Below are positions 1 through 64,000 of a DNA stretch of 64,000 nt, piece after piece; within the stretch, counting starts at the first letter, position 1; each line of letters starts with the position of its first letter. Source of the DNA: Formosa haliotis (GTDB lineage: Bacteria; Bacteroidota; Bacteroidia; Flavobacteriales; Flavobacteriaceae); assembly GCF_001685485.1 (NCBI RefSeq), contig NZ_BDEL01000001.1, positions 989,501-1,053,500 on the forward strand, written 5' to 3'. A program made the position numbers and the translations under genes. The notes beneath the pieces were generated by a model. It was not told the origin of the DNA and did no database searches. It saw nothing but the letters and a program-made list of their open reading frames with translations.

Positions 1-198
1 GAAGACTTTTCTGAGTTTAGAGATATTTTAAATGAAATGACCGATTACATTATTGATGAGAAAGGCGATGAAGTAATAAGCGAACGCCATCAGAAAGATT
101 TCAAAAAGGATTACGAAACTAATCAAAGTGAAGAACCTGTTGAAGCTGGACATGCTTCTGCTGAAAAATTTACAGATATCGATTTTGATGATATTTAA
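1..198 (+). CDS. C-terminal end of an unidentified protein (partial)
   Basis: The frame is open from the left window edge for 65 codons and ends in TAA at 196-198. The visible tail is hydrophilic and acidic and finishes with DIDFDDI. No domain can be recognised in this fragment, so no function is given. A good intrinsic terminator follows 25 bases downstream, which supports this being the end of a real rightward gene. Confidence 0.6.
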   Translation, partial: EDFSEFRDILNEMTDYIIDEKGDEVISERHQKDFKKDYETNQSEEPVEAGHASAEKFTDIDFDDI

Positions 199-222
199 TT
201 AAAATTGAATATAACTGATACG

Positions 223-250
223 AACCGTTGCTTTTAGTAACGGTTTTTTT
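223..250 (+). terminator. Rho-independent terminator
   Basis: A perfect 7-bp stem, AACCGTT at 223-229 and AACGGTT at 239-245, is followed by a T run. It lies just after the partial gene at the left edge and before the convergent plsC-like gene. Confidence 0.8.
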
Positions 251-274
251 ATGCTCAATCGTCATAATAAAGAA

Positions 275-1312
275 CTACAATTTTACCGCTAGAAGGTCTA
301 CAACAAGAATTGCCATAATACTTAAAAAGGCTATGGCCCACCCCCAACTAAAACCAATAATTAATAGCAATACCAATAACCAAATAGGAACTAAGGTAAC
401 TCCTAAAGCAAACCGAAATGTTCCTACAAACTCCTTTTCCTTTATTTTGGGTTGCGCAACAAATTTCCAGAAAAGATAAACTGGTAACAACATACCCTTT
501 AATACTACGGTAAAACTTGTTTTTGCAGGTTTTAACCATGTTTTTTTGGTTTTAAACCCCTCTCCTTTTTCGCCATGTTTTAAATAATGATTTAGGGCTT
601 TCGGGTTTAAAAAATCTGCGCCTTCGGCTTCTAACTGCTGTAAGCTAGAATCATAATCATCAAAAATATGGGTGGTCAATTCTTTTATTTCGGTTTCTAC
701 ATCCGTTTTCAAGATCTTAACCGCTTCGGTCCTTTCTAAAGTTTTATAACGGTTTGCAGAAATAGGAGCGCCTATATTTAGTAACATACTATCTGCAAAA
801 GCTTCTGGCGAATTGTAGTTCACTCCAACAGGAATTAACTGCAAATCTATATCTGGATGGGTATCTAAAGTACCTAATACAATACGCGTAAACCCTTTGC
901 TAAGCGGGCGGACTTTTCTAATTAAATTATGACTTCCTTCTGGAAAAATAACAAGAGCTTCTCGCCTACTTAATAAGTGTTTACAGGTTTCAAAAATGGC
1001 ATTATTATTCAGTACCGTTTGCCAACCATCGCGTACACGATAAACTGGCAACATATTTAAACTTTTTAAAAATTTAGAAATCCAAGGTTTTTCGAACACC
1101 CCCGCTCGGGTTAAATAATAACAAAATCGTTCTAAACGTGTTGCCATTATTAACGGGTCTAACAAGCCATTTTGATGATTAGAAAGCAGTAAAACCGCTT
1201 TGTTTTTCGGAATAAACTCCGAGCCTTTAACACTTATCTTTTTATAATAAAAAAATAAACCTAAAGTCATATAACTTTTAAGCACCCTTAATTTAATCTG
1301 TTTTAAAATCAT
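275..1312 (-). CDS. 1-acyl-sn-glycerol-3-phosphate acyltransferase family protein (PlsC-like)
   Basis: A membrane-associated acyltransferase that would move a fatty acyl group onto a lysophospholipid or related glycerol-phosphate acceptor. The PlsC motif I appears as NHQNGLLDPL near residue 47; the H-to-D spacing is five residues, as is common in Bacteroidota homologues. FPEGSH follows about 80 residues later as motif III. The last 60 residues contain two hydrophobic membrane segments, an extension beyond a minimal PlsC. The ORF could open at a GTG at 1318, but the ATG two codons later (1312) is the likelier start. The exact acceptor cannot be told from sequence. Confidence 0.85.
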   Translation of the reverse strand: MILKQIKLRVLKSYMTLGLFFYYKKISVKGSEFIPKNKAVLLLSNHQNGLLDPLIMATRLERFCYYLTRAGVFEKPWISKFLKSLNMLPVYRVRDGWQTVLNNNAIFETCKHLLSRREALVIFPEGSHNLIRKVRPLSKGFTRIVLGTLDTHPDIDLQLIPVGVNYNSPEAFADSMLLNIGAPISANRYKTLERTEAVKILKTDVETEIKELTTHIFDDYDSSLQQLEAEGADFLNPKALNHYLKHGEKGEGFKTKKTWLKPAKTSFTVVLKGMLLPVYLFWKFVAQPKIKEKEFVGTFRFALGVTLVPIWLLVLLLIIGFSWGWAIAFLSIMAILVVDLLAVKL

Positions 1313-1500
1313 GCACACTTGTTGTTGGTTTACACCTATAAAAAGCCAAAACTAAAATTAATCTTAATAATAAAATACCATAGCCGAGAAAATTCAATAC
1401 AAATGAAATGCTTAATGGAAAGAGATCAACCTATCTCCATTAAATATCCAACTCGATACCTGATCTAATTGAAAATGTTCCCGTCTATTTTCAACAAATA

Positions 1501-1836
1501 CTACAATACTGGAGTTCCATTTTTAATAGGTTGCTCGGGATGTAAAAGCATAACATCGTTTTCTTTTACTGCACCCAACACCAAACATTCACTCATAAAA
1601 TTTGCAATTTGCTTTTTAGGAAAATTCACAACTGCCACTAATTGTTTGTGCATTAAATCTTCCTTTTTATATAAGGTGGTTATCTGAGCCGATGTTTTTT
1701 TAATACCTAAATCCCCAAAGTCTATGGTTAATTGATAGGCTGGTTTTCTGGCTTTAGGAAAATCATTAATGGCGATAATAGTTCCTACGCGTAAATCAAC
1801 AACACTAAAGTCTTCAAAATTTATAATCGGTTTCAT
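1501..1836 (-). CDS. csaA: tRNA-binding domain protein, CsaA-like
   Basis: A 111-residue single OB-fold protein of the EMAP/Trbp111 type. The signature run VDLRVGTIIAI is near residue 13 and is followed by the LxxDFG and NFPKKQI segments seen in CsaA. Family members dimerise, bind tRNA and have been described as secretion-related chaperones. The length equals that of other CsaA proteins. It is a single-gene unit divergent from the thioredoxin-fold gene at 1882. Confidence 0.85.
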   Translation of the reverse strand: MKPIINFEDFSVVDLRVGTIIAINDFPKARKPAYQLTIDFGDLGIKKTSAQITTLYKKEDLMHKQLVAVVNFPKKQIANFMSECLVLGAVKENDVMLLHPEQPIKNGTPVL

Positions 1837-1881
1837 TTTTTAAAAGTACAAATTATTACGAACTTTGATAAAAACAGAATT

Positions 1882-2439
1882 ATGGCCGACACACCTTCTA
1901 ATATGATGCCCCTTGGAACGCAAGCTCCAGATTTCAATTTACTAGATACCGTTTCTAATCAATTCAAATCCTTAAGTCAACTTAAAGGCACACATGCCAC
2001 TGTTATCTTTTTTATTTGTAACCATTGTCCGTTTGTTATTCATGTAAATTCCGAACTCGTTTCACTAGCAAAAGATTACAAGGCACAAGGGGTTAACTGT
2101 ATTGCCATTTCTAGCAATGATATTGAAATGTATCCGCAAGATGCGCCCGATAAAATGAAAATAAATGCTAAAGAGCAAGGTTATCCTTTTCCGTATTTGT
2201 TCGATGATACTCAGGCGGTAGCCCATGCCTACAATGCTGCGTGCACACCCGATTTTTATGTGTTTGATGAAGATTTAAAACTGAAATATCGCGGACAATT
2301 AGACGATTCTAGGCCAGGAAATTCACTTCCTGTAACGGGTAAAGACATCCGCCATGCCTTAGATTGTATCCTTGAAAATAAAGAAAATACAGCACTACAA
2401 AAACCGAGTATTGGCTGTAGTATAAAATGGTTTAAATAA
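1882..2439 (+). CDS. Thioredoxin-fold redoxin family protein (AhpC/TSA-like)
   Basis: A 185-residue peroxiredoxin-like protein without a signal peptide, so cytoplasmic. The AhpC/TSA start PLGTQAPDFNLLD is at residues 11-23. The active-site region reads FFICNHCPFV, giving a CNHC pair in place of the usual CxxC or PxxxTxxC. This subgroup is annotated only as thioredoxin family protein, and its substrate is unknown. Its 3' end lies 3 bases from the convergent DinB-like gene. Confidence 0.8.
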   Translation: MADTPSNMMPLGTQAPDFNLLDTVSNQFKSLSQLKGTHATVIFFICNHCPFVIHVNSELVSLAKDYKAQGVNCIAISSNDIEMYPQDAPDKMKINAKEQGYPFPYLFDDTQAVAHAYNAACTPDFYVFDEDLKLKYRGQLDDSRPGNSLPVTGKDIRHALDCILENKENTALQKPSIGCSIKWFK

Positions 2440-2442
2440 CCA

Positions 2443-2994
2443 TTACATTTTAATCCAGCCTTTACGTTCTAACGCTTTTACTATATGAGCAAAATGATGA
2501 TTGCTGTGCCACGCATAAATACCTATATTTTCTTTTAGTGGCACAACTTTATTGGTTTCTGGATGAATGAAACTTTTATTTAAATCCGTTTCACTTAAAG
2601 ATTTTAAAAGGTAAACTAAACGCTTATGAACCGCCTCTATATGTAATAGCGACATACTCACTGGCGCATTAATAGCATCTTCTAAATTAGACCAGTTATC
2701 TTGATTGTAAGCCTTAATAACCGGAGTATCCTCTGTTAAACTCCATTTAAACCGGGTGTAACTATGATGGTGACTATCTGCTATATGATGGACCAATTGC
2801 CTAATCGTCCAACCTTCTGGTCGATATTCTGTATCTAATTGAAAATCGGTTAACGGTTTCACTAAAGCATTTAATCGCGATGGAAATCGGTTTAACACAT
2901 CGATCCACGCTTTAACATCTTTATCTGTAATTGGGTTAGGACATTCAAACTGACCTATTGGGTATTTAAGTGATTCTAGAGTTTCCATAACCAT
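2443..2994 (-). CDS. DinB/YfiT-like putative metal-dependent hydrolase (bacillithiol transferase family)
   Basis: A 183-residue four-helix-bundle protein of the DinB/YfiT superfamily. Metal-binding histidines are visible in HHIADSHHH (near residue 70) and WHSNHHFAHI (near residue 162), the pattern of YfiT/BstA. BstA proteins move thiol cofactors to electrophiles, and the YfiT structure binds Ni or Zn. Whether this organism makes bacillithiol cannot be judged here. Two in-frame ATGs (residues 1 and 3) compete as the start. Confidence 0.8.
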   Translation of the reverse strand: MVMETLESLKYPIGQFECPNPITDKDVKAWIDVLNRFPSRLNALVKPLTDFQLDTEYRPEGWTIRQLVHHIADSHHHSYTRFKWSLTEDTPVIKAYNQDNWSNLEDAINAPVSMSLLHIEAVHKRLVYLLKSLSETDLNKSFIHPETNKVVPLKENIGIYAWHSNHHFAHIVKALERKGWIKM

Positions 2995-3018
2995 TGCATT
3001 TTACTATAAAAAGTGTTT

Positions 3019-4254
3019 TTAAAACGAATACATAAAGCCAAAACTAATTCGCATAGCATCTCGGCTTTTATCGTTAGAAAGATACAAATCATTTGCCAAA
3101 CCATCAATAGCCAATGTCTTTACCCCGTAATCTAATTCTAATCCAACAGTCATACGTTCGTAAGCATCATACATAAAATTAAACAAGCCATAATATTGTA
3201 AATGGTCTACATTTCCATTTAAATAAACATCATCTAAATCGGTGTTTACATCCGTAACAAGTACCCTAGAAACATCTTTTAATTTAAAATTTGTATAGCC
3301 CAATACGGCATTGGCATGAAGTTTTTTTGTGATATAATACTCGTAAGATGCCCAGCCACCAAAAGCGGGTGTTGCAGTAAATTCGGAATTGGTTGCTGCA
3401 TACCCGTCATAACCTCGGCCTCCAATAGTAGTCATATAGGCAGTAATACCTTTACCACCTATAAACTGAAACTGCACATTGTTATTTCTCTCAGATTTAT
3501 AAATACCACTTACCGTAAATCCATAGCCTATAAAATTATCGATTTCACCTTCAAGTTTATATCTAATATTTCTAAATATAGAGGACACTCTTAAATGTCC
3601 CCAATCTCTATTATATTTCAAGGCTGCCGTAACATCTGGTGTTACCTGAGGAACTTCCTCAACTAAGGGTTTAAATTCTAAAAACGATTCGTAATCGGCT
3701 ACAGGAGCTTCTAAACTCACCTGATAAATAAAATCTGGATTCCGAAACGTGTTAGAATATTTTACATGAGGATTTCGTACCCAAACCCCAGAAGGAGGTC
3801 CTTCCCATTCCATAATATTAGGCCAAATATCTTCATCTCCAAAATTATTCCAAGTCTGCCCTATTTGCCAATGTTCGGTTTCTACATAAGCTTTTCTTAA
3901 CCTTATTCTACCATTCCCTCCCCAAAAATCGGATTCAACTACAGCCGTCAACATTCTGCCATTTTTCATGATATACGTGGACTGTAATTTAATTTGGGTT
4001 TGGTACATATCAATGCTCAGACTTTTAGTGTCATCGGTACCAAAGACATTTATATACCCAACATTAAAGGTATCATTATCTTGAAGGCCGCCAAAAATAT
4101 CAAAATAACCATTGAGTTTCATGTTAACACCCAAACTACTTTTTAATTTAGGAATACCATCTATAGAGTCTTTAGAAGCTATAGTTAAAAACGGATCTTG
4201 TGCAAAAGCGAACAGCCCGATGCAAAAACAAATTGTGGTTAGTAGGAGTTTCAT
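3019..4254 (-). CDS. DcaP-like outer-membrane porin
   Basis: A 411-residue secreted beta-barrel protein. Residues 1-18 form a signal peptide ending FAFAQ. The mature part alternates polar and hydrophobic residues and ends in aromatic FMYSF, the usual outer-membrane C-terminus. The block RIRLRKAYVETEHWQIGQTW followed by a PxxxEWEGPPSG loop matches the DcaP-type trimeric porins, which carry dicarboxylate-like small solutes. The substrate is not predictable. Confidence 0.7.
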   Translation of the reverse strand: MKLLLTTICFCIGLFAFAQDPFLTIASKDSIDGIPKLKSSLGVNMKLNGYFDIFGGLQDNDTFNVGYINVFGTDDTKSLSIDMYQTQIKLQSTYIMKNGRMLTAVVESDFWGGNGRIRLRKAYVETEHWQIGQTWNNFGDEDIWPNIMEWEGPPSGVWVRNPHVKYSNTFRNPDFIYQVSLEAPVADYESFLEFKPLVEEVPQVTPDVTAALKYNRDWGHLRVSSIFRNIRYKLEGEIDNFIGYGFTVSGIYKSERNNNVQFQFIGGKGITAYMTTIGGRGYDGYAATNSEFTATPAFGGWASYEYYITKKLHANAVLGYTNFKLKDVSRVLVTDVNTDLDDVYLNGNVDHLQYYGLFNFMYDAYERMTVGLELDYGVKTLAIDGLANDLYLSNDKSRDAMRISFGFMYSF

Positions 4255-4320
4255 TGCATATTGGTTTTAGAATATGAAATTACTCTAATTTAAAGAATCT
4301 CCTAAAAAATACGCATAAAA

Positions 4321-4348
4321 AAAGCTGCTAAAAAGCAGCTTTTTAATA
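4321..4348 (-). terminator. Rho-independent terminator of the immunophilin gene
   Basis: A perfect 9-bp stem (AAAGCTGCT at 4321-4329, AGCAGCTTT at 4334-4342) with an AAAA loop. A and T runs lie on both sides, so it can act on either strand, and it sits 20 bases past the stop of the leftward PPIase gene. Confidence 0.85.
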
Positions 4349-4368
4349 TTAATTAAAATGAAGTAAAC

Positions 4369-5304
4369 TTATTTTACATCCATTAATTCTACATCGAAAA
4401 TAAGTGTAGCATGTGGAGGAATTACACCACCTGCTCCTTGTGCACCATATCCTAAATCGCTAGGAATTACTAAACGTGCTTTATCGCCAACTTCTAATAA
4501 CTGTATACCTTCATCCCATCCAGGAATAACTTGACCTACACCTATTGGAAATTCAATTGGTTCTTTACGCTTATAAGACGAATCGAAAACGGTACCGTCT
4601 TGTAATTGCCCCTTATAGTGTACAGAAACTGTTTGTCCTGTTTTTGCTTTTTTACCACTTTTAGATGCTTGTAGCACTTGGTAACGCAAACCACTATCGG
4701 TTTTATTAAATCCGGCAGAGATTTTATCTAATTCTGCTTCTTGCTTAGCTTTAGCTTCTGCTAAAAGCTTTTCGCGAGCGCCTTCGAAAGTTCTAAACGC
4801 TTCAACAGCATTAAAATCTTCTGCAGCTTTACCTACTCTAATTATCTCTAAATTCTCAATCGCATCTCCTTGTGCAATCGCGTCAACAATATCTTGCCCT
4901 TCAACAACATGGCCAAACACAGTATGTGCATTATCTAACCAAGGCGTTTCAACATGCGTTATAAAAAACTGACTTCCGTTTGTACCAGGACCAGCATTAG
5001 CCATAGAAAGAATTCCTGGACGATCGTGCTTTAAGTCTGGGTGAAATTCATCGGCGAATTTATATCCTGGATTTCCAGTACCTGTACCTTGAGGACACCC
5101 CCCTTGAATCATAAAATCTGGTATCACACGGTGAAATTTCAAGCCATCGTAATATGGTTTTCCTTGTGGCTTTGCCGAGTTTTCTAAATTACCTTCTGCT
5201 AAAGCTACAAAGTTTCCTACCGTACCAGGTGTTTTTTCGAATTCTAAAGCTACTAAAATGTCGCCTTTTGTAGTTTTAAATTTTGCGTATAAACCGTCTT
5301 GCAT
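4369..5304 (-). CDS. Dual-family peptidyl-prolyl isomerase (cyclophilin-FKBP fusion)
   Basis: A 311-residue prolyl isomerase with two unrelated catalytic domains. Residues 6-160 are cyclophilin: [13 protein letters not shown] gives the catalytic Arg at 59, then NGSQFFIT and HTVFGHV. Residues 205-311 are [28 protein letters not shown] and [25 protein letters not shown] charged Ala/Lys/Glu-rich helix near residues 170-195 joins them. There is no signal peptide, so it acts in the cytoplasm. This order, cyclophilin first, is the CFBP class of dual-family immunophilins known from Flavobacterium. A CAAATATA box (-7 on the minus strand) lies 23 bases upstream. Confidence 0.93.
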
Positions 5305-5326
5305 TTGTTTCTATTTTTATGAGCGG

Positions 5327-5334
5327 CAAATATA
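5327..5334 (-). promoter_or_regulatory. -7 box for the dual immunophilin gene
   Basis: On the minus strand this reads TATATTTG, an exact match to the Bacteroidota TAnnTTTG -7 consensus, 23 bases before the ATG. No clear -33 TTG was seen. Confidence 0.6.
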
Positions 5335-5458
5335 GAAAAATGATTCGCCATTTAAAACAATCTGCACGTTATGATGTTGTTAAAAACCAAAACACAATAC
5401 ATAGATTTTACACCAAATAATTATGGCTTTTAAAGACGCCTTTCCTTTAAAATTGAAA

Positions 5459-6026
5459 TTATTTTAAAGCTGCATGATAAAATTGCAACCCTAAATTGGC
5501 CTTGTTATTAAAATCGAAGAGCGTAGCATTGTCCCAATGCGAACCCGATCCCCAAAGGGTGTTACAATGGGTAGACACCCAAGCAGGCTCCCAATATACT
5601 AGTCCTTCTCCACCAGTGTCTTTAATGATTTCGGCCTGGGCGATCAGGAAATGTCCAAGAATCCAAATAATAAAAATCTAACAACACCTGCATGCCTAAT
5701 TTTTTCGCTCTAGAAATAGACTTTTTCACATCATCGTAGTTAGAATAATGGGTCCAGGTTGGGTTATGCCATAAACGAACACGAATCAAATTAGCTCCAC
5801 AATCGCTAAAAATTTTATAAGGATCTTCGGCAACACCGATTTCGTTTTTATAAATAGCACCACAATCTTCCATTTCATTCACATAAGATAAATCTGCACC
5901 ATAATAAAATGAAGTAAGAACTTCTGGACTTTCAATTTCTGGTATGTTTTGCCGAACTTGATCTGAACCACAAGCGACAAAAAAGATATAAAATAAGAGT
6001 GAAAGCGTTAAATATTCCATTTTCAT
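5459..6026 (-). pseudogene. Remnant of a GH53 arabinogalactan endo-beta-1,4-galactanase lipoprotein gene
   Basis: Residues 1-19 are a lipoprotein signal (FFVAC, Cys19). FYYGADLSYVNEMED, NLIRVRLWHNPTW and VLLDFYYLDSWTFPD then match the N-terminal part of family GH53. The frame ends at a stop near 5622. In another frame from about 5645 to 5459 the sequence encodes AEIIKDTGGEGLVYWEPAWV and the tail to a TAA, which is the C-terminal part of GH53. About 200 residues carrying the catalytic glutamates are missing, and the join is out of frame. This is best explained by an internal deletion. Confidence 0.85.
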
Positions 6027-6404
6027 GTGCTGAAATGATTAAAATTTCGAATAAAGTGAGATGAAACTGTAAAAAAATATCTAATTTCTATTAATTTTTT
6101 TTTACCTCATAAATTTACAGAAAAACACTCAAATCTGTGGTTAAAAACCCAAAAAGGAAGACCTAAATTTTAACAAATTTACACTTCATTAAAACGGCTG
6201 TATTTCACTGACACAGATTGGTTTACCAGTTTTAAAATTGTAAAAAAATACGGATTTTGTTTTATTAAAAATCTCGTTTTCAATACACTACAAAAATTTA
6301 ACACGAAAACGTTTTCAATTTAACACAAAAATAATTTTAATTTTTTTTTCGCTTAAAATGTTAAAATTTAAGAAAACTATAACCTTAAAGCAGGGCTAAA
6401 ATTG
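6027..6404. other. Long AT-rich gap between the GH53 remnant and pta
   Basis: No gene is supported here. The stretch is very AT-rich with several poly-T and poly-A runs. It contains a perfect 12-bp palindrome at 6305-6316 and a matching half site near 6275-6283 (CGTTTTCAAT), described separately. Confidence 0.6.
6305..6316. promoter_or_regulatory. LacI-type operator candidate
   Basis: GAAAACGTTTTC is a perfect 12-bp palindrome centred on CG, the general shape of LacI/CcpA-family operators. A half site with the same CGTTTTCAAT sequence lies about 30 bases to the left. It sits 90 bases before the pta -7 box and 280 bases before the GH53 remnant, so either gene could have been its target. Confidence 0.35.
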
Positions 6405-6405
6405 T

Positions 6406-6413
6406 TAATTTTG
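6406..6413 (+). promoter_or_regulatory. -7 box for pta-ackA
   Basis: TAATTTTG matches the Bacteroidota -7 consensus TAnnTTTG. It would place the transcript start near 6420. That is downstream of the GTG at 6413 and so supports the ATG at 6437 as the pta start. Confidence 0.6.
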
Positions 6414-6436
6414 TGCCAAATAAAATACACATAGTG

Positions 6437-8530
6437 ATGAGCAAAGGACTTTATATTGCCACCTTGGAACCCAACAGTGGAAAATCTATTATTTCGCTTG
6501 GTTTAATGCAAAACCTTTTAGGTAAAACCGCCAAAGTTGCCTACTTCAGGCCAATTATTGACAAAGATGCTAACGATAAACGAGATAATCATATCGATAC
6601 ATTAATGTCTCATTTTAATTTAGATATTCCTTATACCGAAACTTACGCCTTAACACGTAATGAAATCATTCAAAATAGAAATTCTGGAAACATCGGAAGT
6701 TCTATAGATACAATAATTAAAAAGTATAAGGCGTTAGAAGACAAGTACGATTTTATTTTAGTAGAAGGTACCGATTTCTTAGGAGAAGGTAGTGTATTTG
6801 AATTTGATTGGAATGTAAATATTGCAAAAAACTTAGGTTTACCAACATTAATTGTAAGCACAGGTGTCGATAAAACCTTAGAAGAATTTACTAACAACAT
6901 TGAAATGGCTTATAAAAGTTATAAAAGTCACGATGTTGAAGTACTTGCTTTAATTGCTAATAAAATTGAACCTCAAAATATTGATGCGCTTCAAAAATCA
7001 TTAAAAAGTTTTACACCAGACAATGTAGAAGTTATAGCCATTCCTATGGTAAAATCTTTAGCCTCTCCTACTATGAAGGAGATTAAAGAAACTTTAAACG
7101 GGAATGTTCTTTTTGGAGATGCTCATTTAGGGAATCTTTCTGGAAAATTTGCTGTTGGAGCTATGCAATTGCGAAATTTCCTTACACATATAGACGAAGG
7201 ATCTGTAGTAATTACTCCTGGTGATCGTGCCGATTTAATTTTAGGTTCTTTACAAGCTCATATTTCTAGTAATTACCCAAATATTTCTGGTATTATTTTA
7301 ACTGGAGGAATTCTTCCAGAAGAACCAATTTTAAAATTAATTGACGGTTTAACAACTGTTGTGCCTATCATTTCTGTAAACGATGGTACATTTAATACAA
7401 CACATAGAATCGGGAATATTAAATCGAATATCTATGCAGAAAGTAAAACCAAGATATTAACGTCTATTGAAACGTTCCAAAAACATGTGCCTGTAGAAAA
7501 CTTGTTAGAAAAACTTTCGTCTTTCGAAAACAAGGTGATTACACCACGTATGTTCCAATACAACTTAATACAAAAAGCACGAAAAGTAAAAAAACGTATT
7601 GTTTTACCTGAAGCGTCAGACCCACGTATTTTAACTGCGGCAGCGCGTTTAGAAGTTTTAGATTTAGTTGATATTATTTTATTAGGTAATCCTAAAGAAA
7701 TTAAAGAAAAAGCTACCGAACTAGGCTTGACTTTAGATTACAATAAAACAAAAGTTATTTTCCCTTCAGATTACGAGAAATTCGAAGACTATGTAGAAAC
7801 CTTCTACGAATTACGTAAACATAAAAATGTAAACATGGATATGGCTAGAGACATGATGAACGATGTGTCTTATTTCGGTACCATGATGATTTACAAAAAC
7901 GACGCCGACGGAATGGTTTCTGGAGCGGTTAACACTACAGGACACACCATTCTACCTGCATTACAATTTATTAAAACAAAACCAGAATGTTCTATTGTTT
8001 CGTCTGTATTCTTTATGTGCTTAGACGACCGTGTTTCTGTATTTGGTGATTGTGCTATTAACCCTAATCCAAATGCTGCACAGTTAGCAGAAATTGCTAT
8101 TTCTTCTGCAAGAAGCTCTGAAGCCTTTGGTATAGAACCTCGTGTTGCCATGTTATCTTACTCTTCTGGATCTTCTGGAAAGGGTGAAGATGTAGACAAG
8201 GTAAGAGAAGCTACAGAAATTGTAAGAAAACAATGTCCAGATCTTAAAATTGAAGGTCCAATTCAATATGATGCGGCTGTAGACTTAAAAGTTGGTCAAA
8301 GTAAAATGCCAGGATCAGATGTTGCTGGGCAAGCTACCGTGCTTATTTTCCCTGATTTAAATACAGGAAATAACACTTACAAAGCCGTGCAAAGAGAAAC
8401 TGGAGCCTTAGCAATTGGCCCAATGTTACAAGGTTTAAACAAGCCTGTTAACGATTTAAGCCGTGGTTGTACCGTAGACGATATATTTAACACTGTAATT
8501 TTAACGGCTATTCAAGCACAAGGTATTTAA
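6437..8530 (+). CDS. pta: Phosphate acetyltransferase (long, three-domain form)
   Basis: Converts acetyl-CoA and phosphate to acetyl phosphate, the first step of the acetate pathway. The 697-residue product has an N-terminal BioD-like P-loop domain (LEPNSGKS near residue 10), a middle DRTGG domain (about 215-330) and a C-terminal PTA catalytic domain (about 380-697). The latter contains KKRIVLPEASDPRILTAA and the conserved SYSSGSSGKGEDVDKVREA block. The frame could be extended to a GTG at 6413, but a -7 box overlaps that codon, so the ATG at 6437 was chosen. ackA follows after 34 bases and is surely cotranscribed. Confidence 0.95.
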   Translation: MSKGLYIATLEPNSGKSIISLGLMQNLLGKTAKVAYFRPIIDKDANDKRDNHIDTLMSHFNLDIPYTETYALTRNEIIQNRNSGNIGSSIDTIIKKYKALEDKYDFILVEGTDFLGEGSVFEFDWNVNIAKNLGLPTLIVSTGVDKTLEEFTNNIEMAYKSYKSHDVEVLALIANKIEPQNIDALQKSLKSFTPDNVEVIAIPMVKSLASPTMKEIKETLNGNVLFGDAHLGNLSGKFAVGAMQLRNFLTHIDEGSVVITPGDRADLILGSLQAHISSNYPNISGIILTGGILPEEPILKLIDGLTTVVPIISVNDGTFNTTHRIGNIKSNIYAESKTKILTSIETFQKHVPVENLLEKLSSFENKVITPRMFQYNLIQKARKVKKRIVLPEASDPRILTAAARLEVLDLVDIILLGNPKEIKEKATELGLTLDYNKTKVIFPSDYEKFEDYVETFYELRKHKNVNMDMARDMMNDVSYFGTMMIYKNDADGMVSGAVNTTGHTILPALQFIKTKPECSIVSSVFFMCLDDRVSVFGDCAINPNPNAAQLAEIAISSARSSEAFGIEPRVAMLSYSSGSSGKGEDVDKVREATEIVRKQCPDLKIEGPIQYDAAVDLKVGQSKMPGSDVAGQATVLIFPDLNTGNNTYKAVQRETGALAIGPMLQGLNKPVNDLSRGCTVDDIFNTVILTAIQAQGI

Positions 8531-8564
8531 TACTCACTATTATTATAATTATATAAAAACACAC

Positions 8565-9752
8565 ATGAAAATTCTTGTTATTAATTCTGGTAGTTCTTCT
8601 ATTAAATTTCAACTTATCGAAATGCCAGCTGAAGTTGTCGTGGCCTCTGGTCTGGTTGAACGTATTGGTTTAGAAGAAGGCGCTATCCATTATAAGGATC
8701 AAACAAACGCTGTATCATTAACAATGCCTATTCCAAACCACGCTGCTGGTTTATCTAAAGTTGCAAGCATGTTAATGGACGAAAAAACAGGTGTAATTAA
8801 AGATGTTGCAGAAATCGATCTAGTTGGTCACCGTGTCGTTCACGGCGGAAAAAAATTCTCTGACCCCGTAGAAATCACTTCTGAAGTTAAGGACAGTATC
8901 CGTAACTTATTTTTATTAGCACCACTTCATAACCCACCAAATTTAGAAGGTATTGAAGTTGCTGAAGACATTTTTACATCAGCAAAACAAATTGCACTTT
9001 TCGACACAGCTTTTCACCAGTCTTTACCAGAAGTAGCATACAAATATGCTATTGCTAACAAATACTTAGAGGAAGATGACGTTCGTGTTTATGGATTCCA
9101 CGGACTTTCTCATAAATATGTTACAGAAAAAGCAGTTGAATTTTTAGGAAAACCAGATGCTAAACTTATTTCTATTCACTTAGGAAACGGGTGTAGTATG
9201 ACAGCTGTTCACAACGGTCAGAGTTTAGATCACACCTTAGGATTTGGTCCTAACGATGGTCTTATTATGGGTACTCGTAGTGGTGCTATCGATCAGTCTG
9301 TAATTTTCTTTTTAATGGATAAATACAAGCTAAACAAAGACGAGATTGTAACTATCTTATCAAAAGAAAGCGGTATGTTAGGATTAACTGGATATAGCGA
9401 TTTAAGAGAAATTGAAGCTGAAGCTGAAAAAGGAAATAAAGAATGTATGATTGCTTTAGACATGAATACATACCGTGTTAAGAAATTTATTGGTGCATAT
9501 GCTGCAGCTTTAAACGGATTAGACGCCATAATTTTTACAGCTGGTATTGGTGAAAACAGTTCTACTATGAGAAAAATGATATGTGAAAACATGGATTATT
9601 TCGGACTTGAACTAAACCAAGAGGAAAATGCTCAACGTTCTCCAAATGTTCGTGAAATTAGCACTCCAGAATCTAAAACTAAAATATTAGTAGTACCTAC
9701 TAATGAAGAATTAGAAATTGCAACACAATGTTATTCAATTTTTAAAGCTTAA
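8565..9752 (+). CDS. ackA: Acetate kinase
   Basis: Makes acetate and ATP from acetyl phosphate, acting after Pta. The 395-residue protein has the normal family length. It shows the N-terminal NSGSSSIKFQ phosphate-binding motif, DLVGHRVVHGG, the FHGLSHKYV block, HLGNGCSM, MGTRSGAID and FTAGIGENS. It is the second gene of a pta-ackA operon that ends at a strong bidirectional terminator near 9861-9896. Confidence 0.96.
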   Translation: MKILVINSGSSSIKFQLIEMPAEVVVASGLVERIGLEEGAIHYKDQTNAVSLTMPIPNHAAGLSKVASMLMDEKTGVIKDVAEIDLVGHRVVHGGKKFSDPVEITSEVKDSIRNLFLLAPLHNPPNLEGIEVAEDIFTSAKQIALFDTAFHQSLPEVAYKYAIANKYLEEDDVRVYGFHGLSHKYVTEKAVEFLGKPDAKLISIHLGNGCSMTAVHNGQSLDHTLGFGPNDGLIMGTRSGAIDQSVIFFLMDKYKLNKDEIVTILSKESGMLGLTGYSDLREIEAEAEKGNKECMIALDMNTYRVKKFIGAYAAALNGLDAIIFTAGIGENSSTMRKMICENMDYFGLELNQEENAQRSPNVREISTPESKTKILVVPTNEELEIATQCYSIFKA

Positions 9753-9860
9753 TAGTTTTAAAGTTTTGAATCTTTTATGCTGTTAAATTACAACGTATGT
9801 TGAACATATTTAGCTATGTTCTAGACCGCAATAATACAGACATAAAAACTATAAATACTA

Positions 9861-9896
9861 AAAAAGCCTCGTTCATCATGATGAACGAGGCTTTTT
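9861..9896. terminator. Bidirectional terminator between ackA and recQ
   Basis: A 36-bp perfect palindrome. The left arm starts AAAAAGCCTCGTTCATC and the right arm ends GAACGAGGCTTTTT. It serves the convergent ackA and recQ genes. Confidence 0.9.
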
Positions 9897-9919
9897 AATT
9901 GATTGGTTACTACTGATTT

Positions 9920-12121
9920 TTAATTGGCAACTTCACTAATGAATTTAATACGGTATAATCGTAATTCTTCATCGTCATAATCTCCGTCAAATTCTTCAAT
10001 AGCCAAATCTATTTTGTCGGTTTCAGATTCCATAAAATAATCATGAATTTCTTCCTGCTGATCTTCGTCTAAAATATCGTTTATCCAATAATCAATATTT
10101 AATTTGGTTCCAGAAAATACAATGGCCTCCATTTCCTTAATAAAATCTTTCATCTCCATACCTTTGGCAGAAGCAATATCATCTAAAGGTAATTTTCTGT
10201 CTATATTCTGAATAATATACAGTTTTAGCCCCGAATTGGAACCTGTAGATTTTACAACCAAATCGTCTGGACGCACAATATCATTATCCTCTACATATTG
10301 GGCTATCAATTTTACAAAATCTGCTCCGTATTTCTTTGCTTTTCCTTCTCCCACCCCATGCACATTAGATAATTCTGTCATAGAAATAGGATATTTTAAA
10401 GCCATATCTTCTAACGATGGATCTTGGAAAATAACAAAAGGTGGCACTCCTAATTTTTTAGCATTCTTTTTACGTAAATCCTTAAGCATACGCATTAAAG
10501 CAGCATCGGTAGTTGCGGCGCCTCCTTTAATAGACGCAATGGCATTGTCCTCTTGCTCGCTACTAAACACATGATCTTCGGTCATCATAAACGAGGTTGG
10601 CGATTTAATAAAAGCCTTACCAGCTTCATTAATTTTTAAAACCCCGTAAGTTTCAATATCCTTTTTTAAATACCCGGCTACTAAAACTTGTCGTAATAAT
10701 GCCATCCAGTATTTATCTTCTTTATGCTTTCCTTTGCCGAAAAAGGGTTGTTCGTCGGTTTTATGCGATTTAATTAAGGCATTCGATTTACCAATAACCA
10801 CATTAACTAAATCTTTCGACTTATATTTTTCTTTAGTATTCACCACCGTTTTTAAAAGCAAGACGGCATCGTCTTTAGCTTCGGTTTGCTTTTTAGGGTG
10901 ACGAACATTATCATCCATATCTCCACCTTCTCCGGTTTCGTTATCAAACTCCTCACCAAAATAATGTAAAATAAACTTACGCCTAGAAATGGAAGTCTCT
11001 GCAAAAGCTACTACTTCCTGTAATAACGCATGGCCAATTTCTTGTTCGGCCACAGGTTTACCAGACATAAATTTTTCAAGCTTTTCAATATCTTTATAGG
11101 AATAATAAGCTAAACAATGGCCTTCGCCACCGTCACGTCCAGCTCTACCCGTCTCCTGATAATAACTTTCTATACTTTTTGGAATATCGTGATGAATTAC
11201 AAAACGCACATCGGGTTTATCGATACCCATTCCGAATGCTATAGTAGCAACAATAACATCGACATCTTCCATTAAAAACATGTCTTGATGTTTTACACGC
11301 GTTTTGGCATCTAATCCGGCATGGTACGGCAAAGCCTTAATACCATTAACTTGTAATACCTGTGCTAATTCTTCAACACGTTTTCTACTTAAACAATAAA
11401 TAATACCAGATTTGCCTTCGTTTTGCTTTACAAACCGAATAATATCGCTATCTACTTGTTTGGTTTTAGGCCGTACCTCGTAGTACAAATTAGGTCTGTT
11501 AAACGAGGCTTTAAAAGTTACCGCATCGTGAATACCTAAGTTTTTAAGAATATCTTCCTGAACTTTAGGCGTTGCGGTTGCCGTTAAACCAATAATAGGC
11601 ACGGTCTCGTCTATACGTTTTATAATTTGTCTTAGGTTACGGTATTCTGGTCTAAAATCATGACCCCATTCACTAATACAGTGCGCTTCATCTATAGCTA
11701 CGAAAGACACTTTTACAGAGCGTAAAAACTCTACATTCTCTTCTTTCGTTAAGGATTCTGGGGCGACATACAATAATTTAGTAACGCCATTTGTAATATC
11801 CTCTTTTACACGTTTAATTTCTGTTTTATTAAGCGAAGAATTTAAAACGTGTGCTATACCTTCTTCGTTAGAGATCCCACGAATGGCATCTACTTGATTT
11901 TTCATAAGTGCGATTAATGGAGACACAATAATCGCTGTACCATCTTGCATTAACGCGGGGAGTTGATAACATAAAGATTTACCACCTCCTGTCGGCATGA
12001 TTACAAAGGTATCTTGACCTTTTAATAGACTTTCAATAACCGATTCTTGTAACCCTTTAAATGCGTTAAATCCAAAATGTTTTTTAAGTGCAGAATGCAA
12101 GTTAACTTCAACTTTTGACAT
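9920..12121 (-). CDS. recQ: ATP-dependent DNA helicase RecQ
   Basis: A 3'-5' SF2 helicase for recombination and replication repair. Of 733 residues, the first 350 form the helicase core: MPTGGGKSLCYQLP (Walker A), AIDEAHCISEWGHDFRPEYR (DEAH and the aromatic loop) and ESYYQETGRAGRDG (motif VI). The RQC region follows, with a Zn/winged-helix part. An HRDC domain lies near 545-630 (LRKKNAKKLGVPPFVIFQD), then an acidic C-terminal extension, making it longer than E. coli RecQ. It is divergent from the kpsF-tatC-lptB cluster, an arrangement seen in other Flavobacteriaceae. Confidence 0.95.
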   Translation of the reverse strand: MSKVEVNLHSALKKHFGFNAFKGLQESVIESLLKGQDTFVIMPTGGGKSLCYQLPALMQDGTAIIVSPLIALMKNQVDAIRGISNEEGIAHVLNSSLNKTEIKRVKEDITNGVTKLLYVAPESLTKEENVEFLRSVKVSFVAIDEAHCISEWGHDFRPEYRNLRQIIKRIDETVPIIGLTATATPKVQEDILKNLGIHDAVTFKASFNRPNLYYEVRPKTKQVDSDIIRFVKQNEGKSGIIYCLSRKRVEELAQVLQVNGIKALPYHAGLDAKTRVKHQDMFLMEDVDVIVATIAFGMGIDKPDVRFVIHHDIPKSIESYYQETGRAGRDGGEGHCLAYYSYKDIEKLEKFMSGKPVAEQEIGHALLQEVVAFAETSISRRKFILHYFGEEFDNETGEGGDMDDNVRHPKKQTEAKDDAVLLLKTVVNTKEKYKSKDLVNVVIGKSNALIKSHKTDEQPFFGKGKHKEDKYWMALLRQVLVAGYLKKDIETYGVLKINEAGKAFIKSPTSFMMTEDHVFSSEQEDNAIASIKGGAATTDAALMRMLKDLRKKNAKKLGVPPFVIFQDPSLEDMALKYPISMTELSNVHGVGEGKAKKYGADFVKLIAQYVEDNDIVRPDDLVVKSTGSNSGLKLYIIQNIDRKLPLDDIASAKGMEMKDFIKEMEAIVFSGTKLNIDYWINDILDEDQQEEIHDYFMESETDKIDLAIEEFDGDYDDEELRLYRIKFISEVAN

Positions 12122-12223
12122 GAACTGTTTTTATATTAATTTTACACATTTCATACATCGAAAAAAAAACAATTGCTATTAGTTAATTCGTTGTATTTAG
12201 AGAACCTTCATAGTTTTTTTCGT

Positions 12224-12231
12224 TAGTTTTG
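12224..12231 (+). promoter_or_regulatory. -7 box for the kpsF-tatC operon
   Basis: TAGTTTTG matches TAnnTTTG in the gap between divergent recQ and kpsF. It would leave a leader of about 85 bases before the kpsF TTG start. Confidence 0.5.
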
Positions 12232-12324
12232 CACTGCAAACTAATCGAATTTATATTTGAAAAGTTCATATATGTTTAAAGGTAATAAAATCTTTAAAGC
12301 ATTAACCTAAAAAAATATTAAATT

Positions 12325-13293
12325 TTGAACAACTACAATACCATCATAGACTCTGCAAATCAAGTGTTTGAGCTAGAAGGTCAATCTATTTTAAATTTAA
12401 AATCATACATAAATGACAACTTTGTCAAAACTGTAGACCTTATTTACAAGTCTAAAGGCCGTGTTATTATTACTGGTATTGGTAAAAGTGCCATCATTGC
12501 AAGTAAGATTGTAGCGACTCTAAATTCTACAGGAACACCTTCTATTTTTATGCATGCTGCCGATGCTATTCATGGCGATTTAGGACTTATTTTAAAAGAC
12601 GATGTGGTGATTTGTATTTCTAAAAGTGGAAATACTCCCGAAATAAAAGTGTTGGTTCCGTTAATAAAAAGCACCAAAAATCCACTTATCGCTATTACTG
12701 GAAATGCAGATTCGTTTTTGGGTCAGCACTGCGACTATCTTTTAAATACACATGTGGAAAAAGAAGCCTGTCCTTTAAACCTAGCACCAACCACAAGTAC
12801 TACAGCACAATTAGTTATGGGTGATGCCTTGGCAGTTTGTTTATTAGAATTACGCGGATTTTCAAGTGGCGATTTTGCTAAATATCACCCTGGAGGCGCA
12901 CTTGGTAAAAAACTATATTTACGTGTTGTAGATATATCATCTGTAAACAATAAACCCGAAGTACATCCAGATACAAATATAAAAGACGTTATTATTAACA
13001 TTTCTAAAAATATGTTAGGTGTAACAGCTGTGGTAGAAAACAAAAATGTAGTGGGTATTATTACCGATGGTGATTTAAGACGAATGTTATCTAAAACCGA
13101 TAATTTTATAAATCTTAAAGCCAAAGATATCATGGGGCAATCTCCAAAAACCATTAATGAAGATGCTATGGCAATAAAGGCATTAGAGCTTATGGAAAAA
13201 AATGATATCTCTCAACTCCTAGTGTGCAAAGATGATAACACCTATGCTGGTGTGGTTCATATTCACGATTTAATAAAAGAAGGTATTATATAA
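12325..13293 (+). CDS. kpsF: KpsF/GutQ-type arabinose-5-phosphate isomerase
   Basis: Interconverts D-ribulose 5-phosphate and D-arabinose 5-phosphate for Kdo/LPS synthesis. The 322-residue product has an N-terminal SIS domain with GRVIITGIGKSAIIASKIVATLNSTG and CISKSGNTPEI. Two CBS domains follow at about 205-320 (DVIINISKNMLGVTAVV, IITDGDLRRML). The start is a TTG at 12325, since no ATG lies before the conserved region. The stop overlaps the tatC start (TAATG). Confidence 0.92.
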   Translation: MNNYNTIIDSANQVFELEGQSILNLKSYINDNFVKTVDLIYKSKGRVIITGIGKSAIIASKIVATLNSTGTPSIFMHAADAIHGDLGLILKDDVVICISKSGNTPEIKVLVPLIKSTKNPLIAITGNADSFLGQHCDYLLNTHVEKEACPLNLAPTTSTTAQLVMGDALAVCLLELRGFSSGDFAKYHPGGALGKKLYLRVVDISSVNNKPEVHPDTNIKDVIINISKNMLGVTAVVENKNVVGIITDGDLRRMLSKTDNFINLKAKDIMGQSPKTINEDAMAIKALELMEKNDISQLLVCKDDNTYAGVVHIHDLIKEGII

Positions 13294-14126
13294 TGGCTAA
13301 TAAAAAGAATGTAAACGAGATGTCTTTTTTAGATCATCTTGAAGATTTAAGATGGCATTTAATTCGAGCTACGGGAGCTGTAATGATAGCAGCCGTAATT
13401 GCCTTTTTAGCTAAAAGCTTTATTTTTGACACTTTACTTTTTGGACCTACAAGACCAAGTTTTTTTACCTACGATATACTATGTAAAATCTCTCAGTCTT
13501 TAGGTTTAGACGATAGTTTTTGTTTTAATGAGGCGGCTTTCGAAATACAAAGTAGAACCATGGCTGGTCAGTTTTCTGCTCATATTTGGACAGCAATTAC
13601 CGCCGGGTTTATAATAGCATTCCCATATATTTTATTCGAATTATGGCGTTTTATTAGCCCTGGAATGCACCCTAGCGAGCGTAAAAATTCAAGAGGGTTT
13701 ATTATTATTTCATCTATTTTATTTTTTATGGGTGTTCTGTTTGGATACTATGTTATTTGCCCGTTGTCTATAAACTTTTTAGGAACCTATCAAGTCAGTG
13801 AAAAAGTACATAACGACTTCGATTTAAGCAGTTACATTAGCTTAATACGATCGTCGGTTATTGCCTGCGGACTTATTTTTGAGTTACCTATAATTATATA
13901 CTTTTTAGCAAAAGTTGGTATTATAACCCCAGAAATTCTAAGAAAATACAGAAAATTTGCCCTAGTTATCGTACTTATTGTTTCAGCAATAATTACACCT
14001 CCAGATATCGCGAGTCAAGTTATTGTGGCTATCCCTGTATTAATTTTATATGAAGTAAGTATTTATATTGCAAAGTTTGTAACCCGAAAAGAACGTAAAA
14101 AATCTAAAGCCATAAGAAATGTCTGA
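13293..14126 (+). CDS. tatC: Sec-independent protein translocase subunit TatC
   Basis: The multispanning core of the Tat pathway, which exports folded proteins with twin-arginine signals. The 277-residue protein begins with the conserved FLDHLEDLRWHLIRA segment on the cytoplasmic side and has six hydrophobic segments. The second periplasmic loop contains the typical FxFFMGVLFGYYVICP region. An insertion around residues 55-90 contains two cysteines. It overlaps kpsF by one base and the next gene by 8 bases. Confidence 0.95.
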   Translation: MANKKNVNEMSFLDHLEDLRWHLIRATGAVMIAAVIAFLAKSFIFDTLLFGPTRPSFFTYDILCKISQSLGLDDSFCFNEAAFEIQSRTMAGQFSAHIWTAITAGFIIAFPYILFELWRFISPGMHPSERKNSRGFIIISSILFFMGVLFGYYVICPLSINFLGTYQVSEKVHNDFDLSSYISLIRSSVIACGLIFELPIIIYFLAKVGIITPEILRKYRKFALVIVLIVSAIITPPDIASQVIVAIPVLILYEVSIYIAKFVTRKERKKSKAIRNV

Positions 14127-14469
14127 TATCGTAACCGAATTTAACGACTATAGAGCCAAAATGAACGACCGCATTTTGAGCGACGATAATAAAATTATAA
14201 AACGTATTTTTAATTTAGATACCAATGCCTTCCAAGAAGGTGCTTTAGATGTTAAGACTAAAGAGCTTTTAGGCTTAGTAGCGTCAACTGTTTTACGCTG
14301 CGATGATTGTATAAAATATCATTTAGAAACGGCTTTCAAACTAGGAATCTCGAGAGCACAAGTTGTAGAAACTTTAGGTATAGCCACTCTAGTTGGTGGT
14401 ACTATTGTTATTCCTCATTTACGTCGTGCTTACGAATTTTGGGATGCTTTAGAAGCGTCTAAATCTTAA
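14119..14469 (+). CDS. Carboxymuconolactone decarboxylase family protein (AhpD-like)
   Basis: A 116-residue all-helical protein of the CMD/AhpD superfamily. The redox motif is CDDCIKYHLETA near residue 56, with two cysteines and a following histidine as in AhpD-type disulfide reductases. It overlaps tatC by 8 bases, so it belongs to the same transcript. The physiological substrate is unknown. Confidence 0.88.
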   Translation: MSDIVTEFNDYRAKMNDRILSDDNKIIKRIFNLDTNAFQEGALDVKTKELLGLVASTVLRCDDCIKYHLETAFKLGISRAQVVETLGIATLVGGTIVIPHLRRAYEFWDALEASKS

Positions 14470-14550
14470 CCCAACACCCAAAAAAGTGATACTATTTTAG
14501 TATTTTAGCCACTCTGTATTAAAAATCGGAACTCATAAAAACACCAAATC

Positions 14551-15291
14551 GTGAAACTAAAAGCTGAACATTTAATGAAGTCCTACAACGGACGAAAAGT
14601 TGTAAAAGATGTCTCTTTAGAGGTGAATCAAGGTGAAATTGTGGGTTTATTAGGTCCGAATGGCGCCGGAAAAACAACCTCTTTTTACATGATTGTTGGT
14701 CTGGTGAAACCTAATGGCGGAACGATTCATTTAGAAAATACAGAAATCACAAAATATCCCATGTATAAACGTGCCCAAAATGGAATTGGATATTTGGCAC
14801 AAGAGGCATCGGTTTTTAGAAAACTGAGTATTGAAGATAATATTTTAAGCGTATTACAACTTACCAAACTAAGCAAAAAGGAACAACTCATGAAAATGGA
14901 GTCCCTTATTGAAGAATTTAGTTTAGGACATATCCGTAAAAACCGAGGCGATTTATTATCGGGAGGCGAGCGTAGACGAACAGAAATTGCTCGTGCCCTT
15001 GCGACCGACCCAAGTTTTATTTTACTAGACGAACCTTTTGCAGGAGTAGATCCTGTGGCGGTTGAAGATATTCAGCGTATTGTTGCCCAACTTACCAAAA
15101 AAAATATCGGAATTTTAATTACCGATCATAACGTTCAAGAAACTTTAGCCATTACAGATCGTACGTATTTAATGTTTGAAGGTAGTATTCTTAAAGCAGG
15201 AGAACCTGAGGAATTAGCTAGCGACGAAATGGTTAGAAAGGTCTATTTAGGCCAGAATTTTGAGCTTCGTAAGAAGAAATTGGATTTTTAG
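14551..15291 (+). CDS. lptB: LPS export ABC transporter ATP-binding protein LptB
   Basis: The ATPase that drives LptFG-dependent LPS extraction and transport. The 246-residue protein shows Walker [10 protein letters not shown] (about 35-43), Q-loop [12 protein letters not shown], signature LSGGERRR, Walker [14 protein letters not shown] and H-loop [11 protein letters not shown]. The YLAQE and RRxEIAR wording is typical of LptB. It starts with GTG at 14551. It follows the kpsF-tatC group, matching a role in the outer-membrane biogenesis cluster. Confidence 0.94.
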
Positions 15292-15340
15292 GTCCTCACT
15301 TTTTTATTTCAAGTTATCTGATATCAGTTGTCTGTTGTCA

Positions 15341-15416
15341 GTGAATAGTGAATAGTGAATAGTGAATAGTGAATAGTGAATAGTGAATAGTGAATAGTGA
15401 ATAGTGAATAGTGAAT
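15341..15416. repeat. Heptanucleotide tandem repeat, nearly 11 units
   Basis: The unit GTGAATA is repeated ten times without change and followed by GTGAAT, 76 bases in all. It starts 50 bases past the lptB stop and lies outside any convincing gene. Copy number could vary between strains by replication slippage. Confidence 0.97.
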
Positions 15417-15522
15417 CTAAATTATGTCTAAAACAATCTTGGTTCTAAACGCTCTTATTTTTTCTCTATTTACTCCATTTTCAAATTAACTTCTTAAAAC
15501 TTTACTACATTAAAGTAATGCA

Positions 15523-15773
15523 TCTCAACTCCGCTCGATGTGACAGTCTGATTTGTCATTCCGACAACAGGAGGAATCTCATTTTCAAATCTTCAAATGG
15601 CTACATTTATAAATTAGTTAATTATTACATTGACACCCGGTCATTGAGTGCTATAATGCAGAGATATGAAATTGCAGTGTATCGAAATGCCAGATTTAAA
15701 TTAAGGAATTATTCAGGTTTTCTCGACTAAAACAATTTAGGCAAAATCTTGTCATATCGAGCGAAGTCGAGAT
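15523..15773. repeat. Inverted pair of dispersed intergenic repeats
   Basis: The left arm, near 15523-15546, contains CTCAACTCCGCTCGATGTGAC. The right arm, near 15750-15773, contains GTCATATCGAGCGAAGTCGAG; its reverse complement matches the left arm with about three or four mismatches. Between them, near 15556-15582, is another common motif, GTCATTCCGAC followed by GAGGAATCTC. These are typical short dispersed intergenic repeats of Flavobacteriaceae. Confidence 0.7.
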
Positions 15774-15880
15774 ATACAAAGTCTTTCTCCTTTAATTTAT
15801 CTAAATCAAGCTAAAAAATTCTTCTAAAAACAGATTGAAAAAGTAAATTATTATTCATCATAGAATCTTAGTAAAACATA

Positions 15881-15914
15881 AAAAGGCTTCAGAAACAATC
15901 TTCTGAAGCCTTTT
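15881..15914 (-). terminator. Terminator of the B12 uptake operon
   Basis: A 14-bp perfect stem (AAAAGGCTTCAGAA at 15881-15894, TTCTGAAGCCTTTT at 15901-15914). On the minus strand it ends in T residues, 20 bases past the last gene of the operon. Confidence 0.88.
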
Positions 15915-15934
15915 ACATTAATAAAAATTACGCC

Positions 15935-17257
15935 TTAATGAAACACATTAATTGCAGGGAAATAATACCCCGTAAAATCGATAGCTTTAGTTTGTGTACC
16001 TGTTAACCCATCAAATATGTATAAGGTATTTCGGCTATAACTTTCACCCCAACCTTTATCTAACGCATTTATAACAAGCTGTTCTTTTTCCAAATCGTAA
16101 CCAATTCCCGATCCGAATATCACTTGAGTTTCTGGCAAACTAACAAACGGACTAGCCAATGAAGTCGCATCGCCGTCATATCTATAAATTTCATTTCCTC
16201 CACTCCAAGGGCCATTTTTAGCAATAAAAACAGCATCTGCACTTGCCGCCATAGAACCGGGATGCCATGCTCCCCAAACACCATTAGCTGTAAAACCTAA
16301 AGGAATGTTTTCGATTTCTAGTGTTGTTGGATTAATTTTTACTAGCGAAGTACCACCGGCTGTATATACTGTACCATCGGCTGTTTTGGTAATTCCTTGA
16401 GACATATTTTCAATAGTTTTTACAACTTCAAAAGTATTCACATCAAAAATTACTAATCCATTTCTAGCTGAAAGTGCATAAATATAATCTCCAGAAACTA
16501 CCACATCTCCCATTTGCCCAGTAATACCAGCTAAAGGTCCTTGGGTTTCTAGGGTATTTAAATCTATTTTATAAATACCATCACCAGAAGTTAACACCCC
16601 TAAATCGTTATTAATTCCGGTAAAAGCTCTCCAACTCAAACTTTTATCAGCTTCAATACGCTTTTCTTCTTTTAAAGTATAGGCATCTGTAACCACTAAA
16701 GGTCCACCGGCTTTAGATACCAAATACAACTTTTCATTATAAATGGTTCCGAATTCTAAGGTTGAACCATAGGGTTTTAAATCTTTATCTGGATTCGTTT
16801 TCGCAAAAATACTATCCTCAATTTTTTCGGTGTCGTATCTGTAAAAACTAACCGTTCCTGTACCGTGTCCAAACCAACCTTCGTTTACGGTAAAGAATCC
16901 GTTTTCGTATGCACCCCAAGTTTTAACATCGTAAGTTAAAGATACAACGCCCCCATCGTTTCCTGCCGAAACGGTAATTTGCGATTCCCCACGGGTGTCT
17001 GGTTTATAAACATAAATAGAATCTGTGCTTACTACTTCGCCATTCATTTCCCATTTAAAAGTAGCTGCTTCACGCTGCGATAATTTTGGGTACAACGTGA
17101 TGCTATCTCCCATAGTTAAGGTTGCACTTAAATCTTGATCTGCTTCAAAAGCTGGCGGAGTTGTTGGCGTAAAATCGTCGTCGTTACTACAACTTAGCCC
17201 TAATGCTAATACAAATGCAGCCGCTGCATATTTTAAATTTTTGAATTTGTTTTTCAT
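15935..17257 (-). CDS. Surface lipoprotein with YncE/DUF5074-type beta-propeller, BtuG-like
   Basis: A 440-residue lipoprotein: signal peptide with Cys23 (GLSC), then an Asp-rich stretch SNDDD of the kind that sends lipoproteins to the cell surface in Bacteroidota. Residues 40-115 look like an Ig/PKD-type domain. From about 120 to the end are repeated short blades (LYLVSKAGGPLVVTD, GDYIYALSARNGLVIFD) of a YncE-like beta-propeller. BtuG surface proteins that capture cobalamin in Bacteroides have this fold. It is the last gene of the riboswitch-led operon, which supports a B12-binding role by context only. Confidence 0.72.
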   Translation of the reverse strand: MKNKFKNLKYAAAAFVLALGLSCSNDDDFTPTTPPAFEADQDLSATLTMGDSITLYPKLSQREAATFKWEMNGEVVSTDSIYVYKPDTRGESQITVSAGNDGGVVSLTYDVKTWGAYENGFFTVNEGWFGHGTGTVSFYRYDTEKIEDSIFAKTNPDKDLKPYGSTLEFGTIYNEKLYLVSKAGGPLVVTDAYTLKEEKRIEADKSLSWRAFTGINNDLGVLTSGDGIYKIDLNTLETQGPLAGITGQMGDVVVSGDYIYALSARNGLVIFDVNTFEVVKTIENMSQGITKTADGTVYTAGGTSLVKINPTTLEIENIPLGFTANGVWGAWHPGSMAASADAVFIAKNGPWSGGNEIYRYDGDATSLASPFVSLPETQVIFGSGIGYDLEKEQLVINALDKGWGESYSRNTLYIFDGLTGTQTKAIDFTGYYFPAINVFH

Positions 17258-17292
17258 GTTAAGTATTTAATTAATAATTATTCTATAATGAA

Positions 17293-17313
17293 ACCCTGAA
17301 ATGAATTCAGGGT
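17293..17313. repeat. Short dispersed hairpin repeat inside the B12 operon
   Basis: ACCCTGAA at 17293-17300 pairs with TTCAGGGT at 17306-17313, followed by GACACG. This CCCTGAA/TTCAGGGTGAC hairpin resembles a dispersed intergenic element common in Flavobacteriaceae. It lies in the 95-base gap between the last two genes and could lower or stabilise the distal transcript. Confidence 0.5.
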
Positions 17314-17352
17314 GACACGTGACTTTATGAATATTTCTAGACTATTTATTGT

Positions 17353-18486
17353 TTAGTTTAGTAAGCTTAGATCTGCAATTCCTGATACTTCGGTAGATAA
17401 TTCTCCTAACCAGCCCATATCGGCTTGAACTCCTGTTTGAATTTTAATAAAATCGATACCTTGAAGTGACACAGAATTCCCTTCGGCATCGATAGCATCG
17501 GCAATATCAATTTCATCTCCCCCGGTCGTATTATCGCCATAACCATAGTCGTAAGCCGCACTTGTAATCCAAGACGGATTACTCATATCTATATTAGTAT
17601 CTGGCAGCATAGTCCCCGTAAGTGTATAAGATTCTGCTGTAATCCATTCTGGATAATAGGCTTGAGAATGGAACATATTTTTAACCACAGCTCCTGTATT
17701 ACCTTCACTATCTTCCCAAGCAACATCATCGTCGGCCGTAGCTGGTTTAAAGTAAGTTACACTATAATTGCGTTTTGTATCTTCTAAATCGTGACCACTA
17801 CCTTTAATCTCGTACCAAGTATCGTCTGCTAAACCATTGGCATTTTCGTCTTGCATTACCCAAATAATTCCAGGTTCAGAAAATGTTGGCAATGCATTTC
17901 CGTAAACAATAAAGTCTTTTTCATTTTCAGAATTTAAAACCGTATGGTCGAATCCTAACGTGATGGAACCACCCCAAGCTCCTAAACTTACCAGGCCATT
18001 TTTTCCGTTTAACACTCCTTCTGCACTTTCTAAATTCCCTGGGCTTTTATTTATAAATTGCCCTGGTGCTGGTAAAAATTCGAATAAATCCGTAACATAG
18101 GCTTTACTGTCTGGAGTTGTAGGGCGAATAAGTGCAGCGACTGAAATATTATAGTCGAAAACAAATTCACCAGCATCATTAGACGCACGGTATGTTAGCT
18201 CGTATTCTCCAGAAGTTTCAGGCATAAACTCGTACGTACCTACCGAAGACACTAAACTGTCTCCAATAGTCCATGCACTAGAATAAACTGCATCATTTAG
18301 GTTGATAGCTTCAAAATTCAGGGTTTCTCCCATAGTCATTTCAACAGCCTGTGTGTCTACCGTCATGCCTACTTCTGGTGCTAAAATAGGATCGTCGTTA
18401 TTGTCTTTAGAACATGAAAAAAATAATGCCGCACATCCTAATACTAAGGCAGCATATTTACTCTTAAAAAAATTGAATTGTTTCAT
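17353..18486 (-). CDS. Cell-surface lipoprotein of the B12 operon with PKD-like domain
   Basis: A 377-residue lipoprotein with Cys25 (FFSC) and a following SKDNNDD stretch. Residues 38-115 form a PKD/Ig-like domain (TMGETLNFEAINL, SGEYELTYRASNDAGEF). The C-terminal 240 residues are rich in Trp, Tyr and Asp and include WVMQDENANGLADDTWYEIK. I do not recognise a catalytic motif. It lies 13 bases after the first BtuG-like gene in a cobalamin-riboswitch operon, so a B12-binding or receptor-accessory role, perhaps like BtuH, is plausible but inferred. Confidence 0.65.
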   Translation of the reverse strand: MKQFNFFKSKYAALVLGCAALFFSCSKDNNDDPILAPEVGMTVDTQAVEMTMGETLNFEAINLNDAVYSSAWTIGDSLVSSVGTYEFMPETSGEYELTYRASNDAGEFVFDYNISVAALIRPTTPDSKAYVTDLFEFLPAPGQFINKSPGNLESAEGVLNGKNGLVSLGAWGGSITLGFDHTVLNSENEKDFIVYGNALPTFSEPGIIWVMQDENANGLADDTWYEIKGSGHDLEDTKRNYSVTYFKPATADDDVAWEDSEGNTGAVVKNMFHSQAYYPEWITAESYTLTGTMLPDTNIDMSNPSWITSAAYDYGYGDNTTGGDEIDIADAIDAEGNSVSLQGIDFIKIQTGVQADMGWLGELSTEVSGIADLSLLN

Positions 18487-18499
18487 AGGTATTTATATA

Positions 18500-19636
18500 T
18501 TAATGTTGATTAACAAATTGAATTTTGGCAGGAATATCGCCAGTTTGTACTTTCCATTTATATTCTCCATTCTTATCGAAGCAGTACAAATCTCCAGGGG
18601 TTACATAATCTTTGGCATCGGTAATGTAAATGTCTTCTGTGTCTGGGTTTATAGCGATCCCGTATGGGATTTGAATGAGTTCATCGTTGCCTTCTGCAAG
18701 AAAAGAATCTTCTAAAATGGTTTCTGTTTTTGTATCTATCGCGTCATAGGAAATGGTATTTTTTCCTGTAAAATAATTGAATTCGGTGCTGTAGATGTAA
18801 GCCGTATCGTTATGGATAACCATATTGCTAACCGCAAGATCGAAAGTCTTTTTTACCGTTTCGGTTTTGGTGTCTACTACAAAAAGTTTCGATGGTGTTT
18901 CAAAATAATCTCCTCTCGAGGACACGTATAAATCGCCTTCACTATCCATTTTTAAGCGGTGCAGATTGATGGCCACTTCAATACGATTGGTTTCAGTAAA
19001 ACTTGGAATATCGATAACCGAAATAGTCGATTCGTAATTGGGCGGACTATATCCTCCAGAATTAGCTACATAAATTTTATTATTATAAGCGACTAATTCT
19101 TCAGGTTGTCTCCCTACATCCACTTTTCGGATAACACTTAAACTTGTGGTATCTATTTCGTTTACCTGCCCTAGTGGTGCACTGGGATCGCCAATAGTTC
19201 CTAAATAGGTGCTTAAATAGGCTTTCCCTTCGTAAAAGGTAATGTAGCGGCAATTATCAACATTTATTTGCTTTAATTTTACGCCAGTATTTACATCTAA
19301 AACTTCTACTTTATTAGATGCATTTACTACGATATACATTTTAGAACCATATATTCCAATATCGTTTGCAACATCTCCTAAACCTCCTACTTCTGATGGA
19401 TTTGCACTTTTAAAACGTTCTCTTTTATATTCGCCCGTTTCAAAATCCATATAATCTAAGGAGGCTTTATTCATAAACATATTACCTTCGTTTATAAGGT
19501 AAAATCCTTTTAAGGCAGTGTCTGTGTCGTCGGGTAACTCCGGCGTTTGTGGATCTTCATCTGTAGGAATAGGATCTTCTGTTCGGCAGGAACTTAAAAC
19601 TAAAATGGTGGCAAAAAGGAGGACATAAGTTTTCAT
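18500..19636 (-). CDS. YncE/DUF5074-type surface lipoprotein, BtuG-like
   Basis: A 378-residue lipoprotein with Cys17 (LSSC) and an Asp/Pro-rich linker (DEDPQTPELPDDTD). The mature part is a seven-blade-like beta-propeller with repeated segments such as KMYIVVNASNKVEVLDVNTG, KIYVANSGG and DLYVSSRGD. This layout, directly after a BtuB-like receptor, is that of BtuG, the surface lipoprotein that lids BtuB and hands over cobalamin. The gap to the receptor gene is 16 bases. Ligand binding itself is not visible in the sequence. Confidence 0.75.
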   Translation of the reverse strand: MKTYVLLFATILVLSSCRTEDPIPTDEDPQTPELPDDTDTALKGFYLINEGNMFMNKASLDYMDFETGEYKRERFKSANPSEVGGLGDVANDIGIYGSKMYIVVNASNKVEVLDVNTGVKLKQINVDNCRYITFYEGKAYLSTYLGTIGDPSAPLGQVNEIDTTSLSVIRKVDVGRQPEELVAYNNKIYVANSGGYSPPNYESTISVIDIPSFTETNRIEVAINLHRLKMDSEGDLYVSSRGDYFETPSKLFVVDTKTETVKKTFDLAVSNMVIHNDTAYIYSTEFNYFTGKNTISYDAIDTKTETILEDSFLAEGNDELIQIPYGIAINPDTEDIYITDAKDYVTPGDLYCFDKNGEYKWKVQTGDIPAKIQFVNQH

Positions 19637-19652
19637 TGGTACGTATTAAAAT

Positions 19653-21716
19653 TTAAAGTTTATAATTAAGTGTAAAGCGATACGATCGCCCTGGCATGGG
19701 GAAATTTCGTATCACATCGTATTGCTGATCTAAGAGATTATTAATTTCTATACCCAACAGAAGTGGGTTTTTAAACCATTTAAAACCGTAAGTAAGCGAC
19801 ATATCATGCGTATACCAGGGTTGTAAATAATTTGAGGCAATGTTTGCTTTTTGACTATATCGACTCCCAGTATATATAAAACTGTAATTTAAATTGAATG
19901 CTTTATAGGCCGCCATAACCGTGGCGCTTCCACTATGCAAAGGGATATAAGGAATTTGATGACCATAACTGTTACTATTTGGGGTAACATCTACCGCGTG
20001 CTGATAGGCATAATTAAGCATCGCGGAAAGGTCGACACGCGATGAAATTTTTACAGAAGATTTTAATCCGAGTTCTAGTCCAGTAGTTTCTACTTTTCCT
20101 AAATTAAGCATCATCCACCTAAACAAATTAGCCCCAGGCACAGCAACTATTTTGTCTGTAATCCAAACTTTATACACATCGGCTTGAACTTCAAAAAAGT
20201 AATTAGATCCTGAATGTTGATACGAAAATCCGAAATCTATTTGTTCAGAATTTTCAGGTCTTAAAAACGTATTTCCAACAAAAGTGTAATACAAATCGTT
20301 AAAAGTTGGCATTCTAAAAATATTCTTATAAAAAGCTCTTAATCGGAAATCTGAATTTTTAAAAGGTTGTAAATTGATTAAAAATGAAGGTGAAAATTTT
20401 TGAAAATCGTCTGCCGATTCGTAGGCCTGAACTGTTTCATTCACTGTTGTGCTCAAGACACTTAATTGCAGATTTAAACGTTTAAAACGAAGGTTGCTGG
20501 CTAGAGCGTTTAACATTGAAAATCGTTTGGGATAAGCAAACCTGTACAAATTGGCATCTAGAGTATTTTCTTCGAAATCTGAAGCTAAAGACAGCTCCCA
20601 ATACGGTTTTAACTGAACCGTATTTACTAGAGAGGTATAATATTTTTTTTGATGGTACTGATTATCTAATATCCCATCTAACGAAACGATTTCCGGATCG
20701 ACATAACGCGTAAAATCTGTTTCATACTTAGCTCTAATAACAAAAAAATAAGCATCGTTAACCTGATATTTATATTCCCCTTGAATAAAATTATTTTTAT
20801 CCCAAAGGCGTTGTGGCCGTGTAAACCGATTGGCTACAATAGCTCCAGGCAAACCACGCTCGGAATTAAAATAATAGTATTTTATATACCAACTCGATTT
20901 AGAAGAAGGGTTTCCGTATAAACCTGCTTCTACCCGATGCGATTTGATGTCTGCGTTTTTTCGAACAGCTGTCGTATCGTAGCTGCCATTGGTATATCTG
21001 AACTTATATTCGCCATCGGCAGAAACCAATTCCGAACTTATTCGCGTCGCTATTTTATCGCTTAACCGATAATCGAAGGAAAATGACGGATTAAACAAGC
21101 CAAAAGAGCCTGTTTTTAGAGTGACATCTGCGTCGTACTTTTTAGTAGCGTCCGTATTAGGCCCTTTAGATTTTAAGTATATACTGTTGGCAGAAGCATA
21201 GCCATTCGCCGATAAATCCAGATCGGTTTTTTGTCCCTGATACAAGCTTACTTGTTCCATATTATTTAAGGAATACTTCCCCAGATCGACCTGTCCGTTT
21301 TGAGCATTTCCTAAGCGAACACCATCGTAAAACACCCCTGTATGCTGCGAACCCATACTACGGATGTTTACAGTTTTTATGCCGCCAACCCCGCCATAAT
21401 CTTTTAATTGTACACCACTAAAATACCGAATGGCATCGGCCACATTTAAACTATTTAAGCGCTGTAAAGTGGCACCATCTAAAGTTTGTACGGGAGCTGG
21501 AGACACGTGCTTTTTATACTGCGTAGCATTGTATTTTAAAACCACTTCGTTAAGGGTAGTTGCAGAAATACTATCCTGTTCTTGTGCCCAACAAGACATA
21601 GAAAAGCAGCAGACTAAATAGCCCGTGAAACCAATACCTAAAAACGATTTTAAAAACGCCACCTCAATTAATTTTGCACCAACGAGGATGGCTTGGCCAA
21701 GCATAACTATGGCCAT
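19653..21716 (-). CDS. btuB: TonB-dependent vitamin B12 receptor, BtuB-like
   Basis: An outer-membrane beta-barrel that would import cobalamin using TonB energy. A plug domain follows the signal peptide (PAPVQTLDGATLQRLNSLNVADAIRYF, VNIRSMGSQHTGVFYDGVRL). The barrel follows and ends NNLLDQQYDVIRNFPMPGRSYRFTLNYKL, the family C-terminus. The frame opens at 21716, but the first 18 residues do not fit a signal peptide. A GTG at 21662 would begin directly at a good one (AFLKSFLGIG to WAQ), so the mature start may be there. It is the first gene behind a cobalamin riboswitch, which supports the substrate. Confidence 0.88.
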   Translation of the reverse strand: MAIVMLGQAILVGAKLIEVAFLKSFLGIGFTGYLVCCFSMSCWAQEQDSISATTLNEVVLKYNATQYKKHVSPAPVQTLDGATLQRLNSLNVADAIRYFSGVQLKDYGGVGGIKTVNIRSMGSQHTGVFYDGVRLGNAQNGQVDLGKYSLNNMEQVSLYQGQKTDLDLSANGYASANSIYLKSKGPNTDATKKYDADVTLKTGSFGLFNPSFSFDYRLSDKIATRISSELVSADGEYKFRYTNGSYDTTAVRKNADIKSHRVEAGLYGNPSSKSSWYIKYYYFNSERGLPGAIVANRFTRPQRLWDKNNFIQGEYKYQVNDAYFFVIRAKYETDFTRYVDPEIVSLDGILDNQYHQKKYYTSLVNTVQLKPYWELSLASDFEENTLDANLYRFAYPKRFSMLNALASNLRFKRLNLQLSVLSTTVNETVQAYESADDFQKFSPSFLINLQPFKNSDFRLRAFYKNIFRMPTFNDLYYTFVGNTFLRPENSEQIDFGFSYQHSGSNYFFEVQADVYKVWITDKIVAVPGANLFRWMMLNLGKVETTGLELGLKSSVKISSRVDLSAMLNYAYQHAVDVTPNSNSYGHQIPYIPLHSGSATVMAAYKAFNLNYSFIYTGSRYSQKANIASNYLQPWYTHDMSLTYGFKWFKNPLLLGIEINNLLDQQYDVIRNFPMPGRSYRFTLNYKL

Positions 21717-21784
21717 TCCAATAGAGAAGAATGGTAAAATCCTAATCCCAGCTTTTATCCCCGAAAGCTATTTGAATTACTAGA

Positions 21785-21950
21785 AAATGGCAGGTCTTCT
21801 GACTTACTCCTTCCACCTGGCCTTCCCATTCTATTGAATAGTGACCGTAAATTAGGCTTCCGTTAAGAGCTTACAGCTGCGGGACAGTTCCGGATTTTCA
21901 CCGAATTCCCTTTTAATGTATGCGTTAAAAAACGCAACAACCATTATCCT
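21785..21950 (-). promoter_or_regulatory. Cobalamin riboswitch
   Basis: On the minus strand the element carries the core of the class: GGGAATTCGGTGAAAATCC, then CCCGCAGCTGTAAGC, then GGGAAGGCC, and at the 3' side AGTCAGAAGACCTGCC (B12 box). The element ends about 70 bases before the first ATG of the btuB-like gene. Binding of adenosyl- or other cobalamin would shut down the operon. The 5' limit is approximate. Confidence 0.93.
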
Positions 21951-22289
21951 TTTTTAAATTTTAAAGAGCAAATCTAATCAAATATTTATAGAACAAACCA
22001 TCTAAATTTGTCCGCCATATTATTAAATTTATTTTTAAACTAATTTTATTTCACTTTTTTTAAGCTTCAAAATTTTGTTTAAAACTGCGACAAATGTAAC
22101 CGCTAAAAATGTAGATATTCATGACTTTTGTCATGTATAAGATTTATAATTTTAAAGTTGATTTTTTTAAAATTGGTATTGAATTATAGCATGAAATACC
22201 ATCTAACCATATGCAATTCATACTGAATAGAATTCTATTCTTCAGATGATTGAAGTATTCAAAAAAACACGCCTAGTAAAGGAAAAAAT
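21951..22289. other. AT-rich upstream region of the B12 operon
   Basis: No gene is supported. It contains a possible leftward -7 box CAAATGTA at 22091-22098 (TACATTTG on the minus strand), an inverted repeat CATGAC-TTTT-GTCATG at 22120-22135 and a 16-bp perfect palindrome GAATAGAATTCTATTC at 22225-22240 just past the end of pssA. Confidence 0.6.
22091..22098 (-). promoter_or_regulatory. Candidate -7 box for the B12 riboswitch transcript
   Basis: It reads TACATTTG on the minus strand, matching TAnnTTTG. It lies about 140 bases upstream of the riboswitch core. The inverted repeat at 22120-22135 would overlap the region between the -7 and -33 sites. Confidence 0.4.
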
Positions 22290-23054
22290 TTAATACGACC
22301 CTTTAATAACCACATCTAGCATAGACATGGCTACATACGTAAGTATAATAATAGGAATCGCTGCAAATTTTAAAACAATAAGCAATACAATACTTATTAT
22401 TAAAAAGATATAACGAATGGCATTGGGTTTAAAATCGAACGATTTAAATTTTAAGGCAAAAAGTACAATAGGTGCATTTAATAAAATGGTACTTGTAATA
22501 GTTAAAGCTATTAAAAACCCTTGATTCATGATAATGGCATTTACCATTTCGTTAGGTTGTAATTCTAAAATTAACGGTAACGAAATAATTAATAAGGTAT
22601 TTGCTGGAGTTGGTAAGCCTTTAAAATAGTCTTGCTGTTCTTCATCTAAATTGAATTTTGCTAAGCGATATGCCGACGATAAGGTTATAAAAAAACCAAT
22701 AACAGGTAATACCGATGGCATAATGGCATCGCCACTAAAATAGGCATTCCACGATCCTTCATCGGTAACCATTTCTGGTCTTTGCATGCTTAAACTTAAT
22801 AATTTATACATCACTATACCAGGAACAACGCCGCTGGTAACCATATCGGCCAAAGAGTCTAATTGCAAGCCTAGTTCTGAAGACACTTTTAATTTTCGTG
22901 CTGCAAAACCGTCGAAAAAATCAAAAAAGATACCACCAAATACAAAGGCTGCTGCCGCTATAAAATGACTATGAGTCGCGAAGATTACAGCTATACATCC
23001 ACAAAATAAATTCAGTAAAGTAAGGGCGTTTGGAATGTGGTTTTTAATCGACAT
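22290..23054 (-). CDS. pssA: CDP-diacylglycerol--serine O-phosphatidyltransferase
   Basis: Makes phosphatidylserine from CDP-diacylglycerol and serine, the precursor of phosphatidylethanolamine. The CDP-alcohol phosphotransferase motif is seen as DGFAARKLKVSSELGLQLDSLAD, spread as D-G-x2-A-R-x8-G-x3-D-x3-D. It has about eight hydrophobic segments. The frame is open to 23126, but the ATG at 23054 (MSIKNHIPNALTLLNLFCGC) matches the usual family start and gives 254 residues. Confidence 0.92.
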   Translation of the reverse strand: MSIKNHIPNALTLLNLFCGCIAVIFATHSHFIAAAAFVFGGIFFDFFDGFAARKLKVSSELGLQLDSLADMVTSGVVPGIVMYKLLSLSMQRPEMVTDEGSWNAYFSGDAIMPSVLPVIGFFITLSSAYRLAKFNLDEEQQDYFKGLPTPANTLLIISLPLILELQPNEMVNAIIMNQGFLIALTITSTILLNAPIVLFALKFKSFDFKPNAIRYIFLIISIVLLIVLKFAAIPIIILTYVAMSMLDVVIKGSY

Positions 23055-23269
23055 ATTTAAAGTTAGTTTTTGTAAAAAAACAAAGAAATAAGGTGTAAAA
23101 CAAGGCCCTTTGTAAAAATAACACAATAAGATATCATTTTGTAAGTTACATATTTGGTCTGTTTATTATATGAACCGACTTTATAAACTGATTTGCAACC
23201 GAAAGAGAATGCAGAAAATAAAGTTTTTTACCCAATAAAATTATCTGCATATTTGTAAAAAATTTAGCA

Positions 23270-24343
23270 TTGAGAATCCTTTTCACTATCCTATGTGTAT
23301 TCCTTACGGCCTCGGTATTTAGCCAAGCTGCGAGAAAATACTCCAACGAATTTATGAATATTGGAGTAGATGCAGCCGCTTTGGGGATGAGCCACTCGGT
23401 TACGGCACAAACTGCCGATGTAAATTCAGGATATTGGAATCCCGCAGGATTAATTCATTTAGAAGATAATCAGCTCGCTTTAATGCACTCCAGCTATTTT
23501 GCTAACATTGCAAATTACGATTATGCTGCATTTGCAATGCCTATAGATGATAGAAGCGCGGTTGGGATATCGTTAATACGTTTTGGTGTTGATGATATTT
23601 TAGACACTACACAATTAATTGACGATCAAGGAAATATTAATTACGACCGCATCCAGCTTTTTTCTACCGCCGATTACGGTGTAACCTTTTCGTATGCTAG
23701 ACAACCTGTTTTTCTTGAAGGTTTCAGCTATGGGGTAAATGCCAAAGTTATTCGTAGAATAATTGGAGATTTTGCCAATTCTTGGGGATTTGGTTTAGAT
23801 GCCGGAATTCAATACCAAACCAATTCTTGGAAGTTTGGTGTTATGGCCAGAGATATAACAACCACTTTTAATGCTTGGCAAATAGACGAAGATAAATTTC
23901 AAAATATTCAAGATGCCATAGGCGATCAAAATCAGGAGTTACCTGAAACCACAGAAATTACCATTCCTAAATTACAAATAGGAATTTCTAAAACGTTCAT
24001 TTTTAATTATGATTATGTATTAGAAACCGCTGTAGATTTACAAATGCGATTCGAGCAAAATAACGATATTTTTTCTACGGAAGTATTGAGTATTAACCCA
24101 TCGTTCGGATTTGAATTTGGGTATTTAGATATGGTGTATTTACGTGGTGGGATGGGTAATTTTCAGAATGAATTACAAATCGATAATACCGAGCAACTCA
24201 GCTTTCAACCTAGCTTAGGGGTTGGTTTTAAATATCAAGGGATACAGGTAGATTATGCCTTCACCGATATTGGCGACCAAAGTGTCGCTTTATACTCGAA
24301 TGTATTTTCATTAAAACTGGATTTTAGTATCTTTAGGCGATAA
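23270..24343 (+). CDS. PorV/PorQ family outer-membrane protein
   Basis: A 357-residue protein with a signal peptide (residues 1-19, ending VFSQ). The mature N-terminus contains FMNIGVDAAALGMSHSVTA and SGYWNPAGL, the signature of the PorV/PorQ (UPF0164-like) group of FadL-like 14-strand barrels. PorV helps the type IX secretion system deliver cargo to the surface; whether this member is T9SS-related or a general porin is not shown. The start is a TTG at 23270. Confidence 0.8.
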   Translation: MRILFTILCVFLTASVFSQAARKYSNEFMNIGVDAAALGMSHSVTAQTADVNSGYWNPAGLIHLEDNQLALMHSSYFANIANYDYAAFAMPIDDRSAVGISLIRFGVDDILDTTQLIDDQGNINYDRIQLFSTADYGVTFSYARQPVFLEGFSYGVNAKVIRRIIGDFANSWGFGLDAGIQYQTNSWKFGVMARDITTTFNAWQIDEDKFQNIQDAIGDQNQELPETTEITIPKLQIGISKTFIFNYDYVLETAVDLQMRFEQNNDIFSTEVLSINPSFGFEFGYLDMVYLRGGMGNFQNELQIDNTEQLSFQPSLGVGFKYQGIQVDYAFTDIGDQSVALYSNVFSLKLDFSIFRR

Positions 24344-24385
24344 TACACAGGATGTAAAAATCCTTTTAAATTCTGTTTTAACACT

Positions 24386-25984
24386 GTGAAACACCTACTT
24401 TTAGCCCTAGCAACGGGATTATTATTAGCCCTTGGCTGGCCCACTTATGGATTCCCTGTCTTACTTTTTGTCGCGTTTATCCCCTTACTTTATGTCGCTC
24501 ACGATATAAAAGTAAACGACACTTTAAAACGTAAAGGTTGGCGACTCTTTGGATTAGCATATTTATCATTCTTTATTTGGAATTTTATAACCACCAATTG
24601 GTTACAATATGCCGATGTTTTTGGAGCGAGTTTTGCCATTTTAGTGAACAGTTTATTAATGGCTTTACTTATATTACTGTACCAAGCAGTATCTAAACGT
24701 ACTACAGTAAATAAGGCCCTTTTATTTTTAATAACCCTATGGATTTCTTTTGAAAAACTACATTTAAATTGGGAGTTTTCTTGGCCTTGGCTAAACTTAG
24801 GAAATGCCTTTTCCGAATACCCAAAATGGATTCAATGGTACGAGTATACCGGAACTTTTGGCGGTACACTCTGGATCTGGATGGTAAATGTTATCCTTTT
24901 TAAAGCCTTTTTAAATTATTTTAAAACTTCTGAAAAAGGATTTTTAAAACGAGCCGCTGTACTTACCTCAGCAATCATTTGCATACCCATAATCTTTTCT
25001 GTGGTACGTTTTTATACCTATACCCCAGAAACAGAAACCATAGAAGCTGTTGTGCTTCAGCCCAACATCAATCCCTATACCGAGAAATACAATTCGACGA
25101 ATAAGCGGGTTGGAGATCTTTTACAAAGGTTGGCCAAAAAAAAACTTACTAAAAAAACAAATTTATTAGTCGCTCCCGAGACGGTGATGGCAGAAGGCTA
25201 TGGTGTAAATTTACCTAAATTTAATAGAAGCCCAGAGTTTTTTCAAGCTAAAGCTTTAGTGTACAGATATCCGGAATTAAATTATTTACTCGGTTTCCAA
25301 TTCTACCAAAAACACACCAATAAGGCCGATATTTTACCTACTTCAAATCAGTATAACGACCATTTGTGGATAGATTATTTTAATTCTGCCGCCTTAATTA
25401 ATTCCGATATTCAACCTAAAATTTATCACAAATCTAAGTTGGTTGTGGGCGTTGAAAACTTCCCGTACCAAAGTGTTTTAAAACCTATTATAGGAGATGC
25501 CATGTTAGACCTTGGTGGTACAGTGGCTATGAAAACCACCCAACATACGCGTACGGCTTTCAATATAAAAGACACAAATTATAAGGTTGCGCCTGTAATT
25601 TGCTACGAATCGGTTTACGGCGAATTTGTAACCGGATATGTAAGAAATGGTGCTAATATTTTAGCTATCATGACCAATGATGCCTGGTGGGGAAAGACCC
25701 AAGGCCACAAGCAACATTTAAGCTATGCCAAATTACGAGCTATTGAAACTCGGCGTGCCATTGCTAGAAGTGCCAATACGGGAATCTCAGCTTTTATTAG
25801 TCCAAAAGGAGAGTTATTACAAACTTTAGCCTATAACACCCAAGGCAGTCTAAAGGCAGAACTTCCGGTAAATACAAATCTGACATTCTATGTAAAGGCA
25901 GGCGATTATATAGCTAGAATAAGCATGTTTCTCGCGCTTGGTTTATTTATTATAACGTTTTTTAGCAGAAAAGCGAGGGGTTAA
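24386..25984 (+). CDS. lnt: Apolipoprotein N-acyltransferase
   Basis: Adds the third acyl chain to the N-terminal Cys of lipoproteins in the inner membrane. The first 220 residues hold several hydrophobic helices. The rest is a CN-hydrolase domain with the catalytic triad: Glu in LLVAPETVMAEG, Lys in HKSKLVVGVENFPYQ and Cys in VICYESVYGEF. The 532-residue length fits. It starts at a GTG (24386), 42 bases after the PorV/Q-like gene. The many lipoproteins in this window would be its substrates. Confidence 0.93.
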   Translation: MKHLLLALATGLLLALGWPTYGFPVLLFVAFIPLLYVAHDIKVNDTLKRKGWRLFGLAYLSFFIWNFITTNWLQYADVFGASFAILVNSLLMALLILLYQAVSKRTTVNKALLFLITLWISFEKLHLNWEFSWPWLNLGNAFSEYPKWIQWYEYTGTFGGTLWIWMVNVILFKAFLNYFKTSEKGFLKRAAVLTSAIICIPIIFSVVRFYTYTPETETIEAVVLQPNINPYTEKYNSTNKRVGDLLQRLAKKKLTKKTNLLVAPETVMAEGYGVNLPKFNRSPEFFQAKALVYRYPELNYLLGFQFYQKHTNKADILPTSNQYNDHLWIDYFNSAALINSDIQPKIYHKSKLVVGVENFPYQSVLKPIIGDAMLDLGGTVAMKTTQHTRTAFNIKDTNYKVAPVICYESVYGEFVTGYVRNGANILAIMTNDAWWGKTQGHKQHLSYAKLRAIETRRAIARSANTGISAFISPKGELLQTLAYNTQGSLKAELPVNTNLTFYVKAGDYIARISMFLALGLFIITFFSRKARG

Positions 25985-26039
25985 AATTTTTAACTATCTA
26001 CCTTTAAAAGTATTTCAGTTAACACTAAGTTTCAACCAC

Positions 26040-29000
26040 TTATTTCTGAACAATATGCAGGACACTCACACCATTATTCTTTTTAGTAATTTGAATTTGA
26101 GTAGGAATCCGTTCTTTTAAATTTTCGACATGCGAGATGATACCAATCATTTTACCTTGAGATTGTAGTGTTTCTAAAGTTGAAATTACCGTTTCTAGGG
26201 TGTTACTATCTAAAGTCCCAAATCCTTCATCTATAAATAAAGAGTCTATTTTTACATTCTTACTAGCCAAATCAGATAATCCTAAAGCTAAGGCTAAGCT
26301 AATAATAAACTTTTCGCCCCCGCTAGACGTATCGACTAATCTCATTTGATCGGTTTGATAATGATCTATTAAACTAAAATTTAATTCTTCTTTTGGCTTG
26401 TAATCCTCTTCCATTTTTAGGGAATACCGTTTGTTTAAATTATACAGATGTACATTCGCTAAATCTAACAAATGCTTTAAGGTTAAACGTTGCACATACA
26501 CATTAAAGGCGTCTTTAGAATTTCCTATAATTTTAAATAATTCGCGCCAAACTCTACAAATTTCTGCTTGCGCCTCTATTTTTTTATAGGTTTCTAGATT
26601 TCTTGACCTAATTTCGGCATCTTTCCTAAAGGCTTCTTTAATTTCTCCTTTACCAGCCAATAATTCATCCTTTTTGGTCTTTAACACTTCAAATTGTTGC
26701 CTACTTTCTACTTCACTACTATCAATTTTTTTAGAGGCATGTAGCTCCGATATTGCTTTTAAATTGGAATCTTTAAGCGTTTTTAAACGCAGTTGTTTCT
26801 TCTCTAATTCGTCTCTGTTTTTATCGAACTTCTCTTTATCGACTTTGTCTAATAAGGCCGTTTCCACTTCAGCTTTATCTTTAAACTCACTGTTTGTTAA
26901 CTGAGTTTGTAATGCCGAGTTTAAGTGTTGTTTGTGCTGTTGTAATTGCAACTGACTCTCATTATGCTCAACCTTAAGAGCTTCCTTTTTAAGTTTTGTA
27001 TCTAATACAGCTTGAACCGATTTTTTACTAACCTCAACCTCCTTAGCTAAAGTGGATTTTGCCGTTTGTAAACTATGTCGCTTCGATTCTACCGAAATAT
27101 CTAAAGGTAAAATAGCTATACGATCTGTTTTCTGTTGAATGATTTTCGCTTCAGATGTCTTCATATCTGTTTGGATGTTTTCCTGAAGTTCAGACTGCGC
27201 TTTTAACTCCTTATCAATATGAATTAAATTAGAATTAAACAACTTAACATCCGCCTTTAATTCATCGAGACGTTTTTGTGCCAGAACATAATTCGCTATA
27301 GATTTTTCTATGTTTTCTATAAAAGCATTGGTGTTGACTACAGTTGGTAAATCATAATTAAATTTAGCCAATTTAGTGTTCAAAGCACTCTCTAAACCCA
27401 AACTCAGTGTAGTTAACTCTGACTTAGATTTTTGTTTAACTTCAATTTCTGACGTTCCGTTTTTAAAGTTTTCTTCTAGCGTAGCCACTTTCAACTTCAA
27501 AACACCAATTGCTTCATTTTGATTATTAAATCGGCTTTGGAGTTTATCTTTATCGGTTTGAAGTTTTTGCGAAAAGGTAAGCGTCTCCCCCAATACTTTC
27601 AATCTATCGGTCAAGGTGTTTATTTCGATATTTATTTTAGAACCGTGCTTTAAATCGCACGAAATATCCAATTGACTTGCTTTTAAATGAATTTGCTTTA
27701 TTGTGTCTAATATGATTTGACTCTGCTTAGATATATTTTGTATTGAGGTTATACATTTTACTTCGTTTTTATCAAATTCAGATTTTGAAGTATTTAATTT
27801 TTTTAAGATGTCTTTCCTCTTGTTTAATTCCAATTCCGATTTAGAAACTCCAATGGTCTCTAAATGTTCTGCAAACGGATGCACTTTAGAACCACACAAG
27901 CCACAAGGTTTCCCAGCTTCTAAATGTTGCCGATCTGCTTCGTATTTAGAAATACTTTTCTCTAAATCTAATATTTTTTCAGCATCGGAAACGGAAATTT
28001 CCTGAGTTTCTATTTGTTGCTTAACTGTTGTTAATTGTTTTTGAACAGTAACTAATTCTGCAGATAATGTTGTTTCCTGTTTTTTTATTTCAGTTAATTC
28101 CCTTTCTTGCTTTTGTAAGTCTTCAGAGAGTTCTTTGAACTGTTTCCATTGCGATTCCTTTAATCGTAAAGCTTTCTCTTCGGCTAAAAGGTCCCTTACA
28201 TTATGTTTTACTAATTGCTCTTGTATGGCATTGATTTTCTTTTCAGTTTCTGTAATGCCGAGCATATTTTTCTGCAGTAGTTCCTTGTGCGATTTTAACT
28301 GTACAGAAGTTTTCTCAACGTCTTCTGCCTTTTGAACAATAGATTCCGATAGTGCTTTTAATTCTGTTTTCTTCGCATTTAGAGTGGTTAAATCGCTAGT
28401 CCATTTGGATAGTTCTGTATCGACTTCTAGTAAAAATTTGTTTTCAGAAATAAAGGTTTCCCCTATTTTAATTTTTGCTTCGGTTTCTGATAGGTCTTTT
28501 GAAATCTTAGTTTTATCTGTATTTAAATTTTCTATTTTAGTTTGCGTTTCACGTACCTTAACTTTCAATTTTGTTAAGTTTTCACCCTCAGTTTTTATTT
28601 TGCCATCTAGAGTAGTAATACTATCAAATTTAGGTAACCAAGCATTAAAAACTTCTTCTGCTTTACTTAAAGTATCGGTCTGTGTTTTAAACCGTAAATT
28701 TTGCTGCTCAATTTCTGGCTCTAATTGTTTAAGTTCAGCTTCTAAAACTTTTAACTGATTGGATTTGTCTAACAGCGTTTTTTCTGTTCTATTTATTTCG
28801 ACTAAAAGCTCTTTAAACGGCTCTGCTTTTTCATTTAAATCTAAAGCTTGAAATTCGGGTTTGTGGGATTCAAATTCTTGATGTAATACATGTAGGTCCT
28901 CCTCTATTGTTTTTGAAGTTTTTGTCAATTCCGAAAACGAAGTATACCAATTTATAATATGTTGTACAGCATCGATATTCTTTTGTGCTGTAAGAATTTC

Positions 29001-29699
29001 GGCATCGAGTGCCTGATCTTTTTGAGATAATTCAATTTTCTTTTCGTCGCTTAAAATGTCATCCGAATTAATTTTAGCTTCTAAATCTTTAAGCTTACTA
29101 TCTTCAAGAGATTTTCGTTCCAAAATTCCTTGTCCGATTTTTTTATAAATCTGTTCTCCGGTTATTTGCTCTAACAATTTCCCTTTTTCGGGACCTTTAG
29201 CCGATAAAAATGAAGCAAATTCGCCTTGGGCTAACATAACCGATCTTAAAAACTGATTGTAATCTAATTGGGTTACACGAACAACTTCTGAGAGTACTTG
29301 CCGTTTCTGATCGGCTAAAATTTCACCTGTAGTTAGGTTTTTTAAACTGACTTTTTCTTGAGGATTTTGAAGCCGTTTACCGGTACTTGTGCTTAGGCAC
29401 ATACTCCAAATTGCCTCGTAAACCATGGCTTTATTTTCAAAAGTTAGACGACTTATAGCCTCATGGGCACCATGACTAACAACATCGATCAAGCTCCCTT
29501 TTGTATTGTTAAAGCGCGGAACACTCTGATATAAGGCAATAGTTATGGCATCTAAAATAGTGGTTTTTCCGGCTCCTGTAGATCCCGTTATGGCGTATAA
29601 TCCGACGTCTTTAAAGGCTTCATTTTCAAAATCGATAACAATAGGAGTATCAGATTTCAATGAATTTATATTTTGTAATTCTACTTTTAAAATTTTCAT
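26040..29699 (-). CDS. sbcC: DNA repair exonuclease subunit SbcC (Rad50-like)
   Basis: The ATPase/coiled-coil subunit of SbcCD, which cuts hairpins and blocked DNA ends. At 1219 residues it has Walker A TGSTGAGKTTILDAIT near residue 40, long coiled coils, a zinc hook KPCGLCGSKVHPFAE near the middle (about residue 600), and the C-terminal signature SSGGEKFIISLALALGLSD with Walker B LFIDEGFGTLD. It starts 12 bases after sbcD and is cotranscribed with it. Confidence 0.95.
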   Translation of the reverse strand: MKILKVELQNINSLKSDTPIVIDFENEAFKDVGLYAITGSTGAGKTTILDAITIALYQSVPRFNNTKGSLIDVVSHGAHEAISRLTFENKAMVYEAIWSMCLSTSTGKRLQNPQEKVSLKNLTTGEILADQKRQVLSEVVRVTQLDYNQFLRSVMLAQGEFASFLSAKGPEKGKLLEQITGEQIYKKIGQGILERKSLEDSKLKDLEAKINSDDILSDEKKIELSQKDQALDAEILTAQKNIDAVQHIINWYTSFSELTKTSKTIEEDLHVLHQEFESHKPEFQALDLNEKAEPFKELLVEINRTEKTLLDKSNQLKVLEAELKQLEPEIEQQNLRFKTQTDTLSKAEEVFNAWLPKFDSITTLDGKIKTEGENLTKLKVKVRETQTKIENLNTDKTKISKDLSETEAKIKIGETFISENKFLLEVDTELSKWTSDLTTLNAKKTELKALSESIVQKAEDVEKTSVQLKSHKELLQKNMLGITETEKKINAIQEQLVKHNVRDLLAEEKALRLKESQWKQFKELSEDLQKQERELTEIKKQETTLSAELVTVQKQLTTVKQQIETQEISVSDAEKILDLEKSISKYEADRQHLEAGKPCGLCGSKVHPFAEHLETIGVSKSELELNKRKDILKKLNTSKSEFDKNEVKCITSIQNISKQSQIILDTIKQIHLKASQLDISCDLKHGSKINIEINTLTDRLKVLGETLTFSQKLQTDKDKLQSRFNNQNEAIGVLKLKVATLEENFKNGTSEIEVKQKSKSELTTLSLGLESALNTKLAKFNYDLPTVVNTNAFIENIEKSIANYVLAQKRLDELKADVKLFNSNLIHIDKELKAQSELQENIQTDMKTSEAKIIQQKTDRIAILPLDISVESKRHSLQTAKSTLAKEVEVSKKSVQAVLDTKLKKEALKVEHNESQLQLQQHKQHLNSALQTQLTNSEFKDKAEVETALLDKVDKEKFDKNRDELEKKQLRLKTLKDSNLKAISELHASKKIDSSEVESRQQFEVLKTKKDELLAGKGEIKEAFRKDAEIRSRNLETYKKIEAQAEICRVWRELFKIIGNSKDAFNVYVQRLTLKHLLDLANVHLYNLNKRYSLKMEEDYKPKEELNFSLIDHYQTDQMRLVDTSSGGEKFIISLALALGLSDLASKNVKIDSLFIDEGFGTLDSNTLETVISTLETLQSQGKMIGIISHVENLKERIPTQIQITKKNNGVSVLHIVQK

Positions 29700-29711
29700 T
29701 TTTACCGACTC

Positions 29712-30914
29712 TTATTGATTTTTAACCGATTGTAAGATTTCATTAAACGCATCCCAAATTTCTGGAGTTTGTTTTAAATCGTAGCCCATTTCCTCACATT
29801 TCAATTTAAAAACTTCTGTAGGTTGTAACTCTTTTATAGATTTTGTACTTTCTAATAATTCTTCTATACCCTTAATTTTTCGTTGATGTTTTAAAGACAT
29901 TTTTAAAATTTCGAACGGATACTTTTCTGCTTCTAATTTTAATATATCGGTATTAACCGTATGGTCTTCATCTAGTATAATTTCTACCCAAGGTGTTAAT
30001 TGATATGGGTTAGACATAAGTTTAGGAAATTCTGCTATACATTCCTCTAACGTACCCGACACCCTGTAAAATTCCCTAAAACGTGGCACCTCCACAGGGG
30101 ATACATTTTTAATTGCATTATGTTCAACCGTTAAAACCAGAATTTGTTTATCGTAATTAATCTCACTAAAGCTTAAAATATGAGGAGATCCAGAATATCT
30201 AACCCGATTAGTACCGCCAATAACTTGTGGTCTGTGCAAATGCCCAAGGGCAATATAATCGAAATATTCAGGAAAATCTTCGGCACCAATATGCCCTAAA
30301 GTCCCCACATAAATGTTTTGTTCGCTATCTGAAACAGAGCCACCAGTTGCGAATAAATGGCCCATGCCTATTACCGGTGCATGGGTCGTATTTATTAGTT
30401 TACACTGCTCGGCAGATTTTTTATAATGATTAATTAGAGCGGTTTTATATTTATCTGTCAATTCATCAAAAGTTTCTCCTGCTACTGCTTTTCTAATATC
30501 CCCGTCTCGTAAATACGGAACAGCACCAATAATAACAGCTTCTCCTTTTACCTCAATTTTAAATACTTCATCGGCTATGTTTTCGGTAGCTTTACCAACC
30601 ACATGAATAGACAACGCTCCCAAAATATGTTTAGGCGCATTTAAAGTTCCTGCAGAATCGTGATTCCCTCCAGTAATAATAACAGACGAGCAACTGGTGC
30701 CTTTTAATTTCACTAAAAAACTGTAGTACATTTCTAGACTTTGATTAGAAGGTGATCCCGTATCAAAGACATCTCCCGAAATTAGCAACACATCAATCTC
30801 TTGGTCTATAATATAGTGTTCTATCCAATTTAAGAATAAGGTTTGCTCCTCGAATTGCGATTGTTCGTGCAATCTATGTCCTAAATGCCAGTCGGCAGTA
30901 TGAAGTATTTTCAA
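29712..30914 (-). CDS. sbcD: DNA repair exonuclease subunit SbcD (Mre11-like)
   Basis: The metallophosphoesterase nuclease of the SbcCD complex. The 400-residue protein shows the Mre11 motifs in order: HTADWHLGH at residue 5, ISGDVFDTGSPSN, TGGNHDSAGT, MGHLFATGG and ALGHLHRPQ. The C-terminal capping region is less conserved. It is the first gene of the sbcD-sbcC pair. Confidence 0.95.
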   Translation of the reverse strand: MKILHTADWHLGHRLHEQSQFEEQTLFLNWIEHYIIDQEIDVLLISGDVFDTGSPSNQSLEMYYSFLVKLKGTSCSSVIITGGNHDSAGTLNAPKHILGALSIHVVGKATENIADEVFKIEVKGEAVIIGAVPYLRDGDIRKAVAGETFDELTDKYKTALINHYKKSAEQCKLINTTHAPVIGMGHLFATGGSVSDSEQNIYVGTLGHIGAEDFPEYFDYIALGHLHRPQVIGGTNRVRYSGSPHILSFSEINYDKQILVLTVEHNAIKNVSPVEVPRFREFYRVSGTLEECIAEFPKLMSNPYQLTPWVEIILDEDHTVNTDILKLEAEKYPFEILKMSLKHQRKIKGIEELLESTKSIKELQPTEVFKLKCEEMGYDLKQTPEIWDAFNEILQSVKNQ

Positions 30915-31184
30915 TGCAATTTTTTATTAATGAGTTTACTAAATTAGGTTATAAATTGACATCGTATAACCTAACCTTTGAGTTGCTGAAATTAATAATT
31001 TAAATCGAAATGAAATTGAGGATAACCGTAAAAGAATCCTATTTTTTTAATATAATAAATGTATTCTAAAGTTTACAAATCAATTATTAAGAAGTCTATC
31101 GCTTCCTAAATTATATTAAAATTCTAACAACTAATCTTCAAAATTTAAGTAAATTTCTAAAGGATTTTTAAAAGGAATTTCAAT

Positions 31185-32132
31185 TTGAATAAAAAAGAAA
31201 AAGCTGTTGTTATTTGGCATTTAACATGTTTACATTTAGAAGGTAAAACCTTAATAAAAGGAACGCTTCTAGAAAGATTACCTCAACCATATAATGCCAA
31301 TACAAGAACATACCAACATGCTTCCCATGTATTGCAAACCTATTTGACCAATCCTTATAAAAATGCAGATATTTGGATTGTCACCGAGGCGGAAACCGTT
31401 CAAGTCCAAACCGATGATTCCGGTAATTTTCAAATGCTAAGCTCGTATACCCTGGAGAAACAACCGGCTTTTAAAATTTCGGAAGATGGTCCATTTTTAA
31501 AGGTAGCACAAACTTACCCGATAACTTTTCCATGTTCCAAGAGCCCCTTTGATGTGATTTCTGATATCGATGATACTGCCATACATTCTTATAGTACTCA
31601 ATTTTTAAAACGTGTTATTAAAATACTTTTTTATACTCCATCGGAAAGAGATGTAGTAAGCGGCACACAACAATTATTGCAGGGATTTAATTTACATGGC
31701 GCACGCATAAATTATGTTTCTAAAAGTGAAAGCAATTTGTTTTACCTTTTAGCAAAAGTTTTTAAAACTCATAAATTACCCCAAGGTGCCATGTTGCTTA
31801 CCCCCTATCTAAGCCTGCTTGAACTACTAATACCGAAAAAGGGATTAGATTTTAAATTTGAAACCATTCAATTCCTACTAACACATACGCCTCATAAAAA
31901 ATACGTATTAATTGGCGACGATAGCCAGAAGGATGTTGTGGTATACACTAAAATAATTAAAGCTTTTCCAAATCGTATTTTAAAGGTATATATACGACAA
32001 ACACAACCTGAGTTACAGGCCAACCAAAAAGAAAATCTAGATGCTTTATTGGCCACACAAGTTCCGGTCTTATACTTTAAACAGGATAACTTTATCGATG
32101 TAAAACAAGAACTACTAACACTAAAACAATAG
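31185..32132 (+). CDS. App1-like phosphatase domain protein (DUF2183)
   Basis: A 315-residue protein with the HAD-type motif DVISDIDDTAIHS (DxDxT) near residue 125, followed by FTPSERDVVSG-like wording and a late GDDSQKD motif IV. This is the App1/DUF2183 family, whose yeast member is a phosphatidate phosphatase. The gene starts at a TTG (31185) behind an AAGGAA stretch, and is followed after 4 bases by a lipid-kinase gene. A phosphatidate-to-diacylglycerol role opposite that kinase is a reasonable inference. Confidence 0.82.
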   Translation: MNKKEKAVVIWHLTCLHLEGKTLIKGTLLERLPQPYNANTRTYQHASHVLQTYLTNPYKNADIWIVTEAETVQVQTDDSGNFQMLSSYTLEKQPAFKISEDGPFLKVAQTYPITFPCSKSPFDVISDIDDTAIHSYSTQFLKRVIKILFYTPSERDVVSGTQQLLQGFNLHGARINYVSKSESNLFYLLAKVFKTHKLPQGAMLLTPYLSLLELLIPKKGLDFKFETIQFLLTHTPHKKYVLIGDDSQKDVVVYTKIIKAFPNRILKVYIRQTQPELQANQKENLDALLATQVPVLYFKQDNFIDVKQELLTLKQ

Positions 32133-32136
32133 AGAA

Positions 32137-33039
32137 ATGAAACTATTATTCGTAGTTAACCCCATATCTGGAGGTATAGATAAAGAACCTTTTTTAACAG
32201 ATGCCAAGGCATTTTGCAAGAAATATGCGATCACTTATAAAGTGTTTAAAACTTCAGGATCGCAGGACGAAGAAGGTTTAAAAATTGTTTTAGATACTTT
32301 TAAACCAGATCGAGTGGCGTCTGTTGGTGGTGATGGTACCACTCTGTTTACGGCCATAGTTTTACAAAACACGAATCTTCCCATGGGAATTATTCCTTTA
32401 GGTTCTGCCAATGGTATGGCTACAGAGCTTAATGTAAATTCAAAACCAATAGAAGCCTTAAAAGACTTAATCATTTCTGAAGTTATTGGAGATTTAGATA
32501 TGGTTTTAGTAAACGACACGTACCATTCTATACATATTGGCGATGTGGGTATAAACGCTAAGATTGTTGAGGCTTACGAGAAAGATAAAAATAGAGGAAT
32601 GGTGACTTATGCGAAATATTTTTTAGAAGAAATACAGAACATAGAACCTTTTGCTATTACCATAGAAGCCAACGACAAACATATAGAGGAAGAAGGTGTC
32701 ATGCTAGGCATTTCGAATTCTCGAAAATATGGAACGGGCGTTCCTTTAAATGCCGAAGGGAACCCTATGGATGGTAAATTTGAACTTGTTGTTGTAAGAA
32801 AAATTGATGCCAATCTTTTGTTGAAAGCCGGCTTATCTAAATTTGACGATCGCTTTTACGATGGTGAAAACCAATTCATTTTAAGTACCGATAGTGCTAA
32901 AATAAGTTTTGAAACACCTAGAATGTTACAACTGGATGGTGAAATTATAGGAAAGTTTAAATCCCTTAAAGTAGACATTCTAAAAGGTGCTGTAAAACTG
33001 ATAACTCATCATGATAATATGTATATAAAGCGTAAATAA
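32137..33039 (+). CDS. Diacylglycerol kinase / lipid kinase of the YegS-DagK family
   Basis: A 300-residue soluble kinase. FVVNPISGG is at residue 5, the nucleotide motif SVGGDGTTLFTAI near 66, and PLGSANGMATEL follows, all diagnostic of the DAGK catalytic family. Such enzymes phosphorylate diacylglycerol or related lipids. Only 4 bases separate it from the App1-like phosphatase gene, so the pair probably balances phosphatidate and diacylglycerol. Confidence 0.88.
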   Translation: MKLLFVVNPISGGIDKEPFLTDAKAFCKKYAITYKVFKTSGSQDEEGLKIVLDTFKPDRVASVGGDGTTLFTAIVLQNTNLPMGIIPLGSANGMATELNVNSKPIEALKDLIISEVIGDLDMVLVNDTYHSIHIGDVGINAKIVEAYEKDKNRGMVTYAKYFLEEIQNIEPFAITIEANDKHIEEEGVMLGISNSRKYGTGVPLNAEGNPMDGKFELVVVRKIDANLLLKAGLSKFDDRFYDGENQFILSTDSAKISFETPRMLQLDGEIIGKFKSLKVDILKGAVKLITHHDNMYIKRK

Positions 33040-33233
33040 TAACTTCTTATTTAAGAATTACGTTCTATTTAAGAAGAAAATTATTACCCCTAACCCCCTC
33101 TTAGTGTATTTATTATCTATGCTAAAGGAGCCATTTTAGTCGTTTTTTATGCCAAACATTAGAATTCATCTTAAGAAAACGTTATAGAATGCGCTTTTAT
33201 TAGCCGAAAACGGTATTTTATAAAAGAGATGTA

Positions 33234-33241
33234 TATCTTTG
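33234..33241 (+). promoter_or_regulatory. -7 box for the beta-hydroxyacid dehydrogenase gene
   Basis: TATCTTTG fits TAnnTTTG and lies 23 bases before the ATG. Confidence 0.55.
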
Positions 33242-33264
33242 CATCAAACATTTATAAATAAAAT

Positions 33265-34146
33265 ATGGAAAAACCAACTATTGGATTTATTGGACTTGGC
33301 CTTATGGGTGGAAACATGGTAGAAAATCTACAAAAAAGAGGGTTCGAGTTAATAGTAATGGATCTTAATAAGGACGAAGTTGCAAAAGTTATCGCTCGCG
33401 GTAATGCTACGGAAGCGTCTTCTCCTAAAGAATTAGCTGAAAAAAGTGATATTATAATGTTCTGTCTTACAACATCTGCTGTTGTAGAAAAGATCGTTTA
33501 TGGTGAAAATGGTATTTTAGCTGGAATTAAAGAAGGTTCCGTTTTGATTGATTTCGGGACATCTATTCCTGCTTCTACAATCAAAATTGGTAAAGACTTA
33601 GCAGAAAAAGGTGCTGGAATGATTGATGCGCCTCTTGGACGTACTCCTGCACATGCGAAAGACGGCTTGCTTAACATTATGGCAGCTGGAGATAAAGACA
33701 CATTTGAAAAAGTAAAACCTATTTTAGACCAACAAGGTGAAAATGTATTTTACTTAGGCGGACTTGGATCTGGTCATACAACAAAGTTAATTAACAACTT
33801 TATGGGAATGACAACTGTAGTTGCTATGTCTCAAGCTTTTGCTGCTGCAAAACTAGCTGGAGTAGACAAGCAACAACTTTTTGATATCATGTCTTCTGGA
33901 CCATCTAACTCACCATTTATGAAATTCTGTAAAAACTACGCTGTAGACGACGTAAGTGATTTAGGATTCTCTATTGCAAATGCCAATAAAGATTTAGGGT
34001 ATTTTGTACAAATGATGAATGATCTTGGAACAGTTTCAAAAATTGCTGAAGCAACATCTTCAAACTTACAAGCTGCTTTAAATGCAGATATGGGTAGTGG
34101 TAATGTACCAGAAATTTACGATTACTTCGTATCTTTAGAAAAATAA
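33265..34146 (+). CDS. NAD(P)-dependent beta-hydroxyacid dehydrogenase family protein
   Basis: A 293-residue cytoplasmic oxidoreductase. The Rossmann motif GFIGLGLMGGNMVENL opens the protein. DAPLGRTPAHAKDG occupies the substrate-binding motif, and GHTTKLINNFMG contains the catalytic Lys near residue 175. This is the 3-hydroxyisobutyrate dehydrogenase / glyoxylate-succinic semialdehyde reductase family; the substrate cannot be fixed. It is a single-gene unit with its own promoter and a terminator. Confidence 0.88.
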   Translation: MEKPTIGFIGLGLMGGNMVENLQKRGFELIVMDLNKDEVAKVIARGNATEASSPKELAEKSDIIMFCLTTSAVVEKIVYGENGILAGIKEGSVLIDFGTSIPASTIKIGKDLAEKGAGMIDAPLGRTPAHAKDGLLNIMAAGDKDTFEKVKPILDQQGENVFYLGGLGSGHTTKLINNFMGMTTVVAMSQAFAAAKLAGVDKQQLFDIMSSGPSNSPFMKFCKNYAVDDVSDLGFSIANANKDLGYFVQMMNDLGTVSKIAEATSSNLQAALNADMGSGNVPEIYDYFVSLEK

Positions 34147-34172
34147 TTCGGTAGCTTTTTATACTGATTAGT

Positions 34173-34203
34173 AACCCGCCTGAATAGGCGGGTTTTCCTT
34201 TTT
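34173..34203 (+). terminator. Rho-independent terminator
   Basis: An 8-bp perfect GC-rich stem (AACCCGCC at 34173-34180, GGCGGGTT at 34187-34194) with a six-base loop and a following T-rich run. Confidence 0.88.
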
Positions 34204-34265
34204 ATAAAACACCCATTGTTCTAAATCTATGTACTCTAGACGAGGAACATAAAATACAGAATTCT

Positions 34266-34541
34266 CTAATGTTTTTTCAAGCCCTTATTAACACGCCCTA
34301 AAAAAAGCAGCAAATCGTTATCTATATCTTTTGCGTTATCTAAAATCACTTCTAGGATTTTTTCGGAAGTTTTAAGAAACTCTAGTTCGGCATCTTCTAA
34401 AGCTTTGCCATAGTTTAGCATTTCAACAAAAAACAGAGTCACAGCATCCTTTTCTTCGATCATCTTAGTACTAGCAACAATTTCAGAAAACCGTTTGTTT
34501 CTGTGCTTATTTCCAAATTCCTCAATATCGATATCCGTCAT
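34266..34541 (-). CDS. Small helical protein of unknown function
   Basis: A 91-residue, charged and mostly helical protein without signal peptide or membrane segment. I recognise no family. The ATG is followed by an acidic start (MTDIDIEEFG), and the C-terminus is Lys-rich (VNKGLKKH). It precedes no close gene in the same direction. Confidence 0.55.
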   Translation of the reverse strand: MTDIDIEEFGNKHRNKRFSEIVASTKMIEEKDAVTLFFVEMLNYGKALEDAELEFLKTSEKILEVILDNAKDIDNDLLLFLGRVNKGLKKH

Positions 34542-34606
34542 TTAGTTTACTTTTTAAAAATTATATTTAGTTTAGATGAATTAATTAGCCCTACCATCCC
34601 TAGAAA

Positions 34607-35122
34607 TTAATATTTCAGGAACATGATATGATTAGGGTTTGAGCGCGTTTCCGATATTTTAAAATTATAGGCTCCGGCAATCTTAAACCCCATTTTGTTA
34701 TAAAAATCTATCGCTCGTTGATTATTCACCCAAACAGCTAACCAAATCCCTTTCTGATGTTCATTTTTAGACAATTGTATATTATAATCAAATAATTTAG
34801 CACCTAATCCTTGACCGTAAAATGCGTTTAAAAGATAGAGTCGATCAAGTTTAGTAACATTCAATTCTGGGATATCTTTATTGGGTGTGCTCAGTTCTAT
34901 TTTTGAAAATCCAGCCACTTCCTCATTACAATAAATAATATGATAATGTGCTTTCGTATTTTTAAACTCCTCCGCTATTTGCTGCGTATTATAAGTCTTA
35001 GTTATAAAACTATTTAAATCTTCTGCAGAAGCGCTAGTGCCGTGAGATTCTAAAAATGCCTGTCTACCAATTTCAGCAATTAATTCAGAATGCTCAACAT
35101 TTGCTTTTATTATTTTAATCAT
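34607..35122 (-). CDS. GNAT family N-acetyltransferase
   Basis: A 171-residue acetyltransferase. The acetyl-CoA motif A is visible as LDRLYLLNAFYGQGLGAKLFDY near residue 93, with Q-x-x-G-x-G/A in place. WLAVWVNNQRAIDFYNKMGFKIAG is the motif B region. The acceptor may be a small molecule or a protein N-terminus and cannot be told. Confidence 0.9.
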   Translation of the reverse strand: MIKIIKANVEHSELIAEIGRQAFLESHGTSASAEDLNSFITKTYNTQQIAEEFKNTKAHYHIIYCNEEVAGFSKIELSTPNKDIPELNVTKLDRLYLLNAFYGQGLGAKLFDYNIQLSKNEHQKGIWLAVWVNNQRAIDFYNKMGFKIAGAYNFKISETRSNPNHIMFLKY

Positions 35123-35192
35123 AGCATTTAGGGAGACTAACTTTTTTATTCTCCGCGTACAAAATTAATAGATTCAGAGCATTTAATACCCA

Positions 35193-35774
35193 CTATAATG
35201 GAAACATACTTTCATAAAGCTCGGGGTAATCTCGTTTTAAATTTTCACATAAGTCCGAATAAAAGGTATTCCATTCTTCTTCAATCATTTCATTACCTGC
35301 TTTACCCGTAGCTACCGATATTGCAACCCCACTTCTCCATGGTATTGGTATATTTAAATCCTTTTCAATATTCTTTCTGCGTATGGCTGTAGCTAGCATA
35401 CCTACACCTGTTCCTCGTGCCGGTGGAACAGCCTCCTTTAGCTGTTTTACCACCGCTTCTTTTACAGATTCTGTTTGATTATAGGCTATATGCAATGTGC
35501 TTATTTTGTTTAGTTTATTATTTGAAATGGCTTCATTAATTGGTATTAACAACACCCATTTTGCCTGGGTTTGAACTAAGAAATCGCTTCTATTTTTATT
35601 TATTACATAGGTAGTACCGGTAAAATTTTTATCGGTATCAAAATATAATATCTGATAGTCTTTAGATTGTGAAAAATCGAATAGTGTATTCAATGTATAA
35701 TGCGATTTGTAAAATAAATGGTAACCTTCGGCTAATCTGAGCTCGTGAATTTTAATTATGGTATCCTCTAACAA
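35193..35774 (-). CDS. Protein of unknown function
   Basis: A 193-residue cytoplasmic protein that I do not recognise. The first half is beta-rich (HLFYKSHYTLNTLFDF, ILYFDTDKNFTGTTYVI). The middle has a conserved-looking glycine/arginine segment (PPARGTGVGMLATAIRRKN). The C-terminus is acidic and helical. It stands alone between the GNAT gene and a 385-base gap. Confidence 0.6.
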   Translation of the reverse strand: MLEDTIIKIHELRLAEGYHLFYKSHYTLNTLFDFSQSKDYQILYFDTDKNFTGTTYVINKNRSDFLVQTQAKWVLLIPINEAISNNKLNKISTLHIAYNQTESVKEAVVKQLKEAVPPARGTGVGMLATAIRRKNIEKDLNIPIPWRSGVAISVATGKAGNEMIEEEWNTFYSDLCENLKRDYPELYESMFPL

Positions 35775-36159
35775 ATTAAGAGACCCTTCTAATTTTTTGA
35801 TTCTTGGTTACTAAAATGTAGTGTGATAATAGATGTCATACAAATAAGATTTAATTAATAAAATGTTATTTGTATTTCGAAAAAGCCATAGCGTTTTTAA
35901 CGTTTATTTTGACTGAAAGTCCGTATTGTTTTACCACCGTGGTGTCTTCACTCGGTTGGTACCCATATAGGATTCGAAATACCTGATAAAGATATAAAAT
36001 TTACTTGGCTTATCCTTAAAGGATAGGACAATATTTTGATTATTCTATTTAGGAAGGTTTATCTTGAATGGAAAGAAGTTTTCAGTATATAGTTGGTAGT
36101 TAATCATTAAACACGACTTGAGCCGTAATTATTACACTTTTTAAATGTTATACTTTTCT
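35775..36159. other. Intergenic gap with no recognised gene
   Basis: The stretch holds a short hairpin TATCC-TTAAA-GGATA at 36011-36025 and a less AT-rich patch around 35910-35990 containing ACCACCGTGGT. Neither could be assigned to a known RNA. Confidence 0.5.
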
Positions 36160-37221
36160 TTACTTATCACTAGCTTTCCATTTTAGGTTTAGAATATTAC
36201 TCAATAAATCAAAATAATTCCATCCAATTTTTCTTGCAGAAAGCAAAGTTAGACTATCCTGATTTTTTCTATGAGGCCTTGAAGGTCCAGTCATATTCGG
36301 TTTCATGTTGAGATCGAATAAAAAGTATTTGCCTTGTTTATTAGCCCTACAATCTATTCGAATAGGAGCTTTTATTTCAATTAACTCTGCCGCTTTGATA
36401 CAATGCTTATACACTTCCTGAATTTCATTGGTTAGAAGTTCGTCATCACTCAAAACTTCACTGTTCTCCATTACAGCAACAACCCCATTATAAGGAGCTA
36501 TTCCGTTATTATGATTAAATCTTTTTACAGCTGGCAAACACCAAGGTCGGCTAAAAAATTCTTCGGTATTATTTATTATATAATTTCCTTTTGGCATCAC
36601 TGTAATTGTAATTTCCTGTCCGTTTAAAAATGGCTCAACATAAGCCAAGTTACCAAATGTTCCCTCAGAAAATAATTTATTTAAACATGCTATGAGTTCA
36701 TTTTGGCTATCAATTTTAGTCACGCCTTGACTTCCCCTTCCTCTAATGGGCTTTAAAACCAATGGAAAATCTAACGATAAATCATTAAAATTCGTACTGG
36801 TAATTAATTCATTTTTTGGAATAGGGATTTGATTAGATTTTAATAAATTGTTTGTAACCATTTTATCATCAAAAACACCAACCGTTTCAGGTATTTGTCC
36901 TACAATTTCGATTCCCCGATCTAAAAATGATTCTATCGGATGATTTTTGTATAGCACCGTATTCAACCAAAAGATATTTGCTCCATGATTTAATGCGAGT
37001 TCTATTCCATTTTTTGTATCAGGAAAAACCCAATCTTTATCTAAATTTAGATTAGGATTTTTTATAGGCGTCAGTACATCAATATTGTTTTTGATTAATT
37101 GAAATGCAATATCTGCTCCGCTGTCGGAATAACCACCTGGTTTCATAGGTTTTTGTACGCCGTCAATTGACGGTGGACATTGAGCTTGGTACAATATTGC
37201 GATGTTATTCATTTTTCTCAT
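36160..37221 (-). CDS. ATP-grasp ligase family protein
   Basis: A 353-residue protein of the ATP-grasp fold, related to D-Ala-D-Ala ligase/RimK enzymes that join a carboxylate to an amine using ATP. FPLVLKPIRGRGSQGVTKI (about 175-193) is the lysine and glycine-rich loop. The Mg-binding end is seen in RIDCRANKQGKYFLFDLNMKPNM. The frame is open to 37260, but the ATG at 37221 has an AGGA eight or nine bases upstream. The substrate and pathway are unknown. Confidence 0.75.
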   Translation of the reverse strand: MRKMNNIAILYQAQCPPSIDGVQKPMKPGGYSDSGADIAFQLIKNNIDVLTPIKNPNLNLDKDWVFPDTKNGIELALNHGANIFWLNTVLYKNHPIESFLDRGIEIVGQIPETVGVFDDKMVTNNLLKSNQIPIPKNELITSTNFNDLSLDFPLVLKPIRGRGSQGVTKIDSQNELIACLNKLFSEGTFGNLAYVEPFLNGQEITITVMPKGNYIINNTEEFFSRPWCLPAVKRFNHNNGIAPYNGVVAVMENSEVLSDDELLTNEIQEVYKHCIKAAELIEIKAPIRIDCRANKQGKYFLFDLNMKPNMTGPSRPHRKNQDSLTLLSARKIGWNYFDLLSNILNLKWKASDK

Positions 37222-37404
37222 GATTTTTTTCCTGTATAAAGGAATATAATTCCCATACATATTCCAAAAAACAAGGTATACAAGCCTCTATGATCCAAAA
37301 TCTAGCCGGTCGCCAAAGCCAAATCCCGCTGATATCGTAAATAAAGAATTCCTGATTCAAGGCAATCACCTAGATTACCAAAGTTTATTCTATAGTTTTA
37401 TAAC

Positions 37405-38244
37405 CTATTTTTTATAAATCGGCGTAAGTTTTGCAAGATACGCTAGCGTTATTTTGTAAGCATCTTGCGTTTTCCAAAATGAAGCATGTTCTTTACTGAA
37501 CAGATTGTCTCCTTTATCACTATAAATATTCATCGTAATATTCGTTGAATAATTTTGTGTAGAATTGCTATATGTACTAGTATTACTGCTTTGATTATTA
37601 TTCCAAATATCTCCAACAATATGACCATTTTTATCTACATAAGCCTTATTTGGTTTAGATGTTGTTGTGGTATTACTATAATTAGTTACTTCCGAAGGTT
37701 CTATAGAAACTAAACCTTGAACAACATATTCTACACTCAAAATATTACAAATCTCACCCATAGTGTAACCCTCTAAATTGTTATTATGTACTCCAGCCTT
37801 TGCCAATAACGCATTTGTTGTTGATGGATCTTGAAATTCTAAAAGTGAAGCTTTCTTTTTAAAGATATCAAAAGTCTCCTGTTGAATTTTTTTTGTCATT
37901 AACCCATTACTAGTTTCTTGATTGTTAATATATCCAAAAGGTAAAATTGCTACTTTGTTATGATGTTCTTCTAAATCTAAATTGGAATTATTATCTAACT
38001 TATTATAAAACTCAACACGTCCTGAAGCAAAAGTAATTTTAACAATATCTGACTTTTTAACCGTATATTCTACAGTTTCATTTTGATAAATAAATTGAAG
38101 ATCATCAGAATTAATTTTAATAACCTTTCCGTTCATCTCCTCCCCATTAATTTTTAGAATAACGTCTGTTTGTGCATGAGTAATATTTACAAGGAAAAGG
38201 AAAAAAAGGAAAAAAAATAACTGTTCTTTATTTATTCGAATCAT
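37405..38244 (-). CDS. Secreted protein with SH3-like and CsgG/TolB-type N-terminal domains
   Basis: A 279-residue exported protein: signal peptide at residues 1-24 ending THAQ. Residues 26-78 form a small beta-barrel (KINGEEMNGKVIKINSDDLQF, VKKSDIVKITFASG), a pattern seen in many Bacteroidota periplasmic proteins. Residues 92-185 start KVAILPFGYI and continue into a CsgG/TolB-like curl. A Ser/Thr/Asn-rich stretch near 190-235 looks like a linker or surface loop. The role is unknown. Confidence 0.6.
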   Translation of the reverse strand: MIRINKEQLFFFLFFLFLVNITHAQTDVILKINGEEMNGKVIKINSDDLQFIYQNETVEYTVKKSDIVKITFASGRVEFYNKLDNNSNLDLEEHHNKVAILPFGYINNQETSNGLMTKKIQQETFDIFKKKASLLEFQDPSTTNALLAKAGVHNNNLEGYTMGEICNILSVEYVVQGLVSIEPSEVTNYSNTTTTSKPNKAYVDKNGHIVGDIWNNNQSSNTSTYSNSTQNYSTNITMNIYSDKGDNLFSKEHASFWKTQDAYKITLAYLAKLTPIYKK

Positions 38245-38375
38245 AATAATTAAGAAATGGGTTTAATTCAATTAAAATTGCCTTACGGCTTTGCTTAGTT
38301 TCTAAAATAAGCATTTTTTTTATCAAGTGTTACCCTTAGTTTTATGAATTAAAATACTTCTCAAAGCCTTTAACC

Positions 38376-39323
38376 TTATTTTACCAGCTGTAACTCTTCT
38401 CGCAATTTTTCGTCAGTTCGTTTTTTTTGATTCCAGTACGGTTCGTTTATACTCATTATTAAATGAGCTTCTGTAATTAATCCATTACCATCATCTTCTA
38501 TCCATGACAGGATTTTATAAGGAAAGTGTTTTTCAACCTGTATACTCACCGTTCTGTTATAATTCTGGTATGCTATAGTATACTGCATCGTGGAATCAGT
38601 TTCTGTTTTGCTGATATTAGCTTTGGCAACATCCAAATCCTTATGTGCAAAACGACTATATAAAGTGGATAAAATTATGTCCGTATCGCCTAATGGTAAT
38701 TGTCCGTTACTTATTCGAATTCGGGACATAAGTTCGTCTTCTAAAAGCGCAATAGAAATGTTTTTTTCGGTATCACCCTCCGATTCAAAATACGAAAATT
38801 GTTGAAATTTATATTGGGTTTCTCCCAGATTTAATTGCGTAAAGGTATGGCCGCACCATTCTTGAACACTCGTATTAACCTTTAAAGTGTTAGGATATTT
38901 TTGAGTTTGTATAGGCGTAAATGTAGATGTCACGATAGAATAATCGTAAATACCGGTATTAAATTTTCTTATGTTATTTAATTTCAAAACCGAAATTTTA
39001 TCAGATCCTGCTGCTTTTGGCCGATCTAGTTTCACCTGCTTACTTAACGAAAAGGGTTCTGTGACAAATATAAGTACCACTTCCCCATCACGGATTTCGC
39101 CATAACGAGATTGCTTTAAAGCATAACTATTAATTTCTGCTTTTCCAGAATACCAATAAGCCTTAAACTCATCGCTAATCGGGACCTCTTTTTCTTGATT
39201 TGAATTGACCGCTACCGCCGTTTTTTCTTTTGCTACTGTCTTCGTCGCTCCAGACTGGTCTTGTTTACAAGACCAAAATAAAATTGAAAGGAGGATGCAG
39301 TATGTTGTTATTAAGTGTCTCAT
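38376..39323 (-). CDS. Lipoprotein of unknown function (often labelled 'septum formation inhibitor Maf')
   Basis: A 315-residue lipoprotein with the lipobox ILFWSC at Cys19. Conserved-looking text includes FKAYWYSGKAEINSYALKQSRYGEIRDGEVVLIFVTEPF and VQEWCGHTFTQLNLG. Proteins of this type in Flavobacteriaceae are commonly named after Maf, but I see no Maf nucleotide pyrophosphatase motifs here, so that label should not be trusted. It is likely periplasmic or outer-membrane-anchored. Confidence 0.65.
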   Translation of the reverse strand: MRHLITTYCILLSILFWSCKQDQSGATKTVAKEKTAVAVNSNQEKEVPISDEFKAYWYSGKAEINSYALKQSRYGEIRDGEVVLIFVTEPFSLSKQVKLDRPKAAGSDKISVLKLNNIRKFNTGIYDYSIVTSTFTPIQTQKYPNTLKVNTSVQEWCGHTFTQLNLGETQYKFQQFSYFESEGDTEKNISIALLEDELMSRIRISNGQLPLGDTDIILSTLYSRFAHKDLDVAKANISKTETDSTMQYTIAYQNYNRTVSIQVEKHFPYKILSWIEDDGNGLITEAHLIMSINEPYWNQKKRTDEKLREELQLVK

Positions 39324-39729
39324 TTTAATAATCTTTAATGTGCTATGATTAATATTAAAAATTGTCTGCTATTTTACAAGCAATTAGCATTTATATTTTC
39401 CAGAATATATGTCTTTTACTTTTCATATTTTTTTTCAAATGGGGGCTTTGGTGGCTACAGTTTCCCTCCCTTCTCAAACCGTTCATTTTCAACCTATTCC
39501 CCTACCTTTTTTCAATCTTAGGCATTCTAGTAATAATGTAAGAAAAAAATAGAAACACGAACAAGATTTTCGTTTCCTTTAATAAAATTGTATTTTTAAG
39601 AGTCTAAAACATCTTAACCGCATAAAAATCGCTATAGTTGTTAAACCTATCTAAGATACATTAAACTTTAAAACAAAGGAGTAAATACCTTAAAATCACA
39701 AATTAAACGAATAAAATAAAACAAAAAAT
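39324..39729. other. Intergenic gap upstream of the sugar kinase gene
   Basis: A 400-base AT-rich gap between divergent genes. No small gene, RNA or clear TAnnTTTG box was found. Confidence 0.5.
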
Positions 39730-40734
39730 ATGGCAAAAAGACTGGTAACATTTGGTGAAGTAATGATGCGCTTATCGCCTCCAGGATATTTAAAATTTTC
39801 GCAAGCAAATTCTTTCGATCTTGTGTACGGTGGCGGCGAAGCTAATGTTGCAATTTCATGTGCATATCTTGGTATGAAAGCGGCCCATATGACTCGCTTT
39901 CCTGATAATTCCTTAGGAAGAGCTGCCACTCAATTTTTAAGAAAGAATTGGTTAAGTACCGATCAAATTATATACGGAGACAATAAGTTGGGTATGTATT
40001 TTCTAGAGAAGGGTGCTGTTCACCGTCCTAGTGTTGTGGTTTACGAAAGAGAAGGTTCTGCGTTTTCTTTAATACAACCCGGAATGATTGATTGGGAAGA
40101 TGTTTTAAAAGACGCCGATTGGTTTCATTGGACAGGAATAACACCTGCCATTTCTGAAGGTGCCGCCCTATCTTGTTTAGAAGCCATTAAAACAGCAAAC
40201 AAAATGGGCATCATAGTTTCTGGCGATATAAACTCTAGAAAAAACATGTGGAAATATGGAAAAAGCATGCAAGAGGTTATGCCCGAATTGGTACAACATA
40301 CCGATATAGTGATTACTAGTCCGAGAGGGATTAACGAAATGTTCGGCCTTGGAGAAGTAGGCGGGAAATTTAAAGATTCTGCTAAAGCCTTAATGGATGC
40401 TTTTCCTAGAATACGAAAAGTAGTTGGTAAAAAAAGAAAATCTATAAGTGCTTCTGAGCAAGAAATTCAAGGGCGAATTTGGACAGGAACAGAATATATT
40501 AAAACCGAGATATTCGAAATATCGCATGTTATTGACCGTGTAGGGACTGGTGATGCTTTTGCCGCCGGATTAATATATGGACTTCTACATTACGACAACG
40601 ATTTAGATGCCCTTAATTTTGCATCGGCAGCCTGTGCCTTAAAGCATACCATACTTGGAGATGTAAATATGGTGTCTTTAGAGAATATTACTAGCCTAAT
40701 GGGTGGTGATACTTCTGGTGCCTTAAAACGTTAG
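39730..40734 (+). CDS. kdgK: PfkB-family sugar kinase, 2-dehydro-3-deoxygluconokinase-like
   Basis: Likely phosphorylates 2-keto-3-deoxygluconate, a product of uronate breakdown. The 334-residue protein opens with LVTFGEVMMRLSPPG and has GGGEANVAI (PfkB signature 1) near residue 37. The catalytic motif is VIDRVGTGDAFAAGLIYGLL near residue 265. The FGEVMMRL and DINSR wording fits KdgK better than ribokinase or fructokinase, but KDG specificity is inferred. A strong terminator follows. Confidence 0.82.
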   Translation: MAKRLVTFGEVMMRLSPPGYLKFSQANSFDLVYGGGEANVAISCAYLGMKAAHMTRFPDNSLGRAATQFLRKNWLSTDQIIYGDNKLGMYFLEKGAVHRPSVVVYEREGSAFSLIQPGMIDWEDVLKDADWFHWTGITPAISEGAALSCLEAIKTANKMGIIVSGDINSRKNMWKYGKSMQEVMPELVQHTDIVITSPRGINEMFGLGEVGGKFKDSAKALMDAFPRIRKVVGKKRKSISASEQEIQGRIWTGTEYIKTEIFEISHVIDRVGTGDAFAAGLIYGLLHYDNDLDALNFASAACALKHTILGDVNMVSLENITSLMGGDTSGALKR

Positions 40735-40824
40735 TCTATAAAACGTAAAAAATCTATTGAAATTTATTAGACTAAAACATAAATAACAGAGGGTGTTATT
40801 CTAAATTTATTCCCTTAAAAACGT

Positions 40825-40862
40825 AAAAAACCGCTAGCTCAAATTCGAACTAGCGGTTTTTT
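40825..40862. terminator. Bidirectional terminator
   Basis: A 13-bp stem (AAAAAACCGCTAG at 40825-40837 and CTAGCGGTTTTTT at 40850-40862) between the convergent kinase and TlpA-like genes. Confidence 0.9.
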
Positions 40863-40881
40863 AATTTCGGTTAAACCTTTC

Positions 40882-42003
40882 TTAGTTTAACAACTCGGCA
40901 ATTTTATTTTCTAATTCTTGACCTCTTAAACCAGATGCAACAATTTTACCATTGGCATCAATAATATAAGTTGCAGGGATAGAACGAATGTTAAATTGTT
41001 TCGCGATAGGATCGTTAAAATAGTCTAAGTTAGACATGTGGTTCCATGCTAAACCATCTTTTTCGATAGCGGCTAACCACTCGGCTTTAGCATCTTTTTG
41101 TCTTGGTGTTCCATCTAAAGACACGCCTAAAATTTCTAATCCTTTGTCGTGATATTGATTGTAAACCTTTACTAAGTTCGGGTTTTCCTTTCTGCAAGGT
41201 CCGCACCATGCAGCCCAAAAATCGATAATAGTAACTTTTCCTTTCACTTCGTTAAGAGAGATTGTTTTTCCTTCTGGGTTTGGTGCAGAAAAATCTTCAA
41301 CAACACTTCCTACAGCTGTAGCAGCTTCAGCTTTTAAAGCATCACCAACCGTTTTTCCAGCTCTTGTGTTTTTTAATCCTTCAGTAAAATTATCGTAAAT
41401 CGACTTTTTTTGTTCAAAATCAATATTCGGATTTGCTAAATGACGTTCTAAAATTAAAGCAGATACCACAGCATCATTGTTTAATTTCATAAAATCAAGA
41501 TCATGAGCTAAACTTTCGTCAACCATAGTCTTGTAACGGTTTTGAATATCTACAGCTAATAATGAATCTCTAGATTGTTGAGCCGATCTAAATTCTGCGC
41601 TTAATTCTTGGTTCTTCTTTTGCAATTCTTTCATATATTCTTGATAAGAATTAAATGCATCGTTTTCCTTACTTCCTTGAACACGTGTATTAAAAAGACT
41701 ATCTGTATCTATAGAAACGGTCATTTTTTCATTTTCTAAAATCACAGGTACATTCCCACGAACTTCATCAATACTAATAAAATAAATATCTGGAGTAGTT
41801 ACCGCCCCTTCTAAAAGTGCTTTACCATTGGTAACAGTTGCAGAATCAATTACCACTTGTTTTTGGCCATCGGCTTTAAATAATTTTATCGATTTACCAT
41901 TTACAGCATCGTTAAATGATGCGTCTATTGAAAATCCATCTTTTTCTTTAGCACAAGAAAATGCTAAACCTACTAAACAAAGTAGTGCAATCTTTTTAAA
42001 CAT
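40882..42003 (-). CDS. TlpA-like thiol:disulfide oxidoreductase lipoprotein (DUF4369 plus AhpC/TSA)
   Basis: A 373-residue lipoprotein with Cys17 (LAFSC). An N-terminal DUF4369 beta domain (about 25-120) and a helical linker with a coiled coil are followed by a thioredoxin domain (about 240-373). The active site is FWAAWCGPCRKENPN. Such proteins reduce or isomerise disulfides in the periplasm. A -7 box is visible 26 bases upstream of the ATG. Confidence 0.88.
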   Translation of the reverse strand: MFKKIALLCLVGLAFSCAKEKDGFSIDASFNDAVNGKSIKLFKADGQKQVVIDSATVTNGKALLEGAVTTPDIYFISIDEVRGNVPVILENEKMTVSIDTDSLFNTRVQGSKENDAFNSYQEYMKELQKKNQELSAEFRSAQQSRDSLLAVDIQNRYKTMVDESLAHDLDFMKLNNDAVVSALILERHLANPNIDFEQKKSIYDNFTEGLKNTRAGKTVGDALKAEAATAVGSVVEDFSAPNPEGKTISLNEVKGKVTIIDFWAAWCGPCRKENPNLVKVYNQYHDKGLEILGVSLDGTPRQKDAKAEWLAAIEKDGLAWNHMSNLDYFNDPIAKQFNIRSIPATYIIDANGKIVASGLRGQELENKIAELLN

Positions 42004-42028
42004 ATTACGTTGATTTTATTATTTGGCA

Positions 42029-42036
42029 CAAATATA
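42029..42036 (-). promoter_or_regulatory. -7 box for the TlpA-like gene
   Basis: The minus strand reads TATATTTG, a match to TAnnTTTG. Confidence 0.55.
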
Positions 42037-42106
42037 ACAGAATAAATACTGAATTTTAGTTAAGATTTTGATAAGTCTATAGTTAAAAGAGTTTCTGGAT
42101 TATGCT

Positions 42107-42114
42107 TACTTTTG
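42107..42114 (+). promoter_or_regulatory. -7 box directly before mnmE
   Basis: TACTTTTG matches TAnnTTTG and ends only 4 bases before the mnmE ATG at 42119. The mRNA start would fall at or near the start codon, suggesting a leaderless transcript. Confidence 0.5.
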
Positions 42115-42118
42115 CCAC

Positions 42119-43513
42119 ATGAATTATAACGACACCATTATTGCCTTGGCAACGCCTTCTGGGGCTGGAGCTATTGCCATCATCAGACTTTCGGGAAAAC
42201 AAGCTATTGCTTTAGCTAGCGATAGTTTTAAATCGGTTAGCGGTAAAATTTTAGAGCAGCAGCCTACGCATACTATTCATTTAGGCCATATAGTTGATGA
42301 TTCTCGTGTAATTGACGAGGTGTTGGTGTCTATTTTTAAAGATCCGAAATCGTATACAGGCGAAGATGTAATCGAGATATCGTGTCATGGTTCGCAATAC
42401 ATTCAACAAGAAATTATTCAATTATTTCTTCGGAAAGGTTGCCGCATGGCAGATGCAGGTGAATTTACTTTACGTGCTTTTTTAAACGGAAAATTAGATT
42501 TAAGTCAGGCTGAAGCTGTAGCCGATTTAATTGCAAGTGATAATGCAGCGAGTCATCAAATTGCGATGCAACAAATGCGTGGCGGATTCTCTTCAGAAAT
42601 TGCTAAACTACGCGAAGAACTCTTAAATTTCGCGTCTTTAATCGAGTTAGAATTAGACTTTGCAGAAGAAGATGTTGCCTTTGCAGATCGCACACAATTT
42701 AGAGCTCTCATAAAACGAATTACGTTTGTTTTAAAACGATTAATCGATTCGTTTGCTGTTGGTAACGTGATTAAAAACGGAATTCCGGTAGCCATAGTTG
42801 GTGAACCAAATGTGGGAAAATCTACCTTATTAAACGCCCTTTTAAACGAAGAACGCGCCATAGTTAGTGATATTGCAGGAACCACCAGAGATACCATTGA
42901 AGACGAATTGAGTATTGGAGGTATAGGCTTTCGCTTTATAGATACAGCTGGAATACGAGAAACTAGCGATGTGGTAGAAGGTCTTGGTATTAAAAAAACG
43001 TTTGAGAAAATAGAACAATCGCAGGTGGTTGTATTTCTTTTTGACGGTACTACTTTAGAAACAGAAACGGCTATTGCCGGTTGTAAGATAGAAATTGAAA
43101 AAGTAAAAAATAAATACCCTTTAAAACCCATGGTTATTATCGTGAATAAAGTCGATCAGCTTTCAAATGAGGCCATCGCTTTATTACAATCGACCATTCC
43201 CGAAGTACATTTACTATCTGCTAAAACTGGTTTAGGTGTCGAAGAACTAAAAACTAAATTATTAGACTTTGTAAATACTGGTGCTTTACGAAATAATGAA
43301 ACCATTGTAACTAACACCCGCCACTACGACGCCTTATTAAAAGCGTTTGAAGAAATCCAGAAAGTACAACATGGTTTAGACACCGATTTATCGAGCGATT
43401 TAATGGCGATAGATATTCGCGAGGCCTTGTATCATTTTGGAGTTATTACGGGTCAAGTGACAAATGATGAGCTTTTAGGAAATATTTTTGCTAACTTTTG
43501 TATCGGGAAGTAA
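42119..43513 (+). CDS. mnmE: tRNA uridine-5-carboxymethylaminomethyl(34) synthesis GTPase MnmE
   Basis: With MnmG it modifies U34 of several tRNAs. The 464-residue protein begins NDTIIALATPSGAGAIAIIRLSG. The G domain has GEPNVGKSTLLNALL (about 228), the DIAGTTRD switch, DTAGIRE and NKVD. The helical domain ends in the conserved FCIGK, whose Cys is needed for function. It is complete, and the integrated element begins within 200 bases of its stop. Confidence 0.97.
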   Translation: MNYNDTIIALATPSGAGAIAIIRLSGKQAIALASDSFKSVSGKILEQQPTHTIHLGHIVDDSRVIDEVLVSIFKDPKSYTGEDVIEISCHGSQYIQQEIIQLFLRKGCRMADAGEFTLRAFLNGKLDLSQAEAVADLIASDNAASHQIAMQQMRGGFSSEIAKLREELLNFASLIELELDFAEEDVAFADRTQFRALIKRITFVLKRLIDSFAVGNVIKNGIPVAIVGEPNVGKSTLLNALLNEERAIVSDIAGTTRDTIEDELSIGGIGFRFIDTAGIRETSDVVEGLGIKKTFEKIEQSQVVVFLFDGTTLETETAIAGCKIEIEKVKNKYPLKPMVIIVNKVDQLSNEAIALLQSTIPEVHLLSAKTGLGVEELKTKLLDFVNTGALRNNETIVTNTRHYDALLKAFEEIQKVQHGLDTDLSSDLMAIDIREALYHFGVITGQVTNDELLGNIFANFCIGK

Positions 43514-43621
43514 TTACACTTCCTTTGATTGGTTAAACCCTTCTTTTATTGGTGTTTACGAAGATTTAACTATTTTTCTTTGTTGCTAATTTGCCCTTTT
43601 TTACGTATCTTTCGTTTCTAA

Positions 43622-43679
43622 TTTGTTGTTATAGAAACAAATTTTGTTGCTAACAACAAGTTTGCTGTTACAGAAACAA
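43622..43679. repeat. Paired 19-bp direct repeats around a hairpin, possible attachment/integrase-binding site
   Basis: TTTGTTGTTATAGAAACAA at 43622-43640 is repeated as TTTGCTGTTACAGAAACAA at 43661-43679, with two differences. Between them TTGTTG-CTAA-CAACAA at 43644-43659 is a perfect inverted repeat. It lies 20 bases before the integrase start, where attachment sites and arm-binding sites are usual. Confidence 0.6.
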
Positions 43680-43698
43680 CTGCAAATTTTTTTGAGAT

Positions 43699-44793
43699 AT
43701 GAAGGTTACACTAAGAAAACGCAATCAAGGTGGTAAGACCAGTTTATACTTGGACTACTACCATAAAGGCAAACGTAAAACAGAGTATTTAAAACTCTAT
43801 TTAGACCCTAATGCCAAAACCAAGGATGAAAAGGAAGTCAATAAAAAAACGCTTCAATTAGCTGGGACAATTCGGGCACAGCGACAAATCGAAATCCAAA
43901 ACGGTGTTTATGGCTTCCGTGATAATGAGAAATTAAAAGCCAGTTTTACCAACTACGTTCAGCTTCTTACCGATAAGCGAAAAGACAGTTCAGGTAATTA
44001 CGGTAATTGGGATAGTATGCTAAAGCATTTACAATCCTATATTCCTATGGACATCACTTTTGCGGAAGTTGACAGAAAGTTTGTCCAGGGCTTTAAAGAA
44101 TATCTTGATAAAGATGCCAAAACAAAGAGTAACCAGAACTTATCTCAAAATTCAAAGTATTCCTATTTCAACAAATTAAGAGCTGCATTAAAACAAGCTG
44201 TTAAAGATGGTATCATTCCAACCAATCCTTCTGAAGGTGTAGATGCCTTCAAACAAGGAGAACCTCAGCGAGAGTTTTTAACTCTTGAAGAATTACAAGC
44301 TGCGGTACAAGCGGAATGTGAAATTCCACTAATGAAAACAGCATTCATATTTTCTTGTCTTACCGGATTGCGTTGGTCAGATGTAAATAAGTTACTTTGG
44401 TCAGAAGTTCAACATTCAAATGAAATGGGCTACTACATCCGTTTCAGACAAAAGAAAACTAAAGGAGCGGAAACCCTTCCTATTTCAGAACAAGCCTTCG
44501 GCTTGCTCGGTGAACGTCAGGATAAGGACGAAAGAGTATTTAAAGGATTGCGTTATTCAGCTTGGCACAACTTAAAGTTGCAGCAATGGATGATGAGAGC
44601 AGGAATTTCTAAAACCATAACCTTCCATTGTGCGAGACACACCTACGCTACATTACAGCTTTCCGCAGGAACAGACATCTATACGGTTTCAAAATTACTT
44701 GGTCATAGAGAATTGAAAACCACTCAGATTTATGCTAAGGTAATCGACCAACAAAAGAAAGAAGCCGCTAACAGAATTAAACTGGATTTATGA
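43699..44793 (+). CDS. Tyrosine recombinase (site-specific integrase)
   Basis: Integrates and excises the element. The 364-residue protein has an N-terminal arm-binding domain (VTLRKRNQGGKTSLYLDYYHKGKRKTE), a SAM-like core-binding domain (about 95-190) and a catalytic domain. The catalytic Arg is in TGLRWSD, the H-x-x-R box in HCARHTYATL, the second His in LLGHRELKTTQIY and the nucleophile is that final Tyr. All five key residues are present, so it should be active. Its stop overlaps the next ATG by 4 bases. Confidence 0.95.
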   Translation: MKVTLRKRNQGGKTSLYLDYYHKGKRKTEYLKLYLDPNAKTKDEKEVNKKTLQLAGTIRAQRQIEIQNGVYGFRDNEKLKASFTNYVQLLTDKRKDSSGNYGNWDSMLKHLQSYIPMDITFAEVDRKFVQGFKEYLDKDAKTKSNQNLSQNSKYSYFNKLRAALKQAVKDGIIPTNPSEGVDAFKQGEPQREFLTLEELQAAVQAECEIPLMKTAFIFSCLTGLRWSDVNKLLWSEVQHSNEMGYYIRFRQKKTKGAETLPISEQAFGLLGERQDKDERVFKGLRYSAWHNLKLQQWMMRAGISKTITFHCARHTYATLQLSAGTDIYTVSKLLGHRELKTTQIYAKVIDQQKKEAANRIKLDL

Positions 44794-45806
44794 GTAAGCA
44801 AAATAACACCTTAGATAAAATCCTTGATTATGAGTTAAGACCTTGGCTTGCTCAAAATAGTATGGATGATGTATTTGCTTCAAAATTTAGAGGTTTAAAA
44901 GAATACACACCTCAACAACCTTTACAGTTTGAAATCGAATTTTACAGACCATTTGACAATAAAACAAAATACTATTCAAGGCTTATTCTAAATACGGTTA
45001 AATCTGATTTTGATACTTTGTATCAAACCATTGATGAAGATAGAAACGAGAACCTAATCCGTTACTATCTTAATGACACACTCAATAAGCGATTAAAAAC
45101 ACGGTTGAAAGACCTTGGTAATCTTCTAAAGGAAAAGGATTTTGCACTTGCATACGCTAATCCTAAAAACACTTCTCACCAATTAGACTTGGCACATAAA
45201 GCCAACACCTATATAATGCAGCTACTCAAACTTGCTTATATGCAATTGTACTTGGAGGTTCAGGAGGCTTTCAAAGATTGGGTAGATGATGAATTTATTG
45301 TGGAGGACTTTTATACTCAACTATTAAACGAGCCAATTCCCGAAAAACTACCTATCAGAAAACTACAAGTTATTGAGGTTGCTCCAGAACCAGTCAATAA
45401 ACCTAAGTCAAAGAAAACATCAAAACCCATTCAGTTCCATTCATTCTTTTATAATGAGTATAATACCAATCCTGATAAGCTTGTAGATTTATGGGATAGT
45501 TTAAAGCTTAACAATTTTATTAGTGCTGATACTCCATTGGCAACTTTTAAAAAAGTATTCTCAGGAACTGAAATCAATACACCTGTTACTTGGACTGGAA
45601 ATATTAGCGAGCTTTTTTACTTCGTAAAACGCATTCACAAAGATTTAAAATTGGTATCTGACTTAAAACAAAAGCAATGGCAAGTTACCTGTATTTGCTT
45701 TGTAGATGAAAACGGAGAATCGTTTGACCGTTCAAAATTCAGGTCATTAAAACGCCCAAATCTTACAGGTGATAAAATAGATAATGCCGTAAACCTTTTA
45801 AAATAG
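44790..45806 (+). CDS. Element-borne protein of unknown function
   Basis: A 338-residue cytoplasmic protein that I do not recognise. The N-terminal 190 residues are helical and charged. A Pro/Lys linker (EPVNKPKSKKTSKPIQ) joins a C-terminal part of about 130 residues (FHSFFYNEYNTNPDKLVDLWDSL, TWTGNISELFYFVKRIHKD) with a look of RteC-like regulators of Bacteroidota conjugative elements. That resemblance is weak. It overlaps the integrase gene by 4 bases. Confidence 0.65.
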   Translation: MSKQNNTLDKILDYELRPWLAQNSMDDVFASKFRGLKEYTPQQPLQFEIEFYRPFDNKTKYYSRLILNTVKSDFDTLYQTIDEDRNENLIRYYLNDTLNKRLKTRLKDLGNLLKEKDFALAYANPKNTSHQLDLAHKANTYIMQLLKLAYMQLYLEVQEAFKDWVDDEFIVEDFYTQLLNEPIPEKLPIRKLQVIEVAPEPVNKPKSKKTSKPIQFHSFFYNEYNTNPDKLVDLWDSLKLNNFISADTPLATFKKVFSGTEINTPVTWTGNISELFYFVKRIHKDLKLVSDLKQKQWQVTCICFVDENGESFDRSKFRSLKRPNLTGDKIDNAVNLLK

Positions 45807-45853
45807 GTTACTCTGCACTTTACACTTCCTATTCTTTTTCAGTTTTTATTTAG

Positions 45854-45881
45854 CCCTTATTCTAATCCGATAAGGGTTTTT
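45854..45881 (+). terminator. Rho-independent terminator after the integrase operon
   Basis: A 7-bp stem (CCCTTAT at 45854-45860, ATAAGGG at 45870-45876) with a TTTTT run. Confidence 0.75.
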
Positions 45882-45991
45882 GCTTTTGTTTTCCCACTCT
45901 GCACTCTGCACTCTACACTGCACCTTGTTTCTGCACCCCATAACAGCCTTAAAGTCAATCTACTTTAGCACTGTATTCGGACTTCGAATAT

Positions 45992-46009
45992 GACTTTAGG
46001 CCTGAAGTC
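45992..46009. promoter_or_regulatory. Palindromic operator candidate before the HTH genes
   Basis: GACTTTAGGCCTGAAGTC is an 18-bp palindrome with one mismatched pair, 29 bases before the likely ATG of the first HTH gene. A second imperfect palindrome, ATTCGGACTTCGAAT, lies just upstream. Confidence 0.4.
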
Positions 46010-46037
46010 TTTTACAAATTTTCAAACCCATAATAAG

Positions 46038-46337
46038 ATGGAAGAGATTTTAAAAAGACTTGAAATTATCGAGAAACACGTATTAGACCAAAATCTAATA
46101 CTAAAGAATGTACTCAACTTCAATGAAGCTTGTCAGTACTTGGAATTATCGCAATCTCACTTGTATAAACTCACAAGTGCGGGAAGCATTCCACATTACA
46201 AACCCAACGGTAAGAAACTCTATTTCAACCGTGAGGAATTAGACCAATGGTTATTGCGTAACCGCAATGCCACTACTGATGAAGTCGAACAGCGAGCAGC
46301 TGATTATCTAATCAAAAAAGGGAGGGTAAAGCTATGA
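46038..46337 (+). CDS. Helix-turn-helix excisionase-family protein
   Basis: A 99-residue protein beginning MEEILKRLEIIEKH, with a coiled-coil start and then a MerR/excisionase winged helix: LNFNEACQYLELSQSHLYKLTSAGSIPHYKPNGKKLYFNREELDQWL. Such proteins bind DNA to help excision or regulate element genes. The frame opens at 45990, but the ATG at 46038 starts the conserved part. It overlaps the next HTH gene by 4 bases. Confidence 0.88.
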   Translation: MEEILKRLEIIEKHVLDQNLILKNVLNFNEACQYLELSQSHLYKLTSAGSIPHYKPNGKKLYFNREELDQWLLRNRNATTDEVEQRAADYLIKKGRVKL

Positions 46338-46630
46338 CTGAAATAATCGATTTATTGGTGGCACTCTCTCAGGAAGTTAGAGACCTAAGAACACGTATTG
46401 AATTGCTTAATGCAACAAAGGTTGAATACCTAAAAAATGCGTGGGTAGACAATCAGGATGTAATGCAGATGCTACACATTAGTCCACGCACTTTGCAAAC
46501 ATTCCGAACCAACGGCACAATTCCTTACAGTAAAATAAGCGGAAAGTTTTACTACAAGGTAGCTGATATTGAGGAGCTTTTACAGGCTAACTATTACAAT
46601 CCAAACTTCAAGTGTGATGGATGTAAATAG
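46334..46630 (+). CDS. Second helix-turn-helix excisionase-family protein
   Basis: A 98-residue partner of the previous gene with the same plan: an N-terminal helix (LLVALSQEVRDLRTRIELL) and a winged helix with VMQMLHISPRTLQTFRTNGTIPYSKISGKFYYKVADIEELL. Two such genes in a row are typical of Bacteroidota mobilisable elements, where one may act as Xis. Confidence 0.88.
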   Translation: MTEIIDLLVALSQEVRDLRTRIELLNATKVEYLKNAWVDNQDVMQMLHISPRTLQTFRTNGTIPYSKISGKFYYKVADIEELLQANYYNPNFKCDGCK

Positions 46631-47537
46631 GGAAGCCATATTAAGCAAAACACATTACGGCCTAAATATTTATGCCTATGTGTTAAGACAGTACTATCCG
46701 GGCGAAACAGTTCTTTCCCTTTCGGGAAGGGACTGTAACCCCACTAAAAACCCATTTAATGCAGGCAAGCCTACATTATGGGTTAAGGTAGTAGATAATT
46801 GTGCGGTGCATACCGATAGCGAAGAAGCTATTGCAGACGGCAATGTATTTGATTTTGCAGCACTTCATTTTAAGCTTTCTGGTCAGGAATTACTGGATAA
46901 GCTAAATGAAGAATTGCATTTGCGTATTGGTCAGAAAAACGGTTTTTACAATCAGGAGGAAGTAATATTTACAGAACCTGAACCCGAAATTATAAAACCA
47001 AAACCACCAGTATTCAGCTATTACAAAAAGCCTGTCACCAATGTAACACCTACAAAAGAGATAAGCTTGATAGAGGTTTACAACCTCATCCAAGGCAATG
47101 AATTTGCTACGTGTACAAGTACACTACGCAATATTCAAGATGTAAAGAAAGCCCGAAAATATAAGGCGTTTAATTTCGATTATGTCACCTTCTCAGGTGC
47201 ATTTTCAAAACGAAATGATAAACACCTCAAAAAGCATTCAGGACTTCTAACGATTGACTTTGACCATATCAGTAATATTTCCACACTAAGAGAAGAACTA
47301 CTCAAAGATGAATACTTTGAAACAGAACTTCTTTTTACATCGCCTTCGGGTGATGGTTTAAAATGGGTTATTCCTATTGAATTAACCAAAGTCAAACATC
47401 AAGATTATTTCAAGGCGGTTGCCAATTACATCCAGCACACATACAGCTTGGAAGTAGATGGTTCAGGTAAAGACATTTCAAGAGCCTGTTTTTTACCTCA
47501 CGACCCCAATGTATTTATCAATCCAAAATATTTATAG
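46617..47537 (+). CDS. VirE N-terminal (BT4734-like) domain protein, primase-associated
   Basis: A 307-residue protein of the element's replication module. The first 110 residues resemble the CHC2-like start of bacterial primases (YVLRQYYPGETVLSLSGRDCNPTKNPFN). Residues 150-300 match the BT4734-like/VirE-N domain (FNFDYVTFSGAFSKR, LLTIDFDHISN, LLFTSPSGDGLKWVIPIE). The ATG at 46617 was chosen over 46569 because the region before it is the tail of the HTH gene in another frame. It is followed directly by the DUF3987 gene. Confidence 0.82.
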   Translation: MDVNREAILSKTHYGLNIYAYVLRQYYPGETVLSLSGRDCNPTKNPFNAGKPTLWVKVVDNCAVHTDSEEAIADGNVFDFAALHFKLSGQELLDKLNEELHLRIGQKNGFYNQEEVIFTEPEPEIIKPKPPVFSYYKKPVTNVTPTKEISLIEVYNLIQGNEFATCTSTLRNIQDVKKARKYKAFNFDYVTFSGAFSKRNDKHLKKHSGLLTIDFDHISNISTLREELLKDEYFETELLFTSPSGDGLKWVIPIELTKVKHQDYFKAVANYIQHTYSLEVDGSGKDISRACFLPHDPNVFINPKYL

Positions 47538-49355
47538 ATGATGGAAAAGAAAACATTTAATCCGTTGGAATGGATGGATAATTCAAACCAACAACAGCAA
47601 CATACAGAACAGAACTACCAAACAGTTACAGACGATAATTCAGAAGTTGAAAAAGTCATTCAGAATATAGAAGCTAATCATATTGATATTGCTCCAAATT
47701 ACAACGATTGGATAAATATCGGTTTCGCTTTTGCTGATGAATTTGGAGAGTCTGGAAGAAGCCTATTCCATAGAGTAAGCCAATATTATTCAGGTTACAA
47801 CACTAAAGAATGTGATAAGCAATTTGATAATTGCCTAAAGTCAAAAGGTCAAGGTGTTTCATTGAAAACCTTTTTCTTTCTTGCCAAACAAGCAGGCGTT
47901 TCTATTTTAACACAATCCAATGAACAGTATAACGCTAAAAGTAGTAATCACAAATCAACAAAGGCTACACCAGTACAAGAATACCAGGAAGAAGAACCGA
48001 TTAAGGAAATAATGCCAACATTCCCTAAATCCTTATATCCTGAGCTTCCCGAATACTTACAACAAGTGGTTGATGTAGCTACATCAGATGAAGAAAGAGA
48101 TATTTTGCTCTTAGGGTCATTAGCGGCTATTAGTGCGTGTTTCCCAAAACTCTACGGTATTTATGACGGTAAGAAAGTATTCTGTAATCTATTTCTATTT
48201 ATTACGGCACAAGCATCCGCAGGAAAAGGACGTTTGGTGCATTGTCGTCAATTAGTAAATCCTATTCACAAGGAATTACGAGAAGAAGCCAAATTGCATA
48301 AGCAACATTTTGAGTTGGAAATGGCGGAGTACAACGCCAATAAAGGCAAAGTTGAAGGGGTTGAAAAACCAGCCAAACCACCTGAAAAAATGCTCTTTAT
48401 TCCTGCAAACAATAGTTCAACAGGTGCATACCAATTATTGGGTGATAGTGATGGTAAAGGGCTAATTTTTGAAACCGAAGGAGATACTTTGGCACACGCC
48501 TTTAAAAGTGATTACGGAAATTATAGTGATGGTTTCAGAAAAGCATTCCACCACGAAACCATTTCCTATTACCGTAGAACCGACCGTGAGTTTGTAGATA
48601 TTGAAAGTCCTTGTCTATCGACCGTCCTTTCAGGTACGCCAAAACAAGTTTCGGCTTTAATACCAAGTGCAGAAAACGGCTTATTCAGCCGCTTTATTTT
48701 CTACTTTATGAATGTAAAGCCTGTTTGGAAAAACGTATTTGCAAGCACTACTGATAACGGATTGGATGATTACTTTGAGAATTTAGGCAACCAGTTCTAC
48801 GAACTGTATAAGTTGCTCAAAACTAATGGCGATTTTCAGTTTTACTTAACCGCAGACCAACAAGAGCAATTCAATCAGTTTTTTAGCGAGATACAAGTAA
48901 AATACCTCAATCTTCAAGGGATGGACTATATGGCTACCATTAGAAGATTAGGGCTAATTGCATTCCGTTTCTGTATGCTCTTTTCAGCGTTAAGGATATT
49001 GGAAACAGGAGACACCTCTAATAAACTCATTTGTGAGGAAAGGGATTTTCAAACCGCATTGGCTATGATTAAAGTATTGGTAAAACATTCCAGTAAAGTA
49101 TTTGGTGAGCTTCCACAAGAAGAAGCCAAACCTACCCGAATGAACCGTAAAGAGAAATTCCTATACGCTTTACCACGAAACTTTAACCGTCAGAAGTATT
49201 TAGAAGTGGCTAAAAAACTAAACATTCCTGCAAAAACAGCCGAAGGCTATATCACTGGTTTTATAAAGTCCAACCTCATTCACCGTGAGCAACAGGACAC
49301 CTATACAAACCTCTCTATTGAGGAAATTAAGGATGTTGAGGAAATTAAGGATTAA
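47538..49355 (+). CDS. PriCT-2/DUF3987 domain protein (element primase-helicase)
   Basis: A 605-residue protein. Residues 40-110 are a PriCT-2-like domain (IAPNYNDWINIGFAFADEFGESGRSLFHRVS). Residues 165-520 are DUF3987, a helicase-like fold common beside VirE-N proteins in Bacteroidota elements (LLGSLAAISACFPKLYG, TAQASAGKGR with an atypical P-loop, FETEGDTLAHAFKSDYG). A C-terminal winged-helix-like part follows. With the previous gene it probably starts replication of the excised element. Confidence 0.85.
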   Translation: MMEKKTFNPLEWMDNSNQQQQHTEQNYQTVTDDNSEVEKVIQNIEANHIDIAPNYNDWINIGFAFADEFGESGRSLFHRVSQYYSGYNTKECDKQFDNCLKSKGQGVSLKTFFFLAKQAGVSILTQSNEQYNAKSSNHKSTKATPVQEYQEEEPIKEIMPTFPKSLYPELPEYLQQVVDVATSDEERDILLLGSLAAISACFPKLYGIYDGKKVFCNLFLFITAQASAGKGRLVHCRQLVNPIHKELREEAKLHKQHFELEMAEYNANKGKVEGVEKPAKPPEKMLFIPANNSSTGAYQLLGDSDGKGLIFETEGDTLAHAFKSDYGNYSDGFRKAFHHETISYYRRTDREFVDIESPCLSTVLSGTPKQVSALIPSAENGLFSRFIFYFMNVKPVWKNVFASTTDNGLDDYFENLGNQFYELYKLLKTNGDFQFYLTADQQEQFNQFFSEIQVKYLNLQGMDYMATIRRLGLIAFRFCMLFSALRILETGDTSNKLICEERDFQTALAMIKVLVKHSSKVFGELPQEEAKPTRMNRKEKFLYALPRNFNRQKYLEVAKKLNIPAKTAEGYITGFIKSNLIHREQQDTYTNLSIEEIKDVEEIKD

Positions 49356-49421
49356 TTATCCTTAGTTTCCCCGGTTTCCTCAACTTCCTGAAATGCTATT
49401 TTCATATTAAATTTATTTCAT

Positions 49422-49444
49422 TATATTTGTTTGACAAACTTGTC
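49422..49444 (+). promoter_or_regulatory. Promoter and operator of the R-M regulator gene
   Basis: TATATTTG at 49422-49429 matches the -7 consensus. GACAA-AC-TTGTC at 49433-49444 is a perfect 5-bp inverted repeat at the expected transcript start, 10 bases before the ATG. This suggests autorepression by the XRE protein encoded next. Confidence 0.5.
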
Positions 49445-49453
49445 CAAAATATT

Positions 49454-49756
49454 ATGTCAGACAATTGGAGTAAAAAATTAGGAGCAATTATTAAGGAGTA
49501 CAGGGAGGCTAATAATTTACCACTTAGAAAGATTGCGGCTAACTTAGATTTAGACCAGTCCACCCTTAGTAAGATTGAGAAAGGAGACCGTAAAGGCAAT
49601 ATCGAAATGATACCTACCGTAGCTAATCTGTTTAATTTGGATTACGAAGGCTTACAGGTCGATATTTTGAGTGATAAATTAATCGAAGAGAATCAGGAAT
49701 ACCCGCTCTTCAAAGAGGCTTTGGAAGAAGCACTTAACAAGTTAAACCGTAAATAA
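49454..49756 (+). CDS. XRE-family regulator of the type I R-M system (controller-like)
   Basis: A 100-residue protein with a Cro/CI HTH: LGAIIKEYREANNLPLRKIAANLDLDQSTLSKIEKGDRKG. A short acidic C-terminal helix follows. It lies 4 bases ahead of hsdM and so is cotranscribed. The layout is that of controller proteins that time restriction after entry into a new host. The frame opens at 49427, but the ATG at 49454 starts the HTH protein. Confidence 0.87.
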   Translation: MSDNWSKKLGAIIKEYREANNLPLRKIAANLDLDQSTLSKIEKGDRKGNIEMIPTVANLFNLDYEGLQVDILSDKLIEENQEYPLFKEALEEALNKLNRK

Positions 49757-49760
49757 TTAA

Positions 49761-51958
49761 ATGATAACAAAACAGCAATTAGGTAATTTTTTATGGGGAA
49801 TGGCAGACATTCTCTATGGTAAAGTAGAAGATTACAAATCATATATTCTAACCTTATTATTCTACAAACGTCTTTCCGATAACTATCCGTGGGAAGAAAA
49901 ACAAAAGGTTCAGGAGCTCGAATCGGAATATGGTACAGAGCTTAATGCAAAACAAAAAGAAAAGGCATTAAAAAATGCCCATTTATTTTATATCCCTGAA
50001 GGTCACTTTTGGAAAGATGTAGCAGATGCTCCTTTAGATGATAAAAACGAAAAACTGGATAATGCGGTTAAAGCCATTGCAGATGCCAACCCTAAACTAA
50101 AAGGAATTATCAATACCGTAAATTGGAATGCAGCAGCTCCCGATGGTTCTGGTGGAAAAAGATTAGATCCTAAAATTTTACAGGAATTAATCAACCATTT
50201 AGACCCTATGGATCTTTCTAATGCCAATGTGCCTTTAGATATTTTAGGTCATGCCTACGAATATCTTATCAAGCGTTTTGCCGATGAAAACAAAGGCGGT
50301 ACAGTAGCGGGGCAATTTTATACCCCACCAGAAGTGGTAGAATTAATGGTGCGTTACATTTCTCCTAATAATGGGATGCGTGTATATGACCCAACCTGCG
50401 GTTCGGGAGGTTTCTTAATCAAAGCTGCCGATTACGTTAGGGAAAGTCAAGGCGAATTAAAAGGCTTACGCCTGTATGGTCAGGAAACCATTTGGAACAC
50501 CTGGGCAATTGCTACCATGAACTTACTTTTACACGGTTTAGAGGGCGAAATCCGTCAGGGTGATACCATCCAAAACCCTAAGTTTAAAAAGAATGACAGC
50601 GAAATTGAAACCTTCGATGTTGTTTTGGCTAATTTCCCATTCTCTGTAGAAAACTGGGCAGGTAATGGTACGCCTAAAAAAGATAAAAAGGAAAGGCTGT
50701 TTTAAATAAAGATGGGTCTCCTAAATACGATTACCCGTCTAAAGACACCTATGCAGACCCTTACAATCGTTTATTGTTTGGTACACCAAACTTTACCAAT
50801 GGCGATTTCGCTTTCCTACAACACATCATTGCTTCTTTAGAGCCTGATGGTATGGCAGGCGTGGTTTGTCCTAATGGTGTATTATTTAAAGGACAACCTG
50901 AAAAAACTGAAGAAGAAGATGGTCAAAACCGTAAGGCAGATGACGACTACCTAATCCGTAGAGGTTTTATTGAAGGTATAGGAGAGGAAAACAAAAACAT
51001 CATCGATGCTATTGTAGCCTTACCTGAAAATGTATTCTATGGCAATACTATTCCAGGGGCGATTATCTTTTTTAACAAAAACAAGCCTGTAGAGCGTAAA
51101 GACAAAATCCTTATGGTTTGGGGTGCTAAAGAAGGTTGGTACAAATCAGAGCCCGACCAGAACGTGCTACGTCCGCAAGACGTCATGCGTCTTTTGGTAC
51201 AGTTACTTAGTTATGGTGATATAGAACGTGCCAAGGCTATTATCCCTTCTCAAGAGCAGCGTTTATTCGCTTTGGTAGATGATAATCTTGATTTCAAACT
51301 TTTAGAAATCAACGAAAAGTACATCGATGAGGAAACCGAATTGTCAGGTCTGGAATCTGAACTTTTACAAACCAAAAGCTATCTGGAAGCTAACAATGCC
51401 AACGTAGAACTTACCTTAAAAGACGGTACGATACTAAATGCCAACATTCACAAAGGGAAGTTGGAGCTAAGTTTAAAAGACCAACGCAAAACAAGTATTC
51501 CGGTAAACGAAAAAGGCGAAATAGAAATTCTGTTTGGTGCAGAGCAAATTATTAAAACCAAACTTAAAGCGGGGAACAAAGCTGCTTTTACTAAAGCCAA
51601 TATTACCAAGATAGAAAACCGTATAGAAAAGCTTCAAGGTATCATTGACCAAAAAGACAATGACATTGCCGAAGCTAAAGCAGATGCAGAACGCGAAAAA
51701 GTAGCCATACAGGTGGTGAGCCAGGAAATGTTAGGGGTATTTGCCGACCCTGTACTGCGCAGAAAATACTTTGCTTTGGTAGATATGGAAGAGTTAATTG
51801 AAAACGAGTTCAACCTAAACCTACCGCGATATATCGATACCGTAGAGCCTGAACCTGAAATTCCTATTGCCGAAGCCAAAAAAGAGCTTAATACGGCTTT
51901 AGATGCCGAAAAGCAAGCAGAAGCTGAATTAAACCAATTACTTGAAATCTTGAATTAA
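49761..51958 (+). pseudogene. hsdM: Type I restriction-modification methyltransferase HsdM, split by a 1-nt frameshift
   Basis: The 5' frame (49761-50705) encodes the helical N-domain (GNFLWGMADILYGKVEDYKSY), GQFYTPPEVVELMVRYI, the SAM motif DPTCGSGGFLIKAA and the catalytic-site motif as LANFPFS (usually NPPF). It stops after KKDKKERLF. The continuation in the +1-shifted frame runs from about 50690 (VLNKDGSPKYDYPSKDTY) through FGTPNFTNGDFAFLQHI to 51958 with a long coiled-coil tail. One missing G in AAAAAGGAAAGG would restore KKGKAVLNKDG. Either a true mutation or a sequencing error; the rest is intact. Confidence 0.85.
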
Positions 51959-51963
51959 TACCA

Positions 51964-53244
51964 ATGGAAATAAAAATAACCAAATACGGAGATTTTCCAT
52001 TGGACTGGAATGAATTTCGTTTGAAGGATATTGGAAATATTATAACAGGAAAAACTCCTCCAACGGATAATGAAAAGAATTTTGGAAGTGATTATATGTT
52101 TGTAACTCCAGAAGATTTAGATCAAGGAAAGTACATTCTAAAAACTTCAAGAGGTTTATCAAAGCAAGGTTCTGCTCACTCAAATACTATTAAAGAAAAT
52201 TCAATATGTGTAGCGTGTATTGGATATATTGGCAAAATTGGAATTGTAAAAGAAAAGTCTTTTACTAATCAGCAAATTAATAGCATTGAAGTATTTGATG
52301 ATTTTGATTTAGATTATGTTTATTATTTAGTGGAGTATAGCGCAAAAAGAATTGAATCTATTGCAGGAATTACGGCTGTACCTCAAATAAATAAGTCAAC
52401 ATTTGGTAAGTTTAAATTTTGTTTGCCCTCGCCAACAGAACAAACCCAAATTGCTAATGCGCTTTCCACAGTAGACAAAACCATACAAGCCACCAAAAAC
52501 AGCATTGCCAAATTAGAGAAGTTAAAAACCTCACTAATGCAAAACCTGCTTACCGGTAAAATGAAACCCGATGGTTCTTGGCGTACAGAAGATGAGTTTT
52601 ACCTCGATGAAAAGTTTGGGAAAGTGCCTAAGGGATGGATAGTATCAAATATAGGTTCATTTGGTCAAGTAAAAACTGGTAAAACACCTCCCACGGTAGA
52701 TGAAAAAAATTTTTCAATTAGTAAAGATATTCCATTTGTTACTCCTGGGGATGTTGATAATTCTGTTTACATATTAGATACTGAAAGGTATGTTACTAAG
52801 CAAGGTCTTAAATTTTCCAATTCAATTCCCAAAGATTCAGTTTGCTTCATTTCAATTGGTTCAACCATTGGAAAAATAGCTATTACAACAGAATTGTGTT
52901 GTAGTAATCAACAAATCAATTCAATAATACCAGACAAAGACAATTATTTTTTATTCGTTTATTATCAAACTATGTTTAATAGTCCTAGAATTAAATCAAT
53001 TGCAGGAGTAACAGCTACGCCTCAAATTAATAAGTCTGATTTATCAAAATTTAAACTAATCAAGCCAAATAGTTTTAATGAACAAAAATTAATCGGGGAA
53101 AATTTAATTACAATAGATGATTGTATTGTTAAAAAACAAGTATCAATTAAACATTTTGAATCTTTGAAAAAGTCACTTATGCAAAACCTACTGACTGGTA
53201 AAGTAAGAATCCATCCTCAAGAAAAAATTAAAGGATTAGATTAA
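51964..53244 (+). CDS. hsdS: Type I restriction-modification specificity subunit HsdS
   Basis: Sets the DNA target of the type I system. The 426 residues hold two target-recognition domains (about 10-160 and 225-390), each followed by a helical spacer ending in SLMQNLLTGK (near 195 and 412). The two recognition domains are clearly alike (GKTPPTDNEKNF and GKTPPTVDEKNF; AGITAVPQINKS and AGVTATPQINKS), so the two half-sites read are probably similar. It starts 5 bases after hsdM. Confidence 0.93.
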   Translation: MEIKITKYGDFPLDWNEFRLKDIGNIITGKTPPTDNEKNFGSDYMFVTPEDLDQGKYILKTSRGLSKQGSAHSNTIKENSICVACIGYIGKIGIVKEKSFTNQQINSIEVFDDFDLDYVYYLVEYSAKRIESIAGITAVPQINKSTFGKFKFCLPSPTEQTQIANALSTVDKTIQATKNSIAKLEKLKTSLMQNLLTGKMKPDGSWRTEDEFYLDEKFGKVPKGWIVSNIGSFGQVKTGKTPPTVDEKNFSISKDIPFVTPGDVDNSVYILDTERYVTKQGLKFSNSIPKDSVCFISIGSTIGKIAITTELCCSNQQINSIIPDKDNYFLFVYYQTMFNSPRIKSIAGVTATPQINKSDLSKFKLIKPNSFNEQKLIGENLITIDDCIVKKQVSIKHFESLKKSLMQNLLTGKVRIHPQEKIKGLD

Positions 53245-53250
53245 TTCAGT

Positions 53251-53379
53251 ATGGCTAATAAGAATTAAAACAATTTAGGACATGAGCAGAACCTGCAACT
53301 TACGAAAGAACAAATCAATAATGAGCATAACCAAAAGTTTTGGGTATTCTGGTTTTATGCATTTTTTTATGGCATTTAA
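53251..53379 (+). pseudogene. Degraded short ORF after hsdS
   Basis: ATG at 53251 gives MANKN and then an in-frame TAA at 53266. The same frame continues NNLGHEQNLQLTKEQINNEH and ends with an aromatic, hydrophobic tail (FWVFWFYAFFYGI) at 53379. A CAA-to-TAA change would explain the stop. It may be a chance frame. Confidence 0.25.
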
Positions 53380-53468
53380 AAACGTATTAAATGTTCATTT
53401 TCAGGAAGTTATAAATGTTGTTTATATCTTAAAATTGTTAATAAGTAACGGTAATTTGTTAAAAAACT

Positions 53469-53499
53469 TTGTATTGTGGTTTAAATGTTTGTACATTTG
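53469..53499 (+). promoter_or_regulatory. Strong Bacteroidota-type promoter of the ncRNA upstream of the Abi gene
   Basis: A TTG at 53469-53471 is followed after 20 bases by TACATTTG at 53492-53499, an exact -33/-7 pair of the Bacteroidota TTG/TAnnTTTG class. It predicts a transcript start near 53505, at the first predicted RNA stem. Confidence 0.75.
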
Positions 53500-53504
53500 C
53501 AGTA

Positions 53505-53629
53505 ACAGTACCCATTCTGCTTCCCGTAAGAACAGCAAGTGGGTCTTCTTTTTTTTAGGGCAATCCCTAACATACAGTACACCTCCTTCGCTTGGCTACC
53601 AGGCACGTTCGGGAGGTTTTTTCTTTTTT
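53505..53629 (+). ncRNA. Structured noncoding RNA upstream of the AbiF-like gene
   Basis: Between a good promoter and the Abi start codon are three stems. Stem 1 pairs ACCCA (53510-53514) and TGCT (53518-53521) with AGCA (53534-53537) and TGGGT (53540-53544). Stem 2 is TTAGGG-CAAT-CCCTAA at 53555-53570. Stem 3 pairs ACCTCC (53581-53586) with GGAGGT (53612-53617) and holds an inner GCTTGG-CTA-CCAGGC hairpin at 53590-53604. It ends in a T-rich run, so it also terminates. This matches the known pairing of AbiF/Abi_2 proteins with an upstream RNA. Confidence 0.65.
53581..53629 (+). terminator. Terminator forming the 3' end of the ncRNA
   Basis: The outer stem ACCTCC/GGAGGT with an inner hairpin is followed by TTTTTTCTTTTTT. 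It lies 39 bases before the Abi ATG, so most transcripts from the ncRNA promoter should stop before the protein gene. Confidence 0.75.
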
Positions 53630-53667
53630 ACTAAGCCGTATGCATTAATCCCTAACACTGCGTATTA

Positions 53668-54561
53668 ATGGCAAAACCGGCTAAAACCATACAAGAGCAA
53701 ATACAACTCCTCCAAGACAGAGGAATGCTGTTTCATAACGTGGCAGATGCCCCTCACTTTTTAGGTAATATAAGCTATTACCGCCTTAAAGGCTATTGGT
53801 GGGAAATGCAGTCCGATAAGGTCAATCATAAGTTCCATCCCAACAATTATTTCGAAGATATTATAGACCTCTATAATTTCGATAGGCACTTCCGTCTTAT
53901 TGTGTTCAATGCCATAGAGCGTATAGAAATAGCCTTACGTACAAAGCTAATCTACCATATGTCTTTAGCCTATGGTCCGCATTGGCATAATGAAACCCAA
54001 TATTTTGAGAAGTATAAAAATCATTTAGGGTTTAAGAGTAAATTAACCAGAGACCTTGCTAATAGCAGTGAAGAGTTCATTATTAAGCATTACGACAATC
54101 ACGTTACAGAAAATCCAGAATCTTGGAAGGCTTTAGAAATTCTAACTTTAGGTTCACTTTCTAAACTATATCAGAACTTAAATCACCAACTACCCGAAAA
54201 GGCTAAAATCGCTACAGAATTTGGTCTAAATAATCAAAAGTATTTAGCCAGTTGGTTGTTAAGTACTACGTATATAAGAAACATAATTGCGCATCACGGT
54301 CGATTATGGAATCGGGTAATCATCAATAAATACGATTGGCCTAAAAGTACTAAAGATCCGCTTTTAAGCTATACACCTAACCAATACCAAAGAAGAAAAA
54401 TATTTCCACTGGTATCAGCTATTCTATATATGAATAACAGAATTAGTCCAGGGCATCATATAAAAGATGAGCTGTTAGACTTGTTTCAACAATTCCCTAA
54501 CACACCTTTGTATAAAATGGGCTTCCCTAAAAATTGGCAAAACGAACCACTATGGAAATAA
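53668..54561 (+). CDS. Abi family (Abi_2/AbiD/AbiF-like) HEPN abortive-infection protein
   Basis: A 297-residue protein of the Abi_2 family. The N-terminus has the family text TIQEQIQLLQDRGMLF and ISYYRLKGYWWEMQ. FDRHFRLIVFNAIERIEIALRTKLIYHMS follows near residue 73. The HEPN ribonuclease motif R-x4-H is present as RNIIAHHGRLWNR near residue 211. Such proteins cut RNA after phage infection and stop growth. The gene sits between hsdS and hsdR and follows a structured RNA, an arrangement reported for AbiF toxin-antitoxin-like systems. Confidence 0.9.
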   Translation: MAKPAKTIQEQIQLLQDRGMLFHNVADAPHFLGNISYYRLKGYWWEMQSDKVNHKFHPNNYFEDIIDLYNFDRHFRLIVFNAIERIEIALRTKLIYHMSLAYGPHWHNETQYFEKYKNHLGFKSKLTRDLANSSEEFIIKHYDNHVTENPESWKALEILTLGSLSKLYQNLNHQLPEKAKIATEFGLNNQKYLASWLLSTTYIRNIIAHHGRLWNRVIINKYDWPKSTKDPLLSYTPNQYQRRKIFPLVSAILYMNNRISPGHHIKDELLDLFQQFPNTPLYKMGFPKNWQNEPLWK

Positions 54562-54595
54562 TAAGAACAATTAATAAACGAATACTATAAAGAAT

Positions 54596-57500
54596 ATGGC
54601 AGGCTTTTCAGAAATACCAGCAGTTGAGGTCCCAATGTCTAAATGGATAAGCGATTTAGGTTGGACATATAGAGACAACGATTTTTTAAAACGTTACAAA
54701 CGTCCTTTGGCAAACCCCATTATCGATGAGATTTTAATTGATAAGATTGCCCAGATCAACAGCATTTCTAAAGCAGATGCTGCAAGAGTATTGCCTATTC
54801 TTACGCAACATTTCAACAATCCCAATGCCTTAGAAGCTAACGAGCTGTTTTTAGAACGTCTGGTAAAAGGGGTAAATGTTAGAATTGGAGAAGAAGATAA
54901 AACCATTCGTATTATCGATTTTAAAAAGCCCTGGAACAACGATTTTATAGTAACACGCCAATATTGGGTACAAGGGTTTGAGCTGGTTAAACCCGATATC
55001 GCTTTATTGATAAATGGTATTCCTATCATTTGCGTAGAAGCCAAACAAAGAGCCAAATCCAATTCTAATTATTTTAAAGGTATTCAAGATTTAAGCCTGT
55101 ACGAAAGTAAAGTGCCTAAACTCTTTATTTCAAACTTTTTTGGTATTGCTGCCAATGGGAAGTTCTCTAAATATGGAGTATTGGGAGCTTCGGCATCCTA
55201 CTTTTTTGAATGGAAAGATTTAAGTGTAGAATCACCTGAAAATAACCCGGCCATAAAAAATAAGGTCATTACAACGGTACAGAATGCCGATACGGGTTTG
55301 TTGGATATGGACATTCCTGCTTACGAGCAAATGAGACGTTCGGTATGCAGCTTATTACAACCTGAACGTATTTTGGATATGCTTCAAAACTTTATGGTAT
55401 TTGAGCGTTCTCCAGAATCAGGCTTAGTTAAAAAAATAGCACGTTACCAACAGTACAGAGCAGCAAATAAAATTGTACGTAGAGCTGAAAAAGGAGATTT
55501 TAAACAAGGTGTGATTTGGCATACACAAGGTTCTGGTAAATCATTAACCATTCTCTTTACATCCTATAAATTACGCCACCATAAAAACTTAGGAGATCCG
55601 GTTGTTTACATCATTGTAGATAGAAAAGACCTTAGGGAGCAAATTGGTGACACTTTCGAAGAATCCGACTTTCCAAATACCTTTAAGCCCATAAATGCAG
55701 GGCAATTAAAACATAAAATAAAGTCTCAGACCAGTGAAGTAATTATCACTAACATCCAAAAGTTCCGCGAACTGGATGGCGTTACTGACCCACGTGAAAA
55801 TGTATTTGTCCTAATTGACGAAGCACACCGTACACAATATGGTGATTTTCATTCCGAGCTTAAGGCAGCGCTTCCTAATGCAGGTCGCTACGCGTTTACA
55901 GGAACACCAATTCCAAAAACGATAAAGGAATTTGGTAAAATAAGTACTACCGAAGTAGAAAAATATTTAGACCGATATAGCATTCAAGATGCTATTGATG
56001 ATGGAGCGACAAGAGAAATCATTTACACCTATGGTCCTACAGAATTACAAGTAGATAAAGACACTCTGAAAAAAGGTTGGGATGAACTCACAGAAAGCTT
56101 AGAAGATGATGAGAAGCAAGAGGTACAACGCAGAGTAAGACCTTGGAAAACAATTATAAAGAAACCCGAACGTATAGCTGAAATAGCCAAAGATATTACC
56201 AAAGATTTCAGAGAAAAGGTTGAGCCTAATGGGTTTAAAGCTCAGTTGGTTGGTATAGATAAAGAGGCTTGTGTTTTGTACTACAACGAACTGCTAAAGA
56301 ATGGTTTCGACCCTTCTGAAGTTCAAGTTGTGTTTTCAAAAACTGCGAAGGAAAGTGAAGAGCGGTATAAACTTTTTAAAGACCACTATTTAAATGAAGG
56401 TGAATTAAAAAAGGTAATTAAGAAATTTAAAAAGCGTATAACTCCTGAAGAATTGCGCAATGGAAATAATCTTAAAATTTTAATTGTTTGCAATATGCTT
56501 CTTACGGGCTTCGATGCTCCTATTGAGCAGACAATGTATTTAGATAGTCCTTTAAAGGAACACACCTTATTACAGGCCATCGCACGTACTAATAGACCCT
56601 ATGACGATAAAGTTTCTGGAGTAAGTAAAAATAATGGACGCATTGTAGATTATATTGGTATAGACCTCAATAAAGCTTTGAGTTACGACCCTACAGATGT
56701 TGGAACTTTTAAAGATGAAGAAGCTCTATTCAAAGATTTTCCTAAAGCTATTGATAAAGCAATGGGACACTTCGATGATATAACGCTTCAGGATACCTAT
56801 GAGTGTTCCATAGCAATTGTTAGAAGGTTATCTGAAATAGACCATACCGAGTTTGAAAAAGAATTTAGAGCAGTTTATCAATTATATGAAGCCATTTCAC
56901 CAAGTGCGTTATTAGTGCCTTATCGAGATCAATACAGGTGGTTGATTGCTATATATCAAGTTTACTTATCAGAATACAAACGTTTAGATTTTGATGCAGA
57001 GTTTTATGCAGCTAAAACAAGACAGTTAGTAAATGAAGCCACTGAAATTTTAGGCTTTAAAGGTCACTTGCCAGAAGTTAAGATTGACAGCAGCTACATT
57101 GATGTACTGAATGGCTCTAAACTTAATCCAGATGATAAGGCTGAGAAAATTATACGTGATATCGAAACGGTAATCCGTCAAAGTGAAGTAGCAAACCCTA
57201 TTTATGTAGACTTCCTTAAACGTTTAGAAGAGATCATTAAACAAAAACAAAACAAGTCTAAAAAGATAGAGGATACTCTTAAAGATTTAGAAAAACTCTT
57301 TACTGAAGTAGAAGAAACCGAAAGCTTACCTGAAAAGATGGGCTTTACAGATATGGGTGAGTTCTATTTCTATCAGGAAATGAAAAACAAGTTTGGTGAA
57401 AGTCTCGAAGAAGAAACTGCAAAAGCATTAGCGATGAAACTTGGTAATATAATTAGAGAAAAACGCTATGTAGGTTGGGCTGATAGCGAGAGAGAAAAGA

Positions 57501-57625
57501 AGTCGATCAAGAATCATATTGAATTTTGGCTTTGTTCAGATGAATTTGAATCATTAGAACTATGTGATGACGATGCCTTGGTAGAGCAATTTTTAGAACA
57601 TATGGTAAACCAGTATAAATTATAA
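54596..57625 (+). CDS. hsdR: Type I restriction endonuclease subunit HsdR
   Basis: The motor and nuclease subunit of the type I system. Of 1009 residues, the N-terminal PD-(D/E)xK nuclease shows as KPDIALLINGIPIICVEAKQR near residue 142. The SF2 translocase has Walker A HTQGSGKSLTILFTSYKL, DEAH in VLIDEAHRTQYG, TGTPIPKT and the late QAIARTNRPYD motif. The helical C-terminal region is intact. Its stop overlaps the metallopeptidase ATG by one base. Confidence 0.95.
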   Translation: MAGFSEIPAVEVPMSKWISDLGWTYRDNDFLKRYKRPLANPIIDEILIDKIAQINSISKADAARVLPILTQHFNNPNALEANELFLERLVKGVNVRIGEEDKTIRIIDFKKPWNNDFIVTRQYWVQGFELVKPDIALLINGIPIICVEAKQRAKSNSNYFKGIQDLSLYESKVPKLFISNFFGIAANGKFSKYGVLGASASYFFEWKDLSVESPENNPAIKNKVITTVQNADTGLLDMDIPAYEQMRRSVCSLLQPERILDMLQNFMVFERSPESGLVKKIARYQQYRAANKIVRRAEKGDFKQGVIWHTQGSGKSLTILFTSYKLRHHKNLGDPVVYIIVDRKDLREQIGDTFEESDFPNTFKPINAGQLKHKIKSQTSEVIITNIQKFRELDGVTDPRENVFVLIDEAHRTQYGDFHSELKAALPNAGRYAFTGTPIPKTIKEFGKISTTEVEKYLDRYSIQDAIDDGATREIIYTYGPTELQVDKDTLKKGWDELTESLEDDEKQEVQRRVRPWKTIIKKPERIAEIAKDITKDFREKVEPNGFKAQLVGIDKEACVLYYNELLKNGFDPSEVQVVFSKTAKESEERYKLFKDHYLNEGELKKVIKKFKKRITPEELRNGNNLKILIVCNMLLTGFDAPIEQTMYLDSPLKEHTLLQAIARTNRPYDDKVSGVSKNNGRIVDYIGIDLNKALSYDPTDVGTFKDEEALFKDFPKAIDKAMGHFDDITLQDTYECSIAIVRRLSEIDHTEFEKEFRAVYQLYEAISPSALLVPYRDQYRWLIAIYQVYLSEYKRLDFDAEFYAAKTRQLVNEATEILGFKGHLPEVKIDSSYIDVLNGSKLNPDDKAEKIIRDIETVIRQSEVANPIYVDFLKRLEEIIKQKQNKSKKIEDTLKDLEKLFTEVEETESLPEKMGFTDMGEFYFYQEMKNKFGESLEEETAKALAMKLGNIIREKRYVGWADSEREKKSIKNHIEFWLCSDEFESLELCDDDALVEQFLEHMVNQYKL

Positions 57626-58212
57626 TGACCATTCCACAGGGATACATAATTGAAAGAAAACCAGTTCGTCACGCCAGAATTAATGTGAACGAAAAGCAGG
57701 AGGTAAAATTAATTATTCCTAATAGTTTTTCTGATGATGAAATTGAAAGGCTAATCGAACAAAAAGCAAATTGGATTAAAGAGAAACTGGCAGTATTTCA
57801 GGAAGAAGAAATGTTGTCTATCCACATTCCACCTGCTAATATTTTGTATTTGGGAGAGCCACACCCAAAACCTAAAAACAATTTAGAAAAGTGGTATCGT
57901 AAAGAGGCCAAAAATTACCTATCAAAAAGGATAGATTTCTTGGCTAAAAAACACAATTTTAAATTTAACAAACTATTTATTCGAGACTCTTTTAATAAGT
58001 GGGGTAATTGTTCAAAAGATAAGAACATTTCATTGAATTGGCGTTTAATTAAAGCTCCGGTTGAGGTAATCGACTACGTTATCTTACACGAGCTTTGTCA
58101 TACGGTTATTTTGAAACACTCCCACGCATTTTGGCTTAAGCTCTCTACTATAAGTCCAACTTATGATGAACAGGCCAATTGGTTGAAGAAATATGGTAAA
58201 TCTTTGTTTTAA
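57625..58212 (+). CDS. YgjP-like (DUF45/M48-type) zinc metallopeptidase
   Basis: A 195-residue protein of the YgjP/DUF45 group. The zinc motif HExxH is present as VILHELCHTVILKHSHAFW, with the third ligand His a few residues on. The preceding block RDSFNKWGNCSKDKNISLNWRL is the family signature. The gene is very often found beside hsdR; its role with type I systems is not settled. It overlaps hsdR by one base. Confidence 0.88.
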   Translation: MTIPQGYIIERKPVRHARINVNEKQEVKLIIPNSFSDDEIERLIEQKANWIKEKLAVFQEEEMLSIHIPPANILYLGEPHPKPKNNLEKWYRKEAKNYLSKRIDFLAKKHNFKFNKLFIRDSFNKWGNCSKDKNISLNWRLIKAPVEVIDYVILHELCHTVILKHSHAFWLKLSTISPTYDEQANWLKKYGKSLF

Positions 58213-58269
58213 TAAAAATTTCAAGATCATTAATAGATGTAATATGAACCGATAAAACCAACTAAACCA

Positions 58270-60369
58270 ATGCAAAATCACTGTTTCAACATCCTAACCT
58301 TTAACCATCCGCAGGAAGAACTAACACTCTACTTTACTAACGTAGAAGATGAATCTCTTACAAGAGTAAATTATAGGATTGTACCTGATGAGGTTATTGA
58401 GGAGTTTGGGGAACAGGAGCATTATTACACATCATTCACAAAAGAAGTAGAAGGTTTTTATCTAGTAACCAAAGCGGTAAATCCACGCTATGAGATTAAA
58501 GAAGATGAAAACGGAGGAGAACGTTCATACTTTATACATAATTCGGCTTTATCGGTTTCCATATTAAAACGATATTACAATTACTTAATACACGAATATT
58601 TCAAAGCTCAGGGCTTTTTGGTCAAACCTAATTTTATCAGCGATACAGAAATTTGGCTACCAAGTAAAAAATCAGATAGAACAGGTCAATTTAATTTATT
58701 CGACCGCTATTCACTAAAAGTACAATTCAAGACAGTAACCAAACAACTGGAGTTACTCGTAACCTATGAAGGTATTTCCAAAGTCTATAAACAATCAGTA
58801 GAAGTATTACAAGAGTCCGTTTCACCAACAGCGTTTAATTGGGTAATCTTTGATAATGGTCTGTATCGGTTTGATGAATTGCCAAATACAGGTAAAAGAG
58901 CTTACGACCAAGTGTTTCCTGTATGGAACTTCAATACGCGTGATGCTTTAGGAGAAACTACAGAAGCACCCGATAAATCCAACAAATACAAAAAGTTCAA
59001 AGATGCTATCGACTTATTTTATAATACCTATCTAAATACCGAAGATTTTAAAAAACTTATCCCTATCAATTCCAATGGTTTTATACCAGTAGAGGAAATC
59101 AAAATGGGGAGAGTTAAAAGCAATAGCAATCAATTATTGTTTGGAGAAGGTAATACCGACATTGTTCCAATGAACGGTATGAAAAATCACGGCCCTTTTG
59201 ATTTTAGCGATACTTCCAATATTCATTTCTTTTTCATTTTTCATAAAGATGATTATCAAGTGGCTAAGAAAATGGACGGCTTCTTTAAAGGTACGGAAAG
59301 AGGATTTGGTGGCTTATCAAAATTCATTCATACGCCTTATCATACTGAAAAAGGCTTTAGTATAATGTTTGAGGATAAAGAAAATCCTTGGTCTGAAATC
59401 TACCATAAGGTAACAGAAAAGTACTTTGAACCCGATATTCAATACATAGCCATTTACATCAGTCCGTTTTCTAAAAACTCACCTGATAAGTCCAGGAGAA
59501 AGATTTATTACAGACTTAAAGAGTTGCTACTTAAAAAAGGAATTTCCTCTCAGGTGATAGATGCTGAAAAAGTAATGACCAACGACAAATATTACTTTAG
59601 CTTACCCAACATTGCTATAGCCATATTAGCCAAATTAAACGGTATTCCTTGGCGTTTGGATAACACGATAAAGAAAGAATTGGTTATTGGTGTAGGGGCG
59701 TTTAAAAACCCTGATTTCGATATTAAATACATAGGAAGTGCATTCAGTTTTTCTAACAACGGAAGATTTAACCGTTTTGAATGTTTCCAACAAGACCAAA
59801 CAAAAGAATTGGCGGGTTCTATCATAAGAGCCGTTAAAGAATATGCAGCACTAAATCCTGAAATAAAACGCTTGGTAATTCATTTCTACAAGACAATGGG
59901 TAGAGCAGAATTAGAACCAATTGAAAATGGTTTGAAACGTTTAGGATTAAGCATTCCGGTATTCATTGTATCTATCAACAAAACAGAAACTTCTGATATT
60001 GTTGCGTTCGATTTAAACTGGAAGGACTTAATGCCATTAAGCGGAACATACATCAATATCGGTTACAACAAGTTTCTATTGTTCAACAACACAAGGTACA
60101 GCAATAACGGTTTCAATTTTCACGATGGCTACCCATTCCCGATAAAACTAAAAATCTACTGCACTCAAAAAGAATTGGTTGATGATTTTAAAACAGTAAG
60201 AGAACTCATAGACCAAGTATATCAATTTAGTAGAATGTATTGGAAATCGGTACGCCAACAGAATTTACCAGTTACCATTAAATACCCTGAAATGGTTGCA
60301 GAAATGCTTCCACACTTTGACGGTAACGAAATACCCGAATTTGGAAAAGATAACCTTTGGTTTTTGTAA
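58270..60369 (+). CDS. Long prokaryotic Argonaute with inactive PIWI domain
   Basis: A 699-residue protein. Residues 1-290 are N-terminal and linker regions. A MID domain lies near 385-470, with YYRLKELLLKKGISSQVI and later K434, resembling the Y-K-Q-K 5'-phosphate pocket. IAILAKLNGIPWRL joins it to PIWI, residues 470-699, ending KYPEMVAEMLPHF. The first catalytic Asp expected in VIGID is Gly476 (VIGVG), and the Asp of the 'RDG' motif is replaced in VIHFYK. It should therefore bind guide and target but not slice. It lies 57 bases after the peptidase gene and 9 bases before the helicase gene. Confidence 0.87.
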   Translation: MQNHCFNILTFNHPQEELTLYFTNVEDESLTRVNYRIVPDEVIEEFGEQEHYYTSFTKEVEGFYLVTKAVNPRYEIKEDENGGERSYFIHNSALSVSILKRYYNYLIHEYFKAQGFLVKPNFISDTEIWLPSKKSDRTGQFNLFDRYSLKVQFKTVTKQLELLVTYEGISKVYKQSVEVLQESVSPTAFNWVIFDNGLYRFDELPNTGKRAYDQVFPVWNFNTRDALGETTEAPDKSNKYKKFKDAIDLFYNTYLNTEDFKKLIPINSNGFIPVEEIKMGRVKSNSNQLLFGEGNTDIVPMNGMKNHGPFDFSDTSNIHFFFIFHKDDYQVAKKMDGFFKGTERGFGGLSKFIHTPYHTEKGFSIMFEDKENPWSEIYHKVTEKYFEPDIQYIAIYISPFSKNSPDKSRRKIYYRLKELLLKKGISSQVIDAEKVMTNDKYYFSLPNIAIAILAKLNGIPWRLDNTIKKELVIGVGAFKNPDFDIKYIGSAFSFSNNGRFNRFECFQQDQTKELAGSIIRAVKEYAALNPEIKRLVIHFYKTMGRAELEPIENGLKRLGLSIPVFIVSINKTETSDIVAFDLNWKDLMPLSGTYINIGYNKFLLFNNTRYSNNGFNFHDGYPFPIKLKIYCTQKELVDDFKTVRELIDQVYQFSRMYWKSVRQQNLPVTIKYPEMVAEMLPHFDGNEIPEFGKDNLWFL

Positions 60370-60378
60370 GACGTAGCT

Positions 60379-62744
60379 ATGGATTTAAAAGTATATAAAA
60401 TTAACGGAACTAATAATCACCTTGATTATGATAAACTGATAAATAGTTTAGAAACTAAATTAGAGCCTACTTGTCATCAAGCAGAACTTATTGTTTTAAA
60501 CAGATTTCCAGTTGCAGTTACGGCACAAACATCATTAGATTTTATCATTCTTATTAAAATTCCAGATATTCATAATAACTACTATCGCATAAAAGGAGAT
60601 GATGGTTGGTTATACTTGAAAAATCAAATAATAGCCGTTTCAGTAATTGATGAGTTTGAAAATAGGGAAATAGATTATCAAGGGAATACTATAGAAATTG
60701 AAAACCAATTCTTTTCATTTCAAGAGGATGCCTCAAAGATTAAATGGGGTCTTACAAATTACTTAGCTGATAAGTGTGGCTTAGAAAGAAACTATATTAC
60801 AATACATCCATTAATATGGATAAAGAATAAAAATTCGATTGTTATTGACAATGATGTTTATGTAGGAAAAGAACTAACCTACGACTCAATTGAAGCTGTA
60901 ATCAGTAAGAACTACTATTATAAATGGCCAGGATATAGAAATTGGCAAAGCAATGATTATCTTTTTGAATACCATATTAAGCAAATATTTGAGCAAGCTT
61001 CAAAAGACAGTAAGGAAGGTTTTATTACTAAAAAGAAAATTGACAGAATACAACGTAAGTTTGGAGTCAAACAGGATGAATCCAACAGTATTATTGGTAT
61101 TAAATTAGTTGAGGTAAAAGGAAAAGCAGGAACAGGAAAAACATCTGAGTTATTAAAATGGATGCTAAAAAATAGCCTCAAAGGCAGAAAAGGAGTATTT
61201 CTTACTTACAACCATTTATTAGTTTTTGATATAACAAGTCAAGTCAAAAGTTTTAGTAATCGCCAGAGTGATGATGTAAAAAAGGCATCAACGACAACAT
61301 ATACAATTCACGGTTATTTCTATAATGTTGCTAAAAAATTAGGAGTTCTTTTGCTAATGACAGAAGCTCGTATTAAAGAACTCACCGCAATATTAGATAA
61401 TAGATGGATTGAAATAGAATCGTTTTTTAATAGAGAAAGAAAACCAACTGACACAAGTTTATCTTGGCTAAAGATGCGTGTTCAAAATAATTGGCAGGTA
61501 AACCAAGGCATTAAGAGAGAAGCAATACTCTTTATACAATATATTGAAAAACTTAGGTATTTACCCAATCAACAAGAAACAGCAAGATTGTTTAAACAAT
61601 TTAGGGATGACAAAATTGACAAATTAGCTAATCTTGAAAGTTCAAATATATTTCTAAAAGATTATGCCGAAGTGTTAAAACGTATACGTCAAGCCACTTC
61701 AGATTTAGATGGGTTTTTAAAAGATTTGGATGTTGAAAGCAAGTATGATTTACTTCATATTACATTGGATTTAAATCCTAAAATTCTGGATAAAGATAGA
61801 AGTGGTAAAATAGATTTCGAAAAGTTAAAGACACGCTATAAAAAAAGTATTAGTGGTTTTAGAGCAGGAAGAATTGCATATATTGATGAGGCACAAGATT
61901 GTCATCCTTATGAACGTGATATATTTTTCAATTTGTTTGGCAGTAATAATTGTGTAATTGCTAATGGTGATAAAGAACAATTAATTAGATATTCAGAACT
62001 TTGCGATTGGCATATTTCTCAAGGTAAAAAAATTGATTATCACATCTATCCAAAACCGAGTAAGTCCTATCGTATGAAGCCTGCCATTGCAGCATTAGCA
62101 AATCATATTGCAGAATGGTATAATATAGATTTAAACATAGAGCCTTTAGAGACGGAAGACCACGGCCATATTTATATATCAAATACTAATAATGTTGATG
62201 AACAAGTTACTGCATTAGACGAACTGCATAAGATTGGGGAAAGACAAGGTTGTACTTCTTATGAATCACTTTTATTATTAAAGCCAGCTGACACAAGTAC
62301 AAATAGTAATACAGGAAATGAAGAAATCAGCTTAACATCTTCTGTCAGAGTTAATGAGTATAATAATATTGTTAACGACTCTACGAATAAAAGAGTGAAT
62401 TGGTCATTAGTATCAAAGGCCAAAGAGAAATTACCTGAAATTTATTTTTGGAACTCAACAGGAAATGTAGATAAACGTGAACTACCAGTTCCAGGTTCTT
62501 TATCAGTTCGTTCAATTTATTATGCATCTTGTAGAGGAATTGAAGCTTGGTCTGTTATGTGTTTTGGTTTAGATACTTTTTTGAAAATAAAGCCAATGAA
62601 GATGAAGCAGATAATTATTTATTAAATGATTTATTCGACCAAATAACACCTGAACAACGTAGAGAAAAATATGCAGCAACTTGGGTATTGATGGCAATAA
62701 CAAGATGTATGGAGAATTGTTACATACAATTATTAAATCCTCAA
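60379..62744 (+). pseudogene. Argonaute-associated SF1 helicase gene with frameshift and IS-truncated end
   Basis: The 5' frame (60379-62625) encodes an N-terminal region of about 200 residues that could be a degenerate NERD-like nuclease domain. An SF1 helicase follows: VKGKAGTGKTSELLKWML near 247, TTYTIHGYFYN, AYIDEAQDCHPYERD near 500 and late VRSIYYASCRGIEAWSVM. In a T6 run at 62577-62582 the frame is lost. One more T restores FFENKANEDEADNYLLNDLF and the motif VI-like MAITRCMENCYIQL. The true 3' end is then cut near 62744 by the IS3 element. It is probably the second gene of the Argonaute operon. Confidence 0.8.
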
Positions 62745-62782
62745 TGGACTTGCAACAAAAAACTGGACAATTAGTTGAATGA

Positions 62783-63616
62783 CTATGCTGCTAGTTCATG
62801 ATTATACATATCTAATTCAAATTCTCTAATACTTCTGTTTCCTAAAAAGGAATGTCTTCGTCTATTATTATACCATGTTTCTATCCATTCGAAGATAGAT
62901 AACTCAGCTTCGGACCTTAGTTTATAGTTGTGTCTATATACCCATTCTACTTTTAATGATTTAAAAAAGGATTCTGCCACAGCGTTATCCCAACAGTTTC
63001 CTTTGCGACTCATAGATTGCTTGACTAACCCTTCATAGCTTTTAATAATAGAGGTAAACTTTTGGCTTGCATATTGTACACCTCTATCAGAATGAAAAAT
63101 TAGAGGTTCTTGCAAGGTTGTGTTTTTAATAGCCATGTTCCAAGCTCTTACAATAGTGTTATCTGTAGTAAGATCTTTGCTTAAAGACCATCCAACCACT
63201 TTTCTATTAAATAAATCGATAATAACCGTAAGATACAGCCAACCTTGTTTGGTTTGAATATAAGTGAGGTCACTTACCCAAACTTGTTTTTCTCGATTAA
63301 CATCAAAGCATTGGTTAAGCAAATTAGGAGCTATTGGATAATTATGATTACTATCTGTGGTTGTTTTAAATTTACGTTTTCGTTTAGCAAACAAATAATT
63401 AGCGCTCATAATACGGGCTACTCTAGGTTTAGACACCTTATAGCCTAATGCCTCCAATTCTGATTTTATCCTTGGAGAACCATAGCTTTGAAAACTCTTC
63501 TCAAATATGCTTCTAACAAGCGAGCTTATCTTTTGGTTTTCTATCCACAACTTACTTGGTCCTGATTGTAACCAGTGATAATAACCGCTTTTGCTTACCT
63601 TTAATACTTTGCACAT
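62783..63616 (-). CDS. IS3-family transposase OrfB (DDE integrase domain)
   Basis: A 277-residue product with an N-terminal HTH_21 region (MCKVLKVSKSGYYHWLQ) and an rve domain. The DDE residues are in WVSDLTYIQTKQGWLYLTV, IFHSDRGVQYASQ and NCWDNAVAESFFKSLKVE. The C-terminal YNNRRRHSFLG is typical of the IS3/IS150 group. The reading frame continues upstream of the ATG (GDWHLLRERQEKYRFIKQH), so it is made mainly as an OrfAB fusion by -1 frameshifting. Confidence 0.93.
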   Translation of the reverse strand: MCKVLKVSKSGYYHWLQSGPSKLWIENQKISSLVRSIFEKSFQSYGSPRIKSELEALGYKVSKPRVARIMSANYLFAKRKRKFKTTTDSNHNYPIAPNLLNQCFDVNREKQVWVSDLTYIQTKQGWLYLTVIIDLFNRKVVGWSLSKDLTTDNTIVRAWNMAIKNTTLQEPLIFHSDRGVQYASQKFTSIIKSYEGLVKQSMSRKGNCWDNAVAESFFKSLKVEWVYRHNYKLRSEAELSIFEWIETWYNNRRRHSFLGNRSIREFELDMYNHELAA

Positions 63617-63648
63617 CGCCTCAACAGGAAATTTTAATAGGTGTTGTT

Positions 63649-63963
63649 TTATAAACCTGTATTTTTCTTGTCGCTCACGGAGAAGATGCCAATCGCCTTT
63701 TTTAAGATATCACGCTCTAATTCGGCTTCTTTTAAAGCCTTTTTTAAACGATCTATCTCTTTCTCTTCATCTGTCATTTTAGGCTTACCCCGACCAGGAA
63801 AACTGTTTTTACCGTAATCTTTTAACTCTTTACGCCAACGATAAAGCACAGATGGAAATATGTCCAAGTCTTCACAGACTTGCTTTACATTGTCTTTGGC
63901 ATAACTTAATTCTACTGCCTTTTGCTTAAACTCTAATGTGTAATGTTTCGGTTTACTTCTCAT
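63649..63963 (-). CDS. IS3-family transposase OrfA (HTH protein)
   Basis: A 104-residue HTH_8/transposase_8 protein: HYTLEFKQKAVELSYAKDNVKQVCEDLDIFPSVLYRWRKE. A leucine-zipper-like helix follows (EIDRLKKALKEAELERDILKKA). The slippery heptamer A AAA AAG lies in the LKK codons (CTTTTTT at 63697-63703 on the plus strand) and leads to the OrfAB fusion. Confidence 0.92.
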   Translation of the reverse strand: MRSKPKHYTLEFKQKAVELSYAKDNVKQVCEDLDIFPSVLYRWRKELKDYGKNSFPGRGKPKMTDEEKEIDRLKKALKEAELERDILKKAIGIFSVSDKKNTGL

Positions 63964-64000
63964 AATTGCTAAATTAATAACTAGAAAACAAATTCTCTCA

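Follow-up and report, generated by a model that had tools for sequence, protein, structure and literature searches.

The window analysed here is a stretch of 64,000 nucleotides from Formosa haliotis, in which a type I restriction-modification (R-M) operon and its followers run in one direction. The order is hsdM (in two frames), hsdS, a gap of 423 bases, a gene for an Abi_2 protein, hsdR, a YgjP-like peptidase gene, a Piwi/pAgo gene and a helicase-like gene. The features of the module between hsdS and hsdR are listed in Table 1. It can be observed that hsdM is split over two frames, 49761-50705 and 50774-51958, with an A-rich stretch near 50676-50706. A sequencing error, phase variation and a broken gene are indistinguishable as the origin of this break, and the R-M partner may be inactive.

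Table 1. Features in and around the AbiF module, in coordinates of the window.
Feature	Position	Strand	Basis or remark
hsdS, upstream neighbour of the module	51964..53244	+	gene calls and domain/PADLOC matches
Bacteroidota-type promoter of the RNA (putative)	53468..53499	+	TTTG 53468-53471, spacer 20 nt, TACATTTG 53492-53499; -7 element conserved in relatives
Element A, candidate cognate AbiF RNA hairpin	53503..53548	+	46 nt; covariance model R1, 69.5 bits, E 1.5e-16 (window is one of 17 model rows)
U8 tract, likely 3' end of the short RNA	53549..53556	+	sequence, directly after element A
Small middle stem-loop UAGGG-CAAU-CCCUA	53556..53569	+	folding
Element B, second abiF/RF03085-type hairpin	53576..53619	+	stem retained without the conserved CUCUC loop letters; U-rich tract 53617-53629
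abiF, Abi_2/AbiD-F HEPN ribonuclease, 297 aa	53668..54561	+	PF07751, PADLOC, PDB 8vz6, AlphaFold2/Foldseek
HEPN catalytic motif R204-N-I-I-A-H209	54277..54294	+	alignment A4; aligns with PbAbiF R210/H215
hsdR, downstream neighbour, 34 nt past the abiF stop	54596..57625	+	gene calls and domain/PADLOC matches

The protein encoded between hsdS and hsdR is AbiF, as judged from its Abi_2 domain, its intact RNxxxH motif and a predicted fold similar to that of PbAbiF. The Abi_2 family PF07751 matched with E 2.4e-52 (178.3 bits against a cut-off of 25.6) and the PADLOC AbiD model with E 1.8e-69, while the nearest solved structure was PbAbiF with its ncRNA (PDB 8vz6, E 6.2e-40). The AlphaFold2 model reached a mean pLDDT of 95.2 and was aligned by Foldseek to the same structure with E 3.1e-19 and a TM score of 0.91. 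The double mutant R210A+H215A of PbAbiF is described as inactive in a passage of PMC12373285, and the residues R204, N205, A208 and H209 of the window protein were invariant in the 27-row alignment. The Abi_2 protein with an RNIIAHH HEPN motif that had been read from the DNA is thus confirmed. Abi_2 was the only domain found at E<=0.001, and an ABC-ATPase domain was absent at that threshold.

Upstream of abiF lies the pattern TTTG-N20-TACATTTG, which we take to be a promoter of Bacteroidota type. As a bare pattern it occurs at chance level, with 2 matches in the window against 3.42 expected, and a sigma-70 scan of the window was uninformative. The spacing to element A is the more telling property, since the -7 element TANNTTTG, present in about 0.4% of random 13-nt slots, precedes 42 of 56 unique A elements at a distance of 3-4 nt. 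These 56 were the R1 matches with E<0.01, in a list typed by hand from which duplicates were removed and weaker matches and the loci L031, L182 and L190 were omitted. The TTG-N20 promoter pattern of the original prediction is present, and the position of its -7 element relative to the RNA is conserved. A promoter-driven RNA of about 50-55 nt that starts at element A is well supported by these sequence comparisons.

An RNA of about 125 bases with three stems had been proposed as one unit, of which only the first stem, element A with its own U8, proved to be a conserved unit, the third stem being separate. The middle stem was not seen in the nearest relatives inspected by eye. Element A consists of an outer stem of 7 bp, a 2x1 internal loop, an inner stem of 3 bp and the 12-nt loop UCCCGUAAGAAC. 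The region folded better than shuffled sequences, with z -2.42 for 53498-53632 and z -2.49 for 53502-53556. A T-rich tract follows A in most of the relatives printed and is shorter in a bulged form of A (UUUUGCUUU); a simple terminator scan, whose rule admits only loops of 3-8, called neither hairpin.

The sequence upstream of close Abi homologues was compared and found to share element A, rather than being unrelated, in the form AAC-N-GUAC ... GC(U/A)UCCCRUNAGA(A/U)C(A/U)GC ... GGGUCUU. The covariation that was sought in homologues is also present. In alignment A2 (17 sequences, 16 of them distinct), whose rows were collected through protein homology together with a pattern that fixed the inner GC...GC letters, the 10-pair hairpin was paired in 99.4% of cells, against at most 44.4% when the partner was slid by 1-3 columns. 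Double changes were observed in 4 pairs, including GCU/AGC to GCA/UGC in the inner stem; of 500 shuffles, 26 had at least as many such pairs, and none attained the paired percentage or the covariation score. A second form of A, with an inner stem of 5 bp and a 3' bulge, precedes AbiFs of other clades and was paired in 96.7% of cells with 6 double-change pairs over 23 distinct rows (A8), a figure biased toward structure because the rows were found with the structure model R1. Among the RNAs of AbiFs that are about 40-90% identical, the loop UCCCRUNAGA and the adjoining AACNGUAC are for the most part retained. Two further arrangements were seen among the relatives, a second and identical element A about 170 nt 3' of abiF (L006:3478-3523) and a second, shorter Abi_2 gene after the A-abiF unit on a Chryseobacterium plasmid (L216:8338-9018).

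Whether a short protein in the open reading frame 53282-53668 could be the cause of this conservation, instead of the RNA, was also considered. The frame is open in the window and runs open from A to abiF in 4 of 11 relatives; same-frame stops in the other 7 relatives read and the compensatory stem changes make this candidate hardly credible, and it was rejected. Across 68 sources, model R1 matched 36 times at E<1e-3, and 19 of these matches were not among its own rows. Searched over 395 Bacteroidota genomes, it matched 11, and in 8 of these the match adjoins an AbiF match. Of the other three, the one in G364 adjoins a truncated abiF start, the one in G375 lies at the end of a contig, and the one in G149 is in a genome without an AbiF match. 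The F. haliotis genome holds one A (R1 E<=0.001) and one AbiF. The eight genomes with an R1 match of E<=0.001 next to AbiF are only a part of the 48 among 395 with an AbiF match, a figure to be read with the stricter filters applied, the many genomes that have weaker, diverged RNA types and the AbiF matches that are fragments.

The third stem, element B, is of a different type. The AbiF RNA covariance model had been expected to recognise this RNA, yet RF03085 matches neither element A nor element B of the window, and the Rfam type corresponds to hairpin B as seen in relatives. No match to RF03085 was obtained in the window even at E 10, nor in the 138-base RNA stretch, nor in the whole F. haliotis genome at E<=10; element A was likewise unmatched in the 10 A-bearing relatives scanned. 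The likeness to RF03085 lies in a short hairpin 5' of abiF with a core resembling GC-YUCYC...GA...GC, and the gathering score of 37 bits was passed by element B of L007 (38.6 bits) and by the RNA of L026 (46.5 bits). A well-kept hairpin B of the form ACACC...UGCCUCUC...GAUGCACAC...GGU stands at the matching site in L001, L002, L003, L007, L009 and L010, and window B lies inside the DNA block common to L001 and L002. Model R2, built without the window, scored window B at 15.7 bits (E 0.00065 in 456 bases) and the reverse strand of the same palindrome at 9.1 bits. It did not find B in the close relatives L004, L005, L011 and L012. The 9-row B alignment was paired in 91.9% of cells with 6 double-change pairs. 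The number of further pair types was no better than for shuffled alignments, 179 of 500 of which reached it, and 59.2% of cells remained paired after a slide of +2. The list of B elements consisted of strong R2 matches, L148 (E 0.021) and the window, with L157 (E 0.025) and weaker matches omitted. Over the 395 genomes R2 found only G149 and G463, so that B is too rare there for statistics, and plasmid blastn with the RNA stretch returned one record. B-type RNAs without an A match (E<0.01) precede AbiFs of other clades, including L101, L088, L099, L169, L158, L230-L233 and others. Window B is probably what remains of another abiF-type RNA, with a role as an extra terminator at most; the simplest history would be that one AbiF replaced another in the same slot and the RNA was left behind.

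The relation between RNA and protein was analysed on a tree of 55 AbiFs, a quick tree with a long-branch warning in the B rows, for which rows and hsdR labels were chosen by hand and L008 was entered as A. Separation of A (with or without B) from B-only loci requires 2 changes on this tree, against a mean of 12.6 for shuffled labels. RNA type thus tracks AbiF clade, which marks A as the cognate RNA here and B as a foreign type, and the match argues for a cognate pair of A and AbiF. Homologues, covariation, conservation of the promoter and agreement of RNA and protein clades all agree with the original prediction of an AbiF with its own promoter-driven upstream RNA between hsdS and hsdR. Its further statement that the RNA is an independent transcript and not a leader is too strict, as RCd22 and abiF of Clostridioides difficile are described as sharing one promoter through terminator readthrough (PMC12373285).

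Seen together with what is described for relatives, the module is quite probably a type III-like toxin-antitoxin pair of AbiF and RNA, a compact cassette placed in a type I R-M operon within a mobile defence island. RNA A would be produced in surplus, as a short RNA that stops at the U-tract, and would bind the AbiF dimer and block its RNase site, while some polymerase would read past the terminator into abiF and hsdR. If the RNA supply dropped, for example when a phage halts host transcription, free AbiF would cut RNA and arrest growth, so that AbiF would serve as a backup to restriction. By analogy with studied relatives, toxicity of the protein, antitoxin action of the RNA and defence against phage are ascribed to the window module, and the loss of RNA supply as the trigger during infection is what we infer. 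For C. difficile, the sections on this pair describe that RCd22 is transcribed from one promoter, mostly terminates ahead of abiF, and acts in trans by binding and neutralising AbiF, abiF itself arising from readthrough of the RNA's terminator (PMC12373285). AbiFr is described as bound by PbAbiF, which it restrains (PMC12737573).

The hairpins might instead serve mainly as a terminator or attenuator leader that keeps abiF-hsdR expression low, the RNA having no role as antitoxin. Such a leader would agree with the U-tracts that end both A and B, with the RNA promoter being the only TTTG-N18-21-TANNTTTG match in the abiF-hsdR region, and with the stop of most C. difficile transcription ahead of abiF. 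It is considered unlikely, as the conservation of the UCCCRUNAGA loop and AACNGUAC goes beyond the needs of a terminator, the type of RNA tracks the clade of AbiF, L006 has an A copy downstream of abiF, and the C. difficile RNA works in trans.

The distribution of A and B relative to hsdR gives a further view of element B. Among 50 A-bearing AbiF loci (viral contigs excluded; two L013 genes and the fragments L019, L022 and L023 included; L229 counted as lacking hsdR downstream, its hsdR being upstream), hsdR lies directly downstream in 18 and not in 32. It follows in 8 of 8 loci with tandem A+B 5' of abiF, against 10 of 42 with A only (Fisher p 8.2e-5), and in 6 of 6 against 12 of 44 when the weak B of the window and L148 are set aside (Fisher p 0.0012). 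Both p values overstate the association, as the loci are related and uncorrected for kinship and 7 of the 8 R2 rows come from hsdR-linked loci. The order is A-abiF-B-hsdR in L008 and B-abiF-hsdR in L233, where a B-only AbiF occupies the same slot. In G149 (L191/L236), A and B are followed by hsdR; this genome gave no abiF match (E<=0.001), and, from an open reading frame reading, a HigBA-like gene pair lies upstream. A tentative reading that fits the tandem loci with hsdR as well as L008, G149 and L233 is that element B is under selection, either as an antitoxin against AbiFs of competing clades (RNA anti-addiction) or as a control hairpin of hsdR. The latter version is weakened by the TACTTTTG element between B and hsdR in G149.

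A role of B as an additional antitoxin of this AbiF, comparable to the two motifs of RCd22 that are described as serving one AbiF (PMC12373285), is also doubtful. The 8 tandem A+B loci, B being weak in the window and L148, and the paired B stems with double changes in the 9-row alignment speak for it. Against it, B is the sole RNA type before AbiFs of other clades, L004, L005, L011 and L012 are without a B match, and B of the window has lost its loop letters.

The slot between hsdS and hsdR recurs among relatives. For the other full-length AbiFs retrieved that have at least 59% identity (L001-L013 and L216), hsdR is directly downstream in 11 of 14, and hsdS is upstream in 9 of those 11; none was found for L002, and the L007 contig begins too close. 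Over the aligned segments, HsdR and HsdM of the window share only 24-36% identity with those of these relatives. Several HsdR groups occur with AbiF in this slot, namely that of the window, that of L001/L011/L012, that of L002, that of L004/L005/L008, and that of L003/L007/L009/L010 with L143/L148/L220/L222/L224. The window and L001 share 89% identity in AbiF and 26% in HsdR. The reverse is seen for L220 and L222, with 91% in HsdR and 37% in AbiF and hsdR DNA in common from the end of abiF onward, and for L009 and L148, with 86% in HsdR and 43% in AbiF. At the DNA level, the stretch common to the window and L001 extends over 53489-54537 and resumes only in the pAgo gene, that common to the window and L002 extends over 53436-54567, and neither comparison gave a DNA match in hsdM, hsdS or hsdR (E 1e-4).

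The hsdR-linked state requires 9 changes on the tree of 55 AbiFs, and AU tests rejected strict co-inheritance modestly (p-AU 0.044 and 0.033). On the unrooted AbiF tree, 2 changes suffice to explain the hsdR group, a result nearly compatible with one group. The AbiF and HsdR groups agree in part, and some co-inheritance is likely. Judged from these alignments, promoter, RNA and abiF behave as one exchangeable cassette of about 1.05 kb in the hsdS-hsdR slot, and the module both travels with hsd families and moves between them.

This behaviour bears on a PrrC-like guard arrangement, an idea already in print for PrrC (PMC3874165, PMC12707154), in which the R-M complex would restrain AbiF until a phage blocks restriction and the RNA would only tune expression. 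The gene prrC, too, is described as lying inside a type Ic hsd operon (PMC3874165), and the relevant part of Anantharaman 2013 (PMC3710099) lists Abi2/AbiF/AbiD in R-M operons and proposes such a guard logic for R-M-linked HEPN proteins; hsdR directly downstream in the 18 of 50 A-bearing loci would also suit a guard. It is nevertheless improbable here, as the other 32 keep the same RNA without hsdR directly downstream, the occurrence of one AbiF clade with unrelated HsdR families disfavours a specific protein contact, and AbiF is without an ABC-ATPase domain. The toxin-antitoxin pair with RNA A remains our preferred reading of the module.

The surroundings contain further elements. Before the R-M operon, at 43699-49756, lie a tyrosine integrase gene, BT4734-like/PriCT-2/DUF3987 primase-like genes and an HTH gene. 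In L218, inspected by eye, a DUF3987-like gene and an HTH gene are followed by an Eco57I-type R-M gene and A-abiF-pAgo; the window and L218 are perhaps the same type of element with different defence cargo. The window pAgo at 58270-60369 (PADLOC PDLC02385, E 3e-288) carries IGVGA, similar to the IGTGA of AfPiwi (1w9h). Active Piwi domains presumably carry Asp at this position, and by this motif the window pAgo is probably catalytically inactive. In L144, L218, L219 and L226 a pAgo gene lies 21-23 nt past abiF with no hsdR between, a possible AbiF-pAgo operon, and in L218 the next gene product is 244 aa long, carries the HEPN-like motif RNLVVHH and matched no Pfam family. As regards AbiF as a pAgo effector, most AbiF loci surveyed are without pAgo, and pAgo also has other neighbours. 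At 60379-63963 a UvrD/GajB-like helicase gene is followed by a minus-strand transposase pair, which we take to be of IS3 type, and the defence island may be cut at this pair. Elsewhere in the window, a cobalamin riboswitch (21772-21960, minus strand, 110.6 bits) and a SAM-I/IV riboswitch (35895-35987, minus strand, 54 bits) were found.

Among known systems, the type III label calls for comparison with classical ToxIN, in which the antitoxin RNA is a tandem repeat array. The module departs from this, with one A match in the whole genome (E<=0.001) and a B of another type. The gene prrC is reportedly located between hsdS and hsdR, as abiF is here. PrrC of EcoprrI (type Ic) shares with the window a HEPN ribonuclease gene inside an hsd operon, in the sections of PMC3874165 and PMC3710099 on it; it differs in its ABC-ATPase part and its silencing by the R-M complex, whereas the window AbiF has its own RNA. 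With AbiF/RCd22 of C. difficile phi027, as far as described in the parts of Saunier et al. 2025 (PMC12373285) that deal with it, the module shares an Abi_2 HEPN protein, RNxxxH, two tandem hairpin motifs, a promoter-driven upstream RNA (about 100-130 nt in RCd22) and a terminator before abiF. RCd22 differs in its SigA promoter, in two motifs both described as of RF03085 type while A is not, and in lying within the lysis module of a prophage, where the window has a type I R-M operon; the phiC2 AbiF homologue is only about 32% identical to window AbiF. PbAbiF/AbiFr (PDB 8vz6; Zilberzwige-Tal et al. 2025, as summarised in PMC12373285 and PMC12737573) shares the fold, the catalytic R and H and an origin in Bacteroidota (Prevotellaceae); it differs at 29% identity in the structural alignment, and its nearest loci (L174, L157, L175) gave weak B-type RNA matches of 18-22 bits and no R1 match. 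An arrangement hsdS-abi-hsdR was described in 2011 for locus IV of Histophilus somni, with HsdR, an Abi family protein, a specificity subunit, Fic and an M subunit (PMC3339403). That locus belongs to a Pasteurellaceae species, the passage on it mentions no RNA, and the likeness is one of listed gene order.

Embedding of Abi2/AbiF/AbiD in R-M operons has been in print since 2013 (PMC3710099). The toxin-antitoxin pairing of AbiF with RNA and the placement of AbiF itself in R-M operons are already known, and the exchangeable cassette in the hsdS-hsdR slot is the less expected part. Among the papers listed by the literature searches, none dealt with an AbiF RNA in an hsd operon or with the exchange of such modules, and element A is possibly already contained in the 2025 Cell or 2017 NAR papers. 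Loci with two RNA types before one AbiF make it possible to test directly which toxin each RNA restrains, and slot exchange is a tangible example of toxin-antitoxin units inserted into very different restriction operons. Cas13 has been proposed to descend from AbiF, and the crRNA from the RNA partner of AbiF. Cas13 and Cas13an differ from the window protein, since Cas13 has two HEPN domains and the AbiF studied here is a single HEPN protein with one Abi_2 domain in 297 aa and one fixed RNA, for which no guide function is indicated. A strongly conserved, covarying Bacteroidota RNA type unmatched by Rfam provides many natural AbiF/RNA pairs for comparison.
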